A DNA stretch of 64,000 nucleotides from Bryoerythrophyllum caledonicum (lineage: Eukaryota; Streptophyta; Bryopsida; Pottiales; Pottiaceae). The stretch covers positions 13,037,519 through 13,101,518 of the forward strand of contig OZ020521.1 in NCBI GenBank assembly GCA_963971425.1. The letters run 5' to 3'. A program made the translations under genes and the position numbers. The notes beneath the pieces are model-generated. The model had not been told where the DNA came from and made no database searches. It worked only from the letters and a program-made list of their open reading frames with translations. The number at the start of each line of letters is the position of its first letter. Positions within the stretch are counted from its first letter, which is position 1. Below are positions 1 through 64,000 of this stretch, in pieces.

Positions 1-39
1 ACCCCCTCCAAACCTGCACATCTTCCGTGATGTGCCAAT

Positions 40-3000
40 CTAGTTTGGCTCTCCAACGTCGTCATCTTCATCAGTGTTGATTTCTTGATCAGCATCCTCT
101 AGCTGATCTTCATCACTTGTTTTTGATATCGCATTGTCTTCAAAGCTAAGCTCACCGTGACGCCTCTTGAATGCTTTGATTCTTTTTCCTGCCACCGGTA
201 TTCTTAGTTGAGTGCCATCCAACTCACGTAGAGAATACGTGCCGTTTTCATGGACTTCCAGTACCACATAAGGTCCAAACCACCTTCGTGCAAATTTTCT
301 AACAGTACTGTGCTGATGCTCCAAGCTACTGTCAAACACCAACACCCAATCCCCAGCTTGAATTGGTTTTGTTCTCAATCTATGAGTTTTGTCGAATCTT
401 TCTTTGTTTTTGAGCCTTGCTGCCTTTAGCCTTTCTAATGCAGTTCTTTGACTTTCAGGTAACCGCTCAAGTTGCTCTATTCGGAGTTCCAATAACCTTT
501 CCCTTGTTATTCCATCATTCCAGTCTAAAAATGTCCATGTCGGTATTGAGGTCTCTACTGGCATGATGGGTTTTTGGCCTAACATCAGCTCTGTTGGCAT
601 ATAGCCTGTTACCGTGCTGTGAGTGGTTCTATCTGCCCACAATGCAAATGGTAAAAGTCTAGGCCACTGTTTTGGTCTCCCTTTACATGCTTTGACCAGA
701 GCGTTAATGATGGGAGGATGCCCTCTCTCACTCTTACCATTCGCCTCAGGATTGTAAGCTGTTGTTAGTCTTAACTTCACGTCATATCTTTTGAAGAACT
801 CGACAGCGTCGGCAGCATTTAACTCACCACGATCTGCTCTCACCCTGCCAATACTACCATATCTGCTGAAAATGTCTTCAAGTATAAATCTACAAACTCC
901 TTCTGTAGATTTGGTCCTCAAAGCCCTTCCTTCAACAAAGTTTGAGAGCTCTTCTCTAGCCAAAACAAGGTATTTCATGCCCCATAATCCCAATGGCATT
1001 GCAACTAAGTCAATTACCCACTGAAAATGTACTGCAAGTGGATAAGTAGGATGTAACTCATCTCTGTGTCTAATTTTTGATTGCAATTGACACTCAGTGC
1101 AAGAACCAACAAATTCCTCCACATCTTTATACAAGCCCTTCCACCAGTATCGTTCCTTGATCTTGTAATATGTGGCCCAAACTCCTCTATGCCCCGCCCA
1201 AAGAGTATCGTGAAACTCTTTAAAAACTTGATTCTTCAACTCCAAGTCGTCAACTACTCTCAAAGGCACCCCATCTTCTCTTTTTGGCCTTTTCCACAAT
1301 AAACCATCCCTCAGAAGATAATTATAGGCCTGGTGTCTAACATCTTTAAACGTTTTGTCTGACCAGCCTTCTTGTCTTCTCAAAGTGCTCAAATAGATGC
1401 CAATGTCTTTTAATTTTTCTTGATATAGCTCTTCTTTGAAAAGATGAATGTCACCACTTGTATCTGCTCCATCTACTGCCAAAACATAGCCATAATCTTC
1501 ATCGTCATATTCCTCACCAATTTCTTGTGCCTTCATTTCGTCCTCACACCTATATCTGGCCCTGGATAGCATATCGGCTACTGAGTTTTTCTTGCCAGTA
1601 ATATGAACTAACACAGGATTTAGTGATCGAATGTAGGCTATCCACCGTAGCATAGCAATGTCTGGAGTAGAACAATTGGCAACCATACCAATTAATGGCA
1701 AACAGTCAGTCTCCAAGATGACATTTGCACCTATCAAGTAGTTTTTGTCTGCTTTTAGTGCCGTTAGTGCCCCTAAAAGTTCCCTCTTCACTTGTGGATA
1801 TGCTCTTTGACGCTCTGTAAGAATCCTTGCTCCAAATCTTATTGCAAATCTTCTTCCTTCTGCATCGTCTTGGCCAATAGCCCAACCTGTAGCAATTGGG
1901 CTAGTATCGACTGTCACAATTATTGGTCTGCCACTATCATATTCAACTTGTCTTAGAATTGGTGAAGACTTCAAAATGTCCTTTAATCCTTCCATTGCTA
2001 GCTCTTGATCATGCCCCCATCTAAACTTCACTCCCTTTCTCAAGAGCTTGTATAATGGATCAGCCAAATGAGCAAAATGTGGTACCCAAATCTGATAAAA
2101 CACACATGCGCCTAAAAACCTCCTTACTTCGGTAATGCTACTACATGCTTTCATTCTAGCAATAGCATCTACTTTCTCAGGGTTAGGTTTTCTCCCATAT
2201 CTTCCGCATAAGTGCCCAACTACCACAATTTCTCCCACACCAAACTTAGACTTATCAATGGACAATGTTAAATCCACCTCTTCAAGCCTTCCCAAAATCA
2301 TCTCCACATCTGCAATATGGTCTATCACAAATCTCCTACAACCATCTTCAGTCTTAGATAAGTCTCTTGCCTCTTCCTTGCAGCCTTTGATCGGTATGTC
2401 ATCAACAAAAGGTATTGTCTTCTCAGGCACAAAGTCTTTTAAAATGCGGTTCATGGCATTTTGCATGTGAGCCACTGAGTTTGTGGCACCTTGAGGCAAT
2501 GTGCACATCCTTACAAGTCCCAATGGAGTCTTCATGGTTGTCAAATCCCTGCTTTCATTTGCAAGTTGGAATTGATCATAACCTGAATATAAGTCTCCAA
2601 TAGAATAGATGGCATGTCCTGCAAATGCTTCAGCCACTTCATCCACAACCGGTCCAGACCCTTTGTTTCTGATAGTAACCTTATTAGCCGGCTGCATGTC
2701 TTGTATGAATCTTAATGCCCCTGATTTCTTTGGCACTGTAAACCAACGGTTGGAGTATGGAGCCATAGAAGGTTCAAGTATGCCCATTCGTATTTTCTCC
2801 TTGAGTAGATTTACCAACTTTGGCAATAAAGCCCTTGGCACTGGTATTGGCTTCAAATCCCAAGGCACATGTGGCACAGTAAAAATAACCATTGGTGCAA
2901 TTACATTAGGTTGCACACATCCAATTTCATCTGGTGATGACGCAAAGGCTTTGCCATGTTTGGAGAGCATGTCTCGGAATCTCTTCTTCTCTGGTTCATT

Positions 3001-3513
3001 CAAGAATTCACCCCCTCCAATCTCTAGTTTGCCAATTGTCTCATTAGTGAATTTGTGCCCAATCTTCCTTGATTCTCTAAGTCCCGGTTCCTTCTCCGCC
3101 TGTTTAATGTGATCATCAGTGTCAGGTGGCAATTGTGTTGCAACAGGCTTCACTTTCTTTGCCACTGTCTTGTACTTGGTGTTAACATCAGCCTCAAAGT
3201 ATGCACTATGGCTCTCAACTAATCCAACTGTTGTTGCTGATTTTAAAAGCTCGTCAAAGAGCTCCCTTGAATGAACCTCAACTACAACATCACTAGGCGT
3301 TGGCTTTTGGTCAAGTACACCTTCTAAAACCTTTACAATGTCATCAGAAAATCCTTCTTCTTCTATCACTCCAACAATATTCTCGTCATCCAATACCATA
3401 CCCATTTTTTTGAATTTTTCTCCAATTTTCTTAACTGCCTTCTTTCCTACTGAATCCAAATCTTCAATCCTCACAAAAGTTACAAGACTATCTCCTGTAA
3501 CATTTAAAATCAC
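40..3513 (-). CDS. pol: gypsy Pol: reverse transcriptase, RNase H, integrase (copy 1)
   Basis: An 1157-codon frame encoding the replication and integration enzymes. Reverse transcriptase spans about residues 175-450, with active site FVDD at 369-372. RNase H has D536, E578 and D603. The integrase zinc finger has H768, H775, C805 and C808, and the integrase core has D835, D894 and E929. A GPY/F-type module (RRWFGPY) lies near the C-terminus. All catalytic residues are present, so the enzyme looks intact. The listed start is a GTG, which is probably not used. The frame stays open upstream to 3600, overlaps the gag stop, and is -1 relative to gag, so expression as a Gag-Pro-Pol fusion by -1 frameshifting is likely. 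The integrase carries RADRGELN where most gypsy elements have TDNG-type sequence, which marks a divergent lineage. Confidence 0.95.
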   Translation of the reverse strand: MILNVTGDSLVTFVRIEDLDSVGKKAVKKIGEKFKKMGMVLDDENIVGVIEEEGFSDDIVKVLEGVLDQKPTPSDVVVEVHSRELFDELLKSATTVGLVESHSAYFEADVNTKYKTVAKKVKPVATQLPPDTDDHIKQAEKEPGLRESRKIGHKFTNETIGKLEIGGGEFLNEPEKKRFRDMLSKHGKAFASSPDEIGCVQPNVIAPMVIFTVPHVPWDLKPIPVPRALLPKLVNLLKEKIRMGILEPSMAPYSNRWFTVPKKSGALRFIQDMQPANKVTIRNKGSGPVVDEVAEAFAGHAIYSIGDLYSGYDQFQLANESRDLTTMKTPLGLVRMCTLPQGATNSVAHMQNAMNRILKDFVPEKTIPFVDDIPIKGCKEEARDLSKTEDGCRRFVIDHIADVEMILGRLEEVDLTLSIDKSKFGVGEIVVVGHLCGRYGRKPNPEKVDAIARMKACSSITEVRRFLGACVFYQIWVPHFAHLADPLYKLLRKGVKFRWGHDQELAMEGLKDILKSSPILRQVEYDSGRPIIVTVDTSPIATGWAIGQDDAEGRRFAIRFGARILTERQRAYPQVKRELLGALTALKADKNYLIGANVILETDCLPLIGMVANCSTPDIAMLRWIAYIRSLNPVLVHITGKKNSVADMLSRARYRCEDEMKAQEIGEEYDDEDYGYVLAVDGADTSGDIHLFKEELYQEKLKDIGIYLSTLRRQEGWSDKTFKDVRHQAYNYLLRDGLLWKRPKREDGVPLRVVDDLELKNQVFKEFHDTLWAGHRGVWATYYKIKERYWWKGLYKDVEEFVGSCTECQLQSKIRHRDELHPTYPLAVHFQWVIDLVAMPLGLWGMKYLVLAREELSNFVEGRALRTKSTEGVCRFILEDIFSRYGSIGRVRADRGELNAADAVEFFKRYDVKLRLTTAYNPEANGKSERGHPPIINALVKACKGRPKQWPRLLPFALWADRTTHSTVTGYMPTELMLGQKPIMPVETSIPTWTFLDWNDGITRERLLELRIEQLERLPESQRTALERLKAARLKNKERFDKTHRLRTKPIQAGDWVLVFDSSLEHQHSTVRKFARRWFGPYVVLEVHENGTYSLRELDGTQLRIPVAGKRIKAFKRRHGELSFEDNAISKTSDEDQLEDADQEINTDEDDDVGEPN

Positions 3514-3596
3514 ACGACCTCTACTATTTACATTGGGGAATGAAACTGTTGAGAAACCCCTTGCACCCGCGGACCCCCATCTTCCACGTGTGCAAT

Positions 3597-3606
3597 CTAG
3601 AAACCC
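3597..3606 (-). promoter_or_regulatory. candidate -1 ribosomal frameshift site, gag/pol (copy 1)
   Basis: On the minus strand the last gag codons read CAG GGT TTC TAG. The heptamer G GGT TTC fits the X XXY YYZ slippery form with X=G, Y=T, Z=C, and it abuts the stop. Slipping back one base continues in the pol frame, which has no stop from 3600 down to 40. I see no attempt at an independent pol start (first candidate is a GTG). Function is inferred. Confidence 0.6.
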
Positions 3607-6113
3607 TGAAAGTTTTCAGAGTCATCGATCATGGGTGCTTCTCTAAGTTGGGCTCTATGTCTCTCATGATTTGGCTTCACAGTGAGAAACTGCACTGCTT
3701 TCTTCCCATCACAACTCCGAATCCTAGCATAGTGTGAGCCGTCATCCAATACCTTAGTTCCCATCCTTGTAGCAGTGATATATGGTTGTCCCAAAATAAT
3801 CGGATACGTACCATTGTTCTGCACAAAGAAGTTTTGTTCAACTTCAACATCTCCAATCTTGGTCTTCACAGCTGGGCATGCACCGTAGAGACCCCCGCTC
3901 TCATTATTTGCTGCTCGCAAAACCCATCCATGGTTGATGTCAATGGGCCACTTACCCTTTTCATAGATCTTCCTTGAGATTATGTTAATCTCAGATCCAT
4001 GATCAACCAGAGCTAATATAGACTCATCTAAGTCTCCAAGCTTCACGCGTGTCTCTGTTGTAGCTCTGGCCCAGAATGGCTGAGTAAAAGTTCGCATTGT
4101 TTCATCCTCATGTTCTCCCCAAAACTCTCCACCCATACAACATGTCATTGCAACCTCTTCAGGAGAAGCGTCACCCTTTGCCTTCTCTGGTTTCTTCGCA
4201 ATGAATTCTAAGGAAAACATCTGCAAGACTTCATCTTCCATTTCTCCATCCAGAAGACTTGAAACATCTTCCACATCCTTCTCCCTCGAGCTTGAAGAAT
4301 CACACATCATGACAAACACTTGCCCAATCTCTTCTTCCTCATCTTTGGTCAATTGAGTATCTATCGCTTTTGCCATCACTGTCTCTGCTGTCATTTGCCT
4401 CTTTCTCTTGATAACATCTATTATGAGCTCGTGAAAGTCTTTCTTGGCGATACCAAGAGCTTCTCTCAAAGTGAATTCAATCTTTGCATCAAGAATCCTC
4501 TCTTCAAGAATGCCCTTCATATCAATTGAAGATTCAATATCGGATTGAAGTTTGTAGGCTGGTACTTTACCTCTTCCCTTTGCAGAATCTTCTTTCTCCT
4601 TTCCCTTCTTACTGCTCATTCTTTCCTCCCATTTGTCCTTTGGTAGTGGTGCATTCCCTGGATGTAAGTTAGAAGGTCCAGCATCTTGCTTCTGGCGAGT
4701 GTGATTTGCTGGCCCTTGTGCTGGAGTGGTATCTTTGTTGCCTGAAGGCTTCCTCTTACTTACTGGCTCCGTTGTCTCTTCTTCTTCATCTCTGCCACGT
4801 TTGGCTTCGACCAACGCATCGCTAGGCAAATCGACCCCTTGCTCATTATCCAGATATGCCCTGATAGTGATCGCATCTACCGGATCATCCCATCCCGTAA
4901 GCTGTCTAATAGCTTGTGCTCCTCTGACCATCAACTCTGTGGGTACATGAGATAAGGTTTTCACCTTATCCTGCTCGACTTCAATGCTGTAGGTTTCTGT
5001 TTCCTTGCCTTTCGAAGAACTACCATTTTTCAACCGCTCATCCATCAACTTCTTCATGCCCCCTCTTCCAAAGTTGGTGTTCAAAACTTCTTCCGTCGAA
5101 GCATCTCTAATCCTTCCTTCTTTGAAAGAAATAATGCCATTTTTCATAGCATCTGCATACGACGTACAATCCCCACGCTTGTGGCTTGGATCATCACACC
5201 AAATGCACCTCATGACAAAATCCTTCTGTCCTCCACTTGGTTGTGAACCACTCGTTTTGGTGCTCCTCATAAGCGTACTCATCTCCACCTTCAATTCCTT
5301 GATGCCCCTCATAAGCTCTTGAATCGTAGCATCATCCACCGTTTTGCCCTTTGAGGAACCTGGAGGAGTAGAAGTAGGCTGGGTTGATGTTGAAGCTGTG
5401 CTTTCTACCATCGGTAAAACCTCTGTCCTTGCTCCAAGTCCTCTTGCCTTCACACGTTGTTGTTTGGCAATAATGCTCACCCCTTCTTCCAATCTCCTCC
5501 AATTAGTGGTAAACCCACCTTCGGTAGTACTGTCTGAGAGAAAAAGAAGCAATCTGTCTTCTAATGCTTCATCCGCAGCTTGTAGAAAAAGCTCAGACTT
5601 CCTCACCTCCAGAAGACGCTTCTCAACCAAAGGTAACTGTCCAAACTTCTTCTCAAACTCTCTGAGTAATTCGTTAGGCCCCATGTGCTTGCCAGGCCGT
5701 TGTTCCACCCAATCAAGAAACCCTCTCTTGGACATCCTCTCAGTATCTTCATCAAAGTACTCATCTCTGAGTCTTTCTTCAAATGCAGCCCATGAGGGCA
5801 CATCTATACCCTCATGCAACTGTCTGACCCTCTCCCTGATCTCAGGTACAACTGCAAGGTGGAAAGTCTCAATCATCCTTTCTCCAGCTACTTGATAAAT
5901 CTCCATCTCGCATCCATAGACCCTCAAAAATTTGGAAACATTCTTGCCATCAAACCTCCCTAATTTGTTGATGACAGTCTTCAAAGCCTTCGTAGCTCCT
6001 TGTCCCGATGTATTAGCAGCTTGTTGGCCCATAAGCATCTGCATGGCCCTCATAAACTCCTCTGCAAGATTCTGACCACCTCCACCACCTCGAATTCCTC
6101 CAGAATCATCCAT
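3597..6113 (-). CDS. gag: gypsy Gag-protease polyprotein (copy 1)
   Basis: An 838-aa capsid/nucleocapsid/protease precursor. Residues 40-220 form a helical Gag-like region. A CCHC zinc knuckle lies at C303-C316 (CX2CX4HX4C), as expected for genomic RNA binding. A long charged linker follows. The aspartic protease at the C-terminus has its active-site loop at 704-707 as DHGS rather than the usual DSG/DTG, with an ILGQP flap-side motif near 770. The ATG lies only 52 bp inside the LTR edge, so the leader is very short and holds little beyond the PBS. The stop codon (3597-3599) is directly preceded by a GGGTTTC heptamer, and pol is open in the -1 frame. The protein is identical to copy 2. Confidence 0.94.
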   Translation of the reverse strand: MDDSGGIRGGGGGQNLAEEFMRAMQMLMGQQAANTSGQGATKALKTVINKLGRFDGKNVSKFLRVYGCEMEIYQVAGERMIETFHLAVVPEIRERVRQLHEGIDVPSWAAFEERLRDEYFDEDTERMSKRGFLDWVEQRPGKHMGPNELLREFEKKFGQLPLVEKRLLEVRKSELFLQAADEALEDRLLLFLSDSTTEGGFTTNWRRLEEGVSIIAKQQRVKARGLGARTEVLPMVESTASTSTQPTSTPPGSSKGKTVDDATIQELMRGIKELKVEMSTLMRSTKTSGSQPSGGQKDFVMRCIWCDDPSHKRGDCTSYADAMKNGIISFKEGRIRDASTEEVLNTNFGRGGMKKLMDERLKNGSSSKGKETETYSIEVEQDKVKTLSHVPTELMVRGAQAIRQLTGWDDPVDAITIRAYLDNEQGVDLPSDALVEAKRGRDEEEETTEPVSKRKPSGNKDTTPAQGPANHTRQKQDAGPSNLHPGNAPLPKDKWEERMSSKKGKEKEDSAKGRGKVPAYKLQSDIESSIDMKGILEERILDAKIEFTLREALGIAKKDFHELIIDVIKRKRQMTAETVMAKAIDTQLTKDEEEEIGQVFVMMCDSSSSREKDVEDVSSLLDGEMEDEVLQMFSLEFIAKKPEKAKGDASPEEVAMTCCMGGEFWGEHEDETMRTFTQPFWARATTETRVKLGDLDESILALVDHGSEINIISRKIYEKGKWPIDINHGWVLRAANNESGGLYGACPAVKTKIGDVEVEQNFFVQNNGTYPIILGQPYITATRMGTKVLDDGSHYARIRSCDGKKAVQFLTVKPNHERHRAQLREAPMIDDSENFQGF

Positions 6114-6145
6114 CTTTCTCTAACCAAACCAAATGCCCTAAAGCG

Positions 6146-6163
6146 CTCTCAGTGGAAGCACCA
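6146..6163 (-). promoter_or_regulatory. primer binding site (copy 1)
   Basis: Minus strand reads TGGTGCTTCCACTGAGAG, starting two bases inside the LTR edge, where a reverse-transcription primer site must lie. It begins with TGG, which pairs with a tRNA CCA end. I did not assign the tRNA. Confidence 0.7.
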
Positions 6164-6165
6164 AA

Positions 6166-8606
6166 TGTCGTGTAGAGAGTCTTTGCTTCAAGAAAACGCA
6201 GGGTTCTTGGCTGCACTTAGTTTAGAGAGGGAAAGGGAGAATATGGAACATATAATTTTGTGTTCAAGCCCATATAAACTCATAAGTCTTCATTTAGCAT
6301 ACGAGAAAGGCCTCTAATCTTCAACTTGTATAATAAAACTCGATGTACATATAATAAGACATGATGCAGATGTCTTGTAGAACTTGTCTCCCAAAAACTT
6401 AACTCAAAACATTAATTATCCTTAATCTAAATCAAGCCTTAATTAAACTCTGATTAAATTAACTAATTTCGCTTAATAATAATAAATTAATAGTTAAGAT
6501 AATTATATTTAAATAATATGATTAACCTTAATTAATCCACTTAATCTTAGTTAAGCTAATTAATTACAATTAGACTAGTTAATCTTACTTAACACAATTA
6601 ACCTTGATTAAGATAATTAATTCCCTAATTAACCACAATCCCACATACCCTTACCCTTACATACCCTAACCACTTCATACCATTCTCCTATATACCCTTA
6701 CTCTCTTTGAAATCATTTCTCTAACCTCTCATTAAGCACAAACCGAACTCAAACTCTCTTTTAAACTCTTGATTAACCTTCTAATTCAAAATACCACTAC
6801 GGTTTCATACAAACTCGGAATGAGTCGTGCTATAGCTACTTGAAAAGCCACTAAAATACACCACATACACACCAAATTTCACCTCCAAAAACCCATCTGG
6901 CCAGCCGCTATGTGCAATCAAAGTTACTTCTTACAAAAACTCAAATCAGCTGACCCCTCTTCTTTCAAACTAGTGCTAAGACTTCACAAAAGCTCGAAAT
7001 AAAGCATAAGATAGCTCTTTGGAAAGCTATTTACAGTGTACAAACACTCACCAAAGATGTCATTTAGATATACTTTGTACAACTTTCTACAAGGCTTCAA
7101 ACCTACTGCTCATGAAAACATGGGGCAGCAGACCCCCTTGTGTTCGACAAGGCGCCGTTCACTCATACTTTTAGCTCTAAGACCGAGTGATAGCTTCATA
7201 AAGAGCTAACAACAAGGGCTACAACATACTCAAAAACCAAAACAAACTACAACAAAAACAACCAGAGAGAGCCCCCGCAGTCCAGCCCCTCCTTGGTAAG
7301 GAAGAACCCAACCCCCAAAACGGGGAAAGGAGCCAATCACAACTAACCTCAGCCCATTCAAAGGCCACATGGGCATCTTAAACTCCATTGGTTGCTCAAA
7401 TTCTCCCCCTTATCAACTCTTATCATCCCTCTATCCATTCTATTCTTTGCATTTTTAAACACTAACTACCTGGTCATCAATCTAAAGACCGGATTTCTTC
7501 AACAACAACAACTAACTACAAATATATTAAGAAAAATAACAACAAATGGTCTCAACTTCAGCCCCTAGATGGATTAAACATGTAAAAAGTCAAGAATCTC
7601 ACGAAGAACAGCAGCAATGTAACTTGATCGCCTTTCACTACCCAAGTGTCTGAGCGGGCCTTGAAGCCAAAGACGGTGACCAAGGTTATTGGACAAGCGG
7701 GTTACCATTTGACCTTCGTTAGTGTTTTGAAAACACCCTTCAAACACCACTTGATGGCCTTCGACAAGCACATCTCCAACCTCCAAGACGATTACTAAAG
7801 TTCTTGCCTCCGGTTGTAAACTTCTTAAACTTGTCAAAGGAACTTGTTGAGGATCAAAAGCGGTACGTGGTTGAACACGACGCTCAGAAGGCCCTGCTTC
7901 CTCTCGCTCACGCCGCCTTGATGTCGACGGTTGAGAAAGTTGAATTAGATCATCCGGTGAGTGAGCTAAAGGAAACTCCCAATCATCAGGGTCTTGAGAA
8001 GCCATACTATCAACCTATAGAAACTAAGAAGAAACAATCAAAACTAATAATGACCTGAAGTAATGCATAAGGCACGGCAACCATCTACCTTTTATATGTT
8101 TTTCGATAACTTCATCAAGAAGCTTGCCTTCCCTAACATTAACTCAATGACATTTCTTTAATTGGAAACGTCTAAGCAAATTTAAGTAGTGATAGATGCC
8201 TTTCCATCTAAAAGATGGTCCACAGTAAAGTCAGATTAAGAAACAAACGACTTATCTGTAGCAGTATAAGACTATTGCGGGCTCGATGATAATCGCCAAG
8301 TTGCAGACTTGGTTGGCTGTTAGAGCCCGTTTGTTATCCGCCGACTGATTCCGAGTTCGAGTCTCATTGAACTCGTTGAACTGTTCAGGCGGCTGCGGCT
8401 TGGCACTTGCTAGTGAGAGCAGGAAAATAAGCAGCCAACTGGCCACCTACCTACCCCTGAGCTAGAGACAAAAGATGCAGTACATCCAAGCTAGGCTAAC
8501 AAGCTTCAAATGTTCCCACATTGAATTAAACTGTAGGTCACTCTACGACCACACTTTTTGTATCTATATTATCTTTTTACATAGTGTAGTAATTTACAAC
8601 ACGACA
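6166..8606 (-). repeat. LTR shared by gypsy copies 1 and 2
   Basis: 2441-bp LTR bounded by TGTCGTGT and ACACGACA, a perfect 8-bp inverted terminal pair. It acts as the 3' LTR of copy 2 and the 5' LTR of copy 1. It holds a very AT-rich TTAA-dense stretch (about 6400-6620) and a 143-codon minus-strand reading frame (7574-8005). The rest shows no gene. Confidence 0.93.
7574..8005 (-). CDS. 143-aa reading frame inside the LTR (hypothetical)
   Basis: A 143-codon frame in sense with the element, about 600 bp from the LTR 5' end, starting MASQDPDDWEFPLAHS and ending REILDFLHV. It has an acidic N-terminus, an Arg/Ser/Glu-rich middle and a mixed hydrophobic C-terminal half, and is not low-complexity. 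I do not recognise it. It may be a fortuitous frame in a long LTR, or an LTR-encoded accessory protein. It is unchanged in the second LTR, which says little because the LTRs are almost identical. Confidence 0.3.
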   Translation of the reverse strand: MASQDPDDWEFPLAHSPDDLIQLSQPSTSRRREREEAGPSERRVQPRTAFDPQQVPLTSLRSLQPEARTLVIVLEVGDVLVEGHQVVFEGCFQNTNEGQMVTRLSNNLGHRLWLQGPLRHLGSERRSSYIAAVLREILDFLHV

Positions 8607-8618
8607 TACACCCCCTCC
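8607..8618 (-). promoter_or_regulatory. polypurine tract (copy 2)
   Basis: Minus strand reads GGAGGGGGTGTA immediately before the LTR start TGTCGTGT. This is the expected plus-strand primer position. The same tract for copy 1 is cut by the left window edge at bases 1-9. Confidence 0.75.
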
Positions 8619-8648
8619 AAACCTGCACATCTTCCGTGATGTGCCAAT

Positions 8649-11600
8649 CTAGTTTGGCTCTCCAACGTCGTCATCTTCATCAGTGTTGATTTCTTGATCA
8701 GCATCCTCTAGCTGATCTTCATCACTTGTTTTTGATATCGCATTGTCTTCAAAGCTAAGCTCACCGTGACGCCTCTTGAATGCTTTGATTCTTTTTCCTG
8801 CCACCGGTATTCTTAGTTGAGTGCCATCCAACTCACGTAGAGAATACGTGCCGTTTTCATGGACTTCCAGTACCACATAAGGTCCAAACCACCTTCGTGC
8901 AAATTTTCTAACAGTACTGTGCTGATGCTCCAAGCTACTGTCAAACACCAACACCCAATCCCCAGCTTGAATTGGTTTTGTTCTCAATCTATGAGTTTTG
9001 TCGAATCTTTCTTTGTTTTTGAGCCTTGCTGCCTTTAGCCTTTCTAATGCAGTTCTTTGACTTTCAGGTAACCGCTCAAGTTGCTCTATTCGGAGTTCCA
9101 ATAACCTTTCCCTTGTTATTCCATCATTCCAGTCTAAAAATGTCCATGTCGGTATTGAGGTCTCTACTGGCATGATGGGTTTTTGGCCTAACATCAGCTC
9201 TGTTGGCATATAGCCTGTTACCGTGCTGTGAGTGGTTCTATCTGCCCACAATGCAAATGGTAAAAGTCTAGGCCACTGTTTTGGTCTCCCTTTACATGCT
9301 TTGACCAGAGCGTTAATGATGGGAGGATGCCCTCTCTCACTCTTACCATTCGCCTCAGGATTGTAAGCTGTTGTTAGTCTTAACTTCACGTCATATCTTT
9401 TGAAGAACTCGACAGCGTCGGCAGCATTTAACTCACCACGATCTGCTCTCACCCTGCCAATACTACCATATCTGCTGAAAATGTCTTCAAGTATAAATCT
9501 ACAAACTCCTTCTGTAGATTTGGTCCTCAAAGCCCTTCCTTCAACAAAGTTTGAGAGCTCTTCTCTAGCCAAAACAAGGTATTTCATGCCCCATAATCCC
9601 AATGGCATTGCAACTAAGTCAATTACCCACTGAAAATGTACTGCAAGTGGATAAGTAGGATGTAACTCATCTCTGTGTCTAATTTTTGATTGCAATTGAC
9701 ACTCAGTGCAAGAACCAACAAATTCCTCCACATCTTTATACAAGCCCTTCCACCAGTATCGTTCCTTGATCTTGTAATATGTGGCCCAAACTCCTCTATG
9801 CCCCGCCCAAAGAGTATCGTGAAACTCTTTAAAAACTTGATTCTTCAACTCCAAGTCGTCAACTACTCTCAAAGGCACCCCATCTTCTCTTTTTGGCCTT
9901 TTCCACAATAAACCATCCCTCAGAAGATAATTATAGGCCTGGTGTCTAACATCTTTAAACGTTTTGTCTGACCAGCCTTCTTGTCTTCTCAAAGTGCTCA
10001 AATAGATGCCAATGTCTTTTAATTTTTCTTGATATAGCTCTTCTTTGAAAAGATGAATGTCACCACTTGTATCTGCTCCATCTACTGCCAAAACATAGCC
10101 ATAATCTTCATCGTCATATTCCTCACCAATTTCTTGTGCCTTCATTTCGTCCTCACACCTATATCTGGCCCTGGATAGCATATCGGCTACTGAGTTTTTC
10201 TTGCCAGTAATATGAACTAACACAGGATTTAGTGATCGAATGTAGGCTATCCACCGTAGCATAGCAATGTCTGGAGTAGAACAATTGGCAACCATACCAA
10301 TTAATGGCAAACAGTCAGTCTCCAAGATGACATTTGCACCTATCAAGTAGTTTTTGTCTGCTTTTAGTGCCGTTAGTGCCCCTAAAAGTTCCCTCTTCAC
10401 TTGTGGATATGCTCTTTGACGCTCTGTAAGAATCCTTGCTCCAAATCTTATTGCAAATCTTCTTCCTTCTGCATCGTCTTGGCCAATAGCCCAACCTGTA
10501 GCAATTGGGCTAGTATCGACTGTCACAATTATTGGTCTGCCACTATCATATTCAACTTGTCTTAGAATTGGTGAAGACTTCAAAATGTCCTTTAATCCTT
10601 CCATTGCTAGCTCTTGATCATGCCCCCATCTAAACTTCACTCCCTTTCTCAAGAGCTTGTATAATGGATCAGCCAAATGAGCAAAATGTGGTACCCAAAT
10701 CTGATAAAACACACATGCGCCTAAAAACCTCCTTACTTCGGTAATGCTACTACATGCTTTCATTCTAGCAATAGCATCTACTTTCTCAGGGTTAGGTTTT
10801 CTCCCATATCTTCCGCATAAGTGCCCAACTACCACAATTTCTCCCACACCAAACTTAGACTTATCAATGGACAATGTTAAATCCACCTCTTCAAGCCTTC
10901 CCAAAATCATCTCCACATCTGCAATATGGTCTATCACAAATCTCCTACAACCATCTTCAGTCTTAGATAAGTCTCTTGCCTCTTCCTTGCAGCCTTTGAT
11001 CGGTATGTCATCAACAAAAGGTATTGTCTTCTCAGGCACAAAGTCTTTTAAAATGCGGTTCATGGCATTTTGCATGTGAGCCACTGAGTTTGTGGCACCT
11101 TGAGGCAATGTGCACATCCTTACAAGTCCCAATGGAGTCTTCATGGTTGTCAAATCCCTGCTTTCATTTGCAAGTTGGAATTGATCATAACCTGAATATA
11201 AGTCTCCAATAGAATAGATGGCATGTCCTGCAAATGCTTCAGCCACTTCATCCACAACCGGTCCAGACCCTTTGTTTCTGATAGTAACCTTATTAGCCGG
11301 CTGCATGTCTTGTATGAATCTTAATGCCCCTGATTTCTTTGGCACTGTAAACCAACGGTTGGAGTATGGAGCCATAGAAGGTTCAAGTATGCCCATTCGT
11401 ATTTTCTCCTTGAGTAGATTTACCAACTTTGGCAATAAAGCCCTTGGCACTGGTATTGGCTTCAAATCCCAAGGCACATGTGGCACAGTAAAAATAACCA
11501 TTGGTGCAATTACATTAGGTTGCACACATCCAATTTCATCTGGTGATGACGCAAAGGCTTTGCCATGTTTGGAGAGCATGTCTCGGAATCTCTTCTTCTC

Positions 11601-12122
11601 TGGTTCATTCAAGAATTCACCCCCTCCAATCTCTAGTTTGCCAATTGTCTCATTAGTGAATTTGTGCCCAATCTTCCTTGATTCTCTAAGTCCCGGTTCC
11701 TTCTCCGCCTGTTTAATGTGATCATCAGTGTCAGGTGGCAATTGTGTTGCAACAGGCTTCACTTTCTTTGCCACTGTCTTGTACTTGGTGTTAACATCAG
11801 CCTCAAAGTATGCACTATGGCTCTCAACTAATCCAACTGTTGTTGCTGATTTTAAAAGCTCGTCAAAGAGCTCCCTTGAATGAACCTCAACTACAACATC
11901 ACTAGGCGTTGGCTTTTGGTCAAGTACACCTTCTAAAACCTTTACAATGTCATCAGAAAATCCTTCTTCTTCTATCACTCCAACAATATTCTCGTCATCC
12001 AATACCATACCCATTTTTTTGAATTTTTCTCCAATTTTCTTAACTGCCTTCTTTCCTACTGAATCCAAATCTTCAATCCTCACAAAAGTTACAAGACTAT
12101 CTCCTGTAACATTTAAAATCAC
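8649..12122 (-). CDS. pol: gypsy Pol: reverse transcriptase, RNase H, integrase (copy 2)
   Basis: 1157 codons, identical to the protein of copy 1 at a distance of 8609 bp. The same landmarks are intact: RT FVDD 369-372, RNase H D536/E578/D603, integrase HHCC 768-808, integrase D835/D894/E929, and a C-terminal GPY-like module. Because this copy has two LTRs, PBS, PPT and undamaged reading frames, it is a candidate autonomous element. Expression is again expected by -1 frameshifting from gag. Confidence 0.95.
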   Translation of the reverse strand: MILNVTGDSLVTFVRIEDLDSVGKKAVKKIGEKFKKMGMVLDDENIVGVIEEEGFSDDIVKVLEGVLDQKPTPSDVVVEVHSRELFDELLKSATTVGLVESHSAYFEADVNTKYKTVAKKVKPVATQLPPDTDDHIKQAEKEPGLRESRKIGHKFTNETIGKLEIGGGEFLNEPEKKRFRDMLSKHGKAFASSPDEIGCVQPNVIAPMVIFTVPHVPWDLKPIPVPRALLPKLVNLLKEKIRMGILEPSMAPYSNRWFTVPKKSGALRFIQDMQPANKVTIRNKGSGPVVDEVAEAFAGHAIYSIGDLYSGYDQFQLANESRDLTTMKTPLGLVRMCTLPQGATNSVAHMQNAMNRILKDFVPEKTIPFVDDIPIKGCKEEARDLSKTEDGCRRFVIDHIADVEMILGRLEEVDLTLSIDKSKFGVGEIVVVGHLCGRYGRKPNPEKVDAIARMKACSSITEVRRFLGACVFYQIWVPHFAHLADPLYKLLRKGVKFRWGHDQELAMEGLKDILKSSPILRQVEYDSGRPIIVTVDTSPIATGWAIGQDDAEGRRFAIRFGARILTERQRAYPQVKRELLGALTALKADKNYLIGANVILETDCLPLIGMVANCSTPDIAMLRWIAYIRSLNPVLVHITGKKNSVADMLSRARYRCEDEMKAQEIGEEYDDEDYGYVLAVDGADTSGDIHLFKEELYQEKLKDIGIYLSTLRRQEGWSDKTFKDVRHQAYNYLLRDGLLWKRPKREDGVPLRVVDDLELKNQVFKEFHDTLWAGHRGVWATYYKIKERYWWKGLYKDVEEFVGSCTECQLQSKIRHRDELHPTYPLAVHFQWVIDLVAMPLGLWGMKYLVLAREELSNFVEGRALRTKSTEGVCRFILEDIFSRYGSIGRVRADRGELNAADAVEFFKRYDVKLRLTTAYNPEANGKSERGHPPIINALVKACKGRPKQWPRLLPFALWADRTTHSTVTGYMPTELMLGQKPIMPVETSIPTWTFLDWNDGITRERLLELRIEQLERLPESQRTALERLKAARLKNKERFDKTHRLRTKPIQAGDWVLVFDSSLEHQHSTVRKFARRWFGPYVVLEVHENGTYSLRELDGTQLRIPVAGKRIKAFKRRHGELSFEDNAISKTSDEDQLEDADQEINTDEDDDVGEPN

Positions 12123-12205
12123 ACGACCTCTACTATTTACATTGGGGAATGAAACTGTTGAGAAACCCCTTGCACCCGCGGACCCCCATCTTCCACGTGT
12201 GCAAT

Positions 12206-12215
12206 CTAGAAACCC
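12206..12215 (-). promoter_or_regulatory. candidate -1 ribosomal frameshift site, gag/pol (copy 2)
   Basis: Same arrangement as copy 1: minus-strand GGGTTTC directly followed by the gag stop TAG, with pol open in the -1 frame across the junction. Confidence 0.6.
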
Positions 12216-14722
12216 TGAAAGTTTTCAGAGTCATCGATCATGGGTGCTTCTCTAAGTTGGGCTCTATGTCTCTCATGATTTGGCTTCACAGTGAGAAACT
12301 GCACTGCTTTCTTCCCATCACAACTCCGAATCCTAGCATAGTGTGAGCCGTCATCCAATACCTTAGTTCCCATCCTTGTAGCAGTGATATATGGTTGTCC
12401 CAAAATAATCGGATACGTACCATTGTTCTGCACAAAGAAGTTTTGTTCAACTTCAACATCTCCAATCTTGGTCTTCACAGCTGGGCATGCACCGTAGAGA
12501 CCCCCGCTCTCATTATTTGCTGCTCGCAAAACCCATCCATGGTTGATGTCAATGGGCCACTTACCCTTTTCATAGATCTTCCTTGAGATTATGTTAATCT
12601 CAGATCCATGATCAACCAGAGCTAATATAGACTCATCTAAGTCTCCAAGCTTCACGCGTGTCTCTGTTGTAGCTCTGGCCCAGAATGGCTGAGTAAAAGT
12701 TCGCATTGTTTCATCCTCATGTTCTCCCCAAAACTCTCCACCCATACAACATGTCATTGCAACCTCTTCAGGAGAAGCGTCACCCTTTGCCTTCTCTGGT
12801 TTCTTCGCAATGAATTCTAAGGAAAACATCTGCAAGACTTCATCTTCCATTTCTCCATCCAGAAGACTTGAAACATCTTCCACATCCTTCTCCCTCGAGC
12901 TTGAAGAATCACACATCATGACAAACACTTGCCCAATCTCTTCTTCCTCATCTTTGGTCAATTGAGTATCTATCGCTTTTGCCATCACTGTCTCTGCTGT
13001 CATTTGCCTCTTTCTCTTGATAACATCTATTATGAGCTCGTGAAAGTCTTTCTTGGCGATACCAAGAGCTTCTCTCAAAGTGAATTCAATCTTTGCATCA
13101 AGAATCCTCTCTTCAAGAATGCCCTTCATATCAATTGAAGATTCAATATCGGATTGAAGTTTGTAGGCTGGTACTTTACCTCTTCCCTTTGCAGAATCTT
13201 CTTTCTCCTTTCCCTTCTTACTGCTCATTCTTTCCTCCCATTTGTCCTTTGGTAGTGGTGCATTCCCTGGATGTAAGTTAGAAGGTCCAGCATCTTGCTT
13301 CTGGCGAGTGTGATTTGCTGGCCCTTGTGCTGGAGTGGTATCTTTGTTGCCTGAAGGCTTCCTCTTACTTACTGGCTCCGTTGTCTCTTCTTCTTCATCT
13401 CTGCCACGTTTGGCTTCGACCAACGCATCGCTAGGCAAATCGACCCCTTGCTCATTATCCAGATATGCCCTGATAGTGATCGCATCTACCGGATCATCCC
13501 ATCCCGTAAGCTGTCTAATAGCTTGTGCTCCTCTGACCATCAACTCTGTGGGTACATGAGATAAGGTTTTCACCTTATCCTGCTCGACTTCAATGCTGTA
13601 GGTTTCTGTTTCCTTGCCTTTCGAAGAACTACCATTTTTCAACCGCTCATCCATCAACTTCTTCATGCCCCCTCTTCCAAAGTTGGTGTTCAAAACTTCT
13701 TCCGTCGAAGCATCTCTAATCCTTCCTTCTTTGAAAGAAATAATGCCATTTTTCATAGCATCTGCATACGACGTACAATCCCCACGCTTGTGGCTTGGAT
13801 CATCACACCAAATGCACCTCATGACAAAATCCTTCTGTCCTCCACTTGGTTGTGAACCACTCGTTTTGGTGCTCCTCATAAGCGTACTCATCTCCACCTT
13901 CAATTCCTTGATGCCCCTCATAAGCTCTTGAATCGTAGCATCATCCACCGTTTTGCCCTTTGAGGAACCTGGAGGAGTAGAAGTAGGCTGGGTTGATGTT
14001 GAAGCTGTGCTTTCTACCATCGGTAAAACCTCTGTCCTTGCTCCAAGTCCTCTTGCCTTCACACGTTGTTGTTTGGCAATAATGCTCACCCCTTCTTCCA
14101 ATCTCCTCCAATTAGTGGTAAACCCACCTTCGGTAGTACTGTCTGAGAGAAAAAGAAGCAATCTGTCTTCTAATGCTTCATCCGCAGCTTGTAGAAAAAG
14201 CTCAGACTTCCTCACCTCCAGAAGACGCTTCTCAACCAAAGGTAACTGTCCAAACTTCTTCTCAAACTCTCTGAGTAATTCGTTAGGCCCCATGTGCTTG
14301 CCAGGCCGTTGTTCCACCCAATCAAGAAACCCTCTCTTGGACATCCTCTCAGTATCTTCATCAAAGTACTCATCTCTGAGTCTTTCTTCAAATGCAGCCC
14401 ATGAGGGCACATCTATACCCTCATGCAACTGTCTGACCCTCTCCCTGATCTCAGGTACAACTGCAAGGTGGAAAGTCTCAATCATCCTTTCTCCAGCTAC
14501 TTGATAAATCTCCATCTCGCATCCATAGACCCTCAAAAATTTGGAAACATTCTTGCCATCAAACCTCCCTAATTTGTTGATGACAGTCTTCAAAGCCTTC
14601 GTAGCTCCTTGTCCCGATGTATTAGCAGCTTGTTGGCCCATAAGCATCTGCATGGCCCTCATAAACTCCTCTGCAAGATTCTGACCACCTCCACCACCTC
14701 GAATTCCTCCAGAATCATCCAT
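12206..14722 (-). CDS. gag: gypsy Gag-protease polyprotein (copy 2)
   Basis: 838 codons, identical to copy 1: Gag-like helical region, CCHC knuckle C303-C316, charged linker, and aspartic protease with DHGS at 704-707. The ATG follows the PBS after a very short leader. The frame ends in a TAG abutting the slippery heptamer. The DHGS active site is shared by both copies, so in this family it is the inherited state and not a random hit in one copy. Confidence 0.94.
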   Translation of the reverse strand: MDDSGGIRGGGGGQNLAEEFMRAMQMLMGQQAANTSGQGATKALKTVINKLGRFDGKNVSKFLRVYGCEMEIYQVAGERMIETFHLAVVPEIRERVRQLHEGIDVPSWAAFEERLRDEYFDEDTERMSKRGFLDWVEQRPGKHMGPNELLREFEKKFGQLPLVEKRLLEVRKSELFLQAADEALEDRLLLFLSDSTTEGGFTTNWRRLEEGVSIIAKQQRVKARGLGARTEVLPMVESTASTSTQPTSTPPGSSKGKTVDDATIQELMRGIKELKVEMSTLMRSTKTSGSQPSGGQKDFVMRCIWCDDPSHKRGDCTSYADAMKNGIISFKEGRIRDASTEEVLNTNFGRGGMKKLMDERLKNGSSSKGKETETYSIEVEQDKVKTLSHVPTELMVRGAQAIRQLTGWDDPVDAITIRAYLDNEQGVDLPSDALVEAKRGRDEEEETTEPVSKRKPSGNKDTTPAQGPANHTRQKQDAGPSNLHPGNAPLPKDKWEERMSSKKGKEKEDSAKGRGKVPAYKLQSDIESSIDMKGILEERILDAKIEFTLREALGIAKKDFHELIIDVIKRKRQMTAETVMAKAIDTQLTKDEEEEIGQVFVMMCDSSSSREKDVEDVSSLLDGEMEDEVLQMFSLEFIAKKPEKAKGDASPEEVAMTCCMGGEFWGEHEDETMRTFTQPFWARATTETRVKLGDLDESILALVDHGSEINIISRKIYEKGKWPIDINHGWVLRAANNESGGLYGACPAVKTKIGDVEVEQNFFVQNNGTYPIILGQPYITATRMGTKVLDDGSHYARIRSCDGKKAVQFLTVKPNHERHRAQLREAPMIDDSENFQGF

Positions 14723-14754
14723 CTTTCTCTAACCAAACCAAATGCCCTAAAGCG

Positions 14755-14772
14755 CTCTCAGTGGAAGCACCA
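14755..14772 (-). promoter_or_regulatory. primer binding site (copy 2)
   Basis: Minus-strand TGGTGCTTCCACTGAGAG two bases inside the 5' LTR edge at 14775, identical to copy 1. Confidence 0.7.
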
Positions 14773-14774
14773 AA

Positions 14775-17215
14775 TGTCGTGTAGAGAGTCTTTGCTTCAA
14801 GAAAACGCAGGGTTCTTGGCTGCACTTAGTTTAGAGAGGGAAAGGGAGAATATGGAACATATAATTTTGTGTTCAAGCCCATATAAACTCATAAGTCTTC
14901 ATTTAGCATACGAGAAAGGCCTCTAATCTTCAACTTGTATAATAAAACTCGATGTACATATAATAAGACATGATGCAGATGTCTTGTAGAACTTGTCTCC
15001 CAAAAACTTAACTCAAAACATTAATTATCCTTAATCTAAATCAAGCCTTAATTAAACTCTGATTAAATTAACTAATTTCGCTTAATAATAATAAATTAAT
15101 AGTTAAGATAATTATATTTAAATAATATGATTAACCTTAATTAATCCACTTAATCTTAGTTAAGCTAATTAATTACAATTAGACTAGTTAATCTTACTTA
15201 ACACAATTAACCTTGATTAAGATAATTAATTCCCTAATTAACCACAATCCCACATACCCTTACCCTTACATACCCTAACCACTTCATACCATTCTCCTAT
15301 ATACCCTTACTCTCTTTGAAATCATTTCTCTAACCTCTCATTAAGCACAAACCGAACTCAAACTCTCTTTTAAACTCTTGATTAACCTTCTAATTCAAAA
15401 TACCACTACGGTTTCATACAAACTCGGAATGAGTCGTGCTATAGCTACTTGAAAAGCCACTAAAATACACCACATACACACCAAATTTCACCTCCAAAAA
15501 CCCATCTGGCCAGCCGCTATGTGCAATCAAAGTTACTTCTTACAAAAACTCAAATCAGCTGACCCCTCTTCTTTCAAACTAGTGCTAAGACTTCACAAAA
15601 GCTCGAAATAAAGCATAAGATAGCTCTTTGAAAAGCTATTTACAGTGTACAAACACTCACCAAAGATGTCATTTAGATATACTTTGTACAACTTTCTACA
15701 AGGCTTCAAACCTACTGCTCATGAAAACATGGGGCAGCAGACCCCCTTGTGTTCGACAAGGCGCCGTTCACTCATACTTTTAGCTCTAAGACCGAGTGAT
15801 AGCTTCATAAAGAGCTAACAACAAGGGCTACAACATACTCAAAAACCAAAACAAACTACAACAAAAACAACCAGAGAGAGCCCCCGCAGTCCAGCCCCTC
15901 CTTGGTAAGGAAGAACCCAACCCCCAAAACGGGGAAAGGAGCCAATCACAACTAACCTCAGCCCATTCAAAGGCCACATGGGCATCTTAAACTCCATTGG
16001 TTGCTCAAATTCTCCCCCTTATCAACTCTTATCATCCCTCTATCCATTCTATTCTTTGCATTTTTAAACACTAACTACCTGGTCATCAATCTAAAGACCG
16101 GATTTCTTCAACAACAACAACTAACTACAAATATATTAAGAAAAATAACAACAAATGGTCTCAACTTCAGCCCCTAGATGGATTAAACATGTAAAAAGTC
16201 AAGAATCTCACGAAGAACAGCAGCAATGTAACTTGATCGCCTTTCACTACCCAAGTGTCTGAGCGGGCCTTGAAGCCAAAGACGGTGACCAAGGTTATTG
16301 GACAAGCGGGTTACCATTTGACCTTCGTTAGTGTTTTGAAAACACCCTTCAAACACCACTTGATGGCCTTCGACAAGCACATCTCCAACCTCCAAGACGA
16401 TTACTAAAGTTCTTGCCTCCGGTTGTAAACTTCTTAAACTTGTCAAAGGAACTTGTTGAGGATCAAAAGCGGTACGTGGTTGAACACGACGCTCAGAAGG
16501 CCCTGCTTCCTCTCGCTCACGCCGCCTTGATGTCGACGGTTGAGAAAGTTGAATTAGATCATCCGGTGAGTGAGCTAAAGGAAACTCCCAATCATCAGGG
16601 TCTTGAGAAGCCATACTATCAACCTATAGAAACTAAGAAGAAACAATCAAAACTAATAATGACCTGAAGTAATGCATAAGGCACGGCAACCATCTACCTT
16701 TTATATGTTTTTCGATAACTTCATCAAGAAGCTTGCCTTCCCTAACATTAACTCAATGACATTTCTTTAATTGGAAACGTCTAAGCAAATTTAAGTAGTG
16801 ATAGATGCCTTTCCATCTAAAAGATGGTCCACAGTAAAGTCAGATTAAGAAACAAACGACTTATCTGTAGCAGTATAAGACTATTGCGGGCTCGATGATA
16901 ATCGCCAAGTTGCAGACTTGGTTGGCTGTTAGAGCCCGTTTGTTATCCGCCGACTGATTCCGAGTTCGAGTCTCATTGAACTCGTTGAACTGTTCAGGCG
17001 GCTGCGGCTTGGCACTTGCTAGTGAGAGCAGGAAAATAAGCAGCCAACTGGCCACCTACCTACCCCTGAGCTAGAGACAAGAGATGCAGTACATCCAAGC
17101 TAGGCTAACAAGCTCCAAATGTTCCCACATTGAATTAAACTGTAGGTCACTCTACGACCACACTTTTTGTATCTATATTATCTTTTTACATAGTGTAGTA
17201 ATTTACAACACGACA
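14775..17215 (-). repeat. 5' LTR of gypsy copy 2
   Basis: 2441 bp, TGTCGTGT to ACACGACA, differing from the LTR at 6166-8606 at three positions that I found. Its outer edge abuts the satellite array at 17216. Confidence 0.93.
16183..16614 (-). CDS. 143-aa reading frame inside the LTR, second copy (hypothetical)
   Basis: Identical in sequence to the frame at 7574-8005 and placed the same way within the LTR. Function unknown; it may be fortuitous. Confidence 0.3.
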   Translation of the reverse strand: MASQDPDDWEFPLAHSPDDLIQLSQPSTSRRREREEAGPSERRVQPRTAFDPQQVPLTSLRSLQPEARTLVIVLEVGDVLVEGHQVVFEGCFQNTNEGQMVTRLSNNLGHRLWLQGPLRHLGSERRSSYIAAVLREILDFLHV

Positions 17216-18945
17216 ACGTGAGACCGAGACGCGAACCCGAGTCCGAGACGCGAACCCGAGACACGAACCCGAGACGCAAACCCGAGACCAAGACGTGAGA
17301 CCGAGACGCGAACCCGAGTCCAAGACGCGAACCCGAGACGCGAAGACAAGACGCGAACCCGAGACACGAACCCGAGATGCGAGACGCAAGACAGAGACGC
17401 AATACAGAAGTCCGAGACGCGAACCCGAGTCCAAGAGGCAAACCCGAGATGCGAACCCGAGACCAAGACGTGAGACCAAGACGCGAATCCAAGACACGAA
17501 CCCGAGTCCGAGACGCGAACCCGAGACGCGAACCCGAGACCAAGACGTGAGACCGAGACGCGAACCCGAGTCCGAGACGCGAACCCGAGACACGAACCCG
17601 AGACGCGAGACGCAAGACAGAGACGCGATACAGAAGTCCGAGACGCGAACCCGAGACACAAACCCGAGACCGAGACGCGATCCCGAGACGCAAACCCGAG
17701 ACGCGAACCCGAGTCCAAGACGCAAACCCGAGACGCGAACCCGAGACCAAGACGTGAAACCAAGACGCGAACCCAAGACGCGAACCCGAGACGCGAACCC
17801 AAGACCAAGACGTGAGACCGAGACGCGAACCCGAGTCCGAGATGCGAACCCGAGACACGAACCCGAGACGCAAACCCGAGACCAAGACGTGAGACCGAGA
17901 CGCGAACCCGAGAGGCGAACCCGAGTCCAAGACGCGAACCCGAGACGCGAAGACAAGACGCGAACCCGAGTCCGAGACGCGAACCCGAGACACGAACCCG
18001 AGACGCGAGACGCAAGACAGAGACGCAATACAGAAGTCCGAGACGCGAACCCGAGTCCAAGAGGCAAACCCGAGATGCGAACCCGAGACCAAGACGTGAG
18101 ACCAAGACGCGAATCCAAGACACGAACCCGAGTCCGAGACGCAAACCCGAGACGCGAACCCGAGACCAAGACGTGAGACCGAGACGCGAACCCGAGTCCG
18201 AGACGCGAACCCGAGACACGAACCCGAGACGCGAGACGCAAGACAGAGACGCGATACAGAAGTCCGAGACGCGAACCCGAGACACAAACCCGAGACCGAG
18301 ACGCGATCCCGAGACGCAAACCCGAGACGCGAACCCGAGTCCAAGACGCAAACCCGAGACGCGAACCCGAGACCAAGACGTGAAACCAAGACGCGAACCC
18401 AAGACGCGAACCCGAGACGCGAACCCAAGACCAAGACGTGAGACCGAGACGCGAACCCGAGACACGAACCCGAGACGCAAACCCGAGACCAAGACGTGAG
18501 ACCGAGACGCGAACCCGAGAGGCGAACCCGAGTCCAAGACGCGAACCCGAGACGCGAAGACAAGACGCGAACCCGAGTCCGAGACGCGAACCCGAGACAC
18601 GAACCCGAGACGCGAGACGCAAGACAGAGACGCAATACAGAAGTCCGAGACGCGAACCCGAGTCCAAGAGGCAAACCCGAGATGCGAACCCGAGACCAAG
18701 ACGTGAGACCAAGACGCGAATCCAAGACACGAACCCGAGTCCGAGACGCGAACCCGAGACGCGAACCCGAGACCAAGACGTGAGACCGAGACGCGAACCC
18801 GAGTCCGAGACGCGAACCCGAGACACGAACCCGAGACGCGAGACGCAAGACAGAGACGCGATACAGAAGTCCGAGACGCGAACCCGAGACGCAAACCCGA
18901 GACCAAGACGTGAGACCGAGACGCGAACCCGAGAGGCGAACCCGA
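17216..18945. repeat. satellite array of GAGACGCGAACCC-type units with higher-order repeat
   Basis: About 1.7 kb made of short variants of GAGACGCGAACCC, GAGTCC, GAGACCAAGACGTGAGACC and similar. Marker blocks recur at long intervals: the CAATACAGAAG variant near 17400, 18027 and 18633, and the CGATACAGAAG variant near 17628, 18252 and 18860. This gives a higher-order period of roughly 606-626 bp. The motif is almost free of stop codons, which yields 550-600-codon Arg/Ser/Gly/Leu frames on the minus strand that I do not regard as genes. Confidence 0.9.
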
Positions 18946-20262
18946 GTGTTACAGTTTGCAGTGTCAGTATCCCTCCGGAATGCACTTAATCGTCACTAAA
19001 TGCTTCCAAAGTAAACCACTCCGGTTTCGTTCCCACAGAGATCTATTTATCCTTTCAAATGTCTAAAATCACAAGTCTATTTATCACCTAAGTAGATAAT
19101 CTTTTTAAGTTATAGTTCCGGATCCTTCCGGATCTCGCAATCTACGTAAACATTCCGGAACTAGCTTCCGGAAGGGGTCTTTTCCTTTTCGACGTTTCCG
19201 GAATTGAATTCCAGAAGACCGGAGGGTAGTTTGATTTACCTCTGTTCCTCCTCAGAGCGGCTTCCGGAAGGTTTAAGCGAGTGACCGGAAGACCACTGAT
19301 CCTATTTTGTGTAAGTGGCCGGATTCCCCACTGCCTGGAGACTTTAAGTGGCTAGACACCCACTGCCCCGGTGTTTAAAGTGACCGGACAATCACTCTTT
19401 CCTTACTCTACTATCCGGCAATATGGTGTTGTTTCCTAGACGTAACTCTCACAACATTCGGAAGGCCTTCCGGATGCGGTCACACAAAGGTACATCCGGA
19501 TAACAACAACGTTCCCGTAGCACTTTTGTAGCTCCGTGGAAGTTAGGGATATGGTTGTGCTTGGGAGGACTCCTTCTAATCTCACATAGCAGGTTCTTCC
19601 GATCGTGGGGGTAAACTCCGGTTTTGGACCGGAGTCCGGGTTCACACGGACTATTCCGTGCCCTAGAGAATACCAGGAACACCTCTGCAATATATCTCTT
19701 CCCCTCCTGGTTCTTCCGGACTTCTGAAGGTAACCATGAACACCTCTGCAATCTCCTCCAGTTAGTCCGGACACTCCCCTGCTGAAGATCTAAACCGATT
19801 CACTCCTTAGGACCACCAAACATCCCTTGCCTCCAAGAACCTGATACAAACACTGACTACGGTAACGGACCTTGCACCTTGCAAAAAAAACAATTTCCGT
19901 CACACACCCTGGGTAGCAAATCTAGAGATAGCTCCGGAATATATTCAATCATAAGGAAAATGATACAAAACAAGATGCTGAGTTAAGAAAACTCATTGAA
20001 CTAAGTACTAGTGAATCAACCTGATCCGGGTGTTATCTAATTTACGAAAAATCCGGAAAATCCTATCTAAAATCCCTAAAGGTCCGGGTTCAAATCCTGA
20101 GATCCGAAAATTATGGATCTCAGATCCGATTTCTCCGCCGGGAATGCCTTCTGAGTTTCCGGTTGACAGATAAGTCGGTAGCCGGGTGCAATCTGGAGCC
20201 CCATCGTTAATCGCTACGACAAGTCTGATAACCGGAGTTAAGTAATCTAATAGTAAAACCAA
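18946..20262. other. CCGG-rich non-coding stretch
   Basis: Starts abruptly at the end of the satellite (TGTTACAG...). It is dense in TTCCGG/CCGGAA. Short frames exist (for example 19436-19774) but show no recognisable domain. It probably is the 3' flank of the minus-strand gene at 20263-22296 and part of the same repeat family. I found no LTR or inverted-repeat boundary. Confidence 0.5.
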
Positions 20263-22296
20263 CTACGGAGTCTTCTTGTGCCGTCCGCTCCGGCGTACCG
20301 GAGATGCTCCCATGGTCTGCCTCCGGCTACCTACCCTGTCCGAAGAGGGTTCCGGTACCGATCCGGTTCCGGAAGCTGGGGTTTCAGCCTCCGGTTGGTC
20401 GGTCGGAATTGCTGCCTGCGTGGCCTTCTCCGCTCTGCCGATAGGAGTTCCTTGCGTACTCTTGGGGCTGGTGGCCGCCTCCGGATAGCCTCGCGACAGG
20501 GGTGACGTAGTCTTCCGGCGCCCGGAGGTAGGTGGCGAAAGATGGACCCGGAAGCCGGGAGAAGCTCCCTGGAATAGTGATGAAGGAAGGGGGGATTTCC
20601 GAGCCGTCTCCGGACTGTTGGGAGGAGCCCTACTCTGCGGTCCGGGAAGAGCTGATTCCGGTGTTGCCATTGGCTCCTCCAAAGGTTCCTTACCCTTTCC
20701 GGAGGGTTCCGGCACCTGCGGTGAAGGTCCGGTCGCCTCCGGGGAAGAAGTAAGGTCGATGGTAGGGTTGGGCACTGCCGGCTTCTCCGAAATAACAGTA
20801 CTGGTTGCGTTATTCGCCAGTACTTGCATTTGTCCCCAGGCCTTCTCCATCTTCCGGCCGTGGTCGAGATGGAACCGGATGATCTGACCCCGGTTCGGCT
20901 CCACTCCTTTCTCTAGGTATTCTGTAAAAAGGAGGCTCCGGTTGACGGTGTCGACCGGAAAACTGAGCGCTGATCGGACCTCGCTCATGGCTTGTGCTGA
21001 AGCGATGGCTTTGTCTTCTGCCGCCTTCCGGAGTTCTTGGGCTTCCTCTAGCGCTGCGTCTGCCTTTGCCAAGTCCTGCTGCATTTTCGTCCGGGCTTGT
21101 AAAAGGACTCGGTGCTGTGCTTCCATCTGCTCCCGCCGGAAATCGCTCTCTCCAAGCGTCTTTAAGCGAGGAAGGATCTCCTCCGAGTCCTCCACCCGGA
21201 GCTCCCCCATGATGCTATAAATCAGGGCGGTGCTGTCATTGAGGTGTTGGTTGATCCGGGTGGCTCTCCACGCGACATGTTGGAGGAGCTCCATGATGTC
21301 CTCCTTGTTCCTCCCGGTGAGTGTTGGAAGGTCCGGAGTCGGGCATCGACCGGGTCTCTTTGAAGGTCCTGCTCCGTCATCATCTTCATTCTCCTCCCCC
21401 GGAGTCGGGTCTAGACGGGTGGTCGGGGAACGCGCAGGTGGGGATTCCGATTGCATGGAGCGACTCCTCTTCCGTGTCTGAGGGGTTGGTGCCGGAGCTG
21501 TCTCCGTATCGTCATCCTCCTCCCCCTTGTCATCCGCCTCGACCCCTCCGTACCTTTGAATCGTAAGCAGCGCCTCGTACTCGTCATGCTCATCCGGTTT
21601 GAGTAACTCGTGCCGGTGGTAGAGGTGAGTAAGGTACGCTGGCAGCGGTGACCCTGCCTTCCGATTCCGGTGGAGATTTTTGACCAGCCGCTCTACCAAG
21701 TCTTGCATGAGAGAGGCCCAATCGACCTTGATCTTCTCTCGCATGGCTCCCAAAAATGTCGCCGCCCACTTCAGCACTAAACGCTTGGGTTTCTCCGGGT
21801 GAAAGATAGGGTTTAGAAACCCTATCACAATCCGGGCTTTTGGGTCAGTCAGGTCGTCGATGGAATAACCCTCCTTCGGATCAGCCGGCCCCCTGAACTC
21901 TTTCTCCGTGAGCTCATCCTTGCGCTCCGCCACCTTGACGTCCCCATCGGCGAAAGCATACGTCCGCTTCCAGTCCGCCCGGGTCCACTTCTCCGGGTGA
22001 GCTCGTATACTCCCGTCGTACTGATTATCGGGAGTGCCGACCAACTCTGTCACGATATTCTCGTCTTTCGTCCCCCACGCTGCAGCTATCAAACCGGAGC
22101 ACCCCATGACGTCAAGGAAGTGAAACAGCGTATGAAGATCTCGGTCCGCTGCTGGGTATTCCGGTATCACTCTCACGATGGGTGGTCCTCCGGTGGCGGT
22201 GCTCTTCACCTTCTCCGGTTTCCCGGCCCGGTCACCCGCCATGCTGCTCTTCCGGTCGCGATATTCTCCGGCCGGACCTGCACGCACTGACCTCAC
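20263..22296 (-). CDS. gag-like repeat-family protein, 677 aa
   Basis: An uninterrupted 677-codon frame. The N-terminal half (about 60-240) is a mostly helical, Trp-rich region. Its conserved landmarks are SIRAHPEKWTR, the block NPIFHPEKPKR near 167, VDWASLMQDLV and LPAYLTHLYHRHE. A low-complexity acidic/Pro segment follows, then a long Ala/Glu/Lys heptad-like stretch at about 390-435 (likely coiled coil). The Pro/Ser-rich tail ends RRSGRHKKTP. Two more members lie in this window (22751-23311 and 55683-56139), so it is a dispersed family. I do not recognise the family with certainty. Copy number, domain order and lack of enzymatic motifs suggest a Gag-like protein or a captured gene spread by transposons. 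Codon use is extremely CCG/TCC-GGA rich. Confidence 0.6.
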   Translation of the reverse strand: MRSVRAGPAGEYRDRKSSMAGDRAGKPEKVKSTATGGPPIVRVIPEYPAADRDLHTLFHFLDVMGCSGLIAAAWGTKDENIVTELVGTPDNQYDGSIRAHPEKWTRADWKRTYAFADGDVKVAERKDELTEKEFRGPADPKEGYSIDDLTDPKARIVIGFLNPIFHPEKPKRLVLKWAATFLGAMREKIKVDWASLMQDLVERLVKNLHRNRKAGSPLPAYLTHLYHRHELLKPDEHDEYEALLTIQRYGGVEADDKGEEDDDTETAPAPTPQTRKRSRSMQSESPPARSPTTRLDPTPGEENEDDDGAGPSKRPGRCPTPDLPTLTGRNKEDIMELLQHVAWRATRINQHLNDSTALIYSIMGELRVEDSEEILPRLKTLGESDFRREQMEAQHRVLLQARTKMQQDLAKADAALEEAQELRKAAEDKAIASAQAMSEVRSALSFPVDTVNRSLLFTEYLEKGVEPNRGQIIRFHLDHGRKMEKAWGQMQVLANNATSTVISEKPAVPNPTIDLTSSPEATGPSPQVPEPSGKGKEPLEEPMATPESALPGPQSRAPPNSPETARKSPLPSSLFQGASPGFRVHLSPPTSGRRKTTSPLSRGYPEAATSPKSTQGTPIGRAEKATQAAIPTDQPEAETPASGTGSVPEPSSDRVGSRRQTMGASPVRRSGRHKKTP

Positions 22297-22750
22297 AAGA
22301 GCCCTCTTCTACTGCCGGTTGCTTAAGGAGCACCCGGCTACCAAGCAGAAATAAAGAATCGCAAATAGTGCGAGGAGAGGGAAGGAGGAGAAGAGGAAGA
22401 TAACTGATTTGAGAAGTTCCGGCGGTTACCTTTTTATAACGGCCCTAAGGTACGGGATTCTTCAACGGTAGTGACGTCACTATCTAAGTGAATTTAACGG
22501 CTCTTACGTCACCATCATCATGATAATAGTTTTAGTGACGGTTATCCCCTGATTTCCCCCCGGGAACCTAGTTCTTTTTCCGGGTAGTTCAGTTCACACC
22601 CGGGTTCAGTCGTGACCGGGAAACCGGATATGGCACTGAATAAGAGCTTTTAAGAACTTAACTAGTCCGTCCCTTATGCTATTTTCTAGTTTTGGTTTTC
22701 TTCCACGTTTTTTTCTTTTTAATACTCTTTTACTACTAATATTTATTTTT
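22297..22750. other. 5' flank of the gag-like gene
   Basis: About 450 bp upstream of the 677-aa frame. The proximal part is purine-rich, the middle has repeated GTGACGTCAC-like words (about 22472 and 22505), and the distal part is T-rich. A promoter is plausible but I cannot place one. No gene seen. Confidence 0.35.
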
Positions 22751-23311
22751 TTAGCCGGATTCTACGGTTAATTTCCGGAAACCGGTGGGACTACTTCCCA
22801 CAACTACCTCCTTCATGATAAGCGCCCAATTCACCATCCGCTCTCCGAGATAGGCACCATAGAGGGTGTTAGCTAGGGTGATCGTGACTCGGGTAGGTTT
22901 CTCCGGGTGGAAGATTGGCACAAGGAAAGCAAAAACCCTCTTCGCTCGAGGATCTTCGCAATCTTGCAATGCATAGCCATTCTTGTCATCCTTGGTACCA
23001 AAGAGCCCCTTGGCGTACTCCTCTTTCTTCAAACTCGTGAAGCCCGCCCCCTGTCGCGGGAATCCGTACACCTCCTGCCATCTTCCCATGGTCCACCGGT
23101 CTGGGCAAGCGCGGATGCTACTTCCCTCCGGCTCTGGTAGCGGATCTTGTCGTAGCTCCTGCACCGTGGAGTCTACGCAAAAACTCCAACAGAAGTCCAA
23201 GAGAGAAAGGCAACCCATCCGCAACAGATCTTCGTTTAATTCGGTGAGCTCGAGTGGCTCCCTTGGGACTGTGGGAAAGACCTCCTTGGTTAGGGAGGTT
23301 ATTTTTGACAA
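22751..23311 (-). pseudogene. truncated gag-like family member
   Basis: A 186-codon frame that aligns with the N-terminal half of the 677-aa protein: GSSIRACPDRWTMGRWQEVY matches GSIRAHPEKWTRADWKRTYA, and VPIFHPEKPTRV and MVNWALIMKEVV match the conserved core. Similarity stops just after KEVV, where the CCGG-rich sequence begins, and the frame ends 16 codons later. It looks like a copy broken at its 3' side by the CCGG-rich element. The start at 23311 is a guess based on the first ATG in frame. Confidence 0.55.
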
Positions 23312-23439
23312 GGCTTCCTCCCTTGGCCTCCCTCTCTTACCTTAGCCCTAGATCCTCAATTCCCTTCTCGGGCCCTTCAGCTCTCTCTCTTCCTCCCAGG
23401 TTCTGGAGCTCTTCTCCCTCGGATGTTAGTACGCCCTCC

Positions 23440-24482
23440 TTCCTTGTGCTCTGGTCTGGAGATGTCCAGGCCTTCGTGCCCGGGCTGGACTCTCCTTCGT
23501 GCTCCTGCTCGGACCCACGACAGCACCCTCCAGCTCGGACCTGCGAGAGCACCCTTCCAGCTCGGGCTGGACTCTTCTTCGTGCTCGTGCTCGACTCTCC
23601 TTCGTGCTCGTGCTCGGATGTCGGTGGGGGAGCTCTTCTCCGTGGTCGTGCTCGGACCTACTTCGTGTTCGGGCTGGACTCTCCTTCGTGCTCGTGCTCG
23701 GACCTACGAGAGCACCCTCCAGCTCGGCCCTGCGACTTATCTCAACTCGGGTGTTGGTGCCCGAATGTCGGTATGGGAGCTCTCCTCCGTGCTCGTGCTG
23801 GACTCTCCTTCGTGCTCGTGCTCGGATGTCGGTGCCCGGATGTCGGTGTGGGAGCTCTCCTCCCTGCTCGGGCTGGACTCTCCTTCGTGCTCGTGCTCGG
23901 ACCTACGAGAGCACCCTCCAGCTCGGCCCTGCGACTTACCTCAACTCGGGTGTTGGTGCCCGGATGTCGGTATGGGAGCTCTCTTCCGTGCTCGTGCTCG
24001 GACCTACGAGAGCACCCTGCAGCTCGGACCTGCGAGAGCACCCTTCTTGATCGGGCTGGACTCTCCTTCGTGCTCGTGCTCGGACCTACGAGAGCACCCT
24101 CCAGCTCGGCCCTGCGACTTACCTCAACTCGGGTGTTGGTGCCCGGATGTCGGTATGGGAGCTCTCCTCCGTGCTCGTGCTGGACTCTCCTTCGTGCTTG
24201 TGTTGGACTCTCCTCCGTGCTCGTGCTGGACTCTCCTTCGTGCTCGTGCTCGGATGTCGGTGCCCGGATGTCGGTGTGGGAGCTCTCTTCCCTGCTTGGG
24301 CTGGACTCTTCTTCGTGCTCGTGCTCGGACCTACGAGAGCACCCTGCAGCTCGGACCTGCGAGAGCACCCTTCTTGCTTGGGCTGGACTCTCCTTCGTGC
24401 TCGTGCTCGGACCTACGAGAGCACCTTTCTTGCTCGGACCTGCAAGAGCACTCTTCCAGCTCGGAGCTACTCCAGCTATCTA
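23440..24482. repeat. GC-rich minisatellite (CGTGCTCGTGCTCGGA family)
   Basis: About 1 kb of imperfect repeats built from CTGGACTCTCCTTCGTGCTC, GTGCTCGGACCTACGAGAGC and CAACTCGGGTGTTGGTGCCC. The last block recurs near 23733, 23940 and 24123, a higher-order spacing of roughly 180-210 bp. Long frames on both strands (up to 409 codons) reflect stop-poor repeats and are not supported as genes. Confidence 0.85.
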
Positions 24483-24945
24483 GTGGTGTGATGTGGAGTC
24501 CTCCAACCCGGTTATTATACTAGGGCTTTGGTGAGCTTCCGTGCCGTTGCCGGTGGGGCTTCCTTGCCGTTGCCAGTGGGGCTTCTAAGTTCCTATTGGT
24601 TGAAGTCCTCTCCAAGCCTTCCACCTACCCGCTTGGGCTAAGGTGTTAGGGTCCGGTTTAGACCACTACTTGTCCTTTTTAACCCTATCTAAAGTCCCTG
24701 TATTCTACCTACCCTAATTCTTCCTAACAGCTAATACTAGGGGAGTACTTACCTCTAAACTTTATAATGTTGTACGGTGATACCCTTCCTAAGTAACTAA
24801 TTGAAAAAAAATTGAAAATTCGTGTTACGACACAATGCGTCTATGGTCGCGCTAAAGCCCGGCTCCAGCTAAAGTGATCATACTATCTACTCTCAAACTC
24901 TGGGTCTCAAAAAAATCTCATTCTTTTCATCCAAGCCAACACACT
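24483..24945. other. no gene seen
   Basis: Transition between the minisatellite and the ~322-bp repeats. It includes a short duplicated GCCGTTGCCGGTGGGGCTTC-like unit at about 24541-24590. No coding signal. Confidence 0.4.
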
Positions 24946-24964
24946 TTACCTCGAATCGAGCTAA
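24946..24964. repeat. palindrome, diverged copy
   Basis: TTACCTCGAATCGAGCTAA, one mismatch from the palindrome TTAGCTCGANTCGAGCTAA that recurs six times between 24.9 and 27.7 kb. Confidence 0.7.
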
Positions 24965-25059
24965 AATGTAAAACAAAGGACCTAAACCACATATCAAACA
25001 CCTCTACTTTCAGACCTAAAAAAATTCCAAAAGTAAAGTTTACCGATGATATCGATGAC

Positions 25060-25970
25060 CCAAATCAAGTCTACTTTTCGTTCACCTCTCACAAGTGTGC
25101 ATGAGCTTAAGTCCCGCTCCAACCACTTGAGAACCTCAAAGATTGAGCTTCGTGAGTGATTGGATCGGTTTGTAAGTTTTTTCAGAGTTTTGGGAGTTGA
25201 ACAAGAAGTAGATATGAATTGAATAAAAAGTCTAAGAAAGTCTTCCGAAGAAATATTGAAAGTGTCAGAACTGTACAGATTTATATTCTATGCTATAGCT
25301 CTTTAGCTCGAGTCGAGCTAAAGATGAAGCTGAAGCTTGATTACATCAATGTTACAGTCGTGTAATTGTAGTCTAGTTTCTCAAATCATGTCTACTTCTT
25401 GTTCAGCTTCCTGAATTGTGAATGAGCTTCAGTCCCGTTCCAACCACTTGAGAACCTCGAAGCTTGAGGTTTGTGAGTGATTGGATCGGTTCGTAAGCTT
25501 TTCCACGGTTTAAGGAGTTGAACAAGAAGTAGGCATGAATTGATTGAAAGGGTCTGTGAAAATTCTCCAAATGACTAAATTTTGTTGCAGAGTGTTATTG
25601 ACATACTTTGTATGTGGTTACACTTTAGTTCGAGTTGAGCTAAAGATGAAGCAATAGCTTGAATATACGAATGTTAACCGTCGTATAATTGCAGTCTAGT
25701 ATCTCAACTCATGTCTATTTTTGTTCACCTCTCATAAATCTTGCATGAGCTTCAGTCCTGCACCAACCACTTGAGAATCTTAAAGAGTAAAGTTTGTGAG
25801 TGATTGGATTGGTTCGTAAGCTTTTCCAAGGTTTAAGGGAGCTGAACGAGAAGTTGGCATGAATTGATTGAAAGGGTCTAGGAATTTATTTTCCAAATGA
25901 CTATATTTTGTTGCAGAGTATTATTGACATTTTTGTATTTGATTACACTTTAGCTCGAGTCGAGCTATAG
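25060..25970. repeat. three tandem ~322-bp repeats, each ending in a palindrome
   Basis: Each unit contains GAGCTTCAGTCCCGCTCCAA, then CCACTTGAGAACCTC, GTGAGTGATTGGATCGGTT and GAACAAGAAGTAG, and closes with the palindrome TTAGCTCGAGTCGAGCTAA (25303-25321), a C-to-T altered copy (25625-25643), and a copy ending AT (25950-25968). Spacing is 322 and 325 bp. The array sits directly upstream of the plus-strand ParB-like pseudogene at 26060. Confidence 0.8.
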
Positions 25971-26059
25971 GGTAACCTCCTCATCCTAATTGGATGATCA
26001 ATTTAGCAATCTAATATTTGTGCTCGGTATCGTGTATGTGAAGTACTTAGAGAGACAGG

Positions 26060-28400
26060 ATGGTAACTCAACTGCAGCACTTCTTCCAGCAAAAGCCCGT
26101 CGACATTGATGATGACGATGGAGACGACAACAACCACTTGGATTGCTGGGAGCTAAAGGACCCATCAATGACATTGAAGTGGACGCTTCTGTGGGCCACC
26201 TATACGGATAATCTAGTGTTTGGTCAGACCTTCGCTGGTGATATCATTGAACCCCAACACATCGACTTCACGACCAGGATTACTGATGTTGTCCACGAAG
26301 ATAACGATCACGTTAAGTTGTCGTGTGAGACAACCACTGAGTCTGTAGAGCCTTATTTGTTTACTATTGTAGTGAACAATAATTCATCTCTATTCTGCAT
26401 CCACGATTTAGTCAATTCTCTTAGGGGGTCCAAGTTTGATGAAATAGTGGCTCAAGTCGACCACAAAATCTTGCTAAAAAAATGGGAGACTAGTAGTGGT
26501 CAGCCGCTGAAAGCAAAGGCTGTAGCTAATAAACTCCGCGTCATTCTATCGAGAATGAATACCTTTGCCGCTCTAGAGAAGGCAAAAAGAATCGCGGGGA
26601 GACGCCCGATAGAAATATCGATAGTTTCGGGGGCCGTGACCGGTAGCGAGGATATGAGTCAAGCGTCGGTACCGGTTAGAACACCATGTGCAAGAACAGT
26701 CAAAGCACCCTGCGCAACACTCTGTCTGCTTCCCCCATCAAGAAGCGCTCAGTTGCCTAGAAGTCGGAGACCTTTTCTAGAAAGAAGACGAAGCTCGTAT
26801 CAGAGGAGGAGTTGGCAAATTCAATGGCCTCTGCACTCTTGGAGCTTCCTCAGGCGCTCGGGTTTGGAAATACAATCGACTACAACAACGTCCAACAGAT
26901 TTACCAAAAATTCTGGACGGAGTGTCAGAGCTGCTTCTTCAATGGAGACAGAGAGAAGAAGATCGAGCTTGACGTGATGAGGCTGCATAATGCACCGCCG
27001 GAGTGGACATCCGTGCATTCGAACCTCGGGGCATGGAGGAGTTGATGCATTATTACCTCAAAATGCCAGACAAGACACAGAAGCAGACTCTCTACGTCAT
27101 GCTCAAGCTCGATCATATGCCAACGACGGTTGAGGAGCTAAGCGACTGCGACTACTACATCATCAACGGCCAGCACAGCGTTGCTGCATCAAAGGCGATG
27201 ATAAACGGCAACGTCCCGGAGGTTATGAGAAGGCACTTCCGAACATGGCAGTGTTACATTGTCTGGACGAAGGATCCAGAGAAGCTGAGGAAGATTTCCA
27301 CGTATTATAATCGCGTGAATCACTTGGTCCAATTCAAGTCAACGTGGGCAACCAATATCCTTGGCTCTCGTGCTTTGTGGATCCAAGCTAGGAGACCAAT
27401 GCCGAAGCACTCCGCCACAGGCATTCGCGGGTCTCACAAGTCAGGTTGGAGGACGGCAGTTGAGATTGCCAATGACAAGAAGTTTGAGGTAATATTACTA
27501 AACCAAAGTCGTGCACGTTAGCTCGACTTGAGCTAACTTGCATGTTTGCTCACTTTCTGTATGGTAGTCTATATAGATTCAATCGCTTATAGTGTATACT
27601 CTCCGGTTGCAAGTTAGCTCGAATCGAGCTAACTTGCAGTTTCCGGACCCTGCTGGACACGTTTATTTTCTTCTGTAATTGTAAACTAATTTGATCATGT
27701 TAATGTTTTGAGCAGCTATTTCTGAACGCGGTTCGTGAGCGCTTCGCAATGATCGAAGTTGCGAAGAGCCAGGCAACGCTCAAGAAAGCCGGAAAGGCGA
27801 AGGAGCTCTCGATTACGAACGAGGTGAAGATCATCACCTCGACCGATGAGACCTTCAAGCTCTGGTCGGATGTCATGTCTTCGGCGGCACATGGCGACCT
27901 CATCAACGTCGGTTCGACTTTGACGCCCTTGGCAAAGTTCAAGGACGCCAAGTCCTGAGTGCCTAAGAAGGATGGGGTTCTGACGCGCGAGTTCTTCAAT
28001 TTTTTTGGCAACATGACCGAGGTTGATCACGCAAAATTGTGTAAACATATTCTCAATCAATCAGGCCTATCGCAGAAACTACCTTATCCTAAGGTGGTTG
28101 TGAAGCAGTCGCAATCTGTGTTGGAGGATTGCTACAGCGCCCGGTACTAGGTCGATGGAAGGAAGAGGAAGGAGGCCGCTCGGATGGAGCTTCAAGTGAT
28201 CAGGCCGGAGCTAGGCCTCTTCAACAGCTCTGGAACGTACAGTCGGGGCAACTGGCGCAAGTTCAAGAAGGACTATAACGTCAGCAAGGCCTCAAAGAGT
28301 GCCCTCTTGGATTCGGATCCATCGGATTCGTACTACAAGGATTCAAGGCAGATGCAGTTTTGCAACTGCAAATGTGAACAAGGTTGTCTACATAGACGGA
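26060..28400 (+). pseudogene. decayed gene with ParB-like INGQHS motif
   Basis: The first reading block (from ATG 26060) has an acidic N-terminus and a possible globular region. The frame then shifts near 26.67 kb and again near 27.00 kb. In-frame stops follow at 26758 (TAG), 27956 (TGA) and 28148 (TAG). The best-preserved block (27003-27488) contains VDIRAFEPRGMEELMHYY, DYYIINGQHSVAASKAM and KISTYYNRVNHLVQFK. The INGQHSVAASKA segment resembles the Box II region of ParB/DGQHR-type folds. A GT-AG intron (27489-27715) joins KKFE to LFLNAVRERF in frame. After the intron, coding similarity can be followed to about 28350. The gene is clearly dead. ParB-like assignment is by motif only. Confidence 0.6.
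27489..27715 (+). other. intron of the ParB-like pseudogene, with two palindromes
   Basis: 227 bp with donor GAG|GTAATA and acceptor GAGCAG|CTA, restoring the reading frame. It holds TTAGCTCGACTTGAGCTAA at 27518-27536 and a 29-bp perfect palindrome at 27609-27637 whose core is TTAGCTCGAATCGAGCTAA. Finding the upstream repeat motif again inside the intron is the odd feature. Confidence 0.65.
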
Positions 28401-28415
28401 CAAGGGCCCAAAGAC

Positions 28416-28456
28416 AACGGACGGACGGACAGTCGGACGGACGGACAGGACGGACA
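28416..28456. repeat. GGAC tetranucleotide repeat
   Basis: Short run of CGGA/GGAC units with interruptions, following the last recognisable codons of the pseudogene. Confidence 0.85.
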
Positions 28457-28627
28457 ACACTTTTTGGCGGACAGTTGCGTGTAAAAAAAATTACAAATCC
28501 TAAATCAAATTTTCAACTTAACTCCTAGTAAAATACGTGTGCACGACACATCAAACGGCTTTCCATGTCACATCAAGGGGCGGGCGCGTGCCTTCGAACC
28601 GCGTGCGCAGCATTTGGGGGTTGGGCG

Positions 28628-28827
28628 NNNNNNNNNNNNNNNNNNNNNNNNNNNNNNNNNNNNNNNNNNNNNNNNNNNNNNNNNNNNNNNNNNNNNNNNN
28701 NNNNNNNNNNNNNNNNNNNNNNNNNNNNNNNNNNNNNNNNNNNNNNNNNNNNNNNNNNNNNNNNNNNNNNNNNNNNNNNNNNNNNNNNNNNNNNNNNNNN
28801 NNNNNNNNNNNNNNNNNNNNNNNNNNN
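28628..28827. other. assembly gap
   Basis: Exactly 200 N. The size is probably a placeholder. The minus-strand gypsy element enters the gap from the right inside gag and does not reappear on the left, so several kilobases may be missing. Confidence 0.99.
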
Positions 28828-28886
28828 CTCGCCGGTTCCCACGGTGGTGTGAGGGAAGGTTTTTGGGACCTTGTGGCACGGGACAT
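28828..28886 (-). CDS. gag: gypsy Gag N-terminus, cut by the gap
   Basis: Only the first 19 codons are visible (MSRATRSQKPSLTPPW...). They parallel the start MSPVTRSGRCYRPL of the gag-pol frame at 59954, and lie at the same place after a homologous leader. The remainder is in the gap. Confidence 0.6.
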
Positions 28887-30379
28887 CTACTATAAAGTCT
28901 AAGAGTAAGATCTTGTTGTGTGTTGATGATGGTCATGTTCCCCCGAAAGATTTTCCATCCAAGGTTTAAGGGTCGTGGGTGAAACGACACGAAGCACGGC
29001 CTAATTCGATCGGTGAGTGGATGTTTCCAACACTCCTACTCCCGATTCTATCACGAGGATGGACTGACCCAAGACCAAGACCCAATTTTTAGTCGTTGAG
29101 TTTTAGCTCGATGAAGCCGCCGAAGAATCCTATTAAGGACTACCCTCCAAGGGCAAACGACAAAAAGCTAACCGAATTGAGGGATGTCTCCACGAGCATC
29201 ACCCCGTTGGAAAGTTGTCCCCCAACTGGCGCCACACGGTACAGATCCTTACTGTGGGGCTGACCCAGACCTCAATTTGATAAAAGGTGGGGTTCCTCGG
29301 TATCTTTGGTATCCCCCCTTCCACCTTTTACCACCTTGAACTAGGCATTATCCACTAGGAGGAAAACGACTCAATCACGGGACGGCATGCAACAAGGTGT
29401 GTATACAATGTTATCACTGTGAAGAAGACATACCTCGATGCATCTCCAGCCACCCTATCACCATTAGTTGAAGTCGACCGTGGACCTAATTGCACTCTAT
29501 CGATGCTAAGGCCAACCAATAAGTCACATACAATGTTATAGAGGGGGATAACCTACCTTGAAGCAACTCCAGCCAATCCACTTGTTAGCACTAGATTTGT
29601 TGCATGCAATTTCGTGGTTGGCCAAACCTAGCGGTTCTAAGGCAAGTGTTCCACACGGCTCAAGTGGGAAATCAGGGTTTTCTAACCCTAGTGTGGTCAC
29701 CACATCCAAGTTGGTCCTATTTACTACTCGTGGTCCTACAAAGAGGGTGTAGTGCACATACCGTACGCAGCGCTCCTTCCAAACAGCACCCCTACGTCTT
29801 GGATGCGTCCACGACTCCAACTCCCCTCCAAGTGGCTCATTCACACATACATTGCCTTAACTTGCAACTTTTGATTCAACCATTCCAATTACACCAAGTT
29901 GTTCTTACCTTGGTGGTTAGTCAAGCGCGGGGGGAAGGAAGGGGCGCCCTTGTCCCATACCCGGGCACTTGCACCCTTCCCCTTCGGCCTAGGAGCTCAC
30001 TGGAATTCTTACGAACACCGTGGGAGGGCCTCAACCTTTCACTCCTAGGCCCCTTGCTCGACTCAAAGCCACAAGACTAGAAGGGGATCCTTCCAACACA
30101 AGGTGTTTTGTGGTTGGAAGGTCGGGAAACCACACTCCCTTCTAGACCCCCACCTTAAAACACAACTTGGCACGTTCATTCATTCACAAGACTTTCAAAC
30201 ATGCACACAATTGGCACTCAATCAACCATTCATGACCAAGGTTGGGCACTTATCTTTAAGCCACCCGATGCCGCTCCTTACACCACGAGTCTCTTAGCGT
30301 TTGTACCCCTACATCCAACGGTAGAATAATTAACACAATCAAACAATGAGCACGCCTCCTCCCGGCGGACGCACCAAAA
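28887..30379 (-). other. gypsy 5' leader
   Basis: Untranslated leader between LTR and gag start, homologous to 58903-59953. Several short frames occur on both strands but none is conserved as a protein. Confidence 0.65.
30359..30376 (-). promoter_or_regulatory. primer binding site
   Basis: Minus-strand TGGTGCGTCCGCCGGGAG three bases inside the LTR edge at 30380, identical to the site at 58905-58922. Confidence 0.75.
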
Positions 30380-32522
30380 TGTGAGCCAAATAAACCGCCC
30401 CCTAATGGGGTGGCTTATCTTGAACACAAGATCCTACATATGGGATGCAGCCCCTTGTGCAAACATAATTTAACCATTCATACAAGCATGATGACCCAAG
30501 GCGTGGTCACTTAAGAGAGTTCGTTAATAATTAGTGACGTAATGGCTGAATTGAGCCTTAGGTTGAATCCAACCTTTAAACAAGCGTAAATTCCGCCTCA
30601 AAGCTTTGTTTCCAATGTTTTAAAGCTCCATTAGGTTCAATTTTGCCTTGTGAACTTGATTAGCACCTTAACCACCAATTCCAGGCCCAAGTGCGACCCT
30701 AACAGCAGCAACCAGCAGACAGGCTCCTCTTTTTATGTTAAAAGTTTAATTCTTCATTATCTTCGTGATTATGACTCCGTTTTTTACGTTTGTTTTTTGA
30801 ACTCTTATTAGTTTTTCTTGCTTAACACGATGGCAGCCTTCAATTGATCATTTGACTCGACCCTGGACCTCCCAGCCAGCGACCAGCAGTGCACCTTCAA
30901 CATATGACTTTATTCAAGATCATGCACCAAATTCCTATGCATGTATCACATTCATTCACACAAGAATCCATCCCAGCCTTACTAAGAGGGAGCCTCCAGC
31001 TGTGTTCACTTACTAATGGCGCTCTAATCGGTTATTTAGTTGAATATATAGCAAACCCTAATTCTACCGAAAAATTGGCAGCGCTTCCGCGTGGTTTTTG
31101 TATTTAGAAAATTAGGGTTCAAGTCATACACATGGAATTGAAGAGGTTCGAGGGAGAAAAGAAAAGGGGCTCCCTGAGTTAATTCGGTTCACCCTCCATC
31201 CTTAGCCTTCGACTTGCTTGGTCAGCTCGTGATCTTGCTCCTCTTGTTCAGCTCTTGATCTTGCTCCTCTTGTTGGTGCTCTTCACTCCGCAGCCTGTAT
31301 CTTCGTCGTCACAGCTTCGATCCGCGCGTTCTTGAGCTTGTTAGAAAGCCAACGTTCTAATCTATCTACTCCTAAACTCTTAGCCCAATTGGACAAGAAG
31401 TCCGCTACTAACGAGGGAAAACCTAAGGCCGTATGAGATCCGCCACCGATCCTCCAGCTGGTCGTCCTCACTCCGCCGCCTGTATCTTCGTCGTCACAGC
31501 TCCGATCCGCACGTGTTTGAGCTTGTTGGAAAGCCAACTTTCTAATCTATCTACTCTCTTATTTTCGCAACGATTGAATCACATTCGAGCCCACAGGAGC
31601 GGAAAATCTGAACCCTACCTCTCTCTCACTTCCACACACCTCTCTCGGTTTCCTAGCTCCTACCACACACCTCTCTCACTCCTACCTCCCACACTTCGAA
31701 TGAGTGCCCTCCAAGGGGGTAACCCCAAGGCCCTTGCTCCCTTCTTTGTTCCCAAGGTCGTTCCCTTCGTCGTTCACAGCCGCCATTTTGGGTGGGCACA
31801 TTAATGGTCACTCTAAACAATAGTAACTAAAAAGCTAATAAATCACTAGCCACCCTTGCATTCAACACAAGTGGGTGTCCCACTAACCAAGGAATATCTA
31901 AATCTAAACTTTGACTCCATGCCACATGTGTGTGCATGATCTCAATAAGTGAGCTATTAGCTAATTTTCAAAGGTGCAAAAATCTAATTTAACCTACCTA
32001 AATTGAATTCCCCTTGCTTGGGGTAATTCCTAATTTACTTAGTGATTGATGAGGATTCTTTTCCACTTCTTTTGGACCCTATTGACTATTTTTTTAAGGG
32101 CTTTTAACGCCCCATTCTTTTTTCTTTTCTCCTCACCATCCTCCTTCTTCTTCTCCCATTTTTTTGGTTTCGTGATTTCTTCATCGTGACCGAATATGGT
32201 CTACAACTCGATAGGAGGTAAATTCTTCTCCACCACTACTCATTTTAATTCTTTTCTAATTTTCTTTTGTCTTTTTTCCCTTCTCTCTTTGCTTTTCTTT
32301 TCTGGTTTATTCCCTTTGTTTTTTCTTCCTTTTTGGCTAACTACATAAATTCCGCGATTGCCCATAAATGGCTCCTCTTTTAGTGAGGGGAAAGGCCACT
32401 TGGCCATTTTAATCAAAAAACCACGAGCTAGTCCATGGGATAACCCATTTTCACCACTCATTAGCCTTAATGGACCCGACGTGAGGTCCATTTATCACCG
32501 TGAGCCGTTTTTGCGGCTTACA
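30380..32522 (-). repeat. 5' LTR of the inverted gypsy element
   Basis: 2143 bp, plus-strand edges TGTGAG and CTTACA, a near-perfect inverted pair like the LTR at 56140-58902. Outer flank is TCGGG. It contains two diverged direct copies of a CAGCCTGTATCTTCGTCGTCACAGC block near 31290 and 31480. Confidence 0.8.
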
Positions 32523-33150
32523 TCGGGACTCATGGACAGGAAGGAATTCGGGCAGGAGATAGAGTTCGGGAGGAAGGAGTCGCGAACCCAAAACACTGTA
32601 GGGGATCAGATTAGTAGCTCATGCATGAGCATCTGGACTTCTACACCAACATGCAACAACACTGATGAGGCCTCGTCCACGTGGTCTACTCCCGACCGTC
32701 TTCAGGTGATGTCGGGACTCATGGACAGTAAGGAATTCGGGTAGGAGATAGAGTTCGGGAGGAAGGAGTCGCGGACCCGAAACACTGTAGGGGATCAGAT
32801 TAGTAGCTCATGCACGAGCATCTGGAATCCTGTACCAACATGCATCAACACGGATAAGGCCTCGTGAACGAGGGCTCCTCCCAACCTCGTTCAGGTGATG
32901 TCGGGACAGGTGAACAGAAAGGAATTCGAGACAGGAGCCGGCCCCTCGTGAGTCGCCATCGGGACTCATGCACCTGCTATCGAGACTAAAGCTCCAACAA
33001 GAAGTTCGGTACAACCATTGCCATCGGACTCATTCACCAACATTTCTGGTGATAGTGTCATGTCGGGACAGGAAGGAATACCGGGAAAGGAAAGGAATAT
33101 CGGGACAAGAAACACCAGAATCTGTAGCATGTGCATGTACCACTATCTGA
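32523..33150. repeat. 189-bp tandem repeat, about three units
   Basis: Unit 1 is 32523-32711 and unit 2 is 32712-32900, both exactly 189 bp and starting TCGGGACTCATGGACAG. A third diverged unit follows, with scattered TCGGGACAGGAAGGAAT pieces to about 33110. The gypsy LTR is inserted at the first base of unit 1. Confidence 0.85.
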
Positions 33151-33199
33151 CTATCACCGGAATCACCACTCATGGACCAGCACCGATCACTATAAACTT

Positions 33200-33620
33200 G
33201 AATCGGTACCCATGCACGAGGTACCTTGAATTGTTCCCGATGCCTCTATAACCAGAATCGGTACCTACTATAAGCAGAATCGATACCCATGCGCGAGGTA
33301 ACGCTGAATACCCACGTGGAAATAATCGGTACCCATGGACGAGGTACCCTCAATTGTTCCAGAATCGGTACCAACCCATGCACGAGGTATCCATGCACAA
33401 GGTACCCTGAATTGTTCCAGAATCGGTACTATAGAGACCTGTATAACCAGAATCGGTACCCCCTATAACCTGAATCGTTCACGAGGCCTCATCACCTAAT
33501 TACCGATTTCTTAAGTGCCGATTTCTAAAGTTTCGAAGTACCCACGGTAACCATGTTGGTGCAAGACTATCACGGTATCCACTATAACCAGAACCAATAT
33601 ATCCAGAATCGGTACCCACT
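33200..33620. repeat. degenerate AATCGGTACC repeat field
   Basis: At least eight occurrences of AATCGGTACC or close variants. They alternate with CATGCACGAGGTACC and CACTATAACC at irregular 20-60-bp spacing. No coding signal. Confidence 0.7.
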
Positions 33621-35229
33621 ATAACCACTATCACCAGAAGTTCAGGGTCATCCCATGCGGTACTCTGCTTACTGAATGCCTGAATGTAGGGTCTAGGCGA
33701 CTGAATGCCTGGATGGAGGTTCTTGGCGAAAGCAATATGCATGAGTCTACAATTTTTGTCGACTGATTGCCTGAGTTGAAATCCGCACATGATGAAATCT
33801 GAACGTTGAGATTTCTTCAGCAAACCCAAACTTGCTCGCCGATACTCAAAATTGCAAGTTGTGATACTTGCACGCCGATACTCAAACCTGAACTAGCACG
33901 TTGTGATGAGATCTGCATGCCGATTCTTGGAATAGTCTTGAACAGTAACTGGGAGTAGTATGGACTTGATATAGGTCGCCGTAGAACTGGTATGTAAGTC
34001 GAAACAGTCTAGACAGGTATACGAGGCTCTAGGAATCGGTGAGAAAGTCAGAATAGATAGTAACCAAGCCAGTCCAATAGAAGGCCTCGTGTACGAGGTC
34101 TCCTTCCGACCTCGACGCTGTCATGTCGGGCAAGAATCTTCTTCCAGTCGGCTCTAGTAGAATGGAAGTTGGGACGTCGGTTTAGGTAGATATAACTTCG
34201 GAAGAGGTAGACGAGAAAGTTGGAGAGGGATTCCCAACAGTTTGTAATACGTCGAGAGAGAGCGCTTCAGGTATTGCAACGACGCGTTAACCAACAACGT
34301 CACAAATTTCTGCACTTTTTCAACCTACTCCAAACCCTAACCCGAAGCAAGTCCAAACAAAGGTCAGTTTTTATACCTCAACGCTTGGTGACGGTACTGT
34401 CGCTGCAGCCATATCCTTGCTCGTGCCTAGCGATACCTACCACACCCACATAATGCGTTAGAACATGCACAGAGACCTTCACAGCAATCACTTATCGGCC
34501 TGTGAGTGCAAGAGACAAAGAGAAGAGGTCAGTAAGCCGCCGTCGAAGAAATGCATTCCTGGGCGTTTACCCTAAACCGAACTATTCTCGTGGAGAAAAA
34601 TCATCCATCCTCATTCATTCACACGAAGAATATGAACAGCCCAACATGTTAAGATGGCCGTCCAACATAACTTATCCACTAAGGTACCGTCACAGTCTTA
34701 CACCAAAACACTTCAAAATTGTTGGATTCTAGTGCAATGAACAAAGAAGGAAACAAAAACTGTGACTTCTAGTTTTGTCCGTAGGATCTCAATTAAGACT
34801 AATTCAGTAACATACTCAAAAAAATTCATTAATTTTGACCGCACGGATTGAAATATTATAGTGTTTGAAGTCAAGCACATGATTCATTATCTTTCCTGCG
34901 TTAACTGGATCAGCAGACTTTGACTTCACTTGGAGTCAAAATTTTGCACTACAAAAGGTCGAAATCCATTACCATCTTGTTAAGCATGATGTTAGTTCCT
35001 TATTCTCCAATTTATGGAGGTAGAAGACGGGTGTAGCATATTCAAAACAAATGTGCAAGGAGTGGAGGTTCAAAATATGCCAATTCACACTTTAATTTTT
35101 TGTGAACTTATTATGTTTTAGATTGGTAATCCGAATGGTCAATATGAAGGTTTACACCACATATTGCTGTAGGTATCATAAAAAGTGAAAAATATAAAGT
35201 TTTCTAGGTTTTATGTGGAAAAGAAGAAG
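33621..35229. other. no gene seen
   Basis: Unique-looking sequence that becomes AT-rich after about 34700. Only short unsupported frames. It is the left flank of the MULE insertion, and its right edge TTTTTTTGG continues at 49611. Confidence 0.45.
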
Positions 35230-35238
35230 TTTTTTTGG
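35230..35238. other. 9-bp target site duplication, left
   Basis: TTTTTTTGG immediately outside the left terminal inverted repeat, matched at 49611-49619. Nine bases is the usual MULE target duplication length. The low complexity of the T run tempers confidence. Confidence 0.65.
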
Positions 35239-35294
35239 GGGGAATGCTATTATGTGAGCGTAGAGCGGTGAGCTGTGAGCGGTGAGCAGAGAAT
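35239..35294 (+). repeat. MULE left terminal inverted repeat
   Basis: GCTATTATGTGAGCGTAGAG followed by three GGTGAGC-like subrepeats and CAGAG. It is inverted relative to 49557-49610. The outer 7-8 bases (GGGGAAT) do not match the right end (CGAGCGAC). Confidence 0.8.
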
Positions 35295-35499
35295 TTTAAG
35301 CGACGACGAGATGAAAGTTCCAAAAATTTAGATATTAGGGATTTATTACCGTGGATTATCAGAGGTTGGATGGATTTTTTTAGTAATTAGAGGTTCTATA
35401 ACCGTGGGATTTGTTTAAAGTGAGTGGGGCATTTTGACATTATATCTGTTGTATTGAAATTTTGAGAAAAAAAGAGCAAACAAAACGGTAGGAGGATTT

Positions 35500-35860
35500 G
35501 ATTTTATTTGATTTTTTTTTATATTGTTGTTGTTGTTCTTCATCTCCATTCATCTTCTTTTTCTTCTTCTTTGTTTTTTTTCTTCATTCTCTTTTCTTTT
35601 TCTTTTTCTCTTTCCATTATTTTCTTATCATTTTCTTTTAAGATTATTCTCTTCTTCTTCTTTTCCATTTTTTCTCTTCTTCATTTCCTTCTTTTCTTTA
35701 TTTATATATATATATATATAATAACGTTTTTACCTTTTTTTCTTCTTCTATTTTTTCTTGTTTAAAATTTTATCTTCATTTTCATTTTCTTCTCTTTCTT
35801 TGTCTATATTTTTATTTTATTTTTATTTTCAATTATTTAAAAACATGTTTTTTGCAATGA
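35500..35860. repeat. pyrimidine-rich tract with (TA)n
   Basis: About 350 bp of T/C-rich sequence (TTCTTC, TTTTC runs) with a TATATATA run near 35704-35722, in the left subterminal region of the MULE. It produces Phe/Leu/Ser frames that are not genes. The rest of 35295-36310 shows no gene and probably includes the 3' UTR of the minus-strand gene. Confidence 0.8.
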
Positions 35861-36310
35861 GAAACCTCAAGCTTTAATACTGGTTAGTGATAACCAGTAC
35901 AACTTCCATCCATATCATTTCTCTAGATAAGTCACCGTTACCCACTAATACAAAATGACTTTGATAAATACAATCCTTGCTAAACTAGAAATTCAAATTT
36001 GAGTGAAACATCTTTGCTAATCATATACACACATCTAATTGACTAACTAAGGGTAAATTCTCATAAATTCTACCAATTTATTTACTTCATTATATTTAAT
36101 ACATTAGTCACTATTTATGGCCCACAAATAAAACTATGAATAGTAGTAGGCCATATACAAAATAGATAATATATAAAATAAATATTTAGAAACACATGTA
36201 ATGATTGTTAGCCAAATTGCACATAAAAAATATGCATGTCGGACTCACAAATCAATGACACTGAAAATACAAATACTAGTAAAATCACGGGCTACAAGTG
36301 AAGACCCTTC

Positions 36311-39300
36311 CTAACTACTATATCCCTCACTAACATCCCCTTCCGAAGCCTCAACATCCATAAATTGTTCCACACTTGAATGGAATGCGCGGCGGGGAGG
36401 AGAAGGAGCAGGAGAAGGAGTGTGTGCATATGCAATAGCCATATCCTCGGCATAGCTTGGAAGCGTGAAAGCCTCTAGAAGGCTCGAACGAAAAGCTCTG
36501 CATAACATACAGTTAGTGATCCGCTAACAAGTAGAGTATATGGATTACAAATATTTTAGAATGGATAAATAAAAAAAAACTTACGCACAGGCAAATCGAT
36601 TGCGTTTTGGCTTCTTTGATGGGCGCTCCTCTAAAAGAGGCTGGCTAGCCTTCCTGACAGCCTTCCTGGCAACCGCCGGAGGAGGAGAAGGCTTAGCAAC
36701 CAAAGGCTGTAGGATTGTAGTGAAGATATCCAGATCATCTTCAAATGCAACAATGTGCCTACCAGTGGCTTGGCAGGCACGAATAGAGGCACCTGCAAGA
36801 ATTAGAAAACATATAAATAATCATATGATAATGGTTAACAATAAATCAAATTGCAAAAATAAATAAAGAGTTCATGAAAGGTACCAGTGGAGGCCTTCCA
36901 ATCCAACACGATGTCACCAGGTTTTGTGAAGGACTCAATCAAGACTTGCATGAAAAGGGGATCTTTTTCCCGTGCACCACGCCAGGGCAAACTCCCTCGC
37001 ATGAGCTGGTTCTTGACGGTGGTGAGATTGAAAAAAGTGTCAGTCTGCTCAACTTCGAGACCCACATCCGAAAGCTCGCGATTCTCTATGATAGAGAACT
37101 GTGATTGAATGGGTTCATCACGGACAAAGAGCTGGATCCAAAAGCGATGCGACTGCAATAGACCCAATCCATTAAAAATCAAAAATGATAAAAAAAATTC
37201 CAAAAGAGACAATGGAATTGGAAAATATATCGTACCGTGGTCGAGGGGAACTTTGGTGATGCCAAGGCAATATCATTAATTCCCCACCAATCTTTACAAA
37301 GGTGGAAGCTATACTGCTCCGCAACTTCTTCAACTTCGGAACAGAGTGCACGATCATCGCAGTGGAATAGAAGAATGGCGGCGTCATCATGCAAATATGC
37401 ATCACCAAACTCAAAAATGGACTCTACATACCGTTCAGGTCGTGAATTCCATTGTGGAATTGTCGAAGGCGGCATTGAAATGCCAGGCACTGGCAGATTC
37501 TCTGGAATGTCGGCGATGATGAGATCCAGACCGGTGTTCTTACAATGTGGAGAAGACACACGACGTGTTCGACCAGAACCAACCTGCATGAAACAATAAG
37601 GAATGAGATGAAATGATGAATAATCTGATGAATAGTCTAAAGAACCAAAATAGGTAATAAATATGAAAAAATACCTGGGTAATAAATTGATGAAGCTTCT
37701 CCCATAATTGATCAGGGCCTGTTGGCCTACCAAGAGTCTCCATTACTGCAAAAAGGGATGCATTTTCCAACATCACCTCCAAAGGATGTATCTGTGCAAC
37801 AGAGGTTGAAGCAGAGGGCAGCTGGCGGACTTTCCGTTGCCCAAGGAGCTCCTCTGTGGCTTGTGCAACACTTGAAGTGGTAGGGAACTGAGATGAAGAG
37901 TGTGGTAACATACCATGTTGGTCACTTGTTGGGGCAGTGATATTGCTAGGTAATACTGAGAATGTAGGAAGACTAGAGGCCGCAGCAGTAGTGGCATCTC
38001 CTACCTCCTTCACTTGCGCAACCTTGTCTACCGCCTCCTTCTGGGCTTTGGTCAAAGGTTTCTTCTTCTGAGAAGAACCGTCGCCACGAACATGAATTGG
38101 TTGAATGGAGTCTTCCTCAAGAAGGTCGACAACGTCGGTAGCTCCAATAGGAGACACAGAAGCAGCATCAAGGCTATTCCTAATGTGTACCTCATCGTCC
38201 GGAGTATAGTTTGGTGAACAATCAAGGTACCAACACCCAGCTTGGAGGTGATTGGTTGCGTACCTCTTTTGTTGCACTGGAGTATACATGCAAAGGTCGG
38301 AGGAAAGCTTGATCCAAGCTTCAACATAGGGTGGGAGAGATTGAGATGGAATGGCATGTTTAGTAATGAGCTCCCGCATCATATATCTGCCAAAAGAAAA
38401 ATATTTAGTAAGCTCAAAAAATTCAATGTAGTAAAAGGAGACAATTATAAATATATAAGGTTCATATATTACCGATATAACACCCGTCTCTCTGCCAATT
38501 GAGCTCCAGGATGATCATCAAATATGGATCCCTTCATAAAAGGAGGGGTAGCATTTGGGTGGAGAAAAGTTTGGAACGCTTTGTCCCAAAGTAAAATTCT
38601 CCAAGACTCCACAAAATCTGAGGGCTTTTTGATGCCTCCAGATGCACTCCAATCAATATTACCCAATTCATCACCAGAAATCTCATTGAACTGCTTGACA
38701 ACACGGTCTTCGATCTGCAAAGAAGATATATAATCAAGGAGTGGAAATAAATGAAGTTACAGAAGAAGAAGAATGAATGCAAGGAAATCACATTACCTGA
38801 GCCCAAAATGTGGCTTTGTTGAGCCAAGTATCAAGGTCTGCCTCCTTAAAATTGGTAGGAAGGAAGCGGTAGGCGGCTCGCCGCATAGTGCCTGAATTCC
38901 ACCACCGAAGCCATTTGGCTTTGAATTCTGGCTCCACCACAGATGTTGCAATCTTTTGAAGCTTCTCAATCGTCATCTCCGGCTTGGAATTTGTACTATA
39001 GTGCAAATTGATCTGTTGCCCATAAAAAATATTTATGATATATGAGAATAAATAAAATATGAAAAGTCATGAAAGACAGTATATGTAAATGACATGAAAG
39101 AAGAAATAGAGATGAAATGCTCTAACCTGATTGAAGAAATCCTCCCCATTTCTAGGATTCGCCACAGTCAAGTACTTTAGAAAGTCCCTCTGCTTAATGA
39201 CTTTAATGGCTTTTTCTGAAGCAGCCTGCATGACCCCCCACACGGCCTCCGCAGTCCTATCCTTCTCCTGAGTACGATCATTGTACTCACGGACAGCCTC

Positions 39301-41904
39301 ATCAGAAGCACGGGATATGTCCGCCTGGGGATAAGTTTCTATTATCAGCAACTGAGTATTTATTAAATATTGAGTGAAATAATCTTGAAATCTCAAATGT
39401 GATAAAAGAAAACGCACCCGATACAAAAAGGAGATGAAGACATCAACCGTGAGAGGGAACCACGTCGGCCTACTCTTTTTTATTTTTCCACAAGTTTTGT
39501 ACTCAGTGGGAGTCAGCAAGTCACGAAAGTCCTCCAATGAAAGTGCTCCAAAATATCGCATCCGTGTCAATCGAGCAGGGAGACTGGTCTTGACATGATC
39601 ATTTTGAGTGGACCTAATTTGAGAGTGGTTAAAGAAAATAAATGAAAAAATGGAATTTGAATAAATAGAAATTTCAAAGACATACCAGTTAACGTCATTC
39701 ATTGCATTCAGAAGAGGTCCAATGCGGCCTCGGGGGTCCAAGACGATGCAGATGACTGAGAAATGCCAGCGAGCCTCCTCAGAATGATCGTTGTTGATTT
39801 TGCGCCACCAAGCGGAGAATCTGTGATTGCCATCCCAAACATAGAACATCTTACCTCTCAGATGAGCGTATAAAGGTGAAGACTCAAGCTGGGCGTCAAA
39901 CCGGTCATTTGCATCATGCCAATGATGACCCCAAGAAATCCGATGCTCGTCTCCAACGTCAGTAGTGGTCTCCTTATCATTGTAGATGGACACGTATAGA
40001 GCACGATCTGCATCATCATATCCATCACAATCTTCAAAAAGAATCTCCAAGCGTCGGACATCCACCTCTTGAACTGGTCTAACTCGTGGCAAAGGTAAGA
40101 GCCTGCATAATGGGATTCGTAACCCTGAATCCAAAGATCGCATGCTATTTAAAACGGAGTGATAGTCTCGCTTCTCCAACTTGCGCCGCAATCGCTCCCC
40201 TTCTTTAGCATCGTGGCAATCTGGTGGACACTTCACCGTTGTGCAGTCGTCGGAGTCGGCAACTGAATCCACCGAATCAGAGACCTGTATCCAAATATTA
40301 AAGAATTCACTAAATCATAGCAATACTAGATAATGCCAAAGCTTTCAAAAAAACAAATCAAGGTAACACACATATCATGAAAGTAGAGTGGTCTCAATAC
40401 ATTCAAAATAGTCAGGGTTAACACATGCGGCACATTAAACATGGGGCATGAAATATGAGCACAGGATAATTTCCATGAAAAGTCCAATTAAATTGACATT
40501 ATTTCAAATCGAACAGGAGCACAACACTTACGTCCATATAAACATATCATAGTATAGACAATGTGCACAATTCAGGCAGAATATTAACCCCTAAAGTCGA
40601 AAGGCCTCTAAACTGCCAAAAACCCTCAAAACTGCCCTCTTTCAATGCAAGGTGAAAATCTTTATCTTTTGACAAATTTTCGAGTATGTAACCGTAAGAT
40701 CTAGTACCTAACTTATACATGTACATGCATACCAAATCTTAGATTCAAATTTCTCACCATTTGTGAGATCGAAATGATCAAAGTTGAAACAAACCATTTT
40801 TTCCTTGTTGTAGAATGGAAAACTAATGTATTGGGGGCCAAAAAACAATTTTTGACAGGAAATTTGACATGAGGCTCTTCAAATTCTTGTTCCTATGTGA
40901 GTATATGTCCATATGATTTTTACCATCTCAGGACCTATAAAACCTTAAGAAATGCTTAATTTTTCACATAGAGGTATGCTGATATACAAATACAAAAGCT
41001 TAATTTCAACAATACAGGCATGAAAAAGAGTATTGAATTGAAAATCCAAACGGTGAGATCATGCTTTACTACCCCTTTTACATGAACGAAAAACAAAATT
41101 CGAAAAAATGTAAAATCTCAATTTTTGGTGAATTTTTGAAGTTACTGCGATCTATCTGATTTTGGGCAGATTTTGAGAACAAATGAGCATACACTGCAGT
41201 TTTGGACAGATTTCAGCATGCCCTAACAGTGTTTTCAAACTTTGACCGTGATTATCTCCTAAAGTATGAGGAATTTTGAAGCATGAATGGTGTCATTTTA
41301 AAGGTATGGGAAAACTCTACAACCTTCCAGAAGTCGATTTCGACTTTAGGGGTTAACAAGGACATATGGGAGTACTTCGAGATCAAGACCTACATGGGCT
41401 TCATTGACGTGAAGAATATGCATGCACAGACCATCGACGCGTTGATGCTGCTCGACCTGCTACCTTTGAAGATCTCGACCTTTGACCGTGAATATCTCCT
41501 AAAGTATGAGGAATTTTCAAGCATAAATGGTGTCATTTTAAAGGTCTCGGAAAACTCTACAATCTTCCAAAATTGTAACTTCATAAGATCTTAATTTAGT
41601 AACTGAGAGCCTGACCAGAGTCAGATTGACAACATTCTGGTCGATTTCGAATTTCGGGGTTAAGGCTTACCTCAGTCGCCATGCAAGGGTTCGGGGCCGA
41701 AGGCTCCAGCAGCTCTACATCCTGTGTCATCTCGGCTCCCTCCTGTGACCAACAAGAGAACCGTAAGGTTTTCAAAACATTTTGCATCGAGCGCACCAAG
41801 CGCAAATACAGTTATCAACTGAAAGAACCGTAATCAACTGGAAGACTTACATTCGTAACAACAGGAGGGTTCGGTGCCGAACTCTCTCCGAGAGGGGCCT
41901 CCAT
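36311..41904 (-). CDS. transposon-borne ParB-like / DNA methyltransferase-like fusion protein, 12 exons
   Basis: Exons (minus): 41904-41851, 41742-41671, 40284-39686, 39613-39418, 39324-39127, 39012-38797, 38714-38473, 38386-37675, 37583-37236, 37152-36885, 36792-36585, 36497-36311. All introns are GT-AG and the sum is 3300 bp (1099 aa) without a stop. Residues 98-240 look ParB/Srx-like: IPLCRLLPLPRV at 99-110 and YVWDGNHRFSAWW at 190-202. The middle (310-760) is unassigned, with a Lys- and Ser-rich linker. Residues 764-990 resemble a beta-class N6/N4 amino-methyltransferase, with motif IV (LDLIIADIPENL, 782-793) before motif X/I (TKPGDIVLDW to GRHIVAFEDD, 955-985). The tail has a basic RPSKKPKRNR. 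Motif IV is DIPE, not DPPY/SPPY, and motif I is DWKASTG, so catalysis is doubtful. The first two exons share SAPNP and look duplicated. The start could lie further upstream. Confidence 0.75.
40285..41670 (-). other. long intron of the methyltransferase-like gene
   Basis: Inferred 1386-bp intron (GAG|GTAAGC ... ATACAG|GTCTCT), phase 0 on both sides. It carries a 95-bp direct repeat at 41239-41332 and 41480-41574. Between them is a stop-free, less AT-rich stretch reading NKDIWEYFEIKTYMGF on the plus strand, possibly a captured gene fragment. An inverted pair of TTAACCCCTAAAGTCGAAA-like words lies at about 40584 and 41338. Confidence 0.55.
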
Positions 41905-43983
41905 CGTTCTTCTGTCAACTTCCTATCACCAGCCAAAGTCCCCCACAACACAATTATCAAACTGAACGACCTACACGGAAGAAGTCGACACTGTTGGTGA
42001 GATTGTGCTAGTCCCGGCCCTGGGTGTCCCGCTGCGAAGTTTCCCTGAGTGTCCTCCTGCAATTCCGGCACTGGCTGCGAAGTTTCCAGGTGCAAGTCTC
42101 GCTGCAGGTCCAGGTGCGAGTCTCGATGCCAGTCCCGGCACTGTGTTCCGCGGCGAAGAGTCCCGCTGCGTGTCTGGCCACTGGCTGTCACGATGGAATC
42201 TGTTCCGTGGTGCCTAAAATTCGGCGCTGAGAGGTCGAGGTCTTGTCGCCAGGAAGTCGGCGGAGATACTGCGTTCTGCGCATCGAGAAGGCTTCGGCGC
42301 CGAAGCCTCCTCCTCTCGAAGCTCAATCATCCTCGGAGCAGCTCACAAATATGCTGTTGGAACCTAATAAGCTGTTGGAACCTAACGTCGCACTTCGAGA
42401 CCTAACAAGACCTAACGGAAACCTTCGAGACCTAACGAGACCCATAATCGATCTAGCGTTCGCACCAGGACACAACCAGAGTACGCCAACAACCACAAGT
42501 TTCAACTTCGACGAATCCAGCACACACACGACAATCACCACATACGCGACGAATCCAGCAACAAATCCAGCAAACTTCTCACCAAGACTGTGACGAATCC
42601 TGCAAACTTCTGTGACGAATCCTGCAAGACTGAACCGGCGAATCCGTTTCTGCCGGCACTCCGTCAGAGTTGGGATCTGTGATCTCCAGATCTAGAGCAG
42701 GTGAAGGTACATGCACAGGAATATCGTGCACAGAATAGTCATCATCTACACTTCACAGGAACATCGTTGCGAAGATATCTAGACAACAGAGACATTTTAG
42801 ACTTCAAATCTACAAAATACTTTATTCAACACATGAGAGACATGTATTAGTGGTAATAGGTACTTGATGTCTCTCATTGTACACAAGGCTAAAATCCCAT
42901 CTTGGAGTGCGAATCGAGGATTACGACGACGTGAGATTACAGCTGTGGAATATCAAGGACAGAAGAAGCTGGCTCCCAGTGCGATGTTTCTGAAAATTCT
43001 TTTTGAGTGTTAGCGGTAAAAAACAAGAACTTGAGGACAAATGCATGAGACAAGCGTCACACGTTCACCGACCATATACAGTACACAGTCCTGACTCCTC
43101 CCATACCATATATCTTGTGTAACTTGTGTGACACACTTGCTTTCCTCAGGACTCCTTAGACCTTGTCTAGAATCTGATCTCTGGAAATGTACACTGAAAA
43201 TGTACACTTGGAGACATGTATTGATGGAAGAAGATACATTATTGTTTCTGAACTGCTTGTTTTTTAAAGTCTCTCATCGAAATTGTAATATATAGAACAG
43301 ACATAATTGAATGATTTTGACTTGATTTTTTATTAACTATTATTCTTCATTATGATAATTTAGCCCCACGGACATTCAATTTCTGACAAACAGTTTGTCC
43401 CTCTCTTTTGACAAATGGGTTCGACATTTGACAAATTGTGTCAAAAATAGTGGTATGAAGTCTAATCACTGAAGCTCAGTGACTATTCTACCTTCTAAAG
43501 GACCAAATGTATTTGAAGTTGTTGATAATGGCATCAATACCTGATCAAAATGTAACCCACATGTTGAGGGTATTATACTCTTATTTGTTCTCTAATACTA
43601 ATGTATACTAAATGAAGTTTTTCATCCAACAGAAAGCCAAAGTTGGTAAATATTTGATTAGTCTGGTTGAGATGAGTTGGATGAATGATAGTGGAAGTAA
43701 TTTACAATCAAATACTTTCATGATGATAGAAATTTTTGACTTTCAAAGAGTATATTGGTCAATTTCCCTAAAAAGAATATGTTTAGACAAGGCCTAATGG
43801 TTGCCCAAATGAAGCTTCGGCCCCGAAGCCTACCGAGCTCAATATCTTCCAATTCCTTGCCACCATTCCATGAGCATTCCTAATCAATAATATTTGACCT
43901 GAGAAGACTTGCATCTTAAACTCACTTTCTCAAACACACATGAAAAGTCCAAAAAGTTCCAAGCAAAGCAAGTCAAATCTTAC
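41905..43983. other. 5' region of the methyltransferase-like gene; repeats and palindromes
   Basis: GC-rich between 42000 and 42330, with short direct repeats of GCGAAGTTTCC and GGTGCGAGTCTCG type. An 18-bp perfect palindrome GGCTTCGGCGCCGAAGCC lies at 42290-42307 and a related one (CTTCGGCCCCGAAG) near 43814. An upstream non-coding or coding exon of the gene may lie here (minus-strand frame to 42326). From 42340 to 43930 the DNA is AT-rich and I see no clear gene, except a possible 3' exon of the small basic gene around 43800-43890. Confidence 0.4.
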
Positions 43984-44448
43984 CTTTCTCTTCTTTGGTT
44001 CTTCACTGCTTTGACTGTTCAATAAATCATCATGCTCCTCAGATTGACTTGAAGGCGCTTCACTTGTACCTAACTCTAAAAGTGGTTGCTCTTCTTCCAT
44101 CTCGTTTGCCTCCACCTCGGCTCCTCGACTCATCCCTTGCCTCCGCCCCTCCGAGTCACCGCTTCCAGGATTACCGCTCCGAGCACCACCACTCCGCACA
44201 AGGTCTGATGGCAGGCTTCCTTGCACTTCGATAACAGTTTTTAAACTGCCCTTGATTCTGCAATTCTCAGTGTCAAATGATAGCACGCGTGCAGTGTCCC
44301 CCACATCACTGTCTACCCTCGGAGCAACTCTCTTGCTCATCCTATACCTCTTTAGTTGCTTCGTACTAGAGAAGCGTAAACCACGCCTCCTACGTTTCTT
44401 CTTCTGTGCAGTTGCCAAACATAACAACTCCTCTCTCTCCTCTGGCAT
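43984..44448 (-). CDS. small basic nuclear-type protein, first main exon
   Basis: 155 codons from ATG 44448 to a GT donor (AAG|GTAAGA) at 43984, in phase 0. The N-terminus is strongly basic (QKKKRRRRGLRFSS, then KQLKRYRMSKR), a likely nuclear-localisation or DNA-binding segment, followed by DTARVLSFDTENCR and a Ser/Glu-rich acidic tail with EEPKKRK. The same order (KKRRRKRGILFSS, ELQRSRMVKR, TAKVLSFNS) occurs at 50254-50502 in the neighbouring MULE, so it is a conserved element gene. It is transcribed away from the transposase. An acceptor at 44454 suggests a further 5' exon. Downstream exon not resolved. Function unknown; an accessory protein for transposition is a reasonable guess. Confidence 0.55.
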
Positions 44449-44454
44449 CTGGAT

Positions 44455-45522
44455 CTGCAACTCTCAAATGACATCAAAACTCTCACCTTTGAGTATTCCT
44501 GCAAGTTGAAGGAAGAAAGGATGGCTATGTTGAGTCTAGTCGATAGTGTTTGTCAAGCACAAATCTGGGGATACCTATCTTGAATCCAAATAATCGAGAG
44601 GGTAAGATTTAGTCGAAAAATTTACATTGAGGTAAGTTAATCACGCCGCATCTACTCACATGAATTGTGCCGACATGAGATGTAATGTGGAGTCAAGCTC
44701 TCTTGCTTTGTGGCTAAATCCGCAGTCAAGTACCCATGTGTAATGCGCCTAAATCCCTCATTTGCTTTATCTTTGCCCCTCCTTCCTTGGCTCTATTTCA
44801 AATCCAAAACAAATTACATTCACCCTCCCATTCTATTATTATTGATCGCCCACCTTATTTTCAGGTGGACGACTTATTTACAGAATTTTATGTAACAGAG
44901 AGGATTGCCATTCCTCGACTTTTTGAACAACTATAATTCGATAGTTCAAAAATTATCGTATCACCTACCATCTCCATTATTTTGGTGACCTTTAGTCATT
45001 ACTTAATTACATGCATTGTCATGCCACTTTTTGCTTGTCTGGTTCTTACTAATTTTATTGGATCGTATAGTTGTGATTCTAGTCTATTAAATGCTTGAGC
45101 CAGTGATTCATGTATATTTCAAAAACTACTTCGCCGAGCATTGTCCGAGTATCACAATGTAATGTGTTATTTGCTGCCCAATAGGGGCAATATTTATCCT
45201 ATGCTAAAGATCTCTTTATTCTTTTGATCAATAACATTTTACTTATCTTGGCATTCTGTTGTCTCCTTCAATAAGATACAATTTTTTTTGTTATTCTTGA
45301 ATTCCGCCGTCTTCCATATGCTATATATATTTATTTGCACCGCTGTTTGCTTTTGTTAAATGCATTTTTATTACAATGAATAATTATGTTCAATTTACTC
45401 CACCTTTTACAGCGTTGACTTGAATGTACCCTGCTTGGCATATATAATGACTCCAACTGGTTTTCAAGCACCATAATTTGCCTCTTCTTTGTCAAGTACT
45501 AGATTGCACAATTCTTCTTCTG
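44455..45522. promoter_or_regulatory. divergent promoter region of MULE 1
   Basis: About 1.07 kb between the small basic gene (leftward) and the transposase (rightward). A TATATAA at 45441-45447 lies about 80 bp before the transposase ATG, suitable for a plant TATA box. No other gene is seen. Confidence 0.45.
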
Positions 45523-48500
45523 ATGATGGCCTTCATTCATGCGAATGGGCACGGAATCCCTGTCTCATTTCCTATTGGAGATGAAGGGTTTTGTATTGTT
45601 ACAGCTTCTCGATTGAGTCTTAGGTTTCAGTTACAGGAGGAGACCATTCACATCGATCAAGAGATTTTTGACAATGCCTCCGGTGAGCTCACACATACTA
45701 TCGGTCAACTGTCCTATATGAATGATGGTGTAAAGTTCTGGCGCCTTACGCCAGGGAGGTTTAGACTGTATGGTCTCTCTGACTCTCTCCTTAATGGGTC
45801 TGCTGAATTTCTCACGCCAAGGCAGTCATCTACTTCCACGCACAACACACCTCTTGTCCGGTCAGTAAAGATAGAGCCTGGGCTTGAACCTATCCATCTT
45901 CTTAGTGATGACTCCGATGATGACTCTCCAGCTCCTGTACCTCCTCATCCTCGTCCTGTTGACCAACCTGTCTCTTCTCCACTCTCTCAACCCTCTCAAT
46001 CATTTCGGGGTTCTATTGGCAAACCTCCACTTCCTCAACGTGCCTCAAATTCGTTGAGTGTCGTTGATTGTCTTAAAACGTTATCAGCTAGGAAAGGGTC
46101 GAAGTCTGTAGTTACCAAGATTGATTACAACCGTATCAGAGTAGAGAAGGTCGAATTCTTGCCACCCACTTTTGATGGAGACATTGTGTTTGAACTTCCC
46201 CCTATTGGCGCCTCAACAACGCACTCTCAAGCTCGACTCCTCCGTGGGATGGACAAACGACACGACGGACATGCGTGGACACGAACCATCACATCCAATA
46301 TTAAGAACGACATGGGGCTGACATTCAGATCATCATCCTGTTTGGGGCATCTCAAATGTTTTAATGTCAACTGTGATTATGTGACACGAGTTCACCGAAC
46401 CTCAGCGGCAAATGAAGTTGAATGGGATGGGTTCAGCTCTATCACCTTTGACGTAGGATCTGAGCATCCCAAAGGTTCGTCTGTCGTCTGTAAGGTATGT
46501 AAAGTTCCTCCCTCTTGCTTAGCCATCTGTCCTGCAAAAATCTATTATGTTCTTACTAAAGATCATATGACTCGTGCTTGTATCCACCTTGGTTCACATG
46601 CACATCCTGTGAAGATTGGAGTTGATAGGGAATTTGCAGATAGGGCAGATAGTATTCTAGGAGAGCAAGTAGAGAGGACACCTTCAGCCACCAATTCTGC
46701 CATTATAATGGAGGCAAGCAAGGATTTAGTCGGAGAGTTATTGCTTCACTCTGACGATGCACCTCAAACTACTCTCACATTCAAGGAACTTATACCCGTG
46801 CTTAATACTTGCAAGCACATGACTTCGCCAAGCATTCGCAACAAGGTCACCACCTTTCGGTACTTGCGTCGATTTGGAGTTATGGATAGTATTACTAAGC
46901 TTCGCGGATCTAGCAAGTGGGCGTTTGTTCAAGAAAACAAGTTTCCTGGCCAAGGATCGGACTCCGATAAAGTCTTCGTTTTCAAAATGTCTGAAGTTGG
47001 CCCCGGAAGTGGAGTAGATCTTGTAAAGCGGATGCAGTCTGGAGGGGACTTGGAGAACGCATGGATCATGTATGACCACGTCAAGCGTGTCAAAGGATGG
47101 ACTACCATGGCTTGCCATGTTTATGACGCTCAATACTGTCGAGTCATGACTATTGCCGTCTGTGATATGCAGTCAGAAGATGCTACTGCCCAAATATTAT
47201 TTTGGAAGAATCTCAACATCATCATGGCCAGGCATGGCATTTCAAACCCAAAATTTAAAGGATTTATGGCGGATAGTGCACAAGCAAATTGGAATGCTAT
47301 TCGCATCATCTACGGTACTGGAGATGCATCGGTGCCTATGGAGAATCAAGAGAGGACATGTCTCTTCCATTGGACCCAATCTTTGGAGAAACACACAAAA
47401 GCAAGTATTCGGCCGGATCTCCAAGCACAACATCGCCAAATGTGCAAGCAATACAAGGATGCAAAAACCATTGACGAGGCGGAGGCTAGATACCATGCCA
47501 TCCGATCTTGGTGGTTGTCTTCTGGAGCAACAACAAATGAGGAGATCGTCCATCTAGATCTTTGGTTAGCCTTTTGGCATTTTCGCTACCGCCAATGGGG
47601 CGGGTTCATGCAAATGGTATATTTTGACCCATCCTCTTTATGATATCCACGTCAATGTTGAATTTGTCAAATTTTAATCAATGGTTCTAAATCCATTATT
47701 TTGTTTTACTCTAATATTTTGTATAATGCTTGATTTTTGACAGCCTCTCTCCGAACCTGAGTTGGCTGAAATGCCTTCTTGCAATCTTGCGGAGACCGTA
47801 CATAACAAGTGGTTACAACAGTCTGGGAATCGTGGCAATGATCTCTATGTTGCAACTGTGGATGATTATGTTCGAGCCTTCATGCAAGTGGTCGCCTACT
47901 TCCAATATTTGAATGGTGATCGACCAGGCACCGGTCCTAACAAGGAGGAACTCCTCTTACGAGTGGCTCAGCGTACAACTCAACAATCAGGTAATCCTAA
48001 AGCACTCCATGCTGCAATGGCCAAACTACCTGGAGCTTCCTATATTTGTACTCGAGAACCACATCTTGAAGGTGAGGAGGTATTTGGTTCTTTAAAACGG
48101 AAGTTAGATCTTCCTCCCGGTTGCGACGGCGACTCCCACAGACCCGACAAGGTCAACTTCTCTCGGCCTCGTGTTCAAACTAGGCGCGGATCATCAACTT
48201 CCGGAGAGGATGCATCACCAAGAGCTGGAGTTCAAGAAGAGACAAATGAAGATCAACAAAATGCACGTGAAGATGTGGAGACAACTATTGTTGCACCTTC
48301 GAAAGTGCATGTGACTTCTGTCCAAGAAACTGCATGCGATGTGACTGAGTGGCACATTGCAAGATTACCTAAGACCTCAGCGAAAGCATGTTTTGCCCAA
48401 CAGGCAATTACGAAGAAAAAGTGTGTTGCGAAGATTGTCCAAGATGGTAAGAACACGGCGGCTCCAACATACACTGGAATGATGGACAATTACCAGAGGA

Positions 48501-49198
48501 ACCGGATGGAGCGTATGCAGTTCTTCTTCTGCAACGATGATATTGAAAGATGCGTGAAGGGTACAAAGCGCAAGTGGGTGGTGTCAAGACCAGCTGTGCC
48601 AGAGACTTGGCCAGTGAAGATGGGCACTAATCTAACCATCTCTGAGATTCTTGCTTTGGAGAATGCAGGATTTCATCTTCAGCCTCGTGCTGCAATATCG
48701 CCACGGAGATTATTTGAAGGTCAGCAAATTCCAGTCGATTTGTCCGGATATATTTCTCCGGAATTTCCTGATGATCATCCCAAGCGGAGATTTGGAAAAA
48801 ACATTCGTAGGAATGCAAAAGCACCATCATCGAAACAAGCCAATGTTTGTGCATCAGCCCTATTGGTCACAGGCCGTCTTCGCCGGTTGACCATGATACC
48901 TATTCCAGCTCTTGGCTGCGTTGTTACGTTTGATTCCGGAACTCCTCCAAAAATTGAACAATACTCTATCACTGTTGGACAGTTTCCCACTTGTTCATGT
49001 CCATTTTTCCAAGAGATGATGAGGAAATCTCTAGGTAAGCGAGGTCAGTGGACAAATTGTAAACACTTGTATTACATTTTTATTGTGATATGTGGATTAG
49101 ACTCCGAAACTAATGTGTTTATACATGCTCCAAGTCTCAGCTTTAACGAGATCAAGCATATTCTTGAGAGTGGTCTACTTAGGCATCCTATTCCTTAA
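45523..49198 (+). CDS. MULE-family transposase with SWIM zinc finger
   Basis: Two exons, 45523-47616 and 47744-49198, joined by a GT-AG intron (ATG|GTATAT ... GACAG|CCT), giving 1182 aa without a stop. The N-terminal part is acidic/Pro-rich. A Cys/His-rich region at about 250-400 (CLGHLKC, CKVC, ACIHLGSHAHPV) resembles FLYWCH/WRKY-GCM type fingers. The DDE core has CDMQSED (D548), FMADSAQANW (D584) and the CxxH signature CLFH (613-616); the third acidic residue is not assigned. The SWIM finger is C1115, C1117, C1137, H1139 (CSCP ... NCKH). Start chosen at the second in-frame ATG pair, matching the relative at 51189; an upstream ATG at 45478 is also open. It would bind the terminal repeats and cut out and insert the element. 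Confidence 0.88.
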
Positions 49199-49556
49199 GG
49201 TTTCTTATGTCGTTTGGCATCCTTGTACTGCAATCAATATTCAATGAGCAGTAAAAATGTAGTGAGACTAAAAGGGCCACTACAAAGTTTTATCTCTTCA
49301 GTGGTGTAATGTCTTGATTGTACAAATTCCTATTTTGTTTTTTGGCAATTATGTTCATCTATTACTGATTATGTATAATGATTAATGTAATTCAAGTTTT
49401 TTGACCCTAAACCTATTTTAATGGACGTATATTATTTTTTATTATGTAAAACTTACACGGTAATAGGGCTATTTATTTACTAAATATAAATAGAAATGGA
49501 AATTTTATAATAAAATTATAATAAAATAATCATTTTTCCTAAAATGAGTATATTTT

Positions 49557-49610
49557 TTCTGCTCTCTGCTCACCGCTCACTGCTCTAGGCTCACAAAATA
49601 GCGTCGCTCG
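49557..49610 (-). repeat. MULE 1 right terminal inverted repeat
   Basis: Minus strand reads CGAGCGACGCTATTTTGTGA, then GCCTAGAGCAGTGAGCGGTG and AGCAGAG, matching the left end from GCTATT inwards, with one GGTGAGC-type subrepeat fewer. Confidence 0.82.
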
Positions 49611-49619
49611 TTTTTTTGG
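49611..49619. other. 9-bp target site duplication, right
   Basis: TTTTTTTGG directly outside the right terminal repeat, equal to 35230-35238. Confidence 0.65.
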
Positions 49620-49992
49620 TACCTTGCCCGACAATGAGGGACAATGTGTGAAAATGTTTGACTTGGATTGGTATGCTATTTTTCACAAAAGAATAGAGAC
49701 TTTATTTGAACAAGAGATACGACTCAATTCAATATCTTTGAGAAAATGCCATTTGGGACCTTGATAGAGTAAGGACTTTTCAAGTTCCAAATACAAACAC
49801 ACACTTGCTTCATTGTGAAAGGTCAACCTAAACTTGTGATCCATGGATTTGATGCAGATGAGTATCTATGATCAATACTTTTTCATTTACGTATTCTAGG
49901 AAATCGGTGTACTGAGATTAGGGCCGTGCTATATTAGTTATGAATGTGAAGTGAAAATACATCTGACTTGAGTATGAATGGTGAAAGCTAAC

Positions 49993-50502
49993 CTCTTCTC
50001 TTGAAGGCCTTCTTTGTGGAGATGATATACTACCCGAAATATCGTGGCATTGTGCTTCGCTTCCTCCCGCAACTTTTGCCTGACAAACCCACGCAAAGGA
50101 GTTCAATAGACAGGCTTAAAGCACTTTGATATCATTGAGTACACACGTACATAGCATGGAATAACATTTGAGAAGAATCTCAAAGACAACTTTGGGGCTA
50201 GCATGTAACCGACCCTACTGGTCGAATATTTTCAACAACGCTATTACCAATACCTGAGACAATGACTCTCCTTCATTTTCTTCAATGTTTTGAAGTTCGC
50301 AATCACTATCACGCTCGGTGGAGTTAAAGGACAACACCTTTGCGGTTTCGGAAATGTCCACCTGACTACAAAATGCCTTTCGTTTTACCATCCTAGATCT
50401 CTGCAACTCCTTACGACTTGAAAACAAAATACCTCGCTTTCTTCGTCTCCTCTTCTTTTCACACGATGGAACAAAAGATTGGTAGCTACACTTCCCAATC
50501 AT
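49993..50502 (-). CDS. small basic protein of MULE 2 (two visible exons)
   Basis: Exons 50502-50254 (83 codons) and 50079-49993 (29 codons), joined by a GT-AG intron of 174 bp in phase 0; the second exon ends at another donor (GAAGAG|GTTAGC), so at least one more exon follows. The first exon matches the MULE 1 protein: KKRRRKRGILFSS, ELQRSRMVKR, TAKVLSFNS. The second is Ser/Arg-rich (SGSISSPQRRPSREE). No stop interrupts these exons, unlike the transposase beside it. Function unknown. Confidence 0.5.
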
Positions 50503-51188
50503 CTGAGATATGCCAGATTTTCCATCTAACTCAACTTATCAAATTCAACAATTTGCGAATTGAAGATGTAGCTCATAAAAATCAACAGAAATCCACTGTC
50601 GACAGTACACTTCATTATTGCTATATTCAATAGTGTAAATTTTGTCAGAGCTTATCATAGCTATTTAGCTGTCACCCGCTGTCATTTATCAGTATTTATA
50701 ATTAGAAATTATTGATTAGCACAACCTTTATGACCTGGTGAGACATTATTTACATGCACTACCACTATTTTGTACATTTTGTTGAGATTTTTGGAAGCGT
50801 GCTTAGCTAACCTTACATGCTTACTAATAACTTAAGTGTATAAATGTACATTCCAAAGTTCGACTACTACACGCAGATTTACACTAAAAATACCTCACTC
50901 ATTTCACTTTCCAACTGGAAATTTATCTATTATGTTGTCAACTAGATCGGGGATGTTGTTTATGATAAGAACGCCATCATTTTGAACATTGACAGTCTCC
51001 ATTATGTGTTTAATCTAGCGCGACGCATAAAACGGATCTAGACTTGCTGATAATTTTGTCATACTCATTATTATGCTTTTCATCCATTATTTGACAAAAG
51101 GATAATAATTGATTATTTGGAAGTATAAATCTAATTAGGTTGCTTGGTTTAACTCTCTCATTTCATACTTGAACTTCTAAAACTTTTC
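50503..51188. promoter_or_regulatory. divergent promoter region of MULE 2
   Basis: AT-rich spacer between the leftward basic gene and the rightward transposase. A TATAAAT near 51124 lies about 65 bp before the transposase ATG. No gene seen. Confidence 0.4.
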
Positions 51189-54100
51189 ATGATGTCGTCC
51201 GCTGATGTAGGTAGTCTAGGCACAATTCTGATTCATGTTGATGGTCAAGAAATCCCGATTACATTCCGTGTGTCTTTCGATGGTCATTGCTCTGTTAGTG
51301 CGAGTCGACTTTCTTCTAGATTCCATGTACTGCAGGCTTCAATTTATGTTGATGAAGAAGTACGTGATTTAGAGTCTGGAGTTGTTACTCACACCAGAGG
51401 TCAGGGAGCCGTCACTACTATCGAAGGAAAATTGTGGCTGCTCAAGTGTGGTACTTTTAAAGTGTACGGCGTTAGAGATAATACGCACAATTCATCCAGC
51501 CAAATGTTGGCATCGCGTGTCTCTATTACAAGCAACCAACACGATAGTGGTCCTCGGACAATCAAAGTTGAGCCAGGTTCTGAAACAATTCACATTTTGA
51601 GTGATGACTCAGATACAGACACCCCTGTTCTCGTTCATCTAGAGAAACCAGATTCTACTCCATCGCTTGTCAATGTAGATTCTCCAGTACGTGATATCTC
51701 TCTTGACAATCGACCCCTTCATGTGAAACCTCCACATCTACCTTCTAGATCCCCTCCAACTTCCATAGTAGATTGTATAAGGAACTTAGGTGCCAGAAAG
51801 GGGTCAAAGTCCATATTGTCGAGGGTTGATTTTTCAAAGGTCCCCGTTTCTATCGTGGATTGCTTGCCTCCGAGCTTTGATGGGGATGTCATTTTTGTTT
51901 TGCCTCCAGCTTCAATGTTGTCTTCGCAGTAACAAGCCAAGCTATTACAAGGCATGGACAAACGTCATGATGGTCATGCATGGACTCGTACTGTCACAAC
52001 CCACATTCAGAATGACATGGGTCTGTCATTTAGAATGTCATCTTGTCTTGGGCACCTGCAGTGTGTCAATAAGAAGTGCGCGTACCTTGATAGAATTCAT
52101 AGGCCAACTCCTACGAATGAGACCGAGTGGGATGGATCATCGTATTTACGATTTGAAATTGACTCAAATCCTCCCAAGAATTCTACAATCGTCTGCAAAA
52201 TCTGTCAGACTCCTCCTACTTGTTTGAACGTTTGTTCAGCCAAAATATACTATATTTTAAGTCCCCCTCCGATGTCTCGTGCATGTGTCCATATTGGTCA
52301 TCACAAGCATCCAGTCAAAAAGGGTGTAGACAGGGAGTCCGCGGACCGTCTTACGACCCTACTGAGTGACCAGGTGGAAAGAACACCCACTGCCACGAAT
52401 TCAGCTATTATTTTAGAGGCCGGCAAGGACTTTGTAGCATCTATTCTGCTAAATCCTGAAGGTGCGCCTGAGAAAAGTCTATCATGTGAGGAGTTGTTGC
52501 CCGTCCTCGAGACTTGCAAGAACTTGACGTCTCCAAATCTGCACAACCAGGTTACATCATTTCGGTACCTCAGGCGTTATGGAGTCATGGACAGTATTAC
52601 GAAGCTCAGAGGATCCAGCAAATGGGCGTACCTGCAAAATAACATGTTCCCTGGACAAGGTTCTCAATCAGATAAGGTATTTGTTTTCAAGATGTCTGAA
52701 GTTGGCCCGGGGAGTGGTGTTGACCTTGTTAGGCGAATGCAATCTGATGGAGATTTGTGCAAATCATGGATGATGTTTGATCATGTCAAGCGTGTGAAGG
52801 GTTGGACCACGATGGCTTGTCATGTGTACGACTCATCATATTGTCGTGTCATGACCATAGCTGTTTGTGACATGCAATCTGAGGATGTTGAGGCCCAGCT
52901 TGTATTTTGGAAGAACTTGAATGTCGTTGCAGAACGACATGGAATTTTGAAACCTCAGTTTAAAGGATTTATGGCGGACAGTGCCCAAGCTAATTGGAAT
53001 GCAGTGAGGATCATCTACGGTTCCGGTGATGCAAAGACCCCAATGGAAAATTGTGAACGCACGTGTCTATTTCACTGGACGCAATCTCTGGAGAAGCATA
53101 CAAAAGCTGACATTCGACTCGACCTCCAAGAGCAGCACCGCTCTCTATGTAAACAATACAAGAATGTTGATTTGTTGGAAGATGCAGAGAGGAAGTACCT
53201 TGCCATCCGGTCATGGTGGTTGTCATCAGGCGCTACAACCGAAGAAGGTGTTCTTCGCCTCGACTTGTGGCTAGCATTTTGGCACTTTCGTTACTGCCAA
53301 TGGGGTGGATTTCTTGAGCTTGTAAGTGATGTCTTCTTTGCACGTTTGATTTGTTTTTTATAATTAGAGTTGTTATCGCTACGGTGATTTTCTGGCTAAC
53401 GTTTTGGTCCATGAGTCAGGATCTAACGGAGGAGGAACTTGCGGAAATGCCTTCCTGCAATCTCGCTGAGACGGTGCACAACAAGTGGCTTCAACAATCC
53501 GGAAAACGAGGAAATGATCTCTACGTAGCAACGGTGGATGATTATGTCCGAGCCTTTACGCAAGTTCTAGCATACTATCAGTTCTCCAAAGGTGAGCGTG
53601 TAGGCACGGGACCTAGTAAGGAAGATCTTCGTCTGCGACTTGCCCAACGAAATGCAAAAAGCTCCGGAGATCCGAAGTTGCATGCGGCGTTAGAAGAGAT
53701 GAGAGGCGCTTCGGAATTTTGCACAAGAGAGCCACACTTGGAAGGCGAAGAGGTTTTCTTCTCTATAAAGCGGAAGGCAGATATTCCCATAGGATCAGAG
53801 TTTGACTCACATCGCCCTGACAAAATTAGCGTCTCTCGACCCATGAAGAGAACACGCTACGATGCCTACGCCAGCATTGTCGATCTTACTTCAGAAAAGG
53901 TGCCTGCCCCTACTATACAACTGAATCCACCTGAAGTGCAGAGTAGTCCATATGAAGAGCCAACAACAACCGTCCCAATTCCATATCATACGAAGGCAGT
54001 TCTTGAGACGCCTTGTAATGAGGAGTGGCATATAGCGCGGCTTTCGAAGAATTCAACGAAAGCATGTTTTGCACAACATGCTATCACCAAAAGAAAATGC

Positions 54101-54883
54101 GTGGCGAAAATAGTTCAATACAACAAACCTACTACTGCTCCTACTTACACAGGCATGATGACGTCATACAAGAAAAACAAGGTAGAAGAAATGCAGTTTT
54201 TCTTTTGCAATGATGATATTGAACGTTGTGTGAAGGGCACTAGGCGCAAGTGGGTTGTTGCTAAACCGCCTGTGCCAGAGATTTGGCCCGTAAAGCTTGG
54301 TACTAATCTTATACAAGAAGAAGTGTTTGCTCTCGAACATGCTGGATTTCGCTTGGCCGAACGACCGGCCTTTGCACCGCACTAGTTGTTCAGTGATTTC
54401 AATGGTCTCATCAATTTTGATGACTTCCCGGCACCAATATCCCCCGACGAGTATCCAAAGCGCAGATTTGGGAAGAACATTCGACGCAACTCCAAGGCAC
54501 CAACAACAAAGCATTCCAATAGCTACGCATCAGCGCTTTCAATGAATGGTAAAATTCTGAAAGCCACCCTGCTTCCTTCTCCAGCACTAGGTTCAATTGT
54601 ATCATTTGAGTCTTGTCAAGGATCCAAATCATCCCATTATCTCATCACTATCGGTCAATTTCCAAGTTGTAATTGTCCTTTCTTTAAGGATATGGCAACA
54701 AAGTCATTAGGTAAGCGTGGTCAATGGGTAAATTGCAAACATATGTATTATGTTTTTACCCGGCTTTGTAATCTGCTTCCTGAAGTAGATCAGTTTATCC
54801 ACGCACCTAGTTTCAGCTACAACGAGATCAAACGTGTGTTAGAAAACCTGCTACCACACTGTCACACTATAAAAACAGTGTGA
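51189..54883 (+). pseudogene. MULE transposase pseudogene
   Basis: Homologous end to end to the transposase at 45523-49198, with the same single intron (53322-53419, CTT|GTAAGT ... GTCAG|GAT). Shared landmarks: GMDKRHDGHAWTRT, KMSEVGPGSGVDLV, CDMQSED, FMADSAQANW, CLFHWTQSLEKHTK, and the SWIM finger CNCP...NCKH. Two in-frame stops break it: TAA at 51930-51932, just before the conserved core, and TAG at 54383-54385, before the SWIM finger. No frameshift is evident, so the damage is slight and probably recent. Downstream, 54884-55629 has no gene. Confidence 0.85.
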
Positions 54884-55629
54884 CAAATAGTTCAACTGTA
54901 CTTCTTATTCCTTCTCTAACTGAAATCGCGGTGAGACAGAAAGGGCCACCGTGTAATATTGTCGTACATGCGTCTCCCCACTATATTATTATCATCACCA
55001 ATATTCTCTTACAAAGTATCATCCTTCTTATAAAAAAACCAGGCATGATGCATGAATTAATTTCAAATCTAATTAGATAAATATTTCTTCTGTATCTACC
55101 ATTGACGTCATTCTATATATTCCCAAATTCTAGTCTGCACTTCTAATACTATCAAGGTAAGGGAGAATTAGGTTGTAAACAAAAAGTTAAGTTCATCATA
55201 TATGCAATCTTCCCCGCATTGCATATTTCTACCTTGTGAGTGGGAACAACATGGCCAAACTTCAACTTTATATTGGAACAATTATGTTTTTGATGGTACA
55301 ATGTTAAATAAGATAGTCTTTAAGTATTTAAAACATGCATGATTTAAGTATATTCGGGCGGAATATATGAGATCTTTCATTCTGTATGTCTGTAACTGAT
55401 TAAAAATATGTTCATTTCCACGGTTATAGGCTCATCTATTCTTCCACAACATAAGGCCAAAGTTTTTACCAATCTCCTTTTTCACGATTATAGGTTCATT
55501 CATTTTCCACGATACTCACCATATTATGAACTCAAAATAGTCAAACTTCTTATTTTAATGTACATCAGCAAATTCTTGAAACTAATATCCATGTATTTTA
55601 AGAAAAAACCTGCCAAAAATCCTAACTTT

Positions 55630-55682
55630 TCTGCTCACCGCTCACCGCTCACCGCTTTCTGCTCACAAAATAGCTTCGCTCG
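55630..55682 (-). repeat. MULE 2 right terminal inverted repeat
   Basis: Minus strand reads CGAGCGAAGCTATTTTGTGA, then GCAGAAAGC and three GGTGAGC subrepeats. It shares the outer 8 bases (one mismatch) with the right end of MULE 1. The next bases, GTGAATTGG, are codons of the interrupted gag-like gene and are the predicted 9-bp target duplication. Confidence 0.8.
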
Positions 55683-56139
55683 GTGAATTGGGCCATTATC
55701 GTGAGAGAGGTGGTGCTCAGGCTGGTGAAGGGCATTAACAACGCCAAGAGATCTTCCATCTGTCCCTTCTTAATCCATCTCTATCATCACTTCAAGGAGA
55801 CCACCCTCGAGGAGGACATTGCGTATGGAACCCAGCTCATGTTGAAGAAGTTCGAAGGGACCGAGTCGGAGCTAGAGCCAGGCTCTGAGGGAAGGAGCAG
55901 TGCCTCGGTGTCGGAGATGGAGGCGTTACCACCGCCCGAGCGCCAGAGGCAGAGGCAGGGAGGAGCTCCTGCCACCAGGACCCGTGCAGCCATCCGTGTT
56001 GCCGCCACTGGACCAGCACAACTTGGAGGTAAGCCTTACCCAGCCTCTGAGTTGATCGAGGCCCTTCGAGTGTATGTGGATGACGTAGATAGGACTTTGG
56101 GATACGTTAGTGGTTTGGTGGGCAACCCTCCACGGGAGG
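55683..56139 (+). pseudogene. gag-like gene fragment, interrupted on both sides by transposons
   Basis: About 152 codons open without a start. VNWAIIVREVVLRLVKG and SICPFLIHLYHH match VDWASLMQDLVERLVKN and SPLPAYLTHLYHR of the 677-aa protein at 20263-22296, and ELIEALRVYVDDVDRTLGYV matches its later ELLQHVAWRATRINQHLN. The MULE 2 end cuts it at 55682/55683, exactly within the codons that continue the VNWA motif. The gypsy LTR cuts it at 56139/56140. The 5' part is not adjacent; the 3' part should lie beyond the gypsy element, outside the window. Confidence 0.7.
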
Positions 56140-58902
56140 TGTGAGTGGCCAAAGTGGGCCCTCACTCTTTTTTCTTTGTTTTTTTCGAGTTTTTGATAGT
56201 ATTGACCCAATTTTAGTTAAAGTAGTAGTCAATCCATCTACTAGAGTCAAATTCCTAGAGTAATAAACTTAGTGCCATGATGTCACACTACGGTTCGTAT
56301 TTTTCCTCTTCCCTACTAATATGCTTGAAAGTGTAGTGGAAGTGGAGTGGGAATGAGGAGAAAGATAAAAAAGGGAAAAAAAAGGTCCTTGGAAAATGAC
56401 TAAAAATTGAGAAATGGGACAAAAATTATGGAAAAAATTGAGAGAGTGTCTCCTAGCAGGTAGAAGTAGTGGTAAAATTTCTAGAATTTTCCGAGTTGAA
56501 TTACTATTTAATTCTAGGGGTTGACTAGTTAGTCGACGGGTTGACCACTCGGAAAAAATACTTAATGAACTCCAAAAATGCTAGGAAAATTTGTGTAGAC
56601 TAATTAGGGTGCTAGGAGTCCAGCTATGTGGTTAGTTTTTGAAGTTATAAGTAAATTGCAAATCATCAGTAGATAGTAGTAGATCTAGGGTAATGGTCGT
56701 TAAAAGATCAAAAGGAAAAGAAAAAAAAGGGGAAGAAAAGAAAAGAAGGTGGTTGGGTGTGCTTCCCCATGCACATGCCACATGACAATTCTTGCCACCA
56801 TGGAATTAATTTTAGGGAGGCTTGTCAGGAGCAAAGCGGCGAGTTAATGCTAGTAATAAACTAAAAACATGCAAAAACGGCTGTAAGTGGCCAATCCTGC
56901 ACTTCTGTGAGAGGTCATGGGCTGCCTCATTTAAACTAAGCCAGTCTTGTCGGGGAAGAAAAACGAGAAAGACCAAAAGAAAAAGAAAAAAAAAGAAAAA
57001 AAGGAGAACCAGCCAGGCTGAGTCGCTGGCGAGAGAGCTGGGGTCACGGGATTTTCGGGGGGCCGTTTTTGGAGCGAGGAGGAGCTCCTGCGAGCAGGAG
57101 AGAGGGCTGGAGCTCTCGTTTTTTTTCTTGGGGTTGGGTTTGTTTTGTTTGGTGGTTGGTGGTGTGTGCGCCCTGGGCGCGAGGGAGAGCTGGCCTCTCT
57201 GTTTTTTTTTCTTTCTTGGAAGAGCTCTGTGGGGAGAGGCGCGCTCTGAGCGCGTGAAGGAGGTCTCGTGTTCGGGGAGCTGGAGGAGGAGCTCCGGCGC
57301 GAGAGAAGAGCTGGACTCTTCTGTTTTTTTCTTCTTCGTTTTTCTTGTGCGAGGCTCCTGTGCGAGGAGAGTCTCTCGTCTTTGTGGTGAGCGCACCGGC
57401 TGCGCGCGAGGAGGGTCTGCGCCTGCCTGCGCGAGGATGTCTCGTGTTCGGGGAGCTGGAGGGTGAGCTCCGGCGCGAGAGAAGAGCTGGACTCTTCTGT
57501 TTTTGTGTGTGTGCGCGGGGATCGGAGCTGGGGCTTGCACGAGCTGGGCTCTGTTCCGGAAGGCTGCTCGGCGAGGGGCGCACCTGTGCGCGCAAGGGTC
57601 CGTGATTGTGATCACGAGGTCTGGCTCTGAGCACGGGAGAGAGAGCCGTGTTTTCTTTTTTTTGTGGTTTTGAGAGAGCGCGCTGGAGTGCTCCTGCGGT
57701 GGAAGCTTCGGTGTGGAGGCGCTGTTGAAGGTCGGCGTTGGTGATCGTGGAGCCGTGTGTGCGCGCGGTGGTGTGAAGGTGCCGCGAGCTGAGAAGACTC
57801 GAGCTGGAGGATCCAGGCGAGAAGAGGCTGCGGCGCTCGGACCAGGGAGTATTTCCTGGGTGAAGCTACCTTCCCTAATTCCTACCTGCATGCGGTCGTT
57901 GCGGTTTCCTTCTTGTGTTGATTGAATTTGTGGGATCTCTAAACTTGTGCGGAAGCGCTGGAGGATTTTTTTTGACATTAGGGTTCCAAAACTTGGTGAT
58001 GATTGCTCGCTGGCCGATGCAAGAATGCTGATGCTTGTAAGTTGGTGCTTGCTGGAATCATTGAGAATTTGGTGAATGGTGTTCCCAATTGAATGATGTG
58101 TGAGCTCATGAGGAAGCTGTGAATACTTGTTGTGGTTGTTGGGTCGCCGCTGTCCGTCTGTATGTGGCAGTCCTCAAGGTCTGGTTGGACATTCTGAGGA
58201 GTCCATCGTCAAGAGCACGAAAAACTAATAAGATTAGAAGTTGAAAACGCTCAATTCGGAGTTAATCCTAGGAAGTTAAGATGTTTTAAAAAAAAAAAGA
58301 CAAAACCTGGGACTCACAGGGACTGTCTGCTGCGACTGCTGGTGGAGGCCGGTATCAATCTCAAATTAGGTATTTAGTGTTTTAACCAAGTTGGAATTGA
58401 GCTGGTGATCATTTTAAGAGGAAATTTTTTGGTATTCGGAGTCCCGAATCAATAGATAAAGGCTGCCGAAGTTGCTGCTCCAACCAGGGTCTGGATCAGG
58501 CCTGATCAGCTGACCTAAACTAAAAAAATAATAAAAAAATAATAATAATAATAATAAAACAACAAAAAATTAAAATAAATAAATAAATAAAGAATAAGTA
58601 ATAATAATCATAATAACTAATAGCCATAATAATTAGATAACAATTAATTAATTAACTATTCATACCTATCTAATTTATCCAGAGTTAAGCCTTTAAATAC
58701 CAAGGAGGGTTAATCGAGTTCACTTAACTGGATTAAGATAATAGTACTATTGATTTCTAAATATATAAATGGATATGCCAAGATCCAAATCCAGTAGAAA
58801 TTAGGGTTTACAGTTAAGCATAAGGAATGGTAAGTGGTGTAACAATAGGACCTCGTAGGTTTAAAAATGGATTCTCTTAGGGGGTTTATTTTTGGGCTTA
58901 CA
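56140..58902 (+). repeat. 5' LTR of the plus-strand gypsy element
   Basis: 2763 bp, starting TGTGAG and ending CTTACA, the same pair of termini as at 30380-32522. It contains a GC-rich portion (about 57000-57850) with a duplicated GAGCTCCGGCGCGAGAGAAG block, and an AAT-rich microsatellite (about 58520-58620). Long frames across the GC-rich part on both strands look fortuitous. Confidence 0.78.
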
Positions 58903-59953
58903 TTTGGTGCGTCCGCCGGGAGGAGCTTTTGTTTGGTTCATTGCTTGGAAGGTGTTTGTCTTACTGCTGGATTGCTAAATTTAGGATTTCTAGGGTTCTG
59001 AATGGTCTATTTCTGACCTAAACCGTGAATGGAGTGGTTTTTGCCACATATGGGGAGTGGAGTGCGCTATTGCTTGAGGTAAGTTGCTGAACTACTTTTG
59101 TGCATATATCCTTGTATGAAGTGTTTTGTCCAAGTTGTAATGGAGGTGGGGAGTTAGAAGGGTGTGTGGAATTCCCGACCTCCTAACACAAGCACATTGT
59201 GTTAGGCGGACCACCTTCTAACTCTTGTGCTTTGGTTGAGTTAGGGGGCTTAGGGGTGAAAGGTTGAGGCCCTCCCACGATTGCTTGAAAGTAATCAGTG
59301 AGCTTCTAAGCCAAAGAGGGAAGGTGCATGTGCCCGGGCATGGGACAAGGGCGCCCTTCCCTTCCCCCCCGAACTTGATCTACCACCAAGGTAAGAGCAA
59401 CTTGCGTGCTATCAATAGCCTTGGTTGTTGAATGGGATGAATGTTGCATACATGGAATGATATGCATGTTGAAGGGGTCGTGAGGAAGGAGCACGGCATA
59501 AGGTGAGTACACGAACCTTCCTCACTACACCAAACCCTACACTAGGCACTTAGATTCGCTTAGGGATCGAACAGGGATGGTGAAATTGCAGCCAGGTACG
59601 TTCTCCCCTTCTTAATGAACAAATTGTGATGAACCAATGAAGGATTTTTCGTACATGTTGGTGTCGTTTCTCTTAAGTTGGTGATGCCATCCCTTGGAGA
59701 GAATTTGGGGATACCTTGATACCGAGGAGAAACCTCCAAGTAGGTGGTCAGCCCAACTAAGAGTCTGTATCGTATGGGGCATAGTGGGTGTACCTCGTCC
59801 GGAGGTTAGCCCCACATGTAACCTTCTGTTTTGTTTACTTCCCAGCATGGGGGAGTTTGGGAGAAACTTGGAATCATTGTAAGTCAATTATTGGTGTTTA
59901 CGAAATGTCTTCACATAGGTCTAGAAAACTAAGAACGGCAACTTAATCGTTAG
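58903..59953 (+). other. gypsy 5' leader
   Basis: About 1.05 kb between LTR and gag start, homologous to the leader of the inverted element. It includes a C-rich run near 59360. No coding sequence supported. Confidence 0.65.
58905..58922 (+). promoter_or_regulatory. primer binding site
   Basis: TGGTGCGTCCGCCGGGAG two bases after the LTR end, identical to the site of the inverted element. tRNA not assigned. Confidence 0.75.
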
Positions 59954-62900
59954 ATGAGCCCTGTGACTCGATCTGGAAGATGTTATAGACCGCTTCCCCT
60001 TCCCCTAATTTCTACTACTCCAACTTCATTTCCCAATCCTGAGACATTAGAAGGAGGTCCTAGTACAAGAACCAACTCGGGAGGCCCAAAAGACCGTACA
60101 ACCGTTGAGGAATCAAGCTTTAGGTCTTCCTCCTCTCCTCACTCTTCCCCTCTTCCTAGTCCTGGTGACATGGAAGATCCAATTGTCAACCCACCCCTAA
60201 ACCCCTTGGTTCAACCAAGGGGTTTGCCTATTGTAGTTCCTGAAGGGCTTCAAGCTGCCCCTATGCCCCCAAATCTTCCTAGTTTCAAGGGAACTAGGGA
60301 TGAGGATCCCTCGATGCATGTGGAGCGGTTTATAGAGTTATTGACTACGTGTTTGATAACCGACAACCGTTACTACTTGGTGTGGTTTCCAACCACACTC
60401 AAGGAATCGGCTTACGAATGGTACCGCAATCATGCGGCATCCACCTTCCGTGATTGGGATGGCCTCATGAGGTCATTCTTGGAACAATACAGACCCGAAG
60501 TAGGCCAGAGTGCAGCCTTGACAACCTTGGCAAACTTTAGACAAGGGAAGGATGAGGATATTTCATCCTACATCCGTAGGTTTGAACAAGTTGTCACCCG
60601 GTTCGTGGGTGATTTGCTCACGGATGATACCTTGAGACACTTTTTCCTTCAGGTGTTTTATCTAGAGAAAACGATACGGGAAATCCTCCAGACAAGGCCC
60701 ACCACCTTAGAGGAAGCTAAGGAGGCAGCTAGGACCGTGGCAGCGGTGGCAACAGAACACGAGAAACTATGGAGGAAGGAGAATGAGAGCATTCCTAGCT
60801 TTATTCCCATCCATGCCCGGGAGAAGTCAGACTCAGTTGAACCTCCACCTGGCCCAACAGTGTATTCTCCACCTGTGGTGAATACTATTCCTCTTAATGT
60901 CAGGCCCCCCGTTCCTCTACCCGCTCTTACATATGGACCCACTTGGCGTCACGAGATGAAGAAGGAGATCCACGACGCTCAGCAAGGGTTCCAAGACCAA
61001 CTCCAACAACAATTGAGGGCAATGACAGATCAGATGGCTCTTCTACTCAGGAACCAGAACCCTAATGCCCCACCTCCTCAGATAGAGTCAGGTAGGCATT
61101 CTTCTGGTATGTGGTGCACTTCATGCGGCGAGAATGGTCACACCATGCAGTTTTGTACCACCTTCCCACACCATTCAAACGTCTATCAACCCCCACACCG
61201 GAATCAACCACCTAACCGTGGTCAAGGTCTGAGGTCCCAGCCTCGTTGGGAGATCTGCCAATCCTGTGGAAGAAGACATCCACCTGGGAGTTGTTGGTTG
61301 GAAAATGGGGTAGTGTGTGGGAATTGCGGTGGTAATCATCCCACAATTAGATGTAGGGAGAAAGACAAAGTCATTCCTATGAGGCCAATGAGAGGGAATT
61401 TTGCCCAACAAGCCATGGATAACCAGAGAGGGGCTCGAAACTCTTCGAATGACAATAGTCTCCATCCTCCCAACATGTACTATGATTATAATAATCATCG
61501 TCAAAACCACCAACCTCCCCAAGGCTTACAAACCCAACACGGTTTTGTGCCTTTTGGCCAAAACCAGGCACCTAACCAAGATGCCCGATTTGCATCTCCT
61601 TCTTCTTCATCTTCCTCTACCACCGTCACATTGACAGAACTCGGGTCTCAAGGAGCTCCTCAGAGTTCTACCTCTTCTCAATCCCATTTTGTATCGCATG
61701 AACCTGTCATTCCACATCAAGTGGCTCACCTTTCACTTCCCGTAAATGCGGTATTGACACGAGCCCAAAAGGCCAACCAACCCTTCGTAGCTCAGGAATC
61801 AGATGCTAGCTTCGAGGATTCACCACACTTATCAGAACTTAATGATGTAGTTCATGAAGCCTTGAAGTCCACAAAGGAGGCCAACCAGAAGGTGCCTCCG
61901 GTAAATCCGTTGATGTTAGATTCCACCCCTTCTGAAGGAGGTGAAAAACCCCAGAATCCCCACACACCCGAGCCAACCTGGGAGGGTCCAACAATTCCCA
62001 TTCAAGAAATGGGGATTAAAAACCCTTCATCCACCCCCACGTTTAGACCGTATGATCTTTGGGAGGACTTGAATAGGTTGAATGCCAACATTACCATTGC
62101 CCAACTCATCCACTTGGCTCCCTTGGTACGAAAGGAATTGAAGAAGAAGATTCCCCTAGCCAAAAGGGTAAAGGTCAAGGCCAATTTAGCTGCTAGAATG
62201 AGCTCTTCTAGGAAGCCTTCTAAAAAAGCATTTGAGGTTCGTGCGGTAGAAATTGAGGCCACTATAGTGGATAAGGTGTTGCCTAAAGTATTGGTGGATG
62301 GTGGTAGTGGTGTGAACATCATGCCTCTTCACACCATGGAACAATTAGGGCTAGAGATCACAGAGCCCTCACCTTATGTGATCAACATGGCCAACCAGAT
62401 TCCAGAAGCACCAATAGGCCAAATTTCTGGGTGTAAGATGAACACAGGAGGGGAGGACTACACGATCACCTTCCAAGTGCTTCGAATGCACTCGAACAAA
62501 AATTCCTTTCCCTTGCTTCTAGGGAGACCGTGGTTGAGGGCAGCCAATGCTAAGGTAGATTGGAGTGGCGAAAAACCTCACATCACCTATGGTGTGGGGT
62601 CGAATCTAACCAAGGTTTATATTCAACCTAGCTTCCCTAAGACCTTAGGATCTTCTAGCTCATCATCGGAGGATGAAGACCACGTGCCCCGCGGTGCTAG
62701 GAAGACAATCAAGGGGATCAAGTTCGCGCTTCCAAAAGTAACAAAAACCACCACTCCTCCCTCATTGAGTTGCTTGGGGCCTAGTTTATACGAATGGGAG
62801 GATGATGGAGAATTCTCTACTTGGTTGGCTGAGCACCCGCACACTGAGTCTGACCGATCCATGGATACGTTTTTCATGGAAGAACTTAGTGGTGATCCTC

Positions 62901-64000
62901 TCAAGGACATTGACTTAGCCATTCTCGTAGATGACCTACGTTACGAGGATGTTTGTGGTGTCACCTTAGATGGCACACAATTGTCCAATGTAGATCCTAT
63001 CTTGGATGAAGAAGCCCTCATTTCTCCGTTGCACTTCAAATCCACTTCATCAGGAATACAAGTGGGAAGTGATCTACCCATCTATCCACCAATCCCCCAT
63101 GACTGGTACAAGGGACCAACGGAACAACCTCATGCGAGTCCAAAAGATTGGCAAGAGATAGACGTATCGTTTGAGGGAGAAGGGCCGCGAATGATAAAGG
63201 TTGGGAGCCAACTCACAAGGGAAGGATTAGAGCCCTTTAGAGCCCTAGTCATGGAGTATCGCGATGTGTTCGCATGGTCTTATAGAGAACTCAAAGGCAT
63301 CCCTCCAGAAGTGGTGCAACATCGAATTCCCTTAATTCCAGGCTCAGTGGCCGTTCGCCAGAAAGAGCGCCGAATGAATCCACAACTCCAACTTATAGTT
63401 AAGGCGGAATTGGAGAAACTCCTTCAGGCTGGATTTATCCGCCCAGTAGAGATTACCGACTGGGTTTCCCCCATGGTGATAGTCAAGAAGAAAAACGGAA
63501 AGTTGAGAGTTTGCATAGACTATCGCAAACTTAACCAAGCCACGCAAAAGGACCACTTCCCTCTTCCTTTCATTAACACCATTTTGGAAGAAGTGGCTGG
63601 TCATGCACTTTACACCTTCATGGATGGTTATTCTGGCTATAACCAAATATCCATACACCCCGATGACTACCACAAAACAGCCTTTACCACTCCTTGGGGC
63701 ACCTTTATCTATGTAGTCATGCCATTTGGATTGTGTAATGCACCATCCGCCTTCCAGCGGGCTATGACCCATGCCTTCTCTGATCTCCTACACACATCTA
63801 TGACAGTGTTTATAGATGATTTTAGTACCCAATCATCAATTGAGGAACATTTGGCATGTGTTCGAGGAAGCTTCGAGCGGTGTAGGAGGACGGGCATCGC
63901 CCTTAATCCAGACAAGATCTTTTTAGCCGTTGAGAGGGGTGTCTTGTTGGGTTATGTGGTCTCCAAACATGGTAGGGAACCAGATCCGGAGAAGGTCAAG
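59954..64000 (+). CDS. gag-pol: gypsy Gag-Pro-Pol polyprotein, 3' end outside the window
   Basis: One frame of at least 1349 codons, from ATG 59954 (in-frame TAG just upstream at 59951), open to the last base. Gag core about 115-260 (ESAYEWYRNHAASTFRDW, LTTLANFRQGKDEDISSY). Three zinc knuckles begin at residues 388 (CTSCGENGHTMQFC), 435 and 455; the last two have a three-residue C-to-H spacing. A long linker follows. Aspartic protease has VDGGSGVNIM (D782), where the usual DSG/DTG is DGG. Reverse transcriptase has KKNGKLRVCIDYRKLN, MPFGLCNAPSAFQ and active site FIDD at 1286-1289; YxDD-type residues are intact. Fusion of gag and pol in one frame contrasts with the frame-shifted design of the tandem element at 1-17215. 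RNase H and integrase lie beyond the window. Confidence 0.92.
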   Translation, partial: MSPVTRSGRCYRPLPLPLISTTPTSFPNPETLEGGPSTRTNSGGPKDRTTVEESSFRSSSSPHSSPLPSPGDMEDPIVNPPLNPLVQPRGLPIVVPEGLQAAPMPPNLPSFKGTRDEDPSMHVERFIELLTTCLITDNRYYLVWFPTTLKESAYEWYRNHAASTFRDWDGLMRSFLEQYRPEVGQSAALTTLANFRQGKDEDISSYIRRFEQVVTRFVGDLLTDDTLRHFFLQVFYLEKTIREILQTRPTTLEEAKEAARTVAAVATEHEKLWRKENESIPSFIPIHAREKSDSVEPPPGPTVYSPPVVNTIPLNVRPPVPLPALTYGPTWRHEMKKEIHDAQQGFQDQLQQQLRAMTDQMALLLRNQNPNAPPPQIESGRHSSGMWCTSCGENGHTMQFCTTFPHHSNVYQPPHRNQPPNRGQGLRSQPRWEICQSCGRRHPPGSCWLENGVVCGNCGGNHPTIRCREKDKVIPMRPMRGNFAQQAMDNQRGARNSSNDNSLHPPNMYYDYNNHRQNHQPPQGLQTQHGFVPFGQNQAPNQDARFASPSSSSSSTTVTLTELGSQGAPQSSTSSQSHFVSHEPVIPHQVAHLSLPVNAVLTRAQKANQPFVAQESDASFEDSPHLSELNDVVHEALKSTKEANQKVPPVNPLMLDSTPSEGGEKPQNPHTPEPTWEGPTIPIQEMGIKNPSSTPTFRPYDLWEDLNRLNANITIAQLIHLAPLVRKELKKKIPLAKRVKVKANLAARMSSSRKPSKKAFEVRAVEIEATIVDKVLPKVLVDGGSGVNIMPLHTMEQLGLEITEPSPYVINMANQIPEAPIGQISGCKMNTGGEDYTITFQVLRMHSNKNSFPLLLGRPWLRAANAKVDWSGEKPHITYGVGSNLTKVYIQPSFPKTLGSSSSSSEDEDHVPRGARKTIKGIKFALPKVTKTTTPPSLSCLGPSLYEWEDDGEFSTWLAEHPHTESDRSMDTFFMEELSGDPLKDIDLAILVDDLRYEDVCGVTLDGTQLSNVDPILDEEALISPLHFKSTSSGIQVGSDLPIYPPIPHDWYKGPTEQPHASPKDWQEIDVSFEGEGPRMIKVGSQLTREGLEPFRALVMEYRDVFAWSYRELKGIPPEVVQHRIPLIPGSVAVRQKERRMNPQLQLIVKAELEKLLQAGFIRPVEITDWVSPMVIVKKKNGKLRVCIDYRKLNQATQKDHFPLPFINTILEEVAGHALYTFMDGYSGYNQISIHPDDYHKTAFTTPWGTFIYVVMPFGLCNAPSAFQRAMTHAFSDLLHTSMTVFIDDFSTQSSIEEHLACVRGSFERCRRTGIALNPDKIFLAVERGVLLGYVVSKHGREPDPEKVK

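Follow-up and report, generated by a model that had tools for sequence, protein, structure and literature searches.

A complete Mutator-like element (MULE) of 14,371 bp occupies nt 35239–49609 of the window, the 64,000 nt stretch of DNA analysed here. On the strand opposite its transposase gene, it carries a gene of 12 exons for a protein of 1,099 aa that joins a predicted ParB/sulfiredoxin (Srx) fold to a methyltransferase-like C-terminus. This gene is true cargo that moves with the element, since all 21 copies examined have it, it is intact in nine of ten young copies, and it differs between the young and old subfamilies mostly by silent changes. Its product probably (about 0.6) serves as an accessory protein, acting on the DNA of the element that encodes it and promoting the persistence of that element.

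Element structure, cargo gene and copies

The features of the region are listed in Table 1. The original prediction had the element end at nt 49610; the left end stands, but base 49610 already opens the target-site duplication. Excerpts of a MULE survey (PMC6446971) give a range of 8–11 bp for such duplications, and 10 bp duplications flank the window element, eight of its nine near-identical copies and both of two further complete elements described below (c27 and c28). The terminal inverted repeats of the window element are imperfect (30 nt, 87%) and short for a MULE. By itself the window transposase scores 9.2 bits with the SWIM profile, below the cut-off, while its relative P0055 passes (22.8 vs a cut-off of 19.6) and the SWIM segment of P0055 aligns with the window CSC...CKH, identifying the SWIM zinc finger of MULE transposases. 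This finger is absent from some MULEs, according to a table in the excerpts of PMC6446971. Across an alignment of 31 proteins, D518 and D584 are invariant, and C613 and H616 are kept in at least 90%; Pfam gave no MULE-domain match among them and one weak match to Transposase_mut (0.034). The ends, the duplications and the positions of the cargo exons (36311–41904) agree with the prediction of a gene lying wholly between the inverted repeats of a SWIM-transposase MULE.

The cargo reading frame has 1,100 codons including the stop, with no internal stops, and all 11 introns are GT–AG. This model, as first proposed, is backed by near-identical copies, by third-position-biased substitutions, by relatives of exon 3 and by a distant full-length homologue (L038), in which five introns are at positions matching those of the cargo gene. 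A search with exon 3 returned 43 similar database proteins, many of which end at or just beyond the exon 3 splice donor (every second aligned row viewed). The spliced 1,099 aa protein gave no match in a database search, where exon-sized proteins probably fell outside the length limits, and no relatives of the cargo were found in viral contigs.

At least 40 genomic matches to the cargo gene were found at 96–100%. The spacing between the shared end and the gene is equal to within 2 bases across ten near-identical copies, and eight of the nine other than the window element have the same ends and perfect 10 bp duplications; the right end of the ninth lies beyond the sequence examined. The gene therefore travels with the termini, a point that the original prediction had raised as a question. 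The shared spacing, the presence of the gene in every copy examined and the selection described next rule out a host gene that merely happened to lie between unrelated repeats. Sixteen near-fixed cargo differences separate the young and old subfamilies (12 silent, 4 replacement), and dead cargo copies drift near neutrality. These differences, together with pairwise dN/dS, indicate that the cargo gene is under purifying selection. Variants among the ten young copies (9 silent, 9 replacement and the 1 stop found within the gene of one copy) are below neutral, a weak signal. The window element is a young, recently moving MULE of autonomous type. Defective copies could be carried by transposition in trans.

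The two further complete elements, c27 and c28 (element-2-type), carry near-identical cargo (97% DNA identity) in a different backbone. Both are damaged old copies, each with one stop in the cargo gene and with three (c27) or four (c28) altered splice sites. In the one of these two carriers that was read through, the transposase is only 57–60% identical to that of the window. Cargo this similar beside a transposase this divergent shows that the module has been exchanged between element lineages.

Table 1. Positions of the element, its genes and neighbouring features in the window.
Feature	Position	Strand	Remarks
Left target-site duplication, 10 bp	35229..35238	.	GTTTTTTTGG; from sequence; perfect 10 bp duplications in 8 other copies
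Left terminus	35239..35292	+	First bases GGGGAATGC from 35239: GGGGAATGCTATTA, five in-phase 7 bp units NNNGAGC (35253–35287), AGAGA
Cargo exon 12	36311..36497	-	Stop
Cargo exon 11	36585..36792	-	After motif I
Cargo exon 10	36885..37152	-	PWRGAREK motif X-like, DWKASTG motif I-like
Cargo exon 9	37236..37583	-	DIPENLPVPG at expected motif IV site
Cargo exon 8	37675..38386	-	
Cargo exon 7	38473..38714	-	
Cargo exon 6	38797..39012	-	
Cargo exon 5	39127..39324	-	
Cargo exon 4	39418..39613	-	
Cargo exon 3	39686..40284	-	Predicted ParB/sulfiredoxin-fold domain, YVWDGNHRFSAW
Cargo exon 2	41671..41742	-	Similar stretch in c27 and c28 too
Cargo exon 1	41851..41904	-	Start codon; similar stretch in c27 and c28 too
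Further open stretch	43984..44448	-	KKRRRRGLRFSS...; coding status unproven; resembles fragment 50320–50433 beside second transposase
Transposase exon 1	45523..47616	+	D518, D584, C613-x2-H616 conserved
Transposase exon 2	47744..49198	+	C-terminal SWIM-type CSC...CKH
Right terminus	49561..49609	+	Five in-phase 7 bp units (49561–49595, minus-strand reading) and 14 terminal bases, end GCGTCGCTC
Right target-site duplication, 10 bp	49610..49619	.	GTTTTTTTGG; from sequence
Second, related transposase	51228..54859	+	60.5% and 58.0% aa identity to window transposase (two aligned parts)

Domains of the cargo protein

A structure model and fold search predict a ParB/Srx fold for the domain encoded by exon 3, and rows 1–14 of the best 34 fold matches are ParB, Noc, KorB or PadC. 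Foldseek E-values against the PDB were 0.044 or worse, and ParB-like phage proteins were matched in viral structures (E 1.8e-3 and worse). A G-x-x-R-x-x-A stretch is a motif of ParB and Srx. The exon 3 domain resembles the ParB N-domain/sulfiredoxin superfamily (7bm8, 6sdk, 2rii) in predicted fold and in having this stretch, here GNHRxxA, at a helix start. It differs in showing no significant sequence match, in having about 55 extra residues (the alignment to 7bm8 covers 93 of 148, residues 52–199), and in the lack of any helix-turn-helix family in a Pfam scan of the cargo protein. PDB sequence searches with exon 3 gave chance-level matches only. The segment around DGNHRF, originally read as ParB-like, is thus borne out as a predicted fold, and no ParB sequence profile matched it in Pfam or NCBIfam scans or in a PDB profile search.

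Profile searches had been suggested as a check for both domains: ParB/Srx gave no match, as above, and PF01555 stayed below threshold (23.4 and 25.2 bits vs a cut-off of 26.7), with matches confined to the final quarter of the profile. The stretch from motif X to motifs I–III gave sub-threshold matches to PF01555, PHROG and CcrM-type profiles, and no methyltransferase exceeded a curated cut-off in the Pfam or NCBIfam scans. Canonical amino-methyltransferases have (D/N/S)PP(Y/F/W) as motif IV and FxGxG as motif I. Neither form is present in the window protein or in L038. The motif IV site reads DIPE in the former and DVPE in the latter, the aromatic residue of DPPY being Glu in both, and KASTG/TASTG stands in place of FxGxG. 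DIPE is found in 19 of the 21 copies, and the remaining two (old and damaged) have NIPE and EIPE. The two proteins are 25–45% identical by segment, yet are conserved around motifs IV and I, and both keep the motif IV D, the third-position P and the ASTGAS loop. The predicted order of motif IV then motif I, as in beta-class N6/N4 methyltransferases, is therefore only partly upheld: the X to I–III stretch has sub-threshold profile support, and at motif IV no significant alignment was found (the pairing scored -2.7 bits). A structure model of the C-terminal domain was unusable (pLDDT 45.5; four aligned rows, with an intron read through). Because motif IV reads D[IV]PE and not DPPY in both proteins, ordinary methyltransferase catalysis by the C-terminus is doubtful, and N6-adenine or N4-cytosine methylation of the usual kind would be no more likely than a structural or altered role.

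Possible roles of the cargo and related systems

If the cargo protein acts on the DNA of its own element, the ParB/Srx-fold domain would recognise or load onto that DNA, perhaps at the 7 bp NNNGAGC arrays of both ends, and the C-terminal domain, presumably derived from a DNA methyltransferase, would then act on it or sit on it. The element might in this way stay expressed or be better mobilised. We infer DNA binding, the target site and the anti-silencing or helper role, a role that in other MULEs falls to VANC or mudrB. The original suggestion that the element marks or binds its own DNA to evade silencing likewise stays an inference. VANC of the Arabidopsis VANDAL elements is an anti-silencing protein that lowers DNA methylation (excerpts of PMC5735166); it is likewise the product of a non-transposase gene in a MULE-type element with short repeated motifs in its non-coding DNA, but those excerpts name no ParB or methyltransferase domain for VANC. 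The mudrB gene of maize MuDR is another non-transposase gene of a MULE, described as an insertion helper that is apparently required for integration (excerpts of PMC6446971).

Possibly the C-terminal domain has lost catalysis altogether and functions as a scaffold that binds DNA or SAM, or as a mudrB-like transposition cofactor, rather than as part of an anti-silencing factor. Alteration of motifs IV and I in two such divergent homologues, conserved around those motifs, would fit this, as would selection on the whole protein, although non-canonical motifs can be active. An active DNA amino-methyltransferase that the ParB-like domain guides to the element to write 6mA or 4mC there, the activity suggested for the algal proteins, is slightly less likely still: the profile matches over motifs X to I–III and the retained D, P and ASTGAS loop favour it, but the replacements at motifs IV and I in both proteins, and the failure of motif IV to align, do not. 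Host-gene capture is frequent in MULEs (excerpts of PMC6446971), but a Pack-MULE-like hitch-hiker without function for the element is very improbable for a 12-exon gene that every copy examined contains, that shows purifying selection, that occurs in two element backbones and that has relatives elsewhere.

A more speculative and improbable version of an accessory role is a parS/iteron-like transposon system. The ParB-fold domain would load at the terminal 7 bp arrays and spread or clamp, and the altered, possibly non-methylating domain would block silencing; the advantage would have carried the module from one transposase lineage to another and, in company with transposases of different superfamilies, across algae and plants.

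ParB-methyltransferase cargo is already known from algal transposons, as excerpts of PMC12477816 describe. Sola1-1_Ec32, a Sola-1 element of the brown alga Ectocarpus, has an accessory gene for a ParB and N4/N6-methyltransferase protein, and green and red algal transposon relatives are cited there. The two cargos, compared by description, are alike in size (1,104 vs 1,099 aa), in ParB-like and DNA-methyltransferase domains, in lying opposite the transposase and in belonging to a large DNA transposon; they differ in carrier and host, Sola-1 in a brown alga and a MULE in a probable plant, presumably a moss. The host of the window element is a photosynthetic eukaryote, as 58 matches to the chlorophyll a/b-binding family PF00504 at E <= 0.001 show, which rejects a fungal host, a reading that the retroelements had suggested. 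The one PF00504 protein compared with known structures fits plant-type light-harvesting chains best; 7xqp_a and 8htu_U, both from moss complexes, lead among chains of ordinary length, and only 9vfj_2, a chain of 620 residues, scores higher. The original prediction that no MULE was known with such cargo holds for the carrier, and wider novelty falls to the algal precedents. Literature searches, with subscription papers mostly outside their reach, turned up no report of ParB or DNA-methyltransferase cargo in a MULE; neither term occurs in the main text of PMC6446971, whose excerpts tabulate other MULE cargo, SET included. New here are the MULE as carrier, the probable plant host, the exchange between lineages and the altered motifs.

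The means by which DNA transposons resist silencing are known in only a few cases. A selected ParB and methyltransferase-like protein, present in young mobile copies and exchanged between lineages with transposases only about 60% identical, allows a direct test of whether DNA transposons bring along epigenetic or partition-like accessory systems of their own. It extends the algal cargo type to a MULE and a probable plant host, and it cautions that the portion resembling a methyltransferase may have ceased to work as an ordinary enzyme.

A second transposase beside the element

The open stretch at 43984–44448, by codon positions in the copies aligning there, has no excess of third-position substitutions. 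The window element (element 1) appears to have inserted into an older element that bears the second transposase and has its right end at nt 55681.

Boundaries and classification of element 1

The left 9.9 kb of element 1 was compared for 20 further genomic copies, and the right-end region also for the nine near-identical ones. The left end started with GGGGAATGC at the expected position in 19 of the 20, while the twentieth (c28) begins 14 bases earlier. A perfect 10-bp duplication was present in eight of the nine near-identical copies, the right end of the ninth lying outside the compared piece. At each end of element 1, five in-phase 7-bp NNNGAGC units lie directly internal to the 14 terminal bases, and an array of five units resembling these is found at the right end of element 2, an older related element in the window. 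Five units were counted by script in 19 of 21 left ends, with two each in c23 and c28. The c23 count is an artefact of a change in the first unit, as the printed end still shows five; the c28 array is truly shorter. Right-end counts by script were one for c28 and none for c27, reflecting changes in single units, and the printed ends do show the repeats.

Features of the window, with coordinates
Feature	Position	Description
Element 1	35239-49609	14,371 bp; flanked by 10-bp duplication GTTTTTTTGG
NNNGAGC arrays of element 1	35253-35287 (left), 49561-49595 (right)	
Transposase of element 1, two exons	45523-47616, 47744-49198	1,182 aa
Direct repeat in long second intron of cargo gene	41235-41332, 41475-41572	98 nt; 91% alike
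Basic-motif open stretch (KKRRRRGLRFSS...)	43984-44448, 50320-50433	head-to-head with both transposases
Element 2 (older related MULE), right part	50320-55681	own transposase; right terminus at 55681
Transposase of element 2	51228-54859	60.5% and 58.0% identical to element 1 transposase (two aligned parts)
Retroelement-like copies	40-6119, 8649-14728	both minus strand; 8,609 bases apart
Dense minisatellite	17193-18990	steps mostly 13 and 19 bases; several frames open
Inverted arms	29929-30108, 59190-59369	74 and 90 nt; 86% and 73%; separation about 29 kb

A database search with the transposase found 56 relatives (30-82% identity), none of which carried precomputed domains. When exon 1 of the window protein was aligned with 30 of the 56, D518 and D584 were invariant, and C613 and H616 were conserved in at least 90%. 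Pfam scans of these 31 proteins yielded a single SWIM hit and a single, weak hit to Transposase_mut; relative P0055 scored above the SWIM cut-off, and its SWIM region aligns with CSC...CKH of the window protein. On these results and the length of the duplication, element 1 is best assigned as a MULE, though the catalytic domain itself was without profile support in the scans of the 31 aligned transposases.

Conservation and decay of the cargo gene

The cargo gene has 12 exons, with every intron GT-AG, and encodes 1,099 aa. A 991 bp query spanning exons 3 and 4 gave at least 40 genomic matches of 96-100% (40 of 76 candidates were scored). Ten near-identical matches coincide with the loci of ten near-identical left ends, at a spacing equal within 2 bases. 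Reading frame and splice sites are intact in nine of these ten young copies, the window included, and the remaining one (c9) has a stop. None of the 11 older copies is free of defects: each shows one or more stops, frame breaks or altered splice sites, and in c21 the sole defect is an altered splice donor.

Compared with the window, the older copies gave dN/dS values of 0.27-0.46, their dead phase included. Nearly fixed differences (all ten young copies alike and at least 10 of the 11 old alike) comprised 12 silent and four replacement changes. Variants within the old group (135 silent, 314 replacement and 25 stop) were near the neutral expectation of 2.4-3.2 replacement and 0.13-0.19 stop changes per silent change, and the two classes differed significantly (Fisher p = 3.6e-4). 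Therefore, purifying selection has kept the cargo protein in the moving lineage, and old insertions decay freely. Among the young copies there were nine silent, nine replacement and one stop variants.

Element 2 and exchange of the left module

Element 1 adjoins element 2 and, judging from the flanks, appears to sit inside it. Searches of the window found neither a GGGGAATGC left end for element 2 nor, at E <= 1e-3, a second cargo gene. Two copies elsewhere in the genome with an element-2-type right end were examined, c27 and c28, each with its own 10-bp duplication (CGTATGGCAC and GTTGTATGTT, respectively). In both, the left end and the cargo gene, which is damaged, nearly match those of element 1 (third codon positions 96% identical), and beyond the cargo come stretches resembling the flanks of element 1 in the window, at 34039-34645 and from 49717 on. 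The former flank, similar in both copies, marks part of the left half of element 2. The transposase was read in c28 only, which spans 13,997 bp to its right end; it is 57-60% identical to that of element 1, and c28 shows 93% DNA identity to element 2 over 5 kb. Between the two transposases of the window, identity at third codon positions is only 40%. Set against the 96% of the cargo, this shows that the cargo-bearing left module was transferred between two old lineages of elements, and that this happened recently relative to the transposase split.

The similarity of c27 and c28 to element 1 breaks off in the region that holds the 98-nt direct repeat; in a third copy, c22, it ends at the position corresponding to 43645. 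The open stretch facing both transposases may be a third gene of the elements; its 43984-44448 part matched no Pfam family.

Methyltransferase-like domain and relatives of the cargo protein

Exon 3, encoding the predicted ParB/sulfiredoxin-fold domain, has 43 database relatives (35-82% identity). For one of these (P0065) and for a transposase relative (P0037) the longest contig listed is 674,632 bases, which is only a hint of linkage. A full-length cargo relative, L038, 25-45% identical by segment, lies on CADCWO010000058.1 of a Synechococcales bin. Its introns are GT-AG, five at the same places as in the window gene, and it is probably a eukaryotic sequence that contaminates this cyanobacterial bin. 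Its 4.7 kb yielded no transposase.

Cargo residues 944-993 matched PF01555 at 1.9e-4 (6.5e-5 with the domain alone as query), and the best PHROG match was 3008 (2.6e-7). L038 matched PF01555 at 1.8e-5 and the CcrM model at 1.4e-4, and a two-row profile matched DpnA at 0.0018; all Pfam and NCBIfam methyltransferase scores were under the curated cut-offs. A structure model of the domain, based on L038 with one intron left in the translation and on four rows only, was unusable. The canonical motifs of such enzymes are DPPY (motif IV) and FxGxG (motif I). The window protein has DIPENLPVPG at the place of motif IV and DWKASTGAS as motif I, and L038 has DVPEDLPVPG and DITASTGAS, so that both motifs are altered in both proteins; DIPEN was paired with DPPYN solely on position (alignment score -2.7 bits). 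Being common to both proteins, the alteration is not recent decay. Ordinary amino-methyltransferase activity is doubtful, since the motifs are altered.

The cargo most likely encodes an accessory protein acting on the element's own DNA, which may bind the terminal arrays, counter silencing and methylate DNA. It can be likened to VANC of VANDAL elements, an accessory protein acting on the element's DNA (PMC5735166), and to mudrB of MuDR, an accessory gene of a MULE (PMC6446971). The host genome gave 58 matches to the chlorophyll a/b-binding family and is therefore that of a photosynthetic eukaryote; the single protein compared is plant-like, and its nearest solved chains of ordinary length are 7xqp_a and 8htu_U, both from moss. 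New here are another transposon superfamily and a probable plant host for such cargo, as well as the evidence of selection, of exchange between element lineages and of altered catalytic motifs.

Elsewhere in the window, the 1,191-aa and 840-aa open frames of the two retroelement-like copies look identical, and the pair of inverted arms encloses both MULEs.
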